Below, in pieces: positions 1-40,129 of a stretch of DNA of 40,129 nucleotides. The stretch lies in the IMG/VR virus record IMGVR_UViG_3300044987_000538, positions 1-40,129 of that record, one strand, 5' to 3'. A program made the position numbers and the translations under genes. The DNA is from a virus. Under the pieces are notes generated by a model that saw only the letters and a program-made list of their open reading frames with translations, had not been told where the DNA came from and did no database searches. The first letter of the stretch is position 1; each line of letters starts with the position of its first letter.

Positions 1-47
1 GGGTCTTCGTGTTCCAGCGTCAATGTGTTGTTGCACCAATTAGGCAT
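1..47 (-). CDS. Partial Api92/DUF1281-like protein (N-terminus only)
   Basis: Only the first 15 codons are inside the window; the gene runs off the left edge. The peptide begins MPNWCNNTLTLEHEDP. The MPNWC-N-LT opening is the hallmark N-terminus of the phage/plasmid Api92-like (DUF1281) family, small proteins of unknown function with a predicted ferredoxin-like fold. Its ATG lies one base after the stop codon of the upstream minus-strand gene, so the two should be co-transcribed from the promoter at 348-376. The family call rests on the start motif alone. Confidence 0.6.
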   Translation of the reverse strand, partial: MPNWCNNTLTLEHED

Positions 48-48
48 C

Positions 49-315
49 TTAGATCTCCATTTCGTATTCGTAGAACTTAACAGCAGGGTCAAGCTTCTTC
101 AGTTGCTTGGCCGCAGTCATCAACTCCTTATATCTCCGATTGACCTCTGCGCGAGGAAGTTCCCCATCGCAGGTCAAGTTCTCAGGGCTAAGGGCCGAGT
201 CAATCATGTCTGCGACACGCTGACGACCACGGGCTGTTTGAATCTCGTATTGCTCGCCTTTGAAGAATGAATTCCAGTGATTCTTCTGCTCGATAAACTT
301 TGCTAGTGCTTGCAT
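49..315 (-). CDS. Small early hypothetical protein (88 aa)
   Basis: I do not recognise a family. The protein is 88 residues, charged and probably helical, without membrane segments or Cys motifs; the middle part (QTARGRQRVADMID) could be an amphipathic helix. The ATG has a strong AAGGAG ribosome binding site just upstream and follows a consensus sigma70 promoter, so the start is well supported. It is first in a minus-strand unit with the Api92-like gene, one base downstream. Strong host-type promoter and small size suggest an early phage gene; function unknown. Confidence 0.75.
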   Translation of the reverse strand: MQALAKFIEQKNHWNSFFKGEQYEIQTARGRQRVADMIDSALSPENLTCDGELPRAEVNRRYKELMTAAKQLKKLDPAVKFYEYEMEI

Positions 316-347
316 AGTTGCTCCTTAGTTGCTGTGTGTAAGTATGT

Positions 348-376
348 ATTATAACATGGTTTTACCAACCTGTCAA
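348..376 (-). promoter_or_regulatory. Sigma70-type promoter for the 49-315 gene
   Basis: On the minus strand TTGACA and TATAAT are separated by exactly 17 bp. The spacer contains TGGTAAAACCA, shared with the other minus-strand promoters of this region. An AAGGAG leader and the ATG of the 88-aa gene follow. Confidence 0.88.
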
Positions 377-382
377 CCCCTT

Positions 383-598
383 ATGGACAGTTAGAAAAGA
401 ATTAAAGGAACTCCGGACTAGGCGCTAGCACCGTCTGCTAGATCGTCTGCCTTCATCATTACTGCCTACATACTCCGTCGCTTCTCCAGTCATTGCTGAC
501 CTATTTCATATACTTAGATTGAGCGTGGGCGGCCCCACAGTCCTCGCCTTAAGTACCTAACGGTGTAGGTAACCTTTAACTCTTTTCTAACTGTCCAT
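383..598 (-). ncRNA. Putative stand-alone structured RNA, about 216 nt, closed by a 26-bp terminal stem
   Basis: A 26-base arm at 383-408 is the inverted complement of 573-598 with one difference, which is a G-U pair in the RNA. A consensus sigma70 promoter (605-633) lies so that transcription should begin at or next to base 598, the first base of the stem. The stretch is not coding: the ATG at 598 meets a stop after three codons. Inside, read on the minus strand, are local hairpins: UACCUA/UAGGUA, GUGGG/CCCAC, a GCAA tetraloop on a 5-bp stem (GGUCA/UGACU), and CUAGCA/UGCUAG. Overall shape (long terminal stem, internal hairpins, about 200 nt) recalls 6S RNA or other phage ncRNAs, but I cannot match a known family. 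No U-run terminator is visible at the 3' side; the next promoter starts there. Confidence 0.65.
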
Positions 599-604
599 GT
601 GCTT

Positions 605-633
605 ATTATAGCAAAGTTTTACCAGTCTGTCAA
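605..633 (-). promoter_or_regulatory. Sigma70-type promoter for the putative ncRNA
   Basis: TTGACA-17 bp-TATAAT on the minus strand, with TGGTAAAA in the spacer. The -10 box is six bases from the start of the 26-bp stem at 598, ideal spacing for a transcript beginning exactly there. It touches the last codon of the upstream membrane-protein gene. Confidence 0.87.
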
Positions 634-866
634 CCCCACGCTTTGTATAACCCTACTACGCATAAGGTTATTGCCACGCCGTTGATAATCATCTGTTGTT
701 TATTTGCCACACGGTAGGCCCACGCAAAGAAACAGACTGCTCCCCCTAGTCCCGTTACAATAGTGTAGACGCGGAACTCTGGAAAGAAATTCATTAATGC
801 GTACATCACTAAGATGAATGCAGTCCCTACCCACTGTAGTACTTCGTCGATGTGTCTATAGCTCAT
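630..866 (-). CDS. Small inner-membrane protein (78 aa)
   Basis: Three hydrophobic segments are visible (about residues 10-28, 33-52 and 57-75), with the order helix, short FPEFR loop, helix, charged VANKQQ loop, helix. Layout and the VGTA-ILV-YAL opening resemble small bacterial membrane proteins of unknown function of the CBU_0592 type; I cannot confirm membership. Its ATG overlaps the stop of the 863-1243 gene (ATGA), so translation is probably coupled. Last gene of a minus-strand operon with 863-1243 and 1243-1533. Function unknown. Confidence 0.75.
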   Translation of the reverse strand: MSYRHIDEVLQWVGTAFILVMYALMNFFPEFRVYTIVTGLGGAVCFFAWAYRVANKQQMIINGVAITLCVVGLYKAWG

Positions 867-1243
867 ACATTACAACCTTCAGCATCAAGTTCCCAGCTGA
901 TGTCCTGGAACTTCTTATAAAGTCTATAGACATCCCGTTTGGCCTCTACCAACGCTTCAGCAATGAGGTCCTCGGCAGTCCCGTCAGTAAGGACTTCGCG
1001 GGCGTCTTTGTATAAGCATCCGCCCAGGAACTGTGAGCTGAGTTCGATGTTCTCAACCATAACTCGGACACGGAGCATGAACCAATCAAGGTTCCCGCAC
1101 TCGATGTCGCTATACATCTCTTTGAGGTCGAAACAGGAGTCATCGAAACAGTCTTTTGGGTCCAGGTCTTCATAGCTCTTGTCCACAATGATGTCAAAGC
1201 CGTTGCGCTCGTATACAGCCAGTTCGTCGTAGTATCTAGTCAT
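863..1243 (-). CDS. Conserved-type phage hypothetical protein (126 aa), acidic
   Basis: An acidic soluble protein rich in Asp/Glu with a Cys-containing central part (DPKDCFDDSCFD) and a FLGGCLYKDA segment near residue 75. No catalytic motif is recognisable. A good GAGGAG ribosome binding site lies inside the end of the preceding gene, and the start overlaps that gene's stop by one base (TAATG). The downstream membrane-protein gene overlaps by four bases. The three genes 1243-1533, 863-1243 and 630-866 therefore look like one early transcript from the promoter at 1564-1592. Confidence 0.75.
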   Translation of the reverse strand: MTRYYDELAVYERNGFDIIVDKSYEDLDPKDCFDDSCFDLKEMYSDIECGNLDWFMLRVRVMVENIELSSQFLGGCLYKDAREVLTDGTAEDLIAEALVEAKRDVYRLYKKFQDISWELDAEGCNV

Positions 1244-1533
1244 TATGCGTACTCCTCGTCTTCTACCAGTGTCAACATGTTAGCAGGAACTCTCCACAAC
1301 CCAGCGATTGTACGTACCGTGACATACTTGATAGCGATCTTCATCACCACGCCTGTAACGTTGCGGCCCATTTTGGCACTGTCGAAGCTAACGTTGTCGC
1401 CTATCTGCAGACTGCGGATAGTGTGTCGAGTCAGCTTGCTTCGAGCATACTTGACTGAGTCAATGATCGAGCTCAACTGATCGTTGGTGAAGTTGCCCTG
1501 CAGGATCTCTGCTGTTACTGTTTGAATGCTCAT
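1243..1533 (-). CDS. Small early protein with a beta-rich, KOW-like C-terminal half (96 aa)
   Basis: Residues 1-40 look helical. Residues 42-92 (LQIGDNVSFDS ... VTGVVMKIAIKYVTVRT ... WRVPANMLTLV) have the alternating pattern of a small beta-barrel resembling KOW/SH3-like nucleic-acid binding modules; this is inference from pattern only. It has AAGGAG six bases before the ATG and its own sigma70 promoter at 1564-1592. Its start overlaps the end of 1530-1730. First gene of a three-gene operon. Confidence 0.75.
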   Translation of the reverse strand: MSIQTVTAEILQGNFTNDQLSSIIDSVKYARSKLTRHTIRSLQIGDNVSFDSAKMGRNVTGVVMKIAIKYVTVRTIAGLWRVPANMLTLVEDEEYA

Positions 1534-1730
1534 GCCAGCTCCTTAGTGTTAGTGTGTAAATTGATTATACTGCCTTTTTCCCAGTCTGTCAACGTAAATC
1601 GCATGGGAGGATGCAATCGTTGTAATTCTGCAACCTTCTTGCGGGCACGAGCCAAACTCAACTCGTCCGTCCAATAGTGGCCCGTGTATAGCTTGTCGCC
1701 ATAGAACATCTGGCATTCCCATTTGATCAT
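1530..1730 (-). CDS. Small early hypothetical protein (66 aa)
   Basis: The start is placed at ATG 1730 (MIKWECQMFYGD), not the TTG four codons earlier, because GGAG lies seven bases before this ATG and the ATG overlaps the stop of 1730-2017 in a TAATG junction. The product is a short basic protein with several aromatic residues (Y-G-HYW, DWEKG). No family recognised. A promoter for the next gene (1564-1592) sits inside its 3' end, so this gene is probably read only from the 2041 promoter. Confidence 0.65.
   Translation of the reverse strand: MIKWECQMFYGDKLYTGHYWTDELSLARARKKVAELQRLHPPMRFTLTDWEKGSIINLHTNTKELA
1564..1592 (-). promoter_or_regulatory. Sigma70-type promoter inside 1530-1730, driving the 1243-1533 operon
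   Basis: Minus-strand TTGACA-17 bp-TATAAT. The spacer carries TGGGAAAA, a one-base variant of the TGGTAAAA shared by its sisters. A leader with CTAAGGAGC follows, as at the other two early genes with leaders. Confidence 0.85.
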
Positions 1731-2017
1731 TACATGCTCCAATAGAGTTCGCTTGAAGGGTCACAGCTTCTAGGTGTGTCGTGTGCTATCTGCACATCTT
1801 TACCAGTCATCAAGTTCTTCACAGTCTTCATTGTAGGGAAGTACTCACAGCGGTAACCTTGTGACGCAGGCCATGTATCGTGTTGCAACTCGCGTACATC
1901 ACGTGCCATCTGCTCAGCAGAGTCTCTGTCTGGCCATACAGTAGTTGACAACAGACGCTCACCGCTTTTGGTGCGCTTGTCTGCTTTGTATATATACAGT
2001 GTGTAGTCTTGTCTCAT
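1730..2017 (-). CDS. Small early hypothetical protein (95 aa)
   Basis: Begins MRQDYTLYIYKADKRTKSG, a beta-strand-like start, with an E-M-RDVRELQHDTW helix in the middle. No known domain is evident. The ATG is preceded by AAGGAG within an ACTAAGGAGC leader and a consensus promoter at 2041-2069. The stop overlaps the start of 1530-1730 by one base, so the two genes form an operon. Function unknown. Confidence 0.72.
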   Translation of the reverse strand: MRQDYTLYIYKADKRTKSGERLLSTTVWPDRDSAEQMARDVRELQHDTWPASQGYRCEYFPTMKTVKNLMTGKDVQIAHDTPRSCDPSSELYWSM

Positions 2018-2040
2018 CTTGTGCTCCTTAGTATGTGTGT

Positions 2041-2069
2041 ATTATAACATGGTTTTACCACAGTGTCAA
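2041..2069 (-). promoter_or_regulatory. Sigma70-type promoter for 1730-2017
   Basis: Minus-strand TTGACA-17 bp-TATAAT with TGGTAAAACCATG in the spacer. The leader carries CTAAGGAGC before the ATG at 2017. Confidence 0.88.
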
Positions 2070-2080
2070 CCAATGCCCGT

Positions 2081-2419
2081 TCAATCTCCACGGACATCAG
2101 TATTCAACGCAGGCTTGATCATGCGACGAAGCTCAACTTCTCTCTTGTGAGCGGCACCTTTGCCACGTATGACCTCATGCACGTAGACTTCTATCTCTGA
2201 CTTGTCAGCCAGCTTACGAAGCTCTGCACACAAGAGCCAGTTCTTGGTCTCTGTCTTTGCACGATAAAAGTGTTTGGCCGCACGTGATAAAACGCTCTTG
2301 TTCACAGTAGACTCTGTCTTAGCTGTGACGCCAATGTAGTTCTTGCCATTGACCACCAGCTCATATATGATATGATTGCGGTCTATGCGTCTTTTGCGGG
2401 TAGTGTTTTTTGTGTCCAT
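2081..2419 (-). CDS. GIY-YIG nuclease-like protein (112 aa)
   Basis: Start is ATG 2419 (MDTKNTTRKRRID), because the promoter at 2426-2454 leaves no room for a longer protein. Residues that fit the GIY-YIG superfamily, in order: IIYEL (first strand), NYIGVT (the YIG element), R-AAKHFYRAK, WLLCAELRKLADKSE, then a KREVELRRMI segment with a candidate catalytic Glu, and PALNTD at the end (the family's typical P-LN). Phages use such nucleases in homing or DNA degradation. The -10 box ends six bases before the ATG, so the mRNA should be leaderless; there is no Shine-Dalgarno sequence. The first element is divergent (YEL), so enzymatic activity is not assured. Confidence 0.6.
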   Translation of the reverse strand: MDTKNTTRKRRIDRNHIIYELVVNGKNYIGVTAKTESTVNKSVLSRAAKHFYRAKTETKNWLLCAELRKLADKSEIEVYVHEVIRGKGAAHKREVELRRMIKPALNTDVRGD

Positions 2420-2425
2420 GTCGTA

Positions 2426-2454
2426 ATTATAACATGGTTTTACCAAACTGTCAA
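2426..2454 (-). promoter_or_regulatory. Sigma70-type promoter giving a predicted leaderless GIY-YIG mRNA
   Basis: Minus-strand TTGACA-17 bp-TATAAT with TGGTAAAACCATG in the spacer. Six bases separate TATAAT from the ATG at 2419, so the expected +1 falls on or next to the start codon. It diverges from the plus-strand promoter at 2545-2573. Confidence 0.87.
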
Positions 2455-2544
2455 CCAAAGACCCTACAAACAATCTGTGTATATAAAGCCACACCCCCGG
2501 CACTTCAAAATAACCCGCCAAACAGACTGTGTTCTAAATACAAC

Positions 2545-2573
2545 TTGCTCAAAATACAAAAAGACACTATAAT
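2545..2573 (+). promoter_or_regulatory. Sigma70-type promoter for 2601-2861
   Basis: TTGCTC-17 bp-TATAAT on the plus strand, followed by AAGGAG and the ATG at 2601. It uses a weaker -35 than the minus-strand set and lacks the TGGTAAAACCA spacer. Confidence 0.75.
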
Positions 2574-2600
2574 ACACACATACACTAAAAAGGAGCTCCT

Positions 2601-2861
2601 ATGTTAAGTACTGCATTTAATACACTTGCTAAAGCAAAACTTGTTTATAATAAACAAAAAGAATTATATAAACTAGTTGTCGCATTTAACGTACATACTA
2701 AAGTTAAAGAAAATGGGGATATTGTGCATATATTCCCTACACAAGCAAAATGCGCTTATGTTAGCGGAGATATTAATTATGAGGAGTTACAAGCAGAAGT
2801 ATCTCGCTTAACAGAAGTTGCTAAAAAGCACTGTCGCACAGATAATATAGAATTTGTTTAA
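2601..2861 (+). CDS. Small AT-rich hypothetical protein (86 aa)
   Basis: The gene has a strong AAGGAG site and its own promoter. The product begins MLSTAFNTLAKAKLVYNKQKELYKLVVAF and is basic at the N-terminus and more acidic later. No family is recognised. Base composition is visibly more AT-rich than the minus-strand genes to its left, closer to the central biosynthetic run. Probably co-transcribed with the 46-aa gene 25 bases downstream, ending at the hairpin 3033-3056. Confidence 0.75.
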   Translation: MLSTAFNTLAKAKLVYNKQKELYKLVVAFNVHTKVKENGDIVHIFPTQAKCAYVSGDINYEELQAEVSRLTEVAKKHCRTDNIEFV

Positions 2862-2886
2862 TTATTAACTTAAAAAGGAAACTAAA

Positions 2887-3027
2887 ATGTCAGATAATAC
2901 TAAAGATAAACTTACTAGCTTAATGTTGCAAATGCAAGAGATACTAATGGAGGATTATGAAGATAATGCCGACATACAAGATGCATTTAATGCATTAGCT
3001 AGTGCTTTTGATTATTACGTAGAATAA
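2887..3027 (+). CDS. Very small acidic protein (46 aa)
   Basis: ATG 2887 is preceded by AAGGA in the short gap after the 86-aa gene. The product begins MSDNTKDKLTSLMLQMQE and ends FDYYVE; it is acidic and probably one or two helices. No family recognised. The terminator-like hairpin begins six bases after its stop. The context (promoter, two small genes, hairpin) supports a real gene. Confidence 0.6.
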   Translation: MSDNTKDKLTSLMLQMQEILMEDYEDNADIQDAFNALASAFDYYVE

Positions 3028-3032
3028 AAGAA

Positions 3033-3056
3033 AATAGGGAGTATTATCTCCCTATT
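3033..3056 (+). terminator. Terminator-like hairpin after the small AT-rich operon
   Basis: Perfect 9-bp stem AATAGGGAG/CTCCCTATT with a 6-base loop, right after the stop at 3027. The downstream tract is AT-rich but not a clean T-run, so termination may be weak. Confidence 0.55.
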
Positions 3057-3077
3057 ATCAGTATTATATATACGCAG

Positions 3078-3224
3078 GTGTCGTTATATAATCCCCGCCA
3101 ACTTATTCCTATTATCCAAGATAATGAGACCTTACCACTAGAAGTAAATGGTTATTGGTTAGGCACAGTAACGGTTAGACTAGGTCACCCCTCATCTGTC
3201 CTTGGAGATCTCCCAGACTTCTAG
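3078..3224 (+). CDS. Possible tiny protein or gene remnant (48 aa, GTG start)
   Basis: A 49-codon frame from GTG 3078 reads like natural protein (MSLYNPRQLIPIIQDN, then NGYWLGTVTVRLG), with mixed hydrophobic and turn residues rather than the skewed composition of random AT-rich DNA. There is no good ribosome binding site and no recognised family, and it follows a terminator-like hairpin. It could be a remnant of a longer gene or chance. Confidence 0.3.
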   Translation: MSLYNPRQLIPIIQDNETLPLEVNGYWLGTVTVRLGHPSSVLGDLPDF

Positions 3225-3265
3225 CTCCTGATCTCGTACTACAGCATATATCCTGCATCCTCGGG

Positions 3266-3308
3266 TTTAAACTCTCTATATATAGTATATAGTACATATA
3301 GTGTATAT
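3266..3308. other. AT-rich block beside the tRNA, possible unwinding region
   Basis: An almost pure A/T stretch made of overlapping TATATAG/TATAGT/CATATAGT units just left of the tRNA. With the DnaA boxes at 3454-3472 it could serve as a DNA unwinding element. That role is inference. Confidence 0.35.
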
Positions 3309-3384
3309 GGTGGGACTCCTGTGATTCGAACACAGCACCAAAGGATTATGAGTCCTCTGCTCTAACCAAATGAGCTAGAGTCCC
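3308..3384 (-). tRNA. tRNA with CAU anticodon (tRNA-Ile2 more likely than elongator tRNA-Met)
   Basis: Read on the minus strand, all arms are present: acceptor GGGACTC/GAGTCCC, D arm GCTC...GAGC with loop ATTTGGTTA, anticodon stem GAGGA/TCCTT with loop CTCATAA (anticodon CAT), T arm CTGTG/CACAG with TTCGAAT, and an encoded ACCA end. Length 77. The block after the D arm (GCAG-N3-ACTCATAATC-N2-TTGGT) is close to bacterial tRNA-Ile2, whose CAU is modified to lysidine and reads AUA, a codon frequent in the AT-rich genes here. The Ile2/Met distinction is inference. Confidence 0.93.
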
Positions 3385-3416
3385 TATACACAGTATATAC
3401 TACTCTGCATACAGTA

Positions 3417-3445
3417 ATTATACACTAGAACAGGTTCAAGAGCAA
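3417..3445 (-). promoter_or_regulatory. Probable sigma70 promoter for the tRNA
   Basis: Minus-strand TTGCTC-17 bp-TATAAT about 33 bases upstream of the mature tRNA 5' end. It uses the same -35 hexamer as the 2545 promoter and abuts the DnaA boxes. Confidence 0.65.
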
Positions 3446-3453
3446 GCTATCAG

Positions 3454-3472
3454 TGTGGATAAGTGTGGATAA
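3454..3472 (+). promoter_or_regulatory. Two tandem perfect DnaA boxes (candidate replication origin)
   Basis: TGTGGATAA occurs at 3454-3462 and 3464-3472, i.e. the consensus TTATCCACA on the other strand, with a 10-bp period so both face the same side of the helix. A third, degenerate unit (TGTGGCGTA) follows at 3474. It lies in non-coding DNA between the tRNA promoter and a repeat-bearing stretch. Host DnaA binding is the established meaning of this motif; origin function is inference. Confidence 0.6.
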
Positions 3473-3958
3473 GTGTGGCGTAAATGTGACAGAATCATTG
3501 AAAAATTGGTGGATTCTGGCCGGTATTTGGCCCATTTTGGGGCACTTTGACAGCCTTTTCCACGGTTTTTTAGGGTAGAAATCGTGAGGTCATGGTGGGG
3601 TTGAGAGGCTATAGTCAAATACTTTCCCACAGTCTCCCAAAGTTCTCCACTGTCCCCCACCAGGCCCCTACAGCGGGGTATTCACGGTTCGGACACTGCT
3701 TTCAGCTCACCAACTAGCGTTGTTGAACTGCTGGCAGACGCAGATCCTAGAGACCGTACAGCGGGGTATTCACACTATACACACATTAGATCTACAGTAT
3801 ATATGCTTTGGGCTACAGCGGGGTATTGTTGTATACGTGTTCTATGCTATACTAGTCACATACACACATGTACACACTCATTGTGAGTTTATGTATATAT
3901 ATGATCTAGTCGCTCTTTACAGTAGCATCGGGCAGTTTCATGTATAACTATATACACT
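3473..3958. other. Non-coding control region
   Basis: No convincing gene. The left half has short near-repeats (TTTTCCACG, TCTCCCA, TTCTCCACT) that resemble degenerate DnaA-type sites. The right half has three copies of TACAGCGGGGTATT and many TATA/CACA runs. A weak plus-strand promoter candidate (TTGTTG at 3826, TATACT at 3848, 16-bp spacer) could serve the small gene at 3959. Confidence 0.5.
3669..3827 (+). repeat. Three direct copies of TACAGCGGGGTATT
   Basis: Copies start at 3669, 3757 and 3814; the first two extend identically to TACAGCGGGGTATTCAC. The copies stand 88 and 57 bases apart, and the second and third are followed by TATAC-containing sequence. Conservation of a GC-rich 14-mer in diverged AT-rich flanks suggests protein-binding sites. 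Confidence 0.7.
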
Positions 3959-4144
3959 ATGAGATTATGTTGCGTACACACTTACTTGGAAGGTGATCAG
4001 CTAGATCGTTTTGATCCCATAGCTGTATACACTCACATGCAGACCATTGGTGTTTGTATTCATGTACGGGAAACTGATCTATTCTGGGCTTACTTGTTAG
4101 ATCCTGAGTTGACTCGACGTCGTGAACAAGACTTATACGAGTAA
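3959..4144 (+). CDS. Possible small Cys/His-containing protein (61 aa)
   Basis: Begins MRLCCVHTYLEGDQLDRF and ends RRREQDLYE; four Cys and several His residues, highly charged C-terminus. No ribosome binding site; the start lies four bases after a TATATA, an arrangement loosely like the leaderless late genes elsewhere in the window. It fills the space up to the convergent minus-strand gene. No family recognised. It could be a chance frame. Confidence 0.4.
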   Translation: MRLCCVHTYLEGDQLDRFDPIAVYTHMQTIGVCIHVRETDLFWAYLLDPELTRRREQDLYE

Positions 4145-4167
4145 AGAGAGTTTACTTATAGCTCTTT
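4143..4167. terminator. Weak hairpin between convergent genes
   Basis: AAAGAG (4143-4148) pairs with CTCTTT (4162-4167), followed on the plus strand by a T/C-rich run. It sits between the convergent ends of 3959-4144 and 4152-4529 and could act in both directions. Confidence 0.35.
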
Positions 4168-4529
4168 TCTTCTACTATACTACTGCCCGTTTTAATATTA
4201 ATATCACGTTTGATCTGTGCTCTGACGTCGTTCTTTAGGTACACTTCTCTGCCAGCAGCTATAAACGCACGATCAAAGCGGCCATTGCCTTCGCACTCAC
4301 GTTTGAAGTTCTCTATGTCCCATAGCGCACGATTTACCGCTTTGAGCGTTTCACGCTCATCCTGTAGGGGTGTTTTAATTAGTAGGTTACTTAAAATCTT
4401 GTTGAGTTCATCTAACTCGTAGCGGATGTTCTCTAGTTTGGCTTGGTCTTTGATCAACTCTTGTTTCAGCTCAAGAATAGTGATCTTATCAATGAGTTCG
4501 CCGAGGCTTATGGGTGCTAGTATTCTCAT
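4152..4529 (-). CDS. DUF6165-like protein, partner of the adjacent glycosyltransferase (125 aa)
   Basis: Start is ATG 4529 (MRILAPISLGELIDKITILELK), one base after the stop of the glycosyltransferase gene, with GGAGCAGG just upstream. The PISLGELIDKITILELK opening, a KLENIRYELDELNKIL helix and repeated Lys/Glu helices match the DUF6165 pattern as I recall it, a family often beside sugar-transfer genes. Helical, cytoplasmic, no catalytic motif. Translational coupling suggests it works with the GT9-like protein. Family identification from memory, function unknown. Confidence 0.6.
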   Translation of the reverse strand: MRILAPISLGELIDKITILELKQELIKDQAKLENIRYELDELNKILSNLLIKTPLQDERETLKAVNRALWDIENFKRECEGNGRFDRAFIAAGREVYLKNDVRAQIKRDINIKTGSSIVEEKSYK

Positions 4530-4530
4530 G

Positions 4531-5292
4531 TTATCCTGCTCCGAATATACGGGCTTGGGGTTTGAGTTCTGGATTGTGCAGATAACTCCAGTTGCCCAAT
4601 AAGGTTGCTGACAGTTGTATATGATGCTGGGGGATGAAGTAGCGTTCCGGACCCTGTATATCCAATCCATCTACTAGGTTAGCGAACACACTGTCAGTCA
4701 TTATAACCACTTCTGCACCCTCTATGATCTTGATCCAATCAAAGATGCGGCCCTGATTTGATATGGGTACGGTCATCCAACCCTCGGGTATGATCTGTGG
4801 ATCGTAGCGCACAGTCTGCTCACTGCTGCTTAAATGGGTGACCACATAGGGTGGGCTGTTCTCACCGATGAGTTGATCATATAAAGCTGATTCTCTCCCT
4901 GGGTCACGGGTGATACACTCCGGTAAACGTAGCTTGTCTTTGAAAGGCACACCTGCACGTATGTACTTGTACTGATCAAAGGCCGTGTGTTGGAACCAGG
5001 GCTCTTGGACAAGATGTGGGTGTCCTGTCAATGCTTGATACAAGCATATGATCTCGTCACAGCCAAAGTTCTTTAGGCGTTCTCTGGGTATGTCATAGAA
5101 GAAAGGGCCTTGATCCGGGGTAATGGGTATCCACTTGACCCAGGGGGCCTGTGCTGTGAGTTGTTCTACCCAGGCATCTACTATGGGCCAGTGTACGTGA
5201 TACCCTTGTTCGTGGAAGTTCAGGGCTATGGGCAAGGCTATGATGATGTCACCTAGGCCCCGTGTTTGTATGATTCCGAGTTTCTTAGACAA
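4531..5292 (-). CDS. Glycosyltransferase family 9-like protein (253 aa)
   Basis: The start is TTG 5292 (TTGTCTAAG) with AAGGAA upstream; no better ATG exists near the N-terminus. KLGIIQTRGLGDIIIALPIALNF is the N-terminal Rossmann signature of ADP-heptose:LPS heptosyltransferase-type GT9 enzymes. The C-terminal half has the nucleotide-sugar side features of the family: VVTHLSSS, then WIKIIEGAEVVIMTDSVFANL (the GAE-V-TDS-F element). At 253 residues it is shorter than bacterial GT9 enzymes (about 320-350). Likely transfers a sugar onto host LPS or a phage glycan. It diverges from the virion genes at 5382; a TTGACA lies at 5350-5355 but has no -10 at good spacing. Confidence 0.7.
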   Translation of the reverse strand: MSKKLGIIQTRGLGDIIIALPIALNFHEQGYHVHWPIVDAWVEQLTAQAPWVKWIPITPDQGPFFYDIPRERLKNFGCDEIICLYQALTGHPHLVQEPWFQHTAFDQYKYIRAGVPFKDKLRLPECITRDPGRESALYDQLIGENSPPYVVTHLSSSEQTVRYDPQIIPEGWMTVPISNQGRIFDWIKIIEGAEVVIMTDSVFANLVDGLDIQGPERYFIPQHHIQLSATLLGNWSYLHNPELKPQARIFGAG

Positions 5293-5368
5293 TTTGGCTG
5301 TTCCTTATCTTATATACTATTATATATGTATTTAATTGTTTGATCAACCTGTCAAATAAAACTAGGGC

Positions 5369-5374
5369 TAAATA
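5369..5374 (+). promoter_or_regulatory. T4-like late promoter box (GCTAAATAG)
   Basis: TAAATA lies seven bases before ATG 5382 and there is no Shine-Dalgarno sequence. It matches the T4-type late element (TATAAATA) and the same arrangement at five other sites in this window. Confidence 0.65.
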
Positions 5375-5381
5375 GTTGATT

Positions 5382-6176
5382 ATGACTTTACCCATTTCTC
5401 CTGGATCAACTGCCACTGTGGCTGTCGCTGACTACATGGACAGCTATACCATTGTCAATGACATCATTGGTATTGGAGAGAATGGCTACGGTGTTCCACT
5501 GCTGGTAAGCGGTCCTGTTACTACCAAAACTAGGATCAAAGTCCGTGATTGGAATTATCTACAGAGCGATCTTAACAGCATATTCATACACGTCACTGAC
5601 GCAAGCACAGCCACTACCACAGTGACCAACACCACCACAGTGAGTAGTACCCTGAGTAACGCAGTCTATGCACAGATCAACGAAATTGAGCCTCAGAGAT
5701 ACGTCTGCCACCCTAATCAGTTTTTTGCGGATCCTGTGACCAATGAAACTTGGAACACCACCAACGGTACTAGTACTAGGACCTTGGTCTGGGACATGGA
5801 GGCCACTTCTGAGATCACACACAAGGTCAATGCAGCCTGGACCACACCATTGACTGCACGTTATTTCTTTAATCAAGGCGGATACTTCATTTACAAGCCA
5901 TTTTACGTCAATACAGGTACTACAGCAACCATAGACACACAATGGGTTGGTTTTATCGACTATGTTAAAAATCAAGGGGGGTTTCAGTACACTAGACCCT
6001 ATTTTGTCAACCCCGATACCTCTGTGGTTACTAAAAGTTGGTCCAGCGGAACCCTTAGAATATCTTTGGCAGTAGAAAGAAACGCAGCCAAAGATGAAAT
6101 ATTGTTCACGGTCAAGTATAAGAGACGTGATCTAGAGATAGTACCGAATAGGGGCTATTGGAATATTGTTATATAA
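5382..6176 (+). CDS. Virion structural protein, tail/fibre type (264 aa)
   Basis: I start it at ATG 5382 rather than TTG 5376. MDSYTIVNDIIGIGENGYG followed by a VSGPVTTKTRIKVRDWNYLQSDLNSIFIH segment matches the layout of structural proteins of T4-like phages of aquatic bacteria, in which a 'VLG-G-G-GYGQ' head region precedes an 'I-W--L--D' segment. The rest is beta-rich with aromatic strands (ARYFFNQGGYFIYKPF). No signal peptide or enzyme motif. First of three tandem virion genes (to 8493), read from a late-type box. Exact virion position is unknown. Confidence 0.65.
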   Translation: MTLPISPGSTATVAVADYMDSYTIVNDIIGIGENGYGVPLLVSGPVTTKTRIKVRDWNYLQSDLNSIFIHVTDASTATTTVTNTTTVSSTLSNAVYAQINEIEPQRYVCHPNQFFADPVTNETWNTTNGTSTRTLVWDMEATSEITHKVNAAWTTPLTARYFFNQGGYFIYKPFYVNTGTTATIDTQWVGFIDYVKNQGGFQYTRPYFVNPDTSVVTKSWSSGTLRISLAVERNAAKDEILFTVKYKRRDLEIVPNRGYWNIVI

Positions 6177-6190
6177 CTTGAGACTACCCC

Positions 6191-7006
6191 ATGCCTTTCC
6201 CACAAGACCCCAAAACATTTACCCTTTATAACTATGGTACTGGTACGGCCACGGTCAGTAGCCTAGTATTTGCCACTGCCGATGGCACACAACATCGAGC
6301 CGACCTTTCGGGCTTTGGTGCCAGCACAACCTATACCAATCCAACACTTACAGGTTTAGCAGTTAGTCTAGCACCCGCTGCCAGCATACCTTTTACCCTG
6401 GACTATACCAACTCTAGTGGAGAGTTGACGTCTTATCGCAACATACTAACAATCAACGGAACAGTCAACGGATTTTCAGATCAAGCCAGTTTAGATGCTG
6501 ATGTAGTTGTATCTTCTGCTCCTGTAGTTGATGGGGGTGGAGGCGGCGGCGAAGGTGGCAACGCCCCGGGACCCTGTGGCGATGACGGTGTCAGCGCCTC
6601 GTGTTCTGCGTCAGGTGGTGCAGGCGGCAGCAGTGGCGGATGTGTGATAGCAACAAGTTTGACTAATTTAGGCACATGGTCTATGACTGAAAAACTAGAA
6701 TTAATACGTTGGTGTGAACAGTCTTTGCACAACACGGTATTAGGAGAAGCATTCAGAAGAGGCTATCAGGTTCTTGGATCAAGATTTATTCTCCCAGTAT
6801 TGTTCAAAAATGGAACTGGATTTGCATCTAAATATGTAGAATGGTCATTTAATAATGCCACAAGTATGTTACGTGGAAATCAATACAATAAATTATCCAT
6901 ACCAAATAGCATTGTTTGGTTAACAGCAATGACTTTAACCGGAGTTGTTGTGAGTAAAAGATATGCAAGAAAATCATGGATATCCTTGTATAGGAAAGCC
7001 AAATAA
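6191..7006 (+). CDS. Virion-associated protein: Ig-like domain, Gly-rich linker, CFIAT-type C-terminal domain (271 aa)
   Basis: Residues 1-105 are a beta-sandwich-like region (FTLYNYGTGTATVSSL, PAASIPFTLDY) of the ASH/Ig-like kind found in phage tail proteins. Residues 115-152 are a Gly/Ser/Cys-rich linker. Residues 153-271 carry GGCVIATSLTNLG, then ELIRWCEQSLHNTVLGEAFRRGYQVLGS, a C-terminal module I have seen in phage proteins and related to 'CFIATA' segments of secreted bacterial proteins. Base composition shifts from GC-richer to AT-richer at about 6640, at the domain border, which suggests the C-terminal part was acquired separately. Role: tail adhesin or decoration, by context. Confidence 0.6.
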   Translation: MPFPQDPKTFTLYNYGTGTATVSSLVFATADGTQHRADLSGFGASTTYTNPTLTGLAVSLAPAASIPFTLDYTNSSGELTSYRNILTINGTVNGFSDQASLDADVVVSSAPVVDGGGGGGEGGNAPGPCGDDGVSASCSASGGAGGSSGGCVIATSLTNLGTWSMTEKLELIRWCEQSLHNTVLGEAFRRGYQVLGSRFILPVLFKNGTGFASKYVEWSFNNATSMLRGNQYNKLSIPNSIVWLTAMTLTGVVVSKRYARKSWISLYRKAK

Positions 7007-7041
7007 TGTTCAGTGCCTTTCTAACTAAATTAATATAAATT

Positions 7042-8493
7042 ATGCCTTCAACATCGACAGTTTCCGTACCTATTCAAAGCTACATCGGTTTTAAAAGACC
7101 CGATGGCTCTGCCGTTGGAGGGTTTAGTGCTCCAAGACCCGTTCTACAAACTACAGAAACCCTAGATGGTGCAACCTTTGCAGTCACGGGTGCTACGGCC
7201 AATTCAAAGATGTTATATGTTTCTCCACTGGCCACATTTACCTATTTTCCAAACACGACCAGTACAGCACAGGTGGTAACTGTGATCAACAGCGGAACTC
7301 AAGTAGTTAAATTATTAAGGACTACATCAACAAACTATGACACAGAAGCAATAGTTGATGTTGACATTAGTATATTGCAACCCGAGATATCACCCGGTGG
7401 ATCTTATACATTTAATCTAAGTTACTATTCTGCCAATGTGGGCGAATATGCTGAATCTCTGCTGTTAGTTTCAAATGCTGACAGCCCTTATTACAGGATA
7501 GATACATTTCAAAATGTAATATCAGCTTTTAATTTTAGAGCTTCGCCGACTAGTGCTACATTTACAACCACTGTACTAGGATTAACATCTTCAACTTCTA
7601 TTGAGTTAGTACCAATAGTAAACGGTGCTGATGATTTAGATAGTGTATTAACCTTCGATGCTTCCTTAACTGGTAGCCCAGGTTGGACTTTTACCACAGG
7701 CACTAATTCTGTTAATTTATTTTGGGACCCAGATTATGTTGACAATGTAAACAATACCACAACTGGTTATACATCTACATTGGCTATTTCAGTAGTCGGC
7801 GCCGGATCAACTACTATTAGCAATAAGGCCTATGTTGACATTGACTATACAAAATATAGAAATCTTTCTACTTGGTATAGTGCAGGCGCCGGCAACAACA
7901 GCATAATTGGAATTAGTTTTGACATATTTGACGGCATTAAAACTGTTACTATTGGTGTTGGTTCAGGGGGTGACGGTGTTCCTATATATTCGGAAGGCGG
8001 GAATATTTTTACTGTACTGAAAAATTTGTATATTGGCGCAGGATCTATAGACAAACCATATCCTTACTGGGCAACCGTTTGTAATATTCCGTTACCAGTT
8101 GCTGGCACCTACCTCAGTGGTGAACTCAACGACATTGGTCTACCAAAATACGTTAAGAAAACTACCAACGGTTTAGATTATGCTGATTATTTTGGATTTG
8201 AACAAAGTGTTGGTTCAATGTTTGTTGTAACATATAATGGATATGATCTAGTAAACATTGAAATAAACAATCTAAGAGAACCATCAGGCGACACAGCCTT
8301 TGATCTAACAATGGCAAATCTAACAAGAGCATTCCATTATCATTCAACTATAGACAACCCAGCACGTTACTATCAGTTAGAAGCAGCCGTGCCAGGTGAT
8401 CCTCGAACAAGATTGTTTAGAGGTTTTGTTGCTACATCATTCTCACCTGAAACTTGGATAGTTGATACAAGCCTAGTTCCACTACCAACCTGA
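7042..8493 (+). CDS. Tail/virion protein with repeated Ig-like domains (483 aa)
   Basis: Nearly all predicted beta-strand, Thr/Ser/Asn rich. Two or three Ig-like (ASH-type) stretches are recognisable by their TVTVINSG / ISPGGSYTFNLSYYS / EYAESLLLVSN pattern at about residues 70-160 and again at about 165-260. The C-terminal 200 residues are less repetitive and may be a receptor-binding tip. No enzyme motif. No Shine-Dalgarno sequence; CTAAATTA lies nine bases before the ATG, a possible variant late box. It is the last structural gene before the biosynthetic run. Confidence 0.6.
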   Translation: MPSTSTVSVPIQSYIGFKRPDGSAVGGFSAPRPVLQTTETLDGATFAVTGATANSKMLYVSPLATFTYFPNTTSTAQVVTVINSGTQVVKLLRTTSTNYDTEAIVDVDISILQPEISPGGSYTFNLSYYSANVGEYAESLLLVSNADSPYYRIDTFQNVISAFNFRASPTSATFTTTVLGLTSSTSIELVPIVNGADDLDSVLTFDASLTGSPGWTFTTGTNSVNLFWDPDYVDNVNNTTTGYTSTLAISVVGAGSTTISNKAYVDIDYTKYRNLSTWYSAGAGNNSIIGISFDIFDGIKTVTIGVGSGGDGVPIYSEGGNIFTVLKNLYIGAGSIDKPYPYWATVCNIPLPVAGTYLSGELNDIGLPKYVKKTTNGLDYADYFGFEQSVGSMFVVTYNGYDLVNIEINNLREPSGDTAFDLTMANLTRAFHYHSTIDNPARYYQLEAAVPGDPRTRLFRGFVATSFSPETWIVDTSLVPLPT

Positions 8494-8506
8494 TATTTTT
8501 AACAGC

Positions 8507-8524
8507 ATTATCTATTAAGATAAT
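8507..8524. other. Small perfect hairpin at the structural/biosynthetic border
   Basis: ATTATCT/AGATAAT, 7 bp with an ATTA loop, in the 39-base gap between genes. No T-run, so not an obvious terminator; it could be an RNA processing or stability element. Confidence 0.35.
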
Positions 8525-8532
8525 TAGTAGTA

Positions 8533-10350
8533 ATGCTAGAAAATATCTATCAAATTCCCCACGAAGAATCTCTTGCTGTCGATTGGCAAGGTTACGACCT
8601 TCAGTACGATCTGCAACTCTATGAGCTAGGACAGGGTCATAGTGAGTTTTTTGTAATCAATCCAAATAACGATATTCCAAAAAAATGGAAAACTGATCTA
8701 AAATATTATGTAGAAGAACTACCCGACACTAGGAAATGCATAGTTGTAGCTCATGAAGGTGAATGGATAGCTAAGATATTCAAAGATGGTTGGTATCCCT
8801 ATCATGGCTACGAAACTGTTGAGATAGTCAAGACTAAACTTGCTTGGACCAGGAACTCGGCCATTGATAAACTAATAACCTATGAAGATGATCCCTTTGG
8901 CACCTTTGAACCTAATAAATGGGATAGAAATTATAAGTTAGTATGGTATATAGATCCTAGATTTAATCCATTAGATGATAAAGTATGGGCATTTAGTTGC
9001 CAACCCATAGGCAAAGAAATATTAGGTACTAAAGACATGGGTTATGTTGTTCCTGACGTGCTTGTTCAATTCAATGAACATCTGCCTGACCTGGGAGTAG
9101 ATGCCAACGATTGTTGCCCTCCATTTTATGATCTAGCACACGAATGTGCCTATGAGTTAGATCCTATACATCAAACAAACAATGAACGTCTTTGGGTTAT
9201 AAAATTTACGCCTATGTGGCGCAGGCCTAAAGAATGGAAATGGTTAGGAACTATTACTCCTGAGTTTACTGTAATATACAATCCCGAGCTACCTAAATTA
9301 GATTATGATTTAGATTACCTAATACCTTGGCACGACTTTGACTATGAACATGTTTGGATGCTAGACAGAAAACATTTTAAGGAGGGTGAGGAAGATATAT
9401 GGGCATTTACTATACAAGTCACAGAAGAATTAGAAGGTAGCAAGATAGTAGACTACATTAGTCCAAATGTTAATATCACTTATAACTCGGACTTGCCTAA
9501 ATTAGAATACAATGAAGAATACATTGTGCCCTGGCATGACCTAGCCTATGAACATGTTTGGTATCTAGCAACTAATAAAACAACAGAGAAAGTTTGGGCG
9601 GTTAGAGCATCGATGTGCAATACTCCTATTGGTGAAAAAGAAGTTGGTACAGTAGTTCCGTTGTTTGAAGATCATCTAGATGTTGTCTTTATATCCTACA
9701 AGGAACCAAATGCAGATGAAAACTGGAATCGTGTATTAGAAAAGGCCCCATGGGCAAAACGTGTACATGGAGTTGATGGTATATTCAATGCTCACAAGGC
9801 CGCCGCCAAATTAGCAAAGACAGATATGTTCTTTGTAGTTGATGGTGATGCTTGGCTTGTGGATGATTGGCAGTTTGATTTCCAGCCGGGTATCTTTGAC
9901 AGAGACTGTGCCTATGTATGGTGCAGCCAGAATCCGGTAAATGACTTGACTTATCAAAATGGAGGTGTTAAACTGTTTAATAAGAGTATCCTAATGAAAC
10001 AAAGAAAATGGACCACTCTTGATATGTTCACGGGCATAATGCCTAAGATAAGCGCCGAAGATAAAATTAGCTGTGTTACAACATTTAACGTAGACGAATT
10101 CTCAACCTGGCGTAGTGCCTTTAGAGAATGTGTTAAATTATATAAAAACAATCAAATGGGCAAACTCAATGAATGGTTGAGTTCCGACCCAGAGAAGAAG
10201 TTTGGTAAGTATGCGGCCTTGGGTGCAAGTCAGGCCTGTGACTATGCCAGTGAATTTGCAAACGACCATACAGCATTGTTAAAGATCAATGATTACAATT
10301 GGTTAAGACAGCAATTTGATTTGCTGAACAAAGGTAAGAATAATGAGTGA
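8533..10350 (+). CDS. Repeat-containing glycosyltransferase-like protein (605 aa)
   Basis: Residues 1-395 contain about four divergent copies of a unit of roughly 85-100 residues. Its core is an aromatic segment of the type 'DL-YEHVW-LD', then 'E-IWAF-I', 'G-I-P', 'YN--LPKLDYD' and 'IPWHD'. The last 210 residues (from DVVFISYKEPNADENWNRVLE) look like a GT-A glycosyltransferase: a short Rossmann start, KAPWAKRVHGVDGIFNAHKAAAKLAKTDMFFVVDGDAW with a DGD motif in the place of the metal-binding DXD, and later KISAEDKISCVTTFN. The repeats may bind glycan or protein. First gene of the biosynthetic run. Family membership is inferred from the DGD context. Confidence 0.6.
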   Translation: MLENIYQIPHEESLAVDWQGYDLQYDLQLYELGQGHSEFFVINPNNDIPKKWKTDLKYYVEELPDTRKCIVVAHEGEWIAKIFKDGWYPYHGYETVEIVKTKLAWTRNSAIDKLITYEDDPFGTFEPNKWDRNYKLVWYIDPRFNPLDDKVWAFSCQPIGKEILGTKDMGYVVPDVLVQFNEHLPDLGVDANDCCPPFYDLAHECAYELDPIHQTNNERLWVIKFTPMWRRPKEWKWLGTITPEFTVIYNPELPKLDYDLDYLIPWHDFDYEHVWMLDRKHFKEGEEDIWAFTIQVTEELEGSKIVDYISPNVNITYNSDLPKLEYNEEYIVPWHDLAYEHVWYLATNKTTEKVWAVRASMCNTPIGEKEVGTVVPLFEDHLDVVFISYKEPNADENWNRVLEKAPWAKRVHGVDGIFNAHKAAAKLAKTDMFFVVDGDAWLVDDWQFDFQPGIFDRDCAYVWCSQNPVNDLTYQNGGVKLFNKSILMKQRKWTTLDMFTGIMPKISAEDKISCVTTFNVDEFSTWRSAFRECVKLYKNNQMGKLNEWLSSDPEKKFGKYAALGASQACDYASEFANDHTALLKINDYNWLRQQFDLLNKGKNNE

Positions 10351-11722
10351 AACTCAGCAACAATATATTAAAAAGATTATTTCTATAGTAGATAAAACAA
10401 GTCCTACGTTTTGTCTAGCCAAATGGCATCATGTTACTTTGTACTTACAGACAGGTGAAACCCATAGTTGTTATCATCCAGCTCCACATAAGATTGACCT
10501 AGCAGAACTTAAAAAGAATCCCAGTGCTCTGCACAATACATCGATTAAAAAACAAGAGCGTAAAGAAATGCTAGAAGGTGTGCAGACTAAAGGATGTCAG
10601 TATTGTTGGAACATTGAGAACATGGGTCCAAACTACATCAGCGATCGCCATATTAAGACCGCAAGTATCTTTACAGAAAAACGTTACAAACAAATTATAG
10701 ATAATCCTTGGGATAAAAATGTAAATCCGGAATATATTGAAGTTAGCTTTGGCAACGAGTGTAATTTTAAATGTGGATATTGTCACCCTAAAGCCAGCAG
10801 TCGGTTCTACAATGAGATTAAACAGTATGGTCCGGTAACCTCGGTTAAGAATCATCGTTGTGATATTGATTGGATGGATCTATATGAGAGAGAAGAAAAG
10901 AATCCTTATGTTGATGCATGGTGGCAGTGGTGGCCAAAGGTGCGTAAAACATTAGGTATTTTGCGTATTACAGGCGGTGAACCTTTGATGCATACTAGTA
11001 CTTGGAAGTTATTGAGCAGTCTCAAAGAAGACCCAATGCCCAAACTTGAATTGAATATTAACAGTAACCTAGGTGTAAAGCCTGCTCTAGTTGATAAAAT
11101 GGTTGAGTATGTAAATCATCTCACAGTGAGTAAAGGCATTAAAAGGTTTAAGTTGTATACCAGTATCGATACGTGGGGTCCTCGTGCTGAGTACATCAGA
11201 ACAGGTTTAGATTTAAAAATTTGGGAACGCAATTTAGATGCTTATTTGAAAGGCACAGGGCAACCTATTAGCTTTATGATTACATTTAACATCTTGTCTG
11301 TAACAACATTTAAGAGCTTATTGGAAAAAATCCTAGAGTGGCGAAGTGTTTATAATCAATTCAACAAAACAGACCAACCTCAGATGGTTAGATTTGATAC
11401 TCCGTACTTAAAAGAACCTTTACAGTACGACATGAATATTCTTCCTAAAAAAGAGTTTATGAAATATATGAAGGAAAGTCTTAAGTTTATGGAACAGAAT
11501 GTAGACGACAAGGACCCAACTAAATTTTCAGAAGTTGAGTTTGAAAAGTTTAGACGGGTAGTTGACTATATGGCAACGACTGAATACGACCAAGACAAGA
11601 TTAGCGAAGGTCAACGTGATTTCTACAATTGGTTTAACGAACTAGACACACGCCGCGGAACTGATTTCGTCAATACTTTTCCAGAGATGGAAAAGTTTTT
11701 TAAAAAGTGTAGTAAACTGTAA
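10343..11722 (+). CDS. Radical SAM enzyme with N-terminal twitch-like Cys domain, paralogue 1 (459 aa)
   Basis: CNFKCGYC (C140, C144, C147) is the CxxxCxxC site for the SAM-binding 4Fe-4S cluster; ITGGEPL follows as the GGE motif. Before it, C24, C43, C85 and C88 (FCLAKWHH, CYHP, CQYC) form a second Cys set in the arrangement of the N-terminal twitch/SPASM-like domain of 'twitch domain-containing radical SAM' proteins, which probably holds an auxiliary Fe-S cluster. It overlaps 8533-10350 by eight bases and touches the next paralogue in TAATG. Of the three it is the most divergent in the first Cys block. Likely cytoplasmic, substrate unknown (peptide or sugar). Confidence 0.85.
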   Translation: MSETQQQYIKKIISIVDKTSPTFCLAKWHHVTLYLQTGETHSCYHPAPHKIDLAELKKNPSALHNTSIKKQERKEMLEGVQTKGCQYCWNIENMGPNYISDRHIKTASIFTEKRYKQIIDNPWDKNVNPEYIEVSFGNECNFKCGYCHPKASSRFYNEIKQYGPVTSVKNHRCDIDWMDLYEREEKNPYVDAWWQWWPKVRKTLGILRITGGEPLMHTSTWKLLSSLKEDPMPKLELNINSNLGVKPALVDKMVEYVNHLTVSKGIKRFKLYTSIDTWGPRAEYIRTGLDLKIWERNLDAYLKGTGQPISFMITFNILSVTTFKSLLEKILEWRSVYNQFNKTDQPQMVRFDTPYLKEPLQYDMNILPKKEFMKYMKESLKFMEQNVDDKDPTKFSEVEFEKFRRVVDYMATTEYDQDKISEGQRDFYNWFNELDTRRGTDFVNTFPEMEKFFKKCSKL

Positions 11723-12951
11723 TGAACAATAAAGAATTCTTATTAAACGAAAGTAAAATCTTTTGTATGTTCCCTTGGATGCATTTAAATGTGACTCCGA
11801 AAGGCGACATCTATCCTTGCTGTAGTAATAACTATTCTACACCTTTTGGAAGCACCAAAGACACGTCATTAAAAGAAGCATTCAACAGTGATAAAATGAA
11901 ACAGTTGCGATTGAACATGCTTAACAATGTTAAAAGCAATATATGTGACTTTTGTTACAAACATGAAGAAGTAGGCCCCTATAGTTTTAGAACATATAGT
12001 AAGGATCATTGGGCTAAACGATTTGATGAACTTGTTCCAACTACATTAGACGACGGAACTGTTCCAGATTTTAAAATGCATTATTTTGATATTCGATTTA
12101 GCAATATCTGTAACTTTAAGTGTAGGACATGCGGTAGTGAATTTAGTAGTCAATGGGCCGCCGAAGATAGACATTATGATAAAAACAAACCAATTGTTAT
12201 CCACGCAGATGATCATAAAGGAGATCTATTACAAGAAGTATTAGATCATGTAGAACATATTGACCTAGCATACTTTGCAGGTGGCGAGCCATTGATCACT
12301 GAGGAACATTATGTTATACTAGAAGAGATGATCAGAAAAGGTAGAACAGATACAGTTTTAAGATACAATACCAATGCCAGTACAATTAAATATAAAAATC
12401 ATGACATACTCAGTTTATGGAAACATTTTAAAAAGATTGAACTAAGCTGTAGCATCGATCATTACGGTGAACGAGCGGAATGGTTAAGACATGGAACTGA
12501 TTGGGGCAAGATTGAAAGTAACCTATTAACATTCCGAGATTTAGATTATGTAGTGTTTCAAATTAATACAGTGTTTAGTTTGTTTAACTATCCTACACTT
12601 GGGGAATTTTACAATTACTTAAAGAGCAAAAACATTGTACAAACCAATGATTGGTACAATAGCTTGTATCTAGCAGTACATCCTAGTTATTATAGTGCTA
12701 AGAGTCTGCCTAAAGAATTAAAACTATTAGCCAAGTCGTCTGCATTAGATCTTGTTAAAAGCCACGGGGCAGAGTTTCCAGGCTTAACTAGATTGATCAA
12801 TGATGCCATAAGTTTTGCCGACCAGGACAATACATGGAAAGACAGTAAAGATACATTTTTTAAGCACACACGATCTCAAGACATATTAAGAAAAGAAGAT
12901 TTTTTTAAAACGTTTCCCGAACTAGAAAGATTGCAGGAGTTAGAAGAATAA
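11722..12951 (+). CDS. Radical SAM enzyme with N-terminal twitch-like Cys domain, paralogue 2 (409 aa)
   Basis: C130-NFK-C134-RT-C137 is the radical SAM cluster site, and FAGGEPL is the GGE motif. The N-terminal domain has FCMFPWMHLNVTPKGDIYPCC (Cys 15, 33, 34) and CDFC (75, 78), the classical SPASM-like pattern 'FC--PW-H----P-G---PCC' placed at the N-terminus. Between the domains, DIRFSNICNFKCR is nearly shared with paralogue 3. It begins in a one-base overlap with the previous stop. Same operon and presumably same pathway as its neighbours. Confidence 0.88.
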   Translation: MNNKEFLLNESKIFCMFPWMHLNVTPKGDIYPCCSNNYSTPFGSTKDTSLKEAFNSDKMKQLRLNMLNNVKSNICDFCYKHEEVGPYSFRTYSKDHWAKRFDELVPTTLDDGTVPDFKMHYFDIRFSNICNFKCRTCGSEFSSQWAAEDRHYDKNKPIVIHADDHKGDLLQEVLDHVEHIDLAYFAGGEPLITEEHYVILEEMIRKGRTDTVLRYNTNASTIKYKNHDILSLWKHFKKIELSCSIDHYGERAEWLRHGTDWGKIESNLLTFRDLDYVVFQINTVFSLFNYPTLGEFYNYLKSKNIVQTNDWYNSLYLAVHPSYYSAKSLPKELKLLAKSSALDLVKSHGAEFPGLTRLINDAISFADQDNTWKDSKDTFFKHTRSQDILRKEDFFKTFPELERLQELEE

Positions 12952-12952
12952 T

Positions 12953-14230
12953 ATGTATGACGTAAAACATTTAATCAAAGAAGGAAAACATTTCTGTGTA
13001 CTTCCTTGGATACATTTCCATTCTTGGCCTAATGGAAATGTAATGCCCTGTTGCGTTGCAGACAGCAGTAAACCCGTTGCAAAGATTAAGTCAGATGAAT
13101 CTATTATTCAAATGATGAACAGTGAGGATTTCAAACGCTTGAGACGAGATATGCTAGAAGATAAACCTAGTCCAGAGTGCAAACGTTGTAATGATGTAGA
13201 GTTGTTGGGTACTTGGACAATGCGTCAAAGTCATAATAAACGTAGGGGATTTGAATATATTGATATGATTGAAGCTACTAATAAAGACGGTAGCATTGAT
13301 AATTTTGAAATGCGTTATATGGACATTCGCTTTAGTAATTTGTGTAACATGAAATGTCGTAGTTGCGGCCCAGGATGCAGTAGCCAGTGGGCTCAAGAAT
13401 ATGTTAAGAAAAAATGGGGTATGGATCAGTTAGAGAAACACTTTGGCATGAAGTCTATTGTGGTTAACTCTAACGAAGACCAACTGTTTATGACTAAACT
13501 TAAACCTTATCTTAAAGATGTTACTGAAGTATACTTTGCCGGCGGCGAAGTTATCATCACTCCTGAACATTATGAGTGCTTGGACTATTGGATTGAAAAC
13601 AAATTAACAGATCAAATAGAATTAACTTACACTACAAATTTTAGTGTATTAAAATATAAAAATAGAGATCTGATTAAATTATGGAAGAAGTTTCCTAATT
13701 TAAAAATTTGGGCAAGTTTAGATGCAGGCGGCCCTCAAGCTGAAGTTATACGTAACGGCACTGACTGGGAAAAGACTATTAAGAACATTAAGAAATTGCG
13801 AGAAGACGTTCCCCATGCAGACTTCCAGATTACTCCTACTATAAGTAACTGGAATGTACATACATTCCCTGATTTCTTTGACAGTTTAATTGAACAAGGC
13901 CTATTGGTAATTGATAATCCAAAACGTCCACCTAATCCTAGGTTTAATTTGTTAAGTGATCCGTGGTATGCTAACATTATGATCCTACCAGAAATAGCCA
14001 AAGAAAAACTTATTCCACGCTACATTAAGTCGATGGAAAAGTATGCATTTAATAGAGATTTAAAGAATTCCTTCAAAACTGTGGTTTATACACTAATGCG
14101 TGGCGAACCCAATAAAGGTGGCATTCAAGAATTTATTAAATATAATGATGAAGTAGATATGCATAGAAAAGAAAAACTATTAGATGTAATTCCAGAATTA
14201 AAAGAGGTGTATGAATGGGCAAAGAGTTAA
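12953..14230 (+). CDS. Radical SAM enzyme with N-terminal twitch-like Cys domain, paralogue 3 (425 aa)
   Basis: C131-NMK-C135-RS-C138 forms the SAM cluster site, with FAGGEVI as the GGE motif. N-terminal Cys residues 15, 33, 34, 76 and 79 (FCVLPWIHFHSWPNGNVMPCC, CKRC) mirror paralogue 2. The similarity of paralogues 2 and 3 through MRYMDIRFSNLCNMKC and the spacing of both Cys sets shows a duplication. The gene starts one base after the preceding stop and its end overlaps the next radical SAM gene by 16 bases. Confidence 0.88.
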   Translation: MYDVKHLIKEGKHFCVLPWIHFHSWPNGNVMPCCVADSSKPVAKIKSDESIIQMMNSEDFKRLRRDMLEDKPSPECKRCNDVELLGTWTMRQSHNKRRGFEYIDMIEATNKDGSIDNFEMRYMDIRFSNLCNMKCRSCGPGCSSQWAQEYVKKKWGMDQLEKHFGMKSIVVNSNEDQLFMTKLKPYLKDVTEVYFAGGEVIITPEHYECLDYWIENKLTDQIELTYTTNFSVLKYKNRDLIKLWKKFPNLKIWASLDAGGPQAEVIRNGTDWEKTIKNIKKLREDVPHADFQITPTISNWNVHTFPDFFDSLIEQGLLVIDNPKRPPNPRFNLLSDPWYANIMILPEIAKEKLIPRYIKSMEKYAFNRDLKNSFKTVVYTLMRGEPNKGGIQEFIKYNDEVDMHRKEKLLDVIPELKEVYEWAKS

Positions 14231-15183
14231 TTGAAATTGTTGTAAAGACCAAATATCTTGCAGTAACTTGGCAAGTAAATAATTACTGCAACTTTAAATG
14301 TAGTTACTGTAATCCGGGCAACTGGAGCGGTACTGAATCTAACAACGGTAATCTAAGTACGTATCTTTATAATTTAGATACAATCATTTCTAAATATAAA
14401 ACCGAAGGTTATCAAGACTTTAAATTCTTTTTTAGTGGAGGAGAACCTACAGCATGGCGTAACTTTATTCCAGTCTGCGAATGGTTACGTAAAGAGCTTC
14501 CTAACTGTACTATCGCTGTAAACACTAATCTAAGTCGACCGTTGGCATGGTGGAAGAAACATTATCATTTGTTTGATGACATTGTTGCCAGTTTTCACGT
14601 TGAGTTTTCAGATAAGAAGGTCTACGAGAAAAACAGTTTATTCTTATGTAACAAGGTAAACTATTTGTCTAGCAAAATGCTTATGCACGATGAAAGATTC
14701 TGGGAAGTAGTAGAGTTTGGTGAGCATTTAAAGACTGTACTACCAAATTATTTTATCGAATGGACTCCACTATTTGATGAGATGACCGTTAATGCAGGTC
14801 CTTGGGAGTATAAAGATCCTGAAAAGGTTAAGTTCCTAAGCGAACACAATGTTGATACTAAACAAACTGTTGACAAGCCGTCAAAAGAAAATAACTGTAT
14901 CAGTTATGTTAAATTTAGTGATAAAACTATGACTCACGTGAATAGTAACGATATTATCATTAATAGACAGAATTTCTTCAAAGGATGGAAATGTAATGTA
15001 GGCGATTCACTGTTTATTAATCCAGCCGGAGCTATCAGTTTAGCAAGTTGCGGCCAAGGCGGTTATGTTGGCAACATCTTAGGCGATATAAATGATATTG
15101 GACCTAAACAAATTGTCTGCGGTAAAGAGCATTGCCACTGCGGCACCGATATTATCATCCCTAAAATTAAAATCACTGAATAA
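14215..15183 (+). CDS. Radical SAM enzyme with C-terminal Cys cluster (322 aa)
   Basis: C25-NFK-C29-SY-C32 is the radical SAM site and FFSGGEPT the GGE motif. Unlike the three upstream enzymes it has no N-terminal Cys domain. Instead the C-terminal 100 residues carry several Cys: WKCNVGDSLFINPAGAISLASCGQGG, then CGKEHCHC, a SPASM/twitch-like arrangement for auxiliary Fe-S. ATG 14215 overlaps the previous gene by 16 bases and has GAGG within reach. Likely acts on the same substrate class as the adjacent paralogues. Confidence 0.85.
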   Translation: MGKELIEIVVKTKYLAVTWQVNNYCNFKCSYCNPGNWSGTESNNGNLSTYLYNLDTIISKYKTEGYQDFKFFFSGGEPTAWRNFIPVCEWLRKELPNCTIAVNTNLSRPLAWWKKHYHLFDDIVASFHVEFSDKKVYEKNSLFLCNKVNYLSSKMLMHDERFWEVVEFGEHLKTVLPNYFIEWTPLFDEMTVNAGPWEYKDPEKVKFLSEHNVDTKQTVDKPSKENNCISYVKFSDKTMTHVNSNDIIINRQNFFKGWKCNVGDSLFINPAGAISLASCGQGGYVGNILGDINDIGPKQIVCGKEHCHCGTDIIIPKIKITE

Positions 15184-15186
15184 TTA

Positions 15187-17427
15187 ATGATGTCTATTAA
15201 AGTAGTTTATAACTGGATTGGCCCGGCGGGCGGAATACCCAACGACGAACCCCCTAACTTGATTAACCTTGCGGCAGTTACTGGGTTAACTCAGGTGCAG
15301 TCTACTAATTTTTATGTAGATGGTTTGTATAAAAAATTGTTTGATTGTAAAGAATATGAAATTGCTCCCTCGTATATGTTAAAGGAACAGGAGCATTTTG
15401 TTTATCCATTTTCTTTAACTTGGCGAATACCTTTTCAACAATATTTCTATAATAAAACTGGACTCCTTGAATGGGGACATGTACCTAAACAAATAACGCA
15501 TTATGTGCGGGCAAGGAATGGATTCTTTTTAATTGATATGAGCGTAGAAGCATATATTGAAAATCAACACCTGGCTGCATTGCACGGATATTTTAACGAT
15601 CAGAGAATCCCACTACACAAAATTATATATCTAACAGGTTGCATGAACGCCAACGAGGTGTATTATAAATGGTGTAATAAACATAATATATCGCCTGACT
15701 TTAGAAAACGATTAACAATTATTTCTTATCCAATGTCTCAAACTCCTGTTGCGTTACACGCACAAGATCCAAAGAATGAACCTACTTACAATCTAGAACA
15801 GATTCCTAGTAAATTATTCTTATCTTGGAATCGTAGATTTCGTCCTCATAGAATAGGATTATCTTTACTATTAGAAGATGCGGGACTAGTCGACAGAAGT
15901 TATTTTAGCTTGAATAAAATATCAGACGAGAATTCAAGTGACAGATTTATGGACCATATACATCATGCAGAAAAATTTAAGTTAAATCCGGATGTTGCAG
16001 AACGATTAAACAACAAATTGCCTTTAGTAATCGATGGTGAAACAGATATTGGAAAAATGTGCGGCGACTTTGATAATGCAACACGTAAATTTTACCAAGA
16101 CAGCCTTGTTAGTATAGTATCAGAAACTAACTTTGACTTATCAGAAGTTACCCTAACTGAAAAGTCATTTAAACCAATTAAGGAAAAACACCCTTTCCTT
16201 AGTGTAGGAGCACCGGGTACACTGTCTGCCTTGCGAAAAATGGGATTTAGAACATTCAGTGACTTTTGGAGTGAAGAGTATGATACAATGCAAGATCATT
16301 GGGGTAGACTAAAAGAAATTGCAAGGGTATGTGTTGAAATTTCTAAATGGGATACTGAGAAAATTTTAGAATTTAGGAAACAGGTACTTCCTATATTAGA
16401 ACATAACTACAACATTTTAAAAGTTGATACATCTATTAATGTGTCAATGCAAATTGCAGATATAATTCATGGAAAGAAAATGAAAAAAATATTAGTGTGC
16501 GGAGCAGGTGGATTTATTGGATCACACCTAGTTAACAATTTAAAAATACAAGGACATTATGTTATCGGTGCTGATTTAAAACGCCCTGAATATATGTCAA
16601 GTCAAGCTGATGAATTTCATATAATGGATCTACGGCATAGAGAAAATGTTACAAATTTAATTAAAGAAGACATTGATGAGATTTATCAATTTGCAGCAGA
16701 CATGGGAGGTGCAGGTTATATATTCACTGGTAACAATGATGCTGATATCATGCATAATTCTTCTATAATTAACTTAAACATATTAGATGAAATGCGAATC
16801 AAAAAGATTAAAAAGATTCTTTATAGTTCAAGCGCCTGTATCTATCCTGCACATAACCAAGAAGATTCAAACAACCCTATCTGCAGTGAAGATAGTGCGT
16901 ATCCTGCTAACCCAGACAGCGAGTATGGTTGGGAAAAACTATTCAGCGAACATCTATATACTAGTTACGCACGAAACTATGGAATAGACATACGTATTAT
17001 ACGTTTCCATAATGTGTTTGGACCCTACGGCTCCTGGAACAATGGCAAAGAAAAAGCGCCAGCAGCTCTATGTAGGAAAGTTGCACAGAGTTCTGGAGAA
17101 GTAGAAGTTTGGGGTGATGGGAATCAAACTCGTACCTTCCTTTTCATTGAAGACGCTATTGATGGCATTAATAGAATCATGGCAGGTGAATATAAAGCTC
17201 CTTTAAATTTAGGAAGCGGCAGAATGATTTCTATCAACGAGTTGGTTGTAATGATTTCTAGAATTGCAGGCAAAGAAGTAACTATTAAAAATATTAATGG
17301 GCCCAAAGGAGTTAACGGTAGGACCAGCGATAATACGCTAATAACCGAAAAACTAGGATGGCAACCACCTGATCGTTTAGAAGAAGGATTGACTAAAACG
17401 TATAACTGGATACAAGGTTTGATTTAA
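15187..17427 (+). CDS. Fusion: glycosyltransferase-like domain plus GDP-mannose 3,5-epimerase-like domain (746 aa)
   Basis: Residues 1-431 form a glycosyltransferase-like region (FLSWNRRFRPHRIGL, then VTLTEKSFKPIKEKHPF and GAPGTLSALRKMGF), sharing the TEK-KPI-PF-PG element with the genes at 17429 and 19337. From residue 432 a complete extended-SDR sugar epimerase follows: GAGGFIGSH nucleotide site, DMGGAGYIF, SSSACIYP with a Cys, YGWEK catalytic Tyr/Lys, KEKAPAA and WGDGNQTRTF. This order is that of GDP-mannose 3,5-epimerase, including the catalytic Cys and the Lys of KEKAP. The enzyme converts GDP-D-mannose to GDP-L-galactose and L-gulose. An internal ATG at 16480 exactly at the domain border could also yield a free epimerase, but no strong ribosome site precedes it. 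Confidence 0.82.
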   Translation: MMSIKVVYNWIGPAGGIPNDEPPNLINLAAVTGLTQVQSTNFYVDGLYKKLFDCKEYEIAPSYMLKEQEHFVYPFSLTWRIPFQQYFYNKTGLLEWGHVPKQITHYVRARNGFFLIDMSVEAYIENQHLAALHGYFNDQRIPLHKIIYLTGCMNANEVYYKWCNKHNISPDFRKRLTIISYPMSQTPVALHAQDPKNEPTYNLEQIPSKLFLSWNRRFRPHRIGLSLLLEDAGLVDRSYFSLNKISDENSSDRFMDHIHHAEKFKLNPDVAERLNNKLPLVIDGETDIGKMCGDFDNATRKFYQDSLVSIVSETNFDLSEVTLTEKSFKPIKEKHPFLSVGAPGTLSALRKMGFRTFSDFWSEEYDTMQDHWGRLKEIARVCVEISKWDTEKILEFRKQVLPILEHNYNILKVDTSINVSMQIADIIHGKKMKKILVCGAGGFIGSHLVNNLKIQGHYVIGADLKRPEYMSSQADEFHIMDLRHRENVTNLIKEDIDEIYQFAADMGGAGYIFTGNNDADIMHNSSIINLNILDEMRIKKIKKILYSSSACIYPAHNQEDSNNPICSEDSAYPANPDSEYGWEKLFSEHLYTSYARNYGIDIRIIRFHNVFGPYGSWNNGKEKAPAALCRKVAQSSGEVEVWGDGNQTRTFLFIEDAIDGINRIMAGEYKAPLNLGSGRMISINELVVMISRIAGKEVTIKNINGPKGVNGRTSDNTLITEKLGWQPPDRLEEGLTKTYNWIQGLI

Positions 17428-17428
17428 A

Positions 17429-18478
17429 ATGTTAAAGGTTTATTTCCTTTCAGCGCATGGCTCCTTTGATATTGAAACAGAACTTAATAACATATATAAA
17501 TCAAACCCAGATAAAATTATTTGTTATTGTTCTCAGGAATTAGAATATGAAATAATCTTTGGTGAATTCTTTGATAAAGCACAGCCCTGGTTAATATCTA
17601 AAAATAAAATTGTTAATTTAGTTACTCCTCACTTAGACAATGTATATGTAAGACTAAACGTGGTGGCAGAAAAGAGTTACGGATTTATATCCGATTACAT
17701 GTATGATGTAACCTTTAATAGTTATGATGGTGACAGGCCTCCTAGTAATCAAACTACCCCGTATCCAGTAGATTTTGGCAAAATCAATAAATTGTTTACC
17801 TGCTACAATAATAATTATAGAGTAGAAAGAGCAATGTTAGTTGATACTTTAGCAAGAGAAGATTTGTTAGACTCTGGTATTGTCACATTCAAAAACCCAG
17901 AAGACCATCCAGTTTGGACTTACCATGACGGCTCTAGATTATTTGACGAAGAAGATTTTGAGCTCCATACTAAAAATTACTCGCCAAATATGTTCCCTAA
18001 AAGTTTTTTTAACACATTCTTTGATATAGTACCTGAAAGTAGATATGATCCCGGCGAATACTTTATCACTGAAAAAACGTTAAAAAGCATTTTTGCATTC
18101 AAACCATTTATTGCATTTAGTTCGACCGGATACCAAAAAGAATATTTAGAAAAATATATAGGACTTAAACCCTACGATGAACTATTTGATTATGGTTTTG
18201 ATAGCGAACCAACTCTTGTGGGCAGAATAGAAGGAATAGTAGACAATGTAAAACGATTGAATCATTTGTCTTTTAAAGATTTGACTGAATTATATAATCA
18301 ACTTATTCCTAAATTAATATACAACAAATCTCAAATTGTAAATTTATTTTTTGACAAAGATCGGATAGTGCCAAAATGTGCAAAGTTTTTAATTGACGGC
18401 ACTGAATATGAAATTTGTTCTGTTAGTGAACCTGCGGTAGTCGCTATGGCAAGGAGATTTAAGTGGACCAGAGAATAA
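17429..18478 (+). CDS. Glycosyltransferase-like protein of the 'ITEKT-K' family (349 aa)
   Basis: Residues 200-235 carry FFDIVPESRYDPGEYFITEKTLKSIFAFKPFIAFSS, the element also present at 16110-16240 and in the gene at 19337, where an ITEK segment precedes 'K-I---+PFI'. This resembles the donor-binding core of exostosin or fucosyltransferase-like enzymes, but the family is not certain. The N-terminal half (VYFLSAHGSFDIETELN) is unrelated to the other two. No signal peptide. It begins one base after the epimerase fusion and overlaps the next gene by 16 bases. Confidence 0.55.
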   Translation: MLKVYFLSAHGSFDIETELNNIYKSNPDKIICYCSQELEYEIIFGEFFDKAQPWLISKNKIVNLVTPHLDNVYVRLNVVAEKSYGFISDYMYDVTFNSYDGDRPPSNQTTPYPVDFGKINKLFTCYNNNYRVERAMLVDTLAREDLLDSGIVTFKNPEDHPVWTYHDGSRLFDEEDFELHTKNYSPNMFPKSFFNTFFDIVPESRYDPGEYFITEKTLKSIFAFKPFIAFSSTGYQKEYLEKYIGLKPYDELFDYGFDSEPTLVGRIEGIVDNVKRLNHLSFKDLTELYNQLIPKLIYNKSQIVNLFFDKDRIVPKCAKFLIDGTEYEICSVSEPAVVAMARRFKWTRE

Positions 18479-19347
18479 AAAAATATGTGATAGGTTTAGG
18501 CTGTAGTTGGACCCAGGGCGAAGGCGGATACCCTGAATACATATGGAAAGAATACAACGGCCGAGTTCAAATTCGTGCCAAGCCAGATGAACATGTAAGG
18601 ATCTACGAGCATGAAAACAGTTGGGTAAATGTTCTTTGTAGAGATCATATGCCCGACCATACTCCTATCAATCTTGGTGCAAGAGGCATAGGCAATCGTG
18701 CAGCCGTTAAACAACTTTATTTCTGTGATACCGTCGATTGGGATAACAGCGAAGGTTATATCATTTTAATGTTAAGTGGTCTAGAAAGGTTTGATTTCTT
18801 TTCACAACACCCTTATGGTCCTAATAACAACAACCACAAAGATGGTTATTCAAATGGAGATTTTAGACATTACAAATGGCGTACTATGTGGCCGCATCCT
18901 AACGATGGTCCTGAAGGCCCTCTCTGGACTGTATATTTTGAAATGTTGCATAGTGATGAATTTATTGCCTGTGAAACAATGATTGCTTTATTAGAATTAC
19001 AAGCATTTTGTAAAGCATATAATTTTAAAATAATTGTTGCTAATGCATTTAACAACTATCATCCAAAGGGGTTAGATGAGTTTCTTAGAATACAAACAAA
19101 GTCGTTGTTTGATAAGTTTAATTGGAACACTTATCTACATAAAACAACACCATACACGGCGTTTGTACAAAAATTTGTAGAACTCGACGGGCTAATGAAT
19201 CCAAAAGATTGGGGTGGCCACTATGAATTTTACGAAAAGATGGCCTGGCCACCAAAATATCTAACAAATTGTATCCATCCTAATGTAGATGGATACAAAG
19301 TTATAGCAGAAGAACTACATAAGTTCATTAAAAGTAATGCCGATTAA
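18463..19347 (+). CDS. SGNH/GDSL hydrolase-like protein 1 (294 aa)
   Basis: Start is GTG 18463 with AAGGAG at good spacing inside the preceding gene. VIGLGCSWTQGEG is block I with the nucleophile Ser; NLGARGIGNRA is the Gly of block II; NCIHPNVDGYKVIAEEL is block V with the catalytic His (the usual D--H appears as C-H, so Asp is missing or elsewhere). SGNH enzymes remove or transfer acyl groups on sugars; phage relatives occur in glycan clusters. No signal peptide, so cytoplasmic. A second, shorter member lies at 22296. Confidence 0.65.
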   Translation: MDQRIKKYVIGLGCSWTQGEGGYPEYIWKEYNGRVQIRAKPDEHVRIYEHENSWVNVLCRDHMPDHTPINLGARGIGNRAAVKQLYFCDTVDWDNSEGYIILMLSGLERFDFFSQHPYGPNNNNHKDGYSNGDFRHYKWRTMWPHPNDGPEGPLWTVYFEMLHSDEFIACETMIALLELQAFCKAYNFKIIVANAFNNYHPKGLDEFLRIQTKSLFDKFNWNTYLHKTTPYTAFVQKFVELDGLMNPKDWGGHYEFYEKMAWPPKYLTNCIHPNVDGYKVIAEELHKFIKSNAD

Positions 19348-20374
19348 ATCTATAATAGACCGCGGGATTGTAGGATGTTTACCAACCAGTACTAGAAGTG
19401 ATAAGATATTAACTGCTGTTGATCTGCAACGAAATATGTTAAATTCAATAGTAGAACAAATAGATCATTCGTTTTTTACCAATGACAATTTAGTTTTCAA
19501 CACTACACACTTAGATGTTGTAATTGGACCAAATCGCCCACTTGATGAGTTTGCAAATTACATTCGTTCAAATAATAAAATAGATAATGTATTCTTAATC
19601 TCATTAATTGATGATATTAATGATCCATTTGAAATAATGATACATAATCGAAAGTTAAATGTAATTCAAATAGGATATATTAATAATGAAAAATTCAAAG
19701 ATTATTATGTTCCAGTACTTTCTATATTAATAAAATATCTATTTGAAAATTATAATGAAAAGGATATTTTACTAGATACACAAGATCCTGTAAAATATCT
19801 TTGCTATCAAAATAAACCTCATTTTCATCGACAGCTGTTAACACATAAACTCATCAAATCTAATCTCTTAGGTAAAGGTACAGTTACTTTAAATCAAGGA
19901 GACTATGAATTTTCCAACCTGTATACTTTATCCTCTAAAGATGACCAAAAAAATTTAAACAAAGAAGATCCTTTTACATTGGGTCCAATGTCTACCTGGA
20001 AGAAGTGTTTTTTAAATGTAATTTCAGAGACTAACCTTACCAATAAATACTTCATTACTGAGAAAACTTATAAACCTATATTGGGTTTACGACCTTTTAT
20101 TTTATTTGGAAATCCTGGTATATTAAAATATTTAGAAGGTGCTGGCTTCTATACCTTTGAAGAATATTGGAACGTAAATTTTAGAGAGCAAACAACTGAA
20201 GAAGAAATCGCTAATGCAACAGTAGCAGTCATTGATCAAATTTGTCAAATGACTTCAACTGAAATATTAAATCTGTATAAAGAAATGTTACCTAAATTAA
20301 TGCACAATAGAAATAGATTCTTTGAACACGCTAGTGAGCAGGAAAATAAGATTTATTCCTTATTCAAAAAATAA
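19337..20374 (+). CDS. Glycosyltransferase-like protein of the 'ITEKT-KPI' family (345 aa)
   Basis: Residues 225-275 (CFLNVISETNLTNKYFITEKTYKPILGLRPFILFGNPG) carry the same core as the N-terminal domain of the 15187 fusion and the 17429 gene, followed by GAGFYTFEEYWN and a helical C-terminus ending in LMHNRNRFF. The N-terminus is unlike the others. Overlaps the SGNH gene by 11 bases and meets the next radical SAM gene in a TAATG junction. Very AT-rich, like its neighbours. The acceptor is unknown. Confidence 0.55.
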   Translation: MPIKSIIDRGIVGCLPTSTRSDKILTAVDLQRNMLNSIVEQIDHSFFTNDNLVFNTTHLDVVIGPNRPLDEFANYIRSNNKIDNVFLISLIDDINDPFEIMIHNRKLNVIQIGYINNEKFKDYYVPVLSILIKYLFENYNEKDILLDTQDPVKYLCYQNKPHFHRQLLTHKLIKSNLLGKGTVTLNQGDYEFSNLYTLSSKDDQKNLNKEDPFTLGPMSTWKKCFLNVISETNLTNKYFITEKTYKPILGLRPFILFGNPGILKYLEGAGFYTFEEYWNVNFREQTTEEEIANATVAVIDQICQMTSTEILNLYKEMLPKLMHNRNRFFEHASEQENKIYSLFKK

Positions 20375-22299
20375 TGTATAAAATAAGTTTTATTAATCCT
20401 AACTTTCAGCAAGGGCCTAAAGAGTTTAATGCTTACTATCTACCTTACAGTGTTGGTGTGTTGTGGTCTTACGCGGAACAGTTTCTTAATATTAAATCAA
20501 AGTTTGAATTAGGTGAGTTTATCTGGCGTCGTGAAATGTTAGATGATGCAGTCAACAAATTAAAAGACAGTGATATACTTGCCTTTAGCACCTATATTTG
20601 GAATAAAAGCTACAACTATGCTTTGGCCAAAAGGCTTAAAGAACTTAATCCAAATTGTCTAATTATGTTTGGAGGACCTGAACCTCCTATTGAAAAAGCA
20701 AACTTGTTTGAACTATATCCCTTTATTGATATAGCTGTTAAACAAGAGGGTGAAACAACATTTAAAGATATATTAGAACATTACGAAACTGGTGACTTTG
20801 AAAATGTTTCCGGGTTGCTGATCAACAAAAATAATCAAGTATTTGAAACTGCTAAACGCGAACGCATAGATGATATAGATGTTATACCTAGCCCTTACCT
20901 AACAGGCGTATTCGATAAGTTAATATCAGACAATCCCGATGTAGAATGGAATGCAGTAATTGAAAGTAATAGGGGCTGCCCTTACCAATGTACATTTTGT
21001 GACTGGGGTAGCTTAACATATAACAAAGTTAAGAAGTTTAACCTACAACGAGTTATAGATGAGTTAGAGTGGATAGGAAAAAACAAAGTGGGGTTCATTA
21101 GTATCGCTGATGCCAACTTTGGTATATTCCCAGACAGAGATAATATTATTGCAGACAAGTTAATTGAAATACAACAAAATTATGGATTTCCTAATGCATA
21201 TACTATTAGTTGGGCAAAAAATCAAAAGAAAGAAATTATTGAGATTGTTAAACGATTAGTGAACAATGGTGCTCGCATGGGACTAACTGTAAGTGTGCAA
21301 AGTCTTGATGATAATGTATTAGAAATTATTAAACGTAAGAACATGGGCATCAATCAAATAGAAGACATATTTGAACGATGCGATAAAGAAAACATTCCAG
21401 TTATTACAGAACTCATTTTAGGACTGCCCGGAGAAACATTGACAAGTTGGAAAGAAAACTATTACAGGTTGTTCCGTGCTAATAATCATACAGGCATTAC
21501 AACTTATAATGCACAAATATTAGAGAATGCCGAAATGAATCTTAGTCAGCGTAAGTTTTACAAGATAGAATCTGTAGTTGTTAAGGATTATTTAAATGGA
21601 ACAAACAATGAAGGAGACTTAGAAGAAGGTGTTGAGATTGTAAAAAGCACAAGAGACATGCCCTATGACAGTTTATTAGATGCACTGATGTTTACTTGGT
21701 ATATGAATACCCTGCACATTAATGGGTTAAGCAATGTATTAAGCAGATTTGCCTACAAACACGATAATATTGACTATAAAGATTTTTACGAAGATCTATA
21801 CACTTATTTGTTAAAGGATGATTGGTTTAACCAACAGGTAGTTGAAACTAGAGCGTATTATGATGAATGGTTTAGAAATGGGTATTTCAAACATCCTAAA
21901 ATTGGTTCAACAGATGTAACCGGAATGAACTTAGGTCAGCGAACAAGTATTGCTATTCACGCAGATATGCAGTATAATAATATATTCCGTATCTTAAAAA
22001 CATACTATAGGAATCGTTTTCCAAATCATGAAAAATATATCAATGATTTGTTTACTGTTCAGGAAAACTATTTTATAAGATATGATGAAATAAAGAACTA
22101 TCCTAAAACTGTTGTGATTGATAATAACATACTAGGGTATATACAAAACAATGATGATCTTGAATCAAGTACAGAATACTTTTTTGAATTTTATGAAGAC
22201 AAGAATATGAACATAAGTAGATTTTGTGAAAGTCTTTGGTTTGGCAGGAGACGGAACTTTGGCAAAGCCTATGTCTCGTATAAAAAGGAACAGGGATGA
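20374..22299 (+). CDS. B12-binding-type radical SAM enzyme 1 (641 aa)
   Basis: Residues 1-160 form a cobalamin-binding-like Rossmann domain (SDILAFSTYIWN, LIMFGGPEP), but the DxHxxG motif for base-off B12 is not visible. RGCPYQCTFC (C202, C206, C209) is the radical SAM site. Later features fit the class: ISIADANFGIF, VQSLDDNVLEIIKRKN and ELILGLPGET. A helical tail of about 220 residues follows. Such enzymes carry out methylations or rearrangements at unactivated carbons. ATGA overlap with the next gene. Confidence 0.85.
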   Translation: MYKISFINPNFQQGPKEFNAYYLPYSVGVLWSYAEQFLNIKSKFELGEFIWRREMLDDAVNKLKDSDILAFSTYIWNKSYNYALAKRLKELNPNCLIMFGGPEPPIEKANLFELYPFIDIAVKQEGETTFKDILEHYETGDFENVSGLLINKNNQVFETAKRERIDDIDVIPSPYLTGVFDKLISDNPDVEWNAVIESNRGCPYQCTFCDWGSLTYNKVKKFNLQRVIDELEWIGKNKVGFISIADANFGIFPDRDNIIADKLIEIQQNYGFPNAYTISWAKNQKKEIIEIVKRLVNNGARMGLTVSVQSLDDNVLEIIKRKNMGINQIEDIFERCDKENIPVITELILGLPGETLTSWKENYYRLFRANNHTGITTYNAQILENAEMNLSQRKFYKIESVVVKDYLNGTNNEGDLEEGVEIVKSTRDMPYDSLLDALMFTWYMNTLHINGLSNVLSRFAYKHDNIDYKDFYEDLYTYLLKDDWFNQQVVETRAYYDEWFRNGYFKHPKIGSTDVTGMNLGQRTSIAIHADMQYNNIFRILKTYYRNRFPNHEKYINDLFTVQENYFIRYDEIKNYPKTVVIDNNILGYIQNNDDLESSTEYFFEFYEDKNMNISRFCESLWFGRRRNFGKAYVSYKKEQG

Positions 22300-23123
22300 G
22301 CAGACTAATTGTCAGTGGGTGTAGTTTTACTCTTCACCTACACCCAACATGGCCAATGTTTTTAAGTAAGAAGTTTGACGAAACTTACTGTTTTGGAGCT
22401 GGTGGCGCAGGTAACGACTACATATTCAATAGTATAATTGACGCCGACAGTATGTTAAAATTTAATCAAGACGATACCATTATCATAGAATGGTCCGGTG
22501 ATCATAGATTAGATCATTTTATTGAAGACGGTGATTCAATTAGTTGGGTAACTCGAGGAGATCTTTCTCATCGACCAGTTGATGAATTTGCAATGTTAAA
22601 TTCTTATTTTCCAGAAAAAGGATTGAAGAAAAAAACAATAAATTATATGTTAGCTGTATATCGATACCTTAAAGAAAAGAAAGTTAATTTTATTTTTACG
22701 TCTTTATATGATTTAAGAACTGATGAATATTCTGATCTTTTAAAAGAAATGTATGAAGATTGTTTTATATTACCGAGCGGAATGACAGAGTATTTTTTAA
22801 AGAAATTTGTTTATACTGGATTGTCTAAACCGGGTTGGGGACATCCTGATTTTACAGTTCATTATGAATTTGCCAAAGAATTTGCAAATAAATTAAAAAT
22901 TGAATTAGATCCAGAGCCTAACTTATCAAATTTGTTGGATCTTGTAGGAACTGAGGAAAATTATCACGCATACGCAGATCGTATCTTGGCACACCCGTTA
23001 CATAAGACAGTATTACACCAATTTTATTCTTCATTGCCCAATCCAACTCCTTATATAACTGAGCTAACACCAAACTCTTGGGAAGTATATCAAACAATTT
23101 TACAAGATGTATTAGACAAATAA
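22296..23123 (+). CDS. SGNH hydrolase-like protein 2 (275 aa)
   Basis: LIVSGCSFTLH gives block I with the nucleophile Ser, and FGAGGAGNDYIF gives block II (GAGN-D). The ending block is WGHPDFTVHYEFAKEFANKL: a His followed by a helix, as expected for block V. The start overlaps the previous stop in ATGA with an AAGGA site upstream. It differs from the 18463 protein in spacing, so the two are distant paralogues. Likely cytoplasmic; acyl ester hydrolysis or transfer on a sugar is the family expectation. The C-terminal 60 residues are not recognised. Confidence 0.6.
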   Translation: MSRLIVSGCSFTLHLHPTWPMFLSKKFDETYCFGAGGAGNDYIFNSIIDADSMLKFNQDDTIIIEWSGDHRLDHFIEDGDSISWVTRGDLSHRPVDEFAMLNSYFPEKGLKKKTINYMLAVYRYLKEKKVNFIFTSLYDLRTDEYSDLLKEMYEDCFILPSGMTEYFLKKFVYTGLSKPGWGHPDFTVHYEFAKEFANKLKIELDPEPNLSNLLDLVGTEENYHAYADRILAHPLHKTVLHQFYSSLPNPTPYITELTPNSWEVYQTILQDVLDK

Positions 23124-23135
23124 TGGAGATTAGAT

Positions 23136-25385
23136 TTGGATTTTAATTTAACACAACTAGTTAAGAAGGACGCTCCGCCGCCGGAACGTCCGACTGAAGA
23201 TATAGCAGACGCCCGCCATCGATCAATGATGGATGCTATTGCCCCGTATGCTAAAAAAACGCAACAGTCTAACGTTACATCTGTATATGTTGACTATAAG
23301 ACACGAAACACTAGGTTAATCCTAGTGCTATGTCCGGAGTGGGCACCGGACATGCCCCCGTTTAATCTTGCTCGGTTAAGCGGTATTGCAAAAAGTTCAG
23401 GATATGAAACTCATATATTAGATCTTAACATACGAGCCTACAATGAATATATGGGCAACTGGCAACCAAATAACCTGTTGCCTTTTAGGTTGTGGGATTC
23501 GAGTGCCAGTTGGCATTGGCTAGGTGATACCTATATGCGAGAGATACACCCGTTGCTAGAACCTCTTCTAATGAAGGCTTGTGATGAGATTGAAGCAGCC
23601 AACCCAGAAATTGTAGGATTTAGTGTTTACTATATCAGCGAAGAACCTACTAAATGGATGTGCCAAGAACTAAAACGCCGTATGCCAAATCTTAAGATTG
23701 CAGTGGGCGGAAGTAATGTACAAAAGTCTTGGTTTGTTATACAAGATTATTACGATTATGTTGTTAATGGCGAAGGAGAACAAGCATTATTAAACATACT
23801 AGAAGAAGTTGAAAATGGAATTAGCCACGACTCTCCGCAATATATAACACAACCAGAAGATCAACGCATTAGTATTAACGGCCTGCCTATGCCAGACTAC
23901 GAGTCAATTGATTTTAGTCAATATAAAATACCCAACGGAGTTAACAGTGAGATTAGCCGTGGATGTACTGCCAAGTGTACATTCTGTGAAGAAACACACT
24001 TTTGGAAGTATCGCCAACGTCAAGCAGTTGATCTTATAACAGAAATAGAATGGCTGTACTATAACAAAGGTACGGATGTTATTTGGTTTATTGACAGTCT
24101 AGTTAACGGTAACCTTAAAGAACTACGTGCCTTTTGTAAAGGCGTCGAAGCAAAAGGATTAAAGATACATTGGACAGGTTATGCCCGTTGCGACGGCCGC
24201 ATGGACCTAGAATATTTTAAAGATTTAAAGGCTGGTGGATGCATTATGTTAAACTATGGCATAGAGTCCGGCAGTCAAAAGGTCTTAGACGATATGGCCA
24301 AGGGTGTTACTATTAAGGAAATGGAGGACAATTTCCGAGATGGCAAGGCTGTTGGTATTTACGCAGCAACTAATTGGATTGTAGGTTTCCCATCAGAAGA
24401 CCTACAAGACTTTGCCGATACAATGACATTCTTGTGGCGTATGCGTAATATGAATATTAATAATATTGGTGCGGGAGTTGGCTTTGCCATGGGTCCTGAG
24501 ACTATTGTAGGTCAAAATCCCGATAAATTCAATCTGGGCTATCACAAGTATCACGGACATTGGATCACTACAGATTTTACAAAAGGTGGAACTCATGTAA
24601 TGACTAGGGTAAAATCTTTTTATACATTTATTGATTTCCTAAAAGATTGTGTATCAAATGGAAAAATTAGTTATCCTGCAAGAGATTCGTTGCCTAGAGA
24701 TCATTATAAAATTAAATTACATAATCCATTTACTATTAAAGAAATTGAATACGAAAAGTTTGATTATAATATTATTAAACCTAACATTAATCCATTTGCA
24801 GATGCATTAGTAAATGAAATGTGGCCTCTCTTTAGAATGTTATGGAGAACTCGTGGAGGGTATGATGCTGATATTAAATTTAATCCTGAAATTGATTTAA
24901 GAGAATTTGGAACCCAATTTGGCCCCGGAATGTATACTGCAATATTTAAATTTAGCATCAATGATTTAGGTATATGGTCCGCTAATTTTGATTTTAAATT
25001 CAATCAAAAGATTCGCAATCCTGATGAAGATCACAAGTCTAGAGAAAAAGAAAGAGAAGGTGCGTTCTATGCTCAAGATTACAGTCGTATAACAAGCAAC
25101 ACGGCTAAACGTGCTAGAAAATTAGCTAAACCAAACTGGTCTGTTGAAGCTGGCCGAGATGATTCGCAGTTTGGGGATATGTTAAAGGAAGAGGAAAAAC
25201 TTAACTCCACATTGGATTTTTCGTTTGATTATCATTATACTTCAGTAGGGGATTGGGGCAATGCATCTTATGCTATAAATGTTCCAAATAAGACTTCTGT
25301 AGAAATTCCAGAAAAAGAAACAATGTTTACTATTCCTATCTCAAGTATTAAAAAGAAAGATGATGTAATAATTACAGAAATTTGA
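23136..25385 (+). CDS. B12-binding-type radical SAM enzyme 2 (749 aa)
   Basis: Start is TTG 23136, preceded by TGGAG; the frame has no earlier ATG. Residues 58-220 are a B12-binding-like domain (LILVLCPEWAPDMPPFNLARLSGIAK, then GFSVYYISEE and IAVGGSNVQ) without DxHxxG. SRGCTAKCTFC (C277, C281, C284) is the radical SAM site; GIESGSQKVLDDMAKG and WIVGFPSED are typical of the class. The last 250 residues are an extra unrecognised domain rich in Asn/Asp/Lys. It is the sixth radical SAM gene in the run. Confidence 0.85.
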   Translation: MDFNLTQLVKKDAPPPERPTEDIADARHRSMMDAIAPYAKKTQQSNVTSVYVDYKTRNTRLILVLCPEWAPDMPPFNLARLSGIAKSSGYETHILDLNIRAYNEYMGNWQPNNLLPFRLWDSSASWHWLGDTYMREIHPLLEPLLMKACDEIEAANPEIVGFSVYYISEEPTKWMCQELKRRMPNLKIAVGGSNVQKSWFVIQDYYDYVVNGEGEQALLNILEEVENGISHDSPQYITQPEDQRISINGLPMPDYESIDFSQYKIPNGVNSEISRGCTAKCTFCEETHFWKYRQRQAVDLITEIEWLYYNKGTDVIWFIDSLVNGNLKELRAFCKGVEAKGLKIHWTGYARCDGRMDLEYFKDLKAGGCIMLNYGIESGSQKVLDDMAKGVTIKEMEDNFRDGKAVGIYAATNWIVGFPSEDLQDFADTMTFLWRMRNMNINNIGAGVGFAMGPETIVGQNPDKFNLGYHKYHGHWITTDFTKGGTHVMTRVKSFYTFIDFLKDCVSNGKISYPARDSLPRDHYKIKLHNPFTIKEIEYEKFDYNIIKPNINPFADALVNEMWPLFRMLWRTRGGYDADIKFNPEIDLREFGTQFGPGMYTAIFKFSINDLGIWSANFDFKFNQKIRNPDEDHKSREKEREGAFYAQDYSRITSNTAKRARKLAKPNWSVEAGRDDSQFGDMLKEEEKLNSTLDFSFDYHYTSVGDWGNASYAINVPNKTSVEIPEKETMFTIPISSIKKKDDVIITEI

Positions 25386-25401
25386 AAAGTTATATAACAC
25401 T

Positions 25402-26154
25402 ATGAACATTGTATTAGTAACAGGTGGTTTTGATCCACTACATAGCGGACACATTGCATACTTTAAGGCTGCTCGACAGTTAGGTAATCTTTTGGTTGTA
25501 GGTGTCAATAGCGATGCATGGCTTGCACGTAAAAAGGGTAGATCGTTTATGCCATTTACTGAACGTAAAGCTATCATTGAAAACTTATATCAGGTACACC
25601 GAGTTATAGAATTTAATGACGATGATGATAGTGCTATAGATGCTATTAGGCAAGTAAAAGAAATGTTCCCTAGAGATACAATAGTATTTGCCAATGGTGG
25701 CGACCGTACAAAAAACAACATTCCAGAAATGGTCTTTGATGATGTAGAATTTGTGTTTGGTGTAGGTGGTACTAATAAAGCAAATAGTAGCAGTTGGATA
25801 TTAGAAGAATGGAAAGCACCTAAGACAGAGCGCCCCTGGGGATACTATCGAATACTGCATGAAGTTAGCGGTACTAAGGTTAAAGAACTAACAGTAGAAC
25901 CTGGACAAAAATTAAGTATGCAACGGCACAAACATCGTGCAGAGTATTGGCTGGTAGCAGAAGGCCAGTGCATAGTGCATTCAATGATGCCTAATGGGTA
26001 TGCTCTTCCTCCAACTGAATTGTCAACGCATCAATCTTATAAGATTGCCAAAGAGGATTGGCACCAGCTATCTAACCCATATGATGTTCCCTGCAGGATA
26101 GTTGAAATACAATACGGAGATGCCTGCGATGAGTCAGATATTGAGCGTAGATAA
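25402..26154 (+). CDS. Fusion: HldE/RfaE2-like nucleotidyltransferase plus phosphomannose-isomerase type II cupin (250 aa)
   Basis: Residues 1-135 are a cytidylyltransferase-fold enzyme: VTGGFDPLHSGH with the HxGH site, GVNSD, FTERKAIIENL and FANGGDR, closest in pattern to heptose-1-phosphate adenylyltransferase. Residues 142-250 are a cupin: ERPWGYYRILHEV, KVKELTVEPGQKLSMQRHKHRAEYWLVAEG, DWHQLSNP and RIVEIQYGD, the pattern of the C-terminal domain of mannose-6-phosphate isomerase/mannose-1-phosphate guanylyltransferase. In the usual enzymes this cupin is fused to a GDP-mannose pyrophosphorylase domain, not to this fold. Together with the GDP-mannose epimerase domain it points to mannose or heptose nucleotide chemistry. 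Confidence 0.8.
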   Translation: MNIVLVTGGFDPLHSGHIAYFKAARQLGNLLVVGVNSDAWLARKKGRSFMPFTERKAIIENLYQVHRVIEFNDDDDSAIDAIRQVKEMFPRDTIVFANGGDRTKNNIPEMVFDDVEFVFGVGGTNKANSSSWILEEWKAPKTERPWGYYRILHEVSGTKVKELTVEPGQKLSMQRHKHRAEYWLVAEGQCIVHSMMPNGYALPPTELSTHQSYKIAKEDWHQLSNPYDVPCRIVEIQYGDACDESDIERR

Positions 26155-26692
26155 AGATGCATTCAGTAGTGGACAAGTTGGCAGTAAGATCTGGCTCTGT
26201 GAGGAACTAGAGAAACTGTTTTCTAGTATGGATACTGCCTGGATCTATGGTGGTTGGTACGGAATTACAGCATTTTTACTACGTAGTAGAGGGCAATTAG
26301 ATATAGGAACAATCAGAAGTTATGATGTTGATCCCTATTGCGAACAGGTTGCAGATATGATCAATGAGAGTTGGGTTTATCAAGATTGGAAGTTCAAAGC
26401 TCATACCGCAGACTGTAACAAATTAGATATTAAGTCAGCTCCGCCTGATTTACTAATTAACACCAGCACAGAACACTTTGATAGCTTTGATTGGTGGCAC
26501 AGAATTCCTAAAGGAACTGTTGTTGCACTACAAGGCAACAACATGATACACAATGACCACTACATACACAGTACTTGCCTAGCAGAATTTGTAGCACAGT
26601 TTACTGTAACTGAGCAGTTATACGCAGGAGAGAAACAATTTATCTACCCTGATTGGAGATTTACTCGGTACATGTTAATTGGAGTTAAATAA
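26129..26692 (+). CDS. Class I SAM methyltransferase-like protein (187 aa)
   Basis: I choose ATG 26129 (MSQILSVDKDAFSSGQVGSK), with GGAG about ten bases upstream, over the longer frame. WIYGGWYGITAFLLRSR is a motif I-like Gly loop and IRSYDVDPYCEQVAD the acidic strand that would hold SAM. PPDLLINTSTEHFDSFDWWHRIPKG fits the post-motif region. At 187 residues it is a minimal Rossmann methyltransferase. Overlaps the cupin fusion by 26 bases. Substrate unknown; context suggests a sugar or its precursor. Confidence 0.6.
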   Translation: MSQILSVDKDAFSSGQVGSKIWLCEELEKLFSSMDTAWIYGGWYGITAFLLRSRGQLDIGTIRSYDVDPYCEQVADMINESWVYQDWKFKAHTADCNKLDIKSAPPDLLINTSTEHFDSFDWWHRIPKGTVVALQGNNMIHNDHYIHSTCLAEFVAQFTVTEQLYAGEKQFIYPDWRFTRYMLIGVK

Positions 26693-26696
26693 AATT

Positions 26697-26807
26697 ATGC
26701 AAACTATTAAAAATTTATATTACTGGATCATAAACTGGAAAAAACGCCGCCAAATGAAAAAACGCATTGAAGAGTTGCGTAAGCGAGATCCGTTTATCTA
26801 CAAATAA
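26697..26807 (+). CDS. Tiny basic protein (36 aa)
   Basis: Begins MQTIKNLYYWIINWKKRRQ and ends RKRDPFIYK: an aromatic amphipathic stretch followed by many Lys/Arg. It fills the gap between the methyltransferase-like and carbamoyltransferase genes with one to four bases between stops and starts. Could bind membrane or nucleic acid. No family known; existence is supported by tight packing only. Confidence 0.5.
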   Translation: MQTIKNLYYWIINWKKRRQMKKRIEELRKRDPFIYK

Positions 26808-26808
26808 T

Positions 26809-28284
26809 ATGGATTATATTGGGCTAAGTTGCGGTTTTCATGATGCCGCCGTAAGTGTTATTGATTCTTCTGGAAATATTGCATTTGCCGGACACAGCGA
26901 ACGATACAGCAAGCATAAACACGATGATAACCTTTGTGTATCGATAATAACAGATGCACTAAAATACACTGAAAATTATCAAATACACTATTATGAAAGA
27001 CCGGTATTAAAGTATTTGCGACAATTAGTAGCAGGACAGAAACCTATCCTTGCTAATCTAAATGTTAAGAATATTATCGGAGCCGGTAATATGGAGTTGT
27101 TGGGCAACAAAAAAGTTTATACTCATAATCATCACCTAAGTCACGCAGCCGCCGGATTTCAAACAAGTCCATTTGATGATGCTACGGTTGTAATCATTGA
27201 TGCTATTGGCGAGTTTGATACCATTACTATATGGCATGCCGAGTACGATAGTGATACTGGCAAAGCTGAATATAAAAAGCTATGGTCTCAATCATACCCG
27301 CATAGTATTGGATTATTTTATAGCGCAATGACTGATAGCGTGGGATTACGGCCAATGGATGAAGAATATATTCTTATGGGGATGGCTGCCTACGGTACCC
27401 CTAAAGTAGATTTAACTAAACTCGTAGCCAACGAAACAAAATTAACATTTAACTACAACCTACACAAGGGAGTAGATCCAGCTATTATCGAAGGCGCTGA
27501 TCAATATGATATCGCAGCCAGTAGCCAGGCGTTAGTTGAAACACTGATAGCAACTGTAATTAAAAAAGCTAAAGGTTTAGGACGTAGTAATAATCTAGTC
27601 TATGGTGGTGGTGTTGCTCTTAACTGTAGTGCTAATAGATTATTAGGAAACTACTATACCAATATTTGGATTATGCCCAATCCTGGCGATGCTGGGAGTA
27701 GCCTCGGAGCTGCCGCCTTAGGATACAGATATAAGGTACAGTGGACAGATGCGTTTCTTGGACACGACATTCCAGGACCTTATCCAGTTGATAACATCAT
27801 AAAAGAATTGCACAATAACAAAATAGTTGGTGTAGCAAGTGGCCGGGCAGAGTTTGGCCCTAGAGCATTAGGTAATCGAAGTTTACTCGCAGACCCAAGA
27901 GGTCCAGACATTAAGGATCAAGTAAATGAAATTAAGCGTAGGCAAAAATTTAGGCCATTTGCTCCAGTCATTCTAGAAGAGCTAGCTGATATGTACTTTG
28001 ATATGCCCCACGGTTGGAGTAACAGCAGGTATATGCAGTCAATTGCTCGTTGCAGGCATCCTCAGTTATTTCCTGCCATTGTTCATCACGATGGGACTAG
28101 TCGTGTCCAAACTGTCCCAAAGGGCGATTCAGGAATTCGAAGACTCTTAGAAAAATGGTATGACTTAACCGGTTGCCCAATGTTGCTTAATACAAGTCTT
28201 AACATTCGAGGTGAGCCAATGGTCAATGACAGAGTTGATGCGTATCGCTTTGAACAACTGTACAAAATCCAAGTCTGCTCCTAA
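26809..28284 (+). CDS. Carbamoyltransferase, NodU/CmcH family (491 aa)
   Basis: Start is ATG 26809 (MDYIGLSCGFHDAAVSVID), one base after the small gene; the longer frame would overlap it. Family features in order: N-terminal GFHDAA, HNHHLSHAAAGF (metal-binding His cluster), IDAIGEFDTITIW, GGVALNCSANRLL, GDAGSSLGAAALGY, AEFGPRALGNRSLLADPR, and NTSLNIRGEPMVN. These enzymes transfer carbamoyl from carbamoyl phosphate, via an adenylated intermediate, to sugar hydroxyls (nodulation factors, antibiotics) and occur in cyanophages. The C-terminus may be a few residues shorter than usual. Last gene of the run. Confidence 0.92.
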   Translation: MDYIGLSCGFHDAAVSVIDSSGNIAFAGHSERYSKHKHDDNLCVSIITDALKYTENYQIHYYERPVLKYLRQLVAGQKPILANLNVKNIIGAGNMELLGNKKVYTHNHHLSHAAAGFQTSPFDDATVVIIDAIGEFDTITIWHAEYDSDTGKAEYKKLWSQSYPHSIGLFYSAMTDSVGLRPMDEEYILMGMAAYGTPKVDLTKLVANETKLTFNYNLHKGVDPAIIEGADQYDIAASSQALVETLIATVIKKAKGLGRSNNLVYGGGVALNCSANRLLGNYYTNIWIMPNPGDAGSSLGAAALGYRYKVQWTDAFLGHDIPGPYPVDNIIKELHNNKIVGVASGRAEFGPRALGNRSLLADPRGPDIKDQVNEIKRRQKFRPFAPVILEELADMYFDMPHGWSNSRYMQSIARCRHPQLFPAIVHHDGTSRVQTVPKGDSGIRRLLEKWYDLTGCPMLLNTSLNIRGEPMVNDRVDAYRFEQLYKIQVCS

Positions 28285-28285
28285 A

Positions 28286-28356
28286 TTTTACCAAAACCGG
28301 TTGCTTTTTACCAACTTTGACTGTACAATAGTCACTGTTGTATAACTATTTTACCA
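28286..28356 (+). repeat. Three TTTTACCA octamers around the lysis-gene promoter
   Basis: Copies at 28286-28293, 28306-28313 and 28349-28356; the first two are 20 bp apart (two helical turns). The same octamer, in the opposite orientation, lies in the spacer of four left-arm promoters and upstream of the ligase promoter at 30415, which suggests an operator. Confidence 0.6.
28317..28346 (+). promoter_or_regulatory. Sigma70-type promoter for the lysin gene
   Basis: TTGACT-18 bp-TATAAC, flanked by the TTTTACCA octamers, followed by a strong AAGGAGG and ATG 28379. The 95-base gap after the carbamoyltransferase ends the preceding run. Confidence 0.65.
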
Positions 28357-28378
28357 CTAACGAAAAAGGAGGTCTTCA

Positions 28379-28954
28379 ATGACTGAGTTAACGCTAGATA
28401 AAGAACAACCGGATGTAGATATTACTGCTCTAATAAAAGCTGTAAAAATTCTACTAATGGTAACAGCACTGATGCTTTCGGTGTTTATGCTTAAATGGGT
28501 AGTTGTTGATAAACTCGACAAATATATACCTGCTGAAGGTTCTCAAATCACAACAGCAATGCGAGAAAGGCAATTAGCCTGCCTTGCCACTAACATTTAC
28601 TACGAAGCAGGCAATCAGCCCTTTGAAGGCAAAGTTGCAGTGGCGCAGGTAACTATGAACAGAACCGAAAGCGGCCTATATCCAGCCGACATTTGTAAGA
28701 CTATCTACCAAAAGAACATTGTCTATGAAAAAGTTCTTTGTCAATTTAGTTGGGTCTGCGACAGGGCCGTTATGTCTAGACCTGTTAATCGAGCTACTTT
28801 TAAGGAAAGTGAAGAGGTTGCTAAAAAAGTTCTATTAGAAGGTTTCCGTTTACCTAGTTTAAAGGATGCAATGTACTTTCATGGAGATTACATTAATCCA
28901 GGCTGGAAGCGTGAAAAGATTACAAAAATTGGAAATCATATTTTTTACAAATAA
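28379..28954 (+). CDS. SleB-type cell wall hydrolase with N-terminal membrane anchor (191 aa)
   Basis: A hydrophobic segment at residues 23-45 (LLMVTALMLSVFMLKWVVV) acts as a signal anchor. The C-terminal 125 residues are a Hydrolase_2/SleB domain: ACLATNIYYEAGNQPFEGKVAVAQVTMNR with the catalytic Glu of YYEA, then CQFSWVCD and a final MYFHGDYINPGWKREKITKIGNHIFY. The family cleaves peptidoglycan glycan strands as lytic transglycosylase or muramidase. A strong AAGGAGG start and its own promoter support regulation apart from the sugar genes. Likely the phage endolysin of signal-anchor type. Confidence 0.85.
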   Translation: MTELTLDKEQPDVDITALIKAVKILLMVTALMLSVFMLKWVVVDKLDKYIPAEGSQITTAMRERQLACLATNIYYEAGNQPFEGKVAVAQVTMNRTESGLYPADICKTIYQKNIVYEKVLCQFSWVCDRAVMSRPVNRATFKESEEVAKKVLLEGFRLPSLKDAMYFHGDYINPGWKREKITKIGNHIFYK

Positions 28955-28963
28955 GGACTCAAA

Positions 28964-29284
28964 ATGAAATTTATTGGACTCATCTCTAAACTGGTTAACT
29001 TTGTCTATGTGTTTTTTAAGGATCATTTAGGCCATATTAGTGCTCATACCCTGGGCTGGATTACCATTGTGCTACTGCACTTTGCCAGTGTTCCTACCCT
29101 ACTGGCAATGCTCCTAGCACAGAGCGACAAGTTGCCGCCTTACGATCTTATGCTGTTTGTTTGGGCCTCACTGACTACATTGTTCTTTAAATCGTTGATT
29201 GAAAAGAACTTCTTGTATGTTTCTACAATCTGCGTGGGATTTATTGGACAGGTAGTTATGTTGGGAATGATTGTATTCAAATAA
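28964..29284 (+). CDS. Small membrane protein, possible holin (106 aa)
   Basis: Three hydrophobic helices (about residues 28-50, 62-78 and 84-104) with short charged loops such as QSDKLPPYD and KSLIEKN. Its start follows the lysin stop by nine bases with AAGGA upstream, the position of a holin. No specific holin family is recognised, so the role is inferred from neighbourhood and topology. The TAAATA box for the next gene overlaps its stop. Confidence 0.6.
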   Translation: MKFIGLISKLVNFVYVFFKDHLGHISAHTLGWITIVLLHFASVPTLLAMLLAQSDKLPPYDLMLFVWASLTTLFFKSLIEKNFLYVSTICVGFIGQVVMLGMIVFK

Positions 29285-29287
29285 ATA
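29282..29287 (+). promoter_or_regulatory. T4-like late promoter box (ATAAATA)
   Basis: TAAATA overlaps the stop of the membrane protein and is five bases before ATG 29293; no Shine-Dalgarno sequence. Confidence 0.5.
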
Positions 29288-29292
29288 AAAGA

Positions 29293-29538
29293 ATGCGAAT
29301 CACAGAACTTTTAGCTGAAAAAAAACTAGCCACCCCCACAGCCAGCCAATGCTCTGTGGGGCATTCTCGTTTAAGCAATGTACGTTATAGTCAATGCGTA
29401 AGTCATGGCTTACTAAAGCATGACAGCGATCACACAGCTGGAACTGGTAAACAAGGTGTAAAAGGTTCTGGAGTAAAGTTAAAAGGCCGCAAGCTCAAAA
29501 GCGCCACTCATGGCGGCCCAGTTAAAGATTACTCTTAA
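29293..29538 (+). CDS. Small basic hypothetical protein (81 aa)
   Basis: Begins MRITELLAEKKLATPT; the last 35 residues are Lys/Gly/His rich (GTGKQGVKGSGVKLKGRKLK) and probably unstructured. No Shine-Dalgarno sequence, but a late box lies five bases upstream. An 8-bp perfect hairpin (CCCCACAG/CTGTGGGG, 29334-29361) lies early in the gene and could affect translation. Its stop overlaps the stop of the convergent gene by four bases. Function unknown. Confidence 0.55.
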   Translation: MRITELLAEKKLATPTASQCSVGHSRLSNVRYSQCVSHGLLKHDSDHTAGTGKQGVKGSGVKLKGRKLKSATHGGPVKDYS

Positions 29539-29882
29539 TCTTCGTCATCAACTTCGGAATAAGTTGCCACAACCTTTTCTAGGAACTCGTGGAAATCTAA
29601 ACTTCCCCAACATTCATCAAGTTCGTAGTACTTTTCCTCGTTGTCGTTCCATTCTTCAACTCCGAGAATTTCCATGAGCTCATTAAAGGTGATATGCTCG
29701 CCCCGCATATTGCTGACCCAGACGCAGGTTAAAAAACTGCACATGAATATTAGGTTGTTATTATCAATTCCATATTCATCGCACCATTCACCTGTCTTAT
29801 TAAGATAATAATCTATATCTTGAATTCGGTGTTCTAATTGAACAATCCATTCTTTAGTATCATTTCTAGACCAGTATGCCAT
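29535..29882 (-). CDS. Acidic hypothetical protein (115 aa)
   Basis: Begins MAYWSRNDTKEWIVQLEHRIQDIDYYL; strongly acidic towards the C-terminus (YSEVDDED). A hydrophobic helix (NLIFMCSFLTCVWVSN, about residues 43-58) is not long enough to be a sure membrane segment. Its ATG is one base after the stop of the Cys-rich mini-protein, so both are read from the late box at 30067. Function unknown. Confidence 0.65.
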   Translation of the reverse strand: MAYWSRNDTKEWIVQLEHRIQDIDYYLNKTGEWCDEYGIDNNNLIFMCSFLTCVWVSNMRGEHITFNELMEILGVEEWNDNEEKYYELDECWGSLDFHEFLEKVVATYSEVDDED

Positions 29883-29883
29883 A

Positions 29884-30048
29884 TTAACTATACCCTCTGC
29901 TCTTATCTAGTTCTACACATTCCAGACATTCACAGTCCGGACAGTATTCGCATTTGGTACAACTATGATTGCAGTGTGCAGGACAACCGCATTTGCATTT
30001 AATCGTAAATCGTTTGTAGTTTTCAAAGTCATCCATGTATTGTTCCAT
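29884..30048 (-). CDS. Cys-rich mini-protein, metallothionein- or zinc-ribbon-like (54 aa)
   Basis: Begins [17 protein letters not shown], then ten Cys and two His within residues 18-44 ([24 protein letters not shown]). Spacing of C-x-C and C-xx-C pairs suggests binding of several Zn, Fe or Cu ions. A CAGGAG ribosome site lies six bases before the ATG and an AATAAATA late box upstream. It is transcribed divergently from an IscA/ErpA-type Fe-S carrier, so metal or Fe-S handling is plausible. I do not recognise the exact family. Confidence 0.7.
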
Positions 30049-30066
30049 GTTTTTCTCCTGCTTGAG

Positions 30067-30074
30067 TATTTATT
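30067..30074 (-). promoter_or_regulatory. T4-like late promoter box (AATAAATA) for the Cys-rich gene
   Basis: On the minus strand, 19 bases before ATG 30048, with CAGGAG between. Only three bases separate it from the plus-strand box at 30078, forming a compact divergent pair. Confidence 0.6.
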
Positions 30075-30077
30075 GTG

Positions 30078-30083
30078 TAAATA
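30078..30083 (+). promoter_or_regulatory. T4-like late promoter box (TAAATA) for iscA/erpA
   Basis: Five bases before ATG 30089, no Shine-Dalgarno sequence, as at the other leaderless-type late genes. Confidence 0.6.
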
Positions 30084-30088
30084 ACAGT

Positions 30089-30412
30089 ATGATCAACATA
30101 ACATCAAATGCTAAAACAAAGATTACCGACCTCTTGATGGAGGAGAACAATCCAAAACTTGCTTTAAGAACCTTTGTGCAAGGAGGTGGCTGTAGTGGAT
30201 TTAGTTACGGATTTACCTTTGATGAAGAATTTAACGAAGATGATTTTGAGTTTCCAATTGGGGAATTTAGAGTCATAGTAGATGCTATGAGTATGCAATA
30301 TCTCCAAGGTGCTGAAATTGATTATAAAGAAGACCTTTCTGGATCTAGCTTTTCAATAAAAAATCCTGGGGCAACCAGTACCTGCGGCTGCGGCTCAAGT
30401 TTTAGTGTTTAA
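30089..30412 (+). CDS. A-type Fe-S cluster carrier (IscA/ErpA/HesB family, 107 aa)
   Basis: Start is ATG 30089 ([16 protein letters not shown]); an upstream extension would run through the late boxes. [15 protein letters not shown] holds the first conserved Cys and CGCGSSFSV the C-terminal C-x-C, the three ligands of the family; [18 protein letters not shown] is the typical middle segment. ErpA/IscA carry Fe-S clusters to apo-proteins. Phages encoding several radical SAM enzymes would profit from it, since each needs one or more 4Fe-4S clusters. ErpA and IscA cannot be separated by eye. Confidence 0.9.
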
Positions 30413-30429
30413 ATTGGTAAAAATTCAGT

Positions 30430-30458
30430 TGACAATCTGTTAAAATGAATGTATAATT
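30430..30458 (+). promoter_or_regulatory. Sigma70-type promoter for the DNA ligase operon
   Basis: TTGACA-17 bp-TATAAT. A TGGTAAAA octamer lies just upstream (30415-30422), linking it to the left-arm promoters. ATG 30489 follows about 30 bases after the -10 box. Confidence 0.82.
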
Positions 30459-30488
30459 GTTGTATGTTCAACCAACTACCCTTTTAAT

Positions 30489-31787
30489 ATGTCTGATTGT
30501 TACCGAGTTATTTCCAGTTTGGAAGACCACGCTAGTCGCCTAAACAAAGAAGCAATCCTAGAAGCAGAAATTGACAACGTAGAATTGTTTGAAGGCATGC
30601 GTATGGCCCTGGACAATCTCTACACGTTTGGTGTTAAGAAAGTCCCCACACATGGCGGACCTGATGGACAAGGGCTTCCTTGGGAAGCGTTCAAAGAACT
30701 CTGTCATCTGTTGTACACTAGACAACTCACAGGACATGATGCTCGCGATGCAATTGAACTTGCCCTAAGTGCAAGTACACAACGACAATGGAATGATTGG
30801 TATCGTCGTATCCTTATCAAAGATCTCCGATGCGGTGTCAGCGAAAAAACAATTAACAAAGTTAAAAAGAACGCTGTACCAGTGTTTGAATGCATGTTGG
30901 CGCATGATGGTGCCAACCACGAAAAGAAAATCACAGGTAAGAAACTCCTTGAGCCAAAACTTGATGGAGTTCGTGTTATTACGATTATTAATGCAGAAAA
31001 CAAGACTGCATCAATGTACACACGCAATGGAAAGGAATTGGAAAATTTTAGTCACATCACTAAAGCAATTGAAGCCAATGTTGAATTGTTTGAACGTAGC
31101 ATTGTGCTAGATGGTGAAATGGTTAGTTCTAGTTTCCAAGCACTGATGAAACAGGTACATCGTAAAAGTGATGTTCAAAGCAAAGATGCTCGCTTGATGT
31201 TGTTTGACATCTTGCCACTTAGCGAATTTCAAAAGGGCAAAAGCGTTCTCGGACAAAAGCGCCGAAGCAACCTACTCCGCAGTATGAAAGCCACTTTTGA
31301 TAAAGTAGGTAGTATCGACATCATTCCACAAATTGAAGTTGATTTGGACTCAGCAGTAGGTGAACTACAATTTAAACAATACAACAAAGATGCTATCGAA
31401 TCAGGCTTTGAAGGTATTATGATCAAAGATGTAGATGCTGAGTATGTATGCAAGCGTCATGTATCCTGGCTCAAACAAAAGCCATTTATCGAAGTTAGTT
31501 TAACAGTTGTAGCAGTTGAAGAAGGAACGGGTAAAAATGAAGGACGCATGGGTGCAATTATCTGTGAAGGTGAAGACGACGGCAAGAAGATTGCAGTCAA
31601 TGTTGGCAGCGGTTTCACAGACGATCAAAGAACAGAGTTTTGGGAAAGTCGAGAAGCTATTCCGGGTCAAGTTGTGGAAGTCCGAGCGGATGCGGCAACC
31701 CTCAATCAAGATAGTGAAAACGTATACAGCCTTCGGTTCCCTCGATTCCTTCGATTCCGCGGCTTTCGAGCAGGCGAAAAAATTTAA
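30489..31787 (+). CDS. ATP-dependent DNA ligase (432 aa)
   Basis: Motif I is EPKLDGVRV with the nucleotidyl-accepting K157; then motif Ia-like YTRNGKE, motif III VLDGEMV, motif IV GFEGIMIKD, and motif V-like SWLKQKPF before an OB-fold domain that ends in EVRADAAT. The N-terminal 150 residues are helical as in T4 gp30-like ligases (487 aa in T4). Joins nicks during phage replication. Has an early-type promoter. The ATG lacks a Shine-Dalgarno site. The next gene begins one base after its stop. Confidence 0.95.
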   Translation: MSDCYRVISSLEDHASRLNKEAILEAEIDNVELFEGMRMALDNLYTFGVKKVPTHGGPDGQGLPWEAFKELCHLLYTRQLTGHDARDAIELALSASTQRQWNDWYRRILIKDLRCGVSEKTINKVKKNAVPVFECMLAHDGANHEKKITGKKLLEPKLDGVRVITIINAENKTASMYTRNGKELENFSHITKAIEANVELFERSIVLDGEMVSSSFQALMKQVHRKSDVQSKDARLMLFDILPLSEFQKGKSVLGQKRRSNLLRSMKATFDKVGSIDIIPQIEVDLDSAVGELQFKQYNKDAIESGFEGIMIKDVDAEYVCKRHVSWLKQKPFIEVSLTVVAVEEGTGKNEGRMGAIICEGEDDGKKIAVNVGSGFTDDQRTEFWESREAIPGQVVEVRADAATLNQDSENVYSLRFPRFLRFRGFRAGEKI

Positions 31788-31788
31788 T

Positions 31789-32043
31789 ATGATTTACTAT
31801 ATGGAAAAAGAAGCCATAAAAGATATACTCTACGGCGGACTCACAGAGTTAATGAATAATCAAGATTTTTATTATCGAAGCACTGCTGGGTCTGACTACA
31901 GTAAATGGACTGAAAAAGGCAGTGCTGTTATGCTTGAATATGTAACATCTATGAGCAGGCAGATACATACAGCAGAAGATAAATTATTGGATAAACGAGC
32001 TAAAAATTTGGTAATTAAAGGTTTAAAAGGAGAAACAGTTTAA
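31789..32043 (+). CDS. Small hypothetical protein (84 aa)
   Basis: The start is ATG 31789 ([17 protein letters not shown]), right after the ligase stop; the longer reading frame overlaps the ligase in another frame and is not credible. Product: helical, [25 protein letters not shown] in the middle, basic C-terminus. No family recognised. Sits between ligase and IF-1 in one operon. Confidence 0.65.
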
Positions 32044-32045
32044 TC

Positions 32046-32264
32046 GTGGCTAAAGAAGACGTAATCAGCCTTGAAGGCAAGGTTGAAGAACTACTACCCA
32101 ACGCAATGTTTAGGGTAACACTAGAGCAAGGCTCTACAGTATTGGGGCACATCTCGGGAAAGATGCGCCAGAATAGAATAACAATCCTGCAAGGGGATCG
32201 TGTTAAAGTAGAAATGAGCCCATACGACTTAACCAAATGTCGTATTGTTTATCGGTCAAAATAA
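32046..32264 (+). CDS. infA: Translation initiation factor IF-1 (72 aa)
   Basis: GTG start with AAGGAG about 13 bases upstream. The whole sequence aligns by eye with bacterial IF-1 without gaps: [46 protein letters not shown] and RIVYRSK, the full OB fold and the same length as E. coli IF-1 (72). IF-1 binds the ribosomal A site and helps IF-2 and IF-3 select the start. It is rare in phages although initiation factors have been reported in huge phages. A terminator hairpin follows at once. Confidence 0.95.
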
Positions 32265-32286
32265 AAGCCCTTTTCAGGGCTTTTTT
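32263..32286. terminator. Rho-independent terminator, probably bidirectional
   Basis: AAAAGCCC/GGGCTTTT 8-bp stem, TTTTCA loop, followed by further T bases. It lies between the convergent infA and HNH genes and overlaps both stop codons. Confidence 0.85.
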
Positions 32287-32797
32287 ATTCTAAGTAGTTT
32301 TTCCAACTTGGGTGTTGAAAATCCCAACTTAGTTTCTTACGTTTCTCAACCAACTGAAAGTAGTTAGGGCGATAAGGCTTGGCTTTGGGAACAATCTTCT
32401 TGTTGTTACCTTTACTGGCATTACAATTAGAACAAGCACACACGGTATTTTCAAATGTAGTCTTCCCACCATGACTTACTGGCAATACATGATCTAGAGT
32501 AGCAGTTTTCTTGTTAACATCATCCCCACAGTATTGGCAGATATATCCGTCACGAAGGAATACATTATGTTTAGAAAAGCGGATGCTGGTCTTGCGTTTT
32601 TCGTATTCTTTTAGGATCATAACACTGGGCACGGGTGTTTCCCAATTTTCACTATGTACAATCCAATCTTCATAAAATTCCAATGGTGTGGCCTTATCAA
32701 GTACCAAATACTTGATAGCATCTTCCCAAGGAATTGTTGATAATGGCAGATATGAAATTGGACTTCCGTCTGCGTTTAACATTAAAGTTGTTGACAT
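32285..32797 (-). CDS. HNH endonuclease (170 aa)
   Basis: CQYCGDD ... TATLDHVLPVSHGGKTTFENTVCACSNCNASKGN is a complete HNH motif with the DH pair, the Asn and two CxxC zinc sites. The N-terminal part (ISYLPLSTIPWEDAIKYLVLDKATPLE) is the region commonly preceding HNH in stand-alone phage and bacterial proteins. It may be a homing endonuclease or aid DNA packaging or degradation. It has a late-type box at 32826-32833, 28 bases before the ATG. Convergent with the ligase-infA operon. Confidence 0.9.
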   Translation of the reverse strand: MSTTLMLNADGSPISYLPLSTIPWEDAIKYLVLDKATPLEFYEDWIVHSENWETPVPSVMILKEYEKRKTSIRFSKHNVFLRDGYICQYCGDDVNKKTATLDHVLPVSHGGKTTFENTVCACSNCNASKGNNKKIVPKAKPYRPNYFQLVEKRKKLSWDFQHPSWKNYLE

Positions 32798-32825
32798 GGT
32801 TTTACTACTGATTATTGTTCCATAG

Positions 32826-32833
32826 TATTTATT
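32826..32833 (-). promoter_or_regulatory. T4-like late promoter box (AATAAATA) for the HNH gene
   Basis: Minus strand, 28 bases upstream of ATG 32797, same octamer as at 30067. Confidence 0.5.
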
Positions 32834-32884
32834 GTAGCATATAATACTGGAAAAGTCAATGTTGTAATTTACTTATTTTTAGGC

Positions 32885-32890
32885 TAAATA
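32885..32890 (+). promoter_or_regulatory. T4-like late promoter box (GCTAAATAC) for the fibre operon
   Basis: Five bases before ATG 32896; no Shine-Dalgarno sequence. Confidence 0.65.
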
Positions 32891-32895
32891 CCGAT

Positions 32896-33189
32896 ATGAG
32901 CTATTCTACTACCATCCATTCCGGCATTGTTAATCCATCAAGCCCCCTAAACGCCAAAGAAATGCAGGACAAACAGGACTTTGTTTCGTTTGATATTCCA
33001 TTGTTAATTCGTGTACTTGAACTAGTGCGTGAAGATATTAAAACAGACAAAGATCTACATGATCTAGTAGAACGTATATTATCTATTAAGAATATGGGTG
33101 TTCTTAGCATGGATCAATATGAAAAGATTGTCAGTGTTCAACAGGGGCAAGAATTAGAATCAATTAAAAAATTAGCGGGAATTAGATAA
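32896..33189 (+). CDS. Conserved-type small phage protein at the head of the fibre operon (97 aa)
   Basis: Begins MSYSTTIHSGIVNPSSPLNAKEMQ; the rest is helical (FDIPLLIRVLELVREDIKTDKDLHDLVERIL) and could form a coiled coil. No enzyme motif. Its stop overlaps the start of the big fibre gene (TAATG), suggesting an accessory virion protein or fibre chaperone; this is inference from position. Confidence 0.6.
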   Translation: MSYSTTIHSGIVNPSSPLNAKEMQDKQDFVSFDIPLLIRVLELVREDIKTDKDLHDLVERILSIKNMGVLSMDQYEKIVSVQQGQELESIKKLAGIR

Positions 33190-36100
33190 TGACCATTCAA
33201 TATATCAACACAGGATCAAGTGCAAATGCCGGCAACGGTGATAGTCTACGATCTGCCTTTATTAAAGTTAACAATAACTTTTCTTACTTGAGTACTGCTA
33301 GTTTTGGTGGCGGTGGCGGTGGATATACTGGAAGTAGGGGAAGTACAGGAACTAATGGATATACAGGATCGGCAGGCATCAATGGATACACTGGTAGTCA
33401 AGGGCCGACGGGAAGTATCAACGATCTATCTGATGTAATCATTCAAAGTCCACAATCAAACGACTATTTAAAATACGTTGGAGGTACTTGGACAAATTCT
33501 CAACTCTCTATACAAAACGATCCTACTCCTAGATTAGGTAATAATTTAGATACTAACGGGTACACTATTCAATCTAACTTAACAGGATCTTTTATTGTAT
33601 TAAAAAGCACGGCTACTGGTATAGCACTGCAAGGTCCTGTAATTATAGGATCTCCTACCCAAAATATTGATGGTAGTTTATACATTTCTAGAAACACTTA
33701 TTCTGCATCATTATTAGATTCTCTTACTTTTGCTCAACATCATGATAGTCAAGATGCAATTAATTTTAATTTATACAGGACCAGGGGTACAAGTACATCA
33801 ATATTAGCGGTGCAGGATGGAGATGATATTGCAGATCTTAATTTTATAGGGCATGATGGCACCTCACGTTTTGCCGCAGCGACAATAACAGTAACAGTAG
33901 ACGGCGCTGTTTCACCAGGTATTGTGCCAGGAAAAATATTTTTTGATTTGCGAGGAACGGATGGTGTAATAAGAAAACAAGCAGAACTAAACAGTTCAGG
34001 TACATGGAAGATTGATAAACTAAGCCATTTGTCTACCACAACTAGTTCAATTGTTGTTTCTACAAATTTAATTCCTTCAGCAGATGTAACTTACGACTTA
34101 GGATCTACATCCAGTCAATGGCGTAGTTTGTACGTAGGTACTAGCACTATCTATTTGGGTGGCGTAGCGGTGAGCATAGCAGGCGGCAACTTAACCATTA
34201 ACGGCAATCCTGTCTCAGCAAGTACAAGTTCATCAAGTTTAGTAAATGGTACATGGACATTGGCATTATCGACTGCTGGATCAATTTTATTAAACGGTAC
34301 AGTATTTTCTGGTGGTGCCGGATCTGCTACAACCTCAACACTAATTAATGGTACAAAAACAGTTAGCCTTGGCTCAACTGGTGTCTTATCATTACCGGCA
34401 CAGGCTGTTCCACTAACCACGGTTAGCCAGATTACCACAGCCTCGATCAACCGAATCGGTGCCAGCACAGACACTGACGCAATCGCTGCCGCTCAAGACC
34501 TTTGGTTTGGTTATGAGCAAACGTGGGTAGATTTGCGAGACCAAGACGCGGCAACTATTGCTCCAGCAACTAGAACCTGGGCAGGATTACCTAGTTGGGA
34601 AGCATATCCGTTAATACTAGCGTATACGTCAGGCGGTGGTACTGGTGTTAGTAGTTTTCCATCAACAACCAACGCCGCAAAAAATGCTTACCTAGTATAC
34701 AAAGAGTTGGCGTCCAACATTGACATTGTGTCGGGCGACAAGGTATTCAGTTTTGAAAACTCAGGAGTCTTGAGAGTTCCAGGAGTGATAACCAAAGACA
34801 ACAGCTTGATATTGCAGAGTTCAGGAGTAAGTGGAGTATTACCAACTGGAAATTCTGCATCAATTAATCCCAACGGTAATCTTGGAAGAGTATTCATAAG
34901 AACCGATAATGGTACTACATTACGCACTTGGCAATTTGATATTGATGGTGTGTTGGCATTGCCAGGTAATTTAACATTCCCAGACTTAACAGTACAGACT
35001 ACAGCTTGGACTGGCAGTGTATCCAGTTTGGTCAACAGTACACAGACTGTTAGTCTTAGCACAACAGGCAATTTAACATTGCCATTAGCAGGTAGGATAG
35101 TTAATAATAGCAACACATGGACTTTTAGTTCAAACGGCAACACAATATTCCCAACAGGACTTACACTGGGAGCACCGAGAGGGGTTAATACAGTCAACTT
35201 TACCTGTGCTGTTGATAAAGAGTTTCAAATTGAAACAGGAACTACCAGTACTGGTAAACTATGGCAATTTGGTACAACTGGTAATACAACTTTTCCAGGA
35301 AATCTCCAACTTAATGGCGGCAAAATAATTCTAAACACTGGCGGTAATGCTTATGTTGAGTCAGTTGATTATGGAGTTAATACTACTACTAGCGCAGTGA
35401 ATATATTTGGCGGTCCTTACCAAAAAATTAAACTACGAGCCGGATTTGGCACAGAGGCTTACTGGACATTTGGCACGGATAGTACATTAACATTACCCGC
35501 AGGCGGAACTATCACAGAAGGCGGTGGCCTCACTGGTGCTATTAAACTCACACCCGCAGGTGGAGCCAATGCTTATCAAGCATTATTAATTTACCCAACT
35601 GCGGCCGGTGATGGTGACCACGTACACTTGACCGCAGGCGGCGGCGCTACTGAATTGTATCTTGGAGATGACAGCCGCTATGTCAAGTTAGTCAATGGTG
35701 GCAACGTAGAAATACGAGCCACTACTACCTCCTCTTCAGCCTCAGCGGCCTGGTCCTTTGGCACAGATGGTGCTATATCTACCACTGACCCTTTGATAAT
35801 AAATGTTCCCAACGGTATACCAACTGGTGTTGGTGCTATTGCATCCACTACTGGCAGCTGGGAACAAAATCCGGCATCCAACTTGGCCACAACGGGCGGG
35901 TCAGGAACCGGACTGAGGGTTAGCGTTAGTAATAGTGGAGGGTACGCTAGTGCTATTGCTATTACTGTTGCTGGTACTGGATATCTTGATGGCGAACTTA
36001 TAACAGTTACAAGTGGTGGCTCAAGTGCCTCATTTATTATTGCTGTTACAGGAACCATCAATTGGACATTTGGCACAGATGGTGGGTTGACATTGCCCAA

Positions 36101-37085
36101 CGGTGCGGTATTGAAAGACACCGTTGATAATGCTATAGCATTTGGCTATGAAGCTGGCGAGACATCTCAAGGACTTGATGCTATTGCTATAGGTAAATGG
36201 GCGGGAGAAACTAATCAAGGATTAAGAGGTATTGCAATCGGCTTTCAAGCTGGATGGAACAATCAACAAGAAAGAGGCATTGCTATCGGAAGTGGTGCTG
36301 GTGTAAACAACCAAGGAGCATATGCAATTGCTATTGGTCAAGATACTTCAAACATCAATTCAGGCGCTAACTCTATTGCAATTGGCCAAGGTGCTGGAGG
36401 TACTGGTCAGGGTGAAAAATCTATAGCAATTGGTTTTCTTGCAGGTGTTGGTACATCGGCTACTTTTGCCAACAGCATTATATTAAATGCGTCTGGAGGT
36501 GTTGTAACGAGTGCTGCTGCTGGATTCTTTGTTGCTCCTGTTAGAAATCAATCAGGAGCTAGTGGTGTTGTACAATACAACGCAACTACCAAAGAAGTTT
36601 CATACAGCAATAATGTCACAGCTGAAAGTTTCAACACTGATCAGATCACTGTGGTGGGCAATAGAATCGCTACAACAGTGACCAATGCCAACCTTGAACT
36701 AGAATGCAATGGCACTGGTGGTGTGGTGATTAACACAGTAGCAGAGGCTACCACTGCCAGCACAACTAGAAGTGTTGGCTACTTGGGCATGCCACAAAAT
36801 GCCAAGAGCTCAAGTGCCAACACAGTTATAGGTGATCAAGGCAAGCACATTTATATCACGGGCCCAACTACTATTACCATCGATGGTAGTCTAGCTTATC
36901 CAATTGGCACAACCATTACCTTTATCAACAGCACATCAACTGCTACGATTGCCATCACAACAGACACGATGGTCTTGGGTGGCGTCGGCACAACTGGATC
37001 GCGCTCGTTGGCTCCATACGGTATGGCCACAGCAGTCAAGGTAGCTGCCACTACCTGGTACATCAACGGAACAGGACTAACATAA
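33189..37085 (+). CDS. Long tail fibre with collagen-like and YadA-like repeats (1298 aa)
   Basis: The N-terminus (MTIQYINTGSSANAGNGDSLRSAFIKVNNNFSYL) matches the virion-attachment start of T4-like aquatic phage fibres. Residues 37-77 are Gly-X-Y with GYTGS units. The long shaft has many beta-rich modules with a recurring 'W-FG-DG-L-LP' line (LWQFGTTGN, YWTFGTDS, WSFGTDGA, WTFGTDGG). Residues about 985-1090 are YadA-head-like repeats (AIAIGKWAGETNQG, GIAIGFQAGWNNQ, GIAIGSGAGVNNQ, AIAIGQ, SIAIGQGAG). A C-terminal trimerisation-like part ends VAATTWYINGTGLT. Binds host surface. Confidence 0.85.
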   Translation: MTIQYINTGSSANAGNGDSLRSAFIKVNNNFSYLSTASFGGGGGGYTGSRGSTGTNGYTGSAGINGYTGSQGPTGSINDLSDVIIQSPQSNDYLKYVGGTWTNSQLSIQNDPTPRLGNNLDTNGYTIQSNLTGSFIVLKSTATGIALQGPVIIGSPTQNIDGSLYISRNTYSASLLDSLTFAQHHDSQDAINFNLYRTRGTSTSILAVQDGDDIADLNFIGHDGTSRFAAATITVTVDGAVSPGIVPGKIFFDLRGTDGVIRKQAELNSSGTWKIDKLSHLSTTTSSIVVSTNLIPSADVTYDLGSTSSQWRSLYVGTSTIYLGGVAVSIAGGNLTINGNPVSASTSSSSLVNGTWTLALSTAGSILLNGTVFSGGAGSATTSTLINGTKTVSLGSTGVLSLPAQAVPLTTVSQITTASINRIGASTDTDAIAAAQDLWFGYEQTWVDLRDQDAATIAPATRTWAGLPSWEAYPLILAYTSGGGTGVSSFPSTTNAAKNAYLVYKELASNIDIVSGDKVFSFENSGVLRVPGVITKDNSLILQSSGVSGVLPTGNSASINPNGNLGRVFIRTDNGTTLRTWQFDIDGVLALPGNLTFPDLTVQTTAWTGSVSSLVNSTQTVSLSTTGNLTLPLAGRIVNNSNTWTFSSNGNTIFPTGLTLGAPRGVNTVNFTCAVDKEFQIETGTTSTGKLWQFGTTGNTTFPGNLQLNGGKIILNTGGNAYVESVDYGVNTTTSAVNIFGGPYQKIKLRAGFGTEAYWTFGTDSTLTLPAGGTITEGGGLTGAIKLTPAGGANAYQALLIYPTAAGDGDHVHLTAGGGATELYLGDDSRYVKLVNGGNVEIRATTTSSSASAAWSFGTDGAISTTDPLIINVPNGIPTGVGAIASTTGSWEQNPASNLATTGGSGTGLRVSVSNSGGYASAIAITVAGTGYLDGELITVTSGGSSASFIIAVTGTINWTFGTDGGLTLPNGAVLKDTVDNAIAFGYEAGETSQGLDAIAIGKWAGETNQGLRGIAIGFQAGWNNQQERGIAIGSGAGVNNQGAYAIAIGQDTSNINSGANSIAIGQGAGGTGQGEKSIAIGFLAGVGTSATFANSIILNASGGVVTSAAAGFFVAPVRNQSGASGVVQYNATTKEVSYSNNVTAESFNTDQITVVGNRIATTVTNANLELECNGTGGVVINTVAEATTASTTRSVGYLGMPQNAKSSSANTVIGDQGKHIYITGPTTITIDGSLAYPIGTTITFINSTSTATIAITTDTMVLGGVGTTGSRSLAPYGMATAVKVAATTWYINGTGLT

Positions 37086-37086
37086 T

Positions 37087-37278
37087 ATGACAGGCGTGGC
37101 ATTTTCTGCAACCAATGCCGGTGGCGGAGGTTTCAATCAGTTGCGATTGTTCAGTCGTTCATCAGGCAGTGAAGTGCAAACAGCTGATATAGGATTTATT
37201 AAAGTCTATAATGGTGTGTTAACTCTGGCCAACGTTCAGTCGCTGTACGCAACTTATAAAACAAGATTTGGATACTAA
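37087..37278 (+). CDS. C-terminal LamG/concanavalin-like fragment (63 aa)
   Basis: The end of the sequence, ADIGFIKVYNGVLTLANVQSLYATYKTRFGY, matches the last two strands and helix of LamG-type lectin domains, which close with 'IG---IYN--LT--EI---Y---K-RF'. The other eight or more strands are missing, and an in-frame stop lies at 37078, just before its ATG. It therefore looks like a remnant of a receptor-binding lectin domain left behind by recombination, or a small separate fibre tip. Starts one base after the fibre gene and overlaps the desaturase start (TAATG). Confidence 0.55.
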   Translation: MTGVAFSATNAGGGGFNQLRLFSRSSGSEVQTADIGFIKVYNGVLTLANVQSLYATYKTRFGY

Positions 37279-37982
37279 TGACAATAATTTTAATAACGCT
37301 GTTAATGACACATTTGACTATAGTATCAGTTACATTGTACCTACACCGCAGTCAAAGTCATAGGGGCGTTGAGTTTCACCCTGTACTAAGTCATGCCATG
37401 CGTTTTTGGTTATGGATGACCACAGGCATGAATACCAAGCAATGGGTAGCCATACATCGCAAGCATCATCAAAATACTGATATAGAGGGTGATCCGCATA
37501 GTCCTCACATATTTGGTATTTGGCCCATGGTATTTGGTGGAGTTAAGTTTTATAATCGTGCTGGCAAAGATGCTGACATGATTGTAAAATACGGAATGGG
37601 GACTCCCAAGGATTGGATCGAACGTACACTTTATACACCCCATAGCCGCCTGGGCATTCTTCTAATGTTAGTTATAGATTTGTTGTTATTTGGTGTATGG
37701 GGATTCCTAGTGTGGGGCGTTCAAATGATATGGATACCGTTTTGGGCGGCGGGATTTATCAACGGTGCTGGGCATTGGTGGGGATATCGCAATACCGACA
37801 CCAATGATAAGAGTAAAAATTTAATGCCATGGGGCATATGGATTGGTGGTGAGGAACTGCATAACAATCACCATGCAGATATCGCAAATCCCAAATTTAG
37901 CCAGAAGTGGTGGGAATTTGATCTAGGCTGGATGTACATCAAAGGGCTAGAGTTTTTTAAATTAGCAACGCTTAAACGGTAA
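37278..37982 (+). CDS. Membrane fatty acid desaturase (234 aa)
   Basis: Three His boxes are present: HRSQSH (HxxxxH), HRKHH (HxxHH) and HNNHH, as in acyl-CoA or acyl-lipid delta-9 type desaturases that use a di-iron centre. Hydrophobic segments flank them (ILITLLMTHLTIVSVTLYL at the N-terminus, LGILLMLVIDLLLFGVWGFLVWG in the middle). The enzyme is shorter than bacterial ones (about 270-300), lacking part of the N-terminus. It lies among tail genes, overlapping the LamG fragment by one base. It may change host membrane fluidity during infection. Confidence 0.9.
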   Translation: MTIILITLLMTHLTIVSVTLYLHRSQSHRGVEFHPVLSHAMRFWLWMTTGMNTKQWVAIHRKHHQNTDIEGDPHSPHIFGIWPMVFGGVKFYNRAGKDADMIVKYGMGTPKDWIERTLYTPHSRLGILLMLVIDLLLFGVWGFLVWGVQMIWIPFWAAGFINGAGHWWGYRNTDTNDKSKNLMPWGIWIGGEELHNNHHADIANPKFSQKWWEFDLGWMYIKGLEFFKLATLKR

Positions 37983-37985
37983 ATA
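37980..37985 (+). promoter_or_regulatory. T4-like late promoter box (GGTAAATAC)
   Basis: Overlaps the desaturase stop and lies five bases before ATG 37991 of a mini-ORF that leads into the 38014 gene. Confidence 0.6.
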
Positions 37986-37990
37986 CCACT

Positions 37991-38017
37991 ATGAGAACAA
38001 AGGACAACATTCAATGA
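37991..38017 (+). CDS. Possible 8-codon leader mini-ORF
   Basis: MRTKDNIQ, then TGA overlapping the ATG of 38014 (ATGA). The start is five bases after a late box, like the other leaderless-type starts, and AAAGGA inside it serves as ribosome site for the next gene. It could be a translational coupling leader, or only part of the 5' leader. Confidence 0.35.
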   Translation: MRTKDNIQ

Positions 38018-38298
38018 GTAGATATCATACACTTTACAACGCAGGCGCTGCAAAATTTACCACACTGCAAACTAATGCCACTACTAGTGTCAATACGTCA
38101 ATTACCGGCCGTCGCATCACAGTGCTTACTATAGGAGCACATTTCATGGCTATGGGAACTAGCACAGTTACAGCAACTACTAGCAGTTGTGTCATTCCTA
38201 ACAACAGTTATTTGGATTTTAATATGACCACCGGAACACATGTGGCATTTTTATCGCATACCGGAGTTGCTCATGTTACTATTATTGACGCTGATTGA
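38014..38298 (+). CDS. Small virion or fibre-associated protein (94 aa)
   Basis: Thr/Ser/Asn-rich, predicted beta: TSVNTSITGRRITVLTIGAHFMAMG, then CVIPNNSYLDFNMTTGTHVAFL and AHVTIIDAD. The pattern, strands closing with a 'G-HVAFL' turn, is typical of small phage decoration or fibre-tip proteins. Ribosome site AAAGGA in the mini-ORF. Ends 11 bases before the nuclease ATG. Confidence 0.6.
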   Translation: MSRYHTLYNAGAAKFTTLQTNATTSVNTSITGRRITVLTIGAHFMAMGTSTVTATTSSCVIPNNSYLDFNMTTGTHVAFLSHTGVAHVTIIDAD

Positions 38299-38308
38299 TT
38301 ACAAACAT

Positions 38309-38761
38309 ATGAAAAAACTATTATTAACCCTATTATTAGCAGCCGCAGCCTTACCCGCTCTAGCACAAAAAACACCCAAGGGTGTAACCTATGACGCACA
38401 AATTCTACGAATTACTGATGGCGACACAGTTGTTATTGCAGCCCCATTCCTACCACCACCAATCAAGCCAGAACTGGCTATCCGTGTATTTGGTGTAGAC
38501 ACTCCAGAAAAAGGTTTCCGTGCTCAATGTCCTAGTGAAGCACAACGTGGCGAAGCAGCTAGTGCTTTTACCAAAAATGCCATTGCACAGGCGGCAGCTC
38601 AAGGCGGCAAGTTCCAAGTTACAATGTATGGTTGGGACAAGTTTGGCGGCCGTGTGTTAGGTGATATTTTAATCAATGGTCAGAGTCTACGTGCTGGCCT
38701 AATTGCCAACGGTTTTGCCCGTGAATATTACGGCGAAGCCAAACAAAGTTGGTGTAACTAA
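38309..38761 (+). CDS. Secreted thermonuclease (SNase family, 150 aa)
   Basis: Start is ATG 38309, giving a clean signal peptide (MKKLLLTLL, Ala-rich core, cut after ALA). The mature part has the SNase catalytic set: RITDGDTVVI (Asp), RVFGVDTPEKG (Arg, Asp, Glu) and DKFGGRVLGDI (second Arg). Calcium-dependent hydrolysis of DNA and RNA in the periplasm or outside is the family's role. In a phage it may degrade competing or host DNA released on lysis, or act on DNA at the cell surface. Full-length for the family. Confidence 0.9.
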   Translation: MKKLLLTLLLAAAALPALAQKTPKGVTYDAQILRITDGDTVVIAAPFLPPPIKPELAIRVFGVDTPEKGFRAQCPSEAQRGEAASAFTKNAIAQAAAQGGKFQVTMYGWDKFGGRVLGDILINGQSLRAGLIANGFAREYYGEAKQSWCN

Positions 38762-38864
38762 CCCACCTTAGGGACCGTTGTCGTCACGGGGGCGAGCTTG
38801 CTTGCCCAGGCGTCCGCGCAATTGAACTGCTCCGCGTAGTGAGTGCCGTATAAAGTAAGCGGCA

Positions 38865-38870
38865 TAAATA
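38865..38870 (+). promoter_or_regulatory. T4-like late promoter box (CATAAATAC)
   Basis: Seven bases before ATG 38878, no Shine-Dalgarno sequence. The 100 bases before it are unusually GC-rich with an imperfect GGGCGAGC/GCTTGCCC hairpin. Confidence 0.62.
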
Positions 38871-38877
38871 CTTCACT

Positions 38878-39135
38878 ATGAGAGCAAGAGAATTTACAAT
38901 TAACATCCCTATTAACATTAAAATTAATGGTGATGGCCAACCAGAAATTGACATGGGCCAAGGCTCCGATGGACCAGCTGATCCCAGCGAATTAAAGCAG
39001 GATCCGCCCACAAATTTTATTCCTCCACTGCAACAACAAATAGAGTTGCAAAAAGCAGGCGTGGGCAAAAATAGCCCCGTAATACACGATCTTACACAAG
39101 ACGAAGTAGATCCAGAAACCAAGCAATTGCCGTAA
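38878..39135 (+). CDS. Small acidic virion-type protein (85 aa)
   Basis: Begins MRAREFTINIPINIKINGDGQPEID, alternating Ile/Asn strands, followed by an acidic Pro/Gln-rich tail (LQQQIELQKAG, DLTQDEVDPE). No enzyme motif. Late box seven bases upstream; stands directly before the second collagen-like fibre gene. Function unknown. Confidence 0.6.
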   Translation: MRAREFTINIPINIKINGDGQPEIDMGQGSDGPADPSELKQDPPTNFIPPLQQQIELQKAGVGKNSPVIHDLTQDEVDPETKQLP

Positions 39136-39159
39136 CGGCTTCTAGGGAGAGTAGCCTAG

Positions 39160-40129
39160 ATGCCCATTCAAAGAATACAGTCAGGCAGATTAATAACTGT
39201 CGAGTTAGAAGATTACGTTGGCCGAAAAGGCCAAATTTTCTTTGACGAAACAACTGGCAACATTCGACTAAGCGATGGCGTTACCCCTGGCGGCACTAAA
39301 TTATTAAGTTCTGTAATACAAAGTGACACTGAACCTACTCCTGATTCACAAACAATATGGTATAACACTGTAGACCAAGGTCTATATATCTATGACATAG
39401 ATCAATTAACATGGGTGCCAGTGAGTGCGGCCGGTGGCGGCGGCATAGGAGGAGGAGTAACTATTTTTGGTTCAGTGAATACCTCTACAGATCTTATAGT
39501 AGGGTATACGGGATCAATAGGCGCTGGATATATTGAAAAACCTACAGGAAATCTATGGGTATGGGACGGGGCAGCGTGGATTAATGTTGGAGAAGTGCAG
39601 GGTCCTAAAGGATACACTGGCAGTCGCGGAGCTTCTGGATATATAGGTAGTCAAGGGTATACCGGCAGTCGCGGAGCTTCTGGATATATAGGTAGTCAAG
39701 GTTTTTCAAGTATAATTTTAGGAAATGTACAGGTCTATACTGACCTTCCTGGTTATCCTAATTCCTACACAGGGTCGCCAGGTGATAGTTTCGTAGTAGT
39801 CGAAACTGGAGTTCTATGGACCTGGTACCAAAATTCCTGGCATCAGGTAGGTAGAATAGTAGGTTACAATGGCAGTCAAGGTTACAGCGGATCTCGTGGC
39901 TTTGTAGGTAGTCAAGGTATTGTGGGATATACTGGTAGCTTGGGCTATAGCGGTAGTCAAGGATACTCAGGAAGTCAAGGTTATAGTGGATCACAAGGAA
40001 TACAAGGCTTCACTGGCAGTCAGGGTTATACCGGTAGTCAGGGTTATACCGGTAGTAAAGGTGACAAGGGCGATCAAGGATTTACTGGTTCAGTCGGATA
40101 TGCAGGTAGTCAAGGCTATAGCGGAAGTG
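39160..40129 (+). CDS. Second collagen-like tail fibre, incomplete at the window end
   Basis: ATG 39160 with AGGGAG upstream; open to the window end (323 codons seen). MPIQRIQSGRLITVELEDYVGRKGQIFFDETTGNIRLSDG is the N-terminal module of T4-like aquatic phage fibres. Then YNTVDQGLYIYDIDQLTWVPV, a beta part and, from about residue 148, a long Gly-X-Y stretch with GYTGSRGASGYIGSQ units, broken once by a 'VYTDLPGYPNSYTGSPGDSFVV' module. Collagen-like shafts trimerise. The receptor-binding end is outside the window. Confidence 0.88.
   Translation, partial: MPIQRIQSGRLITVELEDYVGRKGQIFFDETTGNIRLSDGVTPGGTKLLSSVIQSDTEPTPDSQTIWYNTVDQGLYIYDIDQLTWVPVSAAGGGGIGGGVTIFGSVNTSTDLIVGYTGSIGAGYIEKPTGNLWVWDGAAWINVGEVQGPKGYTGSRGASGYIGSQGYTGSRGASGYIGSQGFSSIILGNVQVYTDLPGYPNSYTGSPGDSFVVVETGVLWTWYQNSWHQVGRIVGYNGSQGYSGSRGFVGSQGIVGYTGSLGYSGSQGYSGSQGYSGSQGIQGFTGSQGYTGSQGYTGSKGDKGDQGFTGSVGYAGSQGYSGS
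39619..39701 (+). repeat. Perfect 38-base direct repeat, 45-base period, within the fibre
   Basis: 39619-39656 and 39664-39701 are identical over 38 bases and are spaced by 15 codons, so the frame and the Gly-X-Y register are kept. The identity at silent positions shows a recent duplication. Confidence 0.85.

Follow-up and report, generated by a model that had tools for sequence, protein, structure and literature searches.

GOLLD (RF02032), a structured phage RNA found near tRNA islands, has many members longer than 800 nt and has been reported to bind ribosomes in pull-downs, and its function is unknown (PMC12286853). ROOL (RF03087), a structured RNA of phages and prophages that is often located near tRNA islands, likewise has no known function (PMC12286853). 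Phage ICP1, which lacks tRNAs, produces as its most abundant transcript a non-coding RNA about 800 nt long, whose role is unknown (PMC7567579).

Here we analyse a small structured RNA encoded in a virus record of IMG/VR that is 40,129 bases long and is classified as linear and as a probable fragment; we call the whole record the window. Like GOLLD, it is a structured phage RNA of unknown function that occurs near tRNA islands, a setting also frequent for ROOL; unlike them it is small, GOLLD being far larger and a separate gene, and the ROOL model having 574 positions. It shares with the ICP1 transcript the character of a phage non-coding RNA without a known role (homology was not compared), and differs from it in that transcript's length and in that phage's lack of tRNAs. 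The RNA almost certainly belongs to a real, conserved family that had not been described before.

A structured non-coding RNA in the window

The RNA occupies the minus strand at 383–598, and the elements referred to below are as follows.

605–633, minus strand: RNA promoter TTGACAGACTGGTAAAACTTTGCTATAAT, consisting of −35 box, 17-nt spacer and −10 box, with 0 mismatches to the promoter family of the window
383–598, minus strand: the RNA from first to last base of its closing stem, 216 nt, from the fold and the inverted repeat; matched by covariance model R1 at 397–584
573–598, minus strand: 5′ arm of closing stem P1, with both-side changes in 10 of 12 modelled P1 pairs (37 members)
560–569, minus strand: 5′ strand of P2, CCUACACCGU, from covariation
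511–555, minus strand: hairpin P3 with P3b and a GNCG tetraloop (GCCG in the window), from covariation
486–503, minus strand: hairpin P4, with a GCAA tetraloop in the window member, from fold and covariation
465–478, minus strand: 3′ strand of P2, ACGG AGUA UGUAGG, from covariation
456–462, minus strand: conserved GUAAUGA, the letters GUAAUG each present in 98–100% of members
409–455, minus strand: P5 domain, subtype B, with hairpin P5b at 425–441 (loop AGACGGU), from covariation
383–408, minus strand: 3′ arm of P1, on the same basis as the 5′ arm
348–376, minus strand: promoter of the next gene (ORF 49–315), beginning 7 nt beyond the 3′ arm of the RNA

The two arms of the closing stem are 26 nt each, are 96% complementary as DNA and enclose an interior of 164 nt; their single mismatch becomes a G-U pair in the minus-strand RNA. 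This inverted repeat scores 22, against a best of 12–15 when a finder of this kind was applied to 20 first-order resampled windows. The minus strand of 383–598 has a minimum free energy of −80.1 kcal/mol (z = −5.39), and none of 200 shuffles was as low. No open reading frame of at least 50 amino acids overlaps the segment. The first-pass annotation, which had described a non-coding segment of 216 bases closed by a 26-bp inverted repeat with one G-U and containing internal hairpins, one of them with a GCAA tetraloop, is therefore borne out in each of these respects.

The same annotation had given the RNA a consensus TTGACA-17-TATAAT promoter of its own, and an exact match lies at 605–633 (−). 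The motif TTGACANNNTGGTAAAACNNNGNTATAAT was written from promoter copies within the opening 2.5 kb of the window, where it has four exact occurrences against 0 expected by chance. The stem begins at 598, 7 nt past TATAAT, a usual distance from a −10 box to +1; this base is the predicted start, for which there are no 5′-end data. Between the 3′ arm and the promoter of the next gene (348–376) no U-run terminator is present in the window; placed between the two promoters, the segment therefore reads as a compact transcription unit. That it lies in an early-type region is plausible, given the small minus-strand genes and repeated sigma-70-like promoters around it. In several related contigs the next gene's promoter (TTGACA-17-TATAAT) is embedded in P5 and the P1 3′ strand of the RNA (L018, around 4940–4975; L039; L079; L163), so that RNA sequence and promoter overlap.

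Elsewhere in the window, a unit of about 20 nt, CCCTACAGCGGGGTATTCAC, whose role is unknown, is directly repeated three times at 3666–3830. Genes for radical-SAM proteins, some of which are B12-binding, for epimerases and carbamoyltransferases and for heptose-kinase-like proteins form a long series at 10343–28284, possibly a modified-sugar or natural-product pathway.

An RNA family with a fixed core

Related viral contigs were gathered with the proteins that flank the RNA, encoded at 49–315 and 863–1243 (minus strand). In several of them the same 26-bp arms, at the same place, enclose a very different interior, giving overall lengths of 216–259 nt. A conserved 5′ motif, GGTTACCNANNCCGNTAGG, marks at least 120 stretches in IMG/VR; 76 distinct members remained once chance matches had been removed, and others added by the model R1 bring the family to about 80 distinct members on IMG/VR contigs. 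Its near-invariant elements are GGUUACC..CC..UAGG, GAA, CGG and GUAAUG. Because the selection of members relied mostly on the 5′ motif and in part on GUAAU, the invariance of the motif letters is overstated. The P3b tetraloop is GACG or GCCG in 53 of 82 members, P5 is the most variable domain, and the interior measures 147–268 nt (median 174). All 84 loci tried match R1, the covariance model constructed in this analysis, at E below 3e-9, including loci of subtypes C and D, which were absent from its construction. The window itself has the P1–P5 architecture and the near-invariant motifs, and matches R1 with 160 bits (E 2.6e-42), its sequence being part of the training set.

Closing stem P1 is built from unrelated sequence in different phages and is complementary each time (ATGGACAG.., CACTATATGTAAACACATTAGGG.., ACCAAATTTAATTGCATTAGG..). 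It is long in 55 of 76 members and shorter in 10; an automatic search left the other 11 unresolved. The window also has a second stable RNA inside a closing stem: a tRNA gene at 3311–3384 (−) is enclosed by a 19-nt inverted repeat (3283–3301 and 3384–3402; 79% complementary), the whole spanning 3283–3402.

Compensating mutations support the fold

Thirty-seven members of subtypes A and B were aligned with MAFFT, without fitting the alignment to a structure, and were compared with a hand-written structure of 56 pairs. Pairing was found in 88.8% of cells, against 36–43% when partners were slid by 1–3 columns and 72.8% in shuffled data. Changes on both sides of a pair numbered 314, against at most 88 in the slid and 107.7 in the shuffled controls, and were spread over 40 of the 56 pairs. 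Since the structure was derived from the same 37 sequences, the slid control favours it; the gap is nonetheless very large. On a model-fitted alignment of 82 sequences, 89.9% of cells were paired and both-side changes came to 1066, compared with no more than 226 after sliding; all five P3b pairs showed both-side changes. The 15 highest values of corrected mutual information over all column pairs of the model-fitted alignment all fall on pairs of the structure. Covariation also contributed an additional last pair of P2 (alignment columns 25–274), which appears as U-G, U-A, C-G or G-C and is 100% paired. A candidate loop-to-junction pairing of GACGG loops with CCGUU was rejected, since by covariation the fourth base of CCGN belongs to P2.

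The resulting architecture is a long closing stem, P1, around a three-way junction of P1, P2 and P5, with P2 ending in a second junction with P3 (often capped by the GNCG tetraloop) and P4. The orientation assigned to the RNA is right, because G-U pairs fall on the strand read and neighbouring tRNAs lie on the same strand. The shape of the RNA is under selection, as the compensating mutations across the aligned sequences indicate. Such changes in homologues had been named by the first-pass annotation as a check on its proposal, and they are abundant.

One copy in very large freshwater phages

Of 24 whole records searched with R1, many of which are 200–383 kb long, 22 had exactly one copy. Most of these records had been chosen because they hold the RNA; a fair sample is provided by contigs chosen by flanking proteins. 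Among contigs of at least 150 kb chosen by flanking proteins alone, 7 of 8 carry one copy (the eight being L009, L055, L064, L072, L079, L100, L142 and L148), and the copies in L009 and L055 were detected by the model alone. In a set of mostly short records, 16 of 47 had a copy and none had two. There is thus one RNA gene per phage across many very large freshwater phages, and its genome position differs between them.

A same-strand tRNA, with Glu and Asp the most frequent, lies within about 25 nt of the RNA end in 28 of 76 members, and within about 205 nt in 38 of 76. The tRNA arrays that host the RNA comprise up to 31 tRNAs, and a boxA-like TGTTCTTTAAAAA stands upstream in many array members. 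Other members, that of the window included, lack a neighbouring tRNA and come with a promoter of their own. The earlier description of a stand-alone RNA with its own promoter accordingly holds for the window and fails for the family as a whole, about half of which lies near or inside tRNA arrays. A separate permuted tmRNA gene is present in two relatives. In one relative the tmRNA match is of beta type, a hint that the host is a betaproteobacterium.

GOLLD itself was found in the same tRNA arrays, at a separate place, in 3 of 18 phages; in L232 it lies at 7981–8445 and the window-type RNA at 6384–6613, about 1.4 kb apart, which makes them distinct genes. Nor does length permit membership of GOLLD, which extends over several hundred nucleotides with a conserved 3′ half, when the interior of the present family is at most 268 nt. 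GOLLD RNA and permuted tmRNA genes were observed in the tRNA arrays of L232 (7981–8445), L236 (6170–6449) and L170 (6264–6540).

We also observed a second RNA-like leader of about 85 nt, GCAAGGCGATCCTCAAATGTAAGAACCC..GGGTTGTAACCAAGGGATACGAAGCGAGTTTGGAGACTCGGCCTAAGC, just after TTGACA/TATAAT promoters, where it precedes the new RNA, boxA/tRNA arrays or start codons. It lies upstream of the new RNA or a tRNA array in L163, L168, L174, L246, L258, L348 and L324, and upstream of protein genes in L074 (around 8846–8960) and L175 (around 12166–12260). The 35 IMG/VR stretches that contain it, 29 of them distinct, have a common predicted fold, and a comparison with Rfam at E 0.5 gave no match. Possible identities for it are a put-like antitermination RNA, a riboswitch and a ribozyme.

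No real member was recovered from the bacterial and isolated-phage collections searched. In GTDB contigs a strict two-part pattern found nothing, and a looser one found 12 stretches, none of which R1 accepted (best E 0.31). In isolated phages, blastn with three members of different subtype returned nothing; blastn is weak for diverged RNA, and distant relatives are not excluded. No description of such an RNA in huge or jumbo phages was found in the open-licence literature.

Alternative identities of the RNA

The first-pass annotation had been unable to assign a family and had offered three guesses: a 6S-like decoy, a defence-related RNA or a new class of phage non-coding RNA. Searches of Rfam with the window and 27 related loci, at gathering and relaxed thresholds, gave no family for the RNA. 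In the window, GOLLD (RF02032) did not exceed its cut-off and ROOL (RF03087) had no match; ROOL was also missing from all 18 phages searched, a weak absence because the control genomes lacked a match too. Only the last of the three guesses is supported, by covariation, R1 matches and copy number, while the defence-related reading is neither supported nor excluded. 6S RNA is a single long hairpin whose central bubble imitates an open promoter. Like 6S RNA (RF00013), the RNA described here is small, stand-alone and non-coding and has a long closing stem, and titration of the host RNA polymerase could profit a phage. It differs from 6S RNA in architecture and sequence: covariation supports two three-way junctions in place of one long hairpin, and the Rfam 6S models had no match in the window up to E 10 and none at 0.5 in 15 relatives. 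An identity as a 6S-like polymerase decoy is consequently highly improbable.

Terminal inverted repeats and a genome position that varies among phages would also be expected of the transcribed ends of a mobile or MITE-like element, and arms recurring at other loci had been named beforehand as an outcome that would refute a structured RNA. The arm sequences were found nowhere else in the window, whole records carry single copies, and the arms are unrelated between phages yet always complementary. These results refute the usual form of a mobile element, and with covariation extending through the interior we give hardly any credence to other forms. A ribozyme or a packaging RNA like that of phi29 would be compatible with a compact multi-junction fold, one gene per phage and an own promoter, but no ribozyme or packaging-RNA family of Rfam was matched. 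Packaging RNA is known from small phi29-like podoviruses, a different size class from the phages considered here, and we regard this identity as improbable. A tmRNA, with its tRNA-like domain and tag reading frame, was likewise rejected as a candidate, there being no tmRNA match to the RNA.

Proposed processing and function

The explanation that best joins these observations is that of an undescribed family whose members are trimmed by RNase III at P1 into a stable phage RNA acting in trans. We assign it a probability of about 0.62, a compromise over parts of unequal standing: existence of the family is close to certain, trimming at P1 is somewhat favoured, and a role in trans remains tentative. 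The RNA would be transcribed from its own sigma-70-type promoter, as in the window, or within the transcript of a tRNA array. Host RNase III would cut closing stem P1 and thereby release a stable core of about 150–270 nt, steps that are inferred without transcript or end data. RNase III cuts the closing stems around 16S and 23S rRNA, and bacterial rRNA precursors with their boxA leaders resemble the present RNA in the long closing stem and in the boxA-like TGTTCTTTAAAAA upstream of array members. This is a likeness of working only, as the RNA enclosed here is not rRNA (no Rfam match). RNase III probably trims at P1, because members inside arrays lack a promoter or terminator of their own at the RNA ends and P1 is the sole boundary that members share. 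No phage-encoded RNase III gene was found in 14 of these phages, with a working control, so processing at P1 would fall to the host enzyme. It may not be universal, given the roughly 10 of 76 members with a short closing stem and the 11 of 76 left unresolved.

Once released, the core might work in trans in the infected cell, serving translation or host takeover as a scaffold or a binding partner. This is the least certain step, put forward with some doubt and without expression or phenotype data. It would work like GOLLD and ROOL, to which the RNA is not homologous as far as compared; the analogy explains little, those RNAs being far larger and themselves of unknown function. The tRNA and tmRNA neighbours point to translation, and the association with tRNAs may reflect co-transcription only. 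A more specific picture is possible and falls short of an even chance: a near-universal single-copy core RNA of a large group of huge freshwater phages would be released from tRNA-array or early transcripts by rRNA-like processing, and its conserved core would then target the translation machinery of the host in trans as the phage takes over.

The same neighbourhood admits two other readings. The RNA might serve counter-defence as a decoy, binding or titrating a defence protein or an RNA-processing protein of the host: it can have its own early-type promoter, its peripheral domains vary rapidly around a fixed core, and a place beside tRNAs would fit, since tRNAs may counter tRNA-cutting defences. 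However, no linked defence or anti-defence gene was noticed (the search was not systematic), and a single copy in nearly every well-covered phage, together with the strongly fixed core, is more reminiscent of a core function than of an accessory kept for an arms race; a decoy is unlikely, without being negligible. Alternatively, the RNA could be a processing or folding spacer with a cis role in the maturation or antitermination of tRNA transcripts and no function once released, as its position inside tRNA arrays, often adjoining tRNA-Glu or tRNA-Asp with the boxA-like sequence upstream, might suggest. Against this, many phages, that of the window included, keep the RNA away from any tRNA and under a promoter of its own, and the interior loops GAA, GUAAUG and GNCG show more conservation than a spacer would require, making such a role quite unlikely.

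Discussion

A single-copy RNA of very large phages that is absent from Rfam extends the short list of tRNA-island RNAs, so far GOLLD and ROOL, whose role has long been an open question. At only about 170–300 nt, the RNA described here is much more tractable than either of them for folding, mutation, pull-down and structure determination, and the covariance model, together with natural variation that sets different domain types on one core, provides a guide for experiments.
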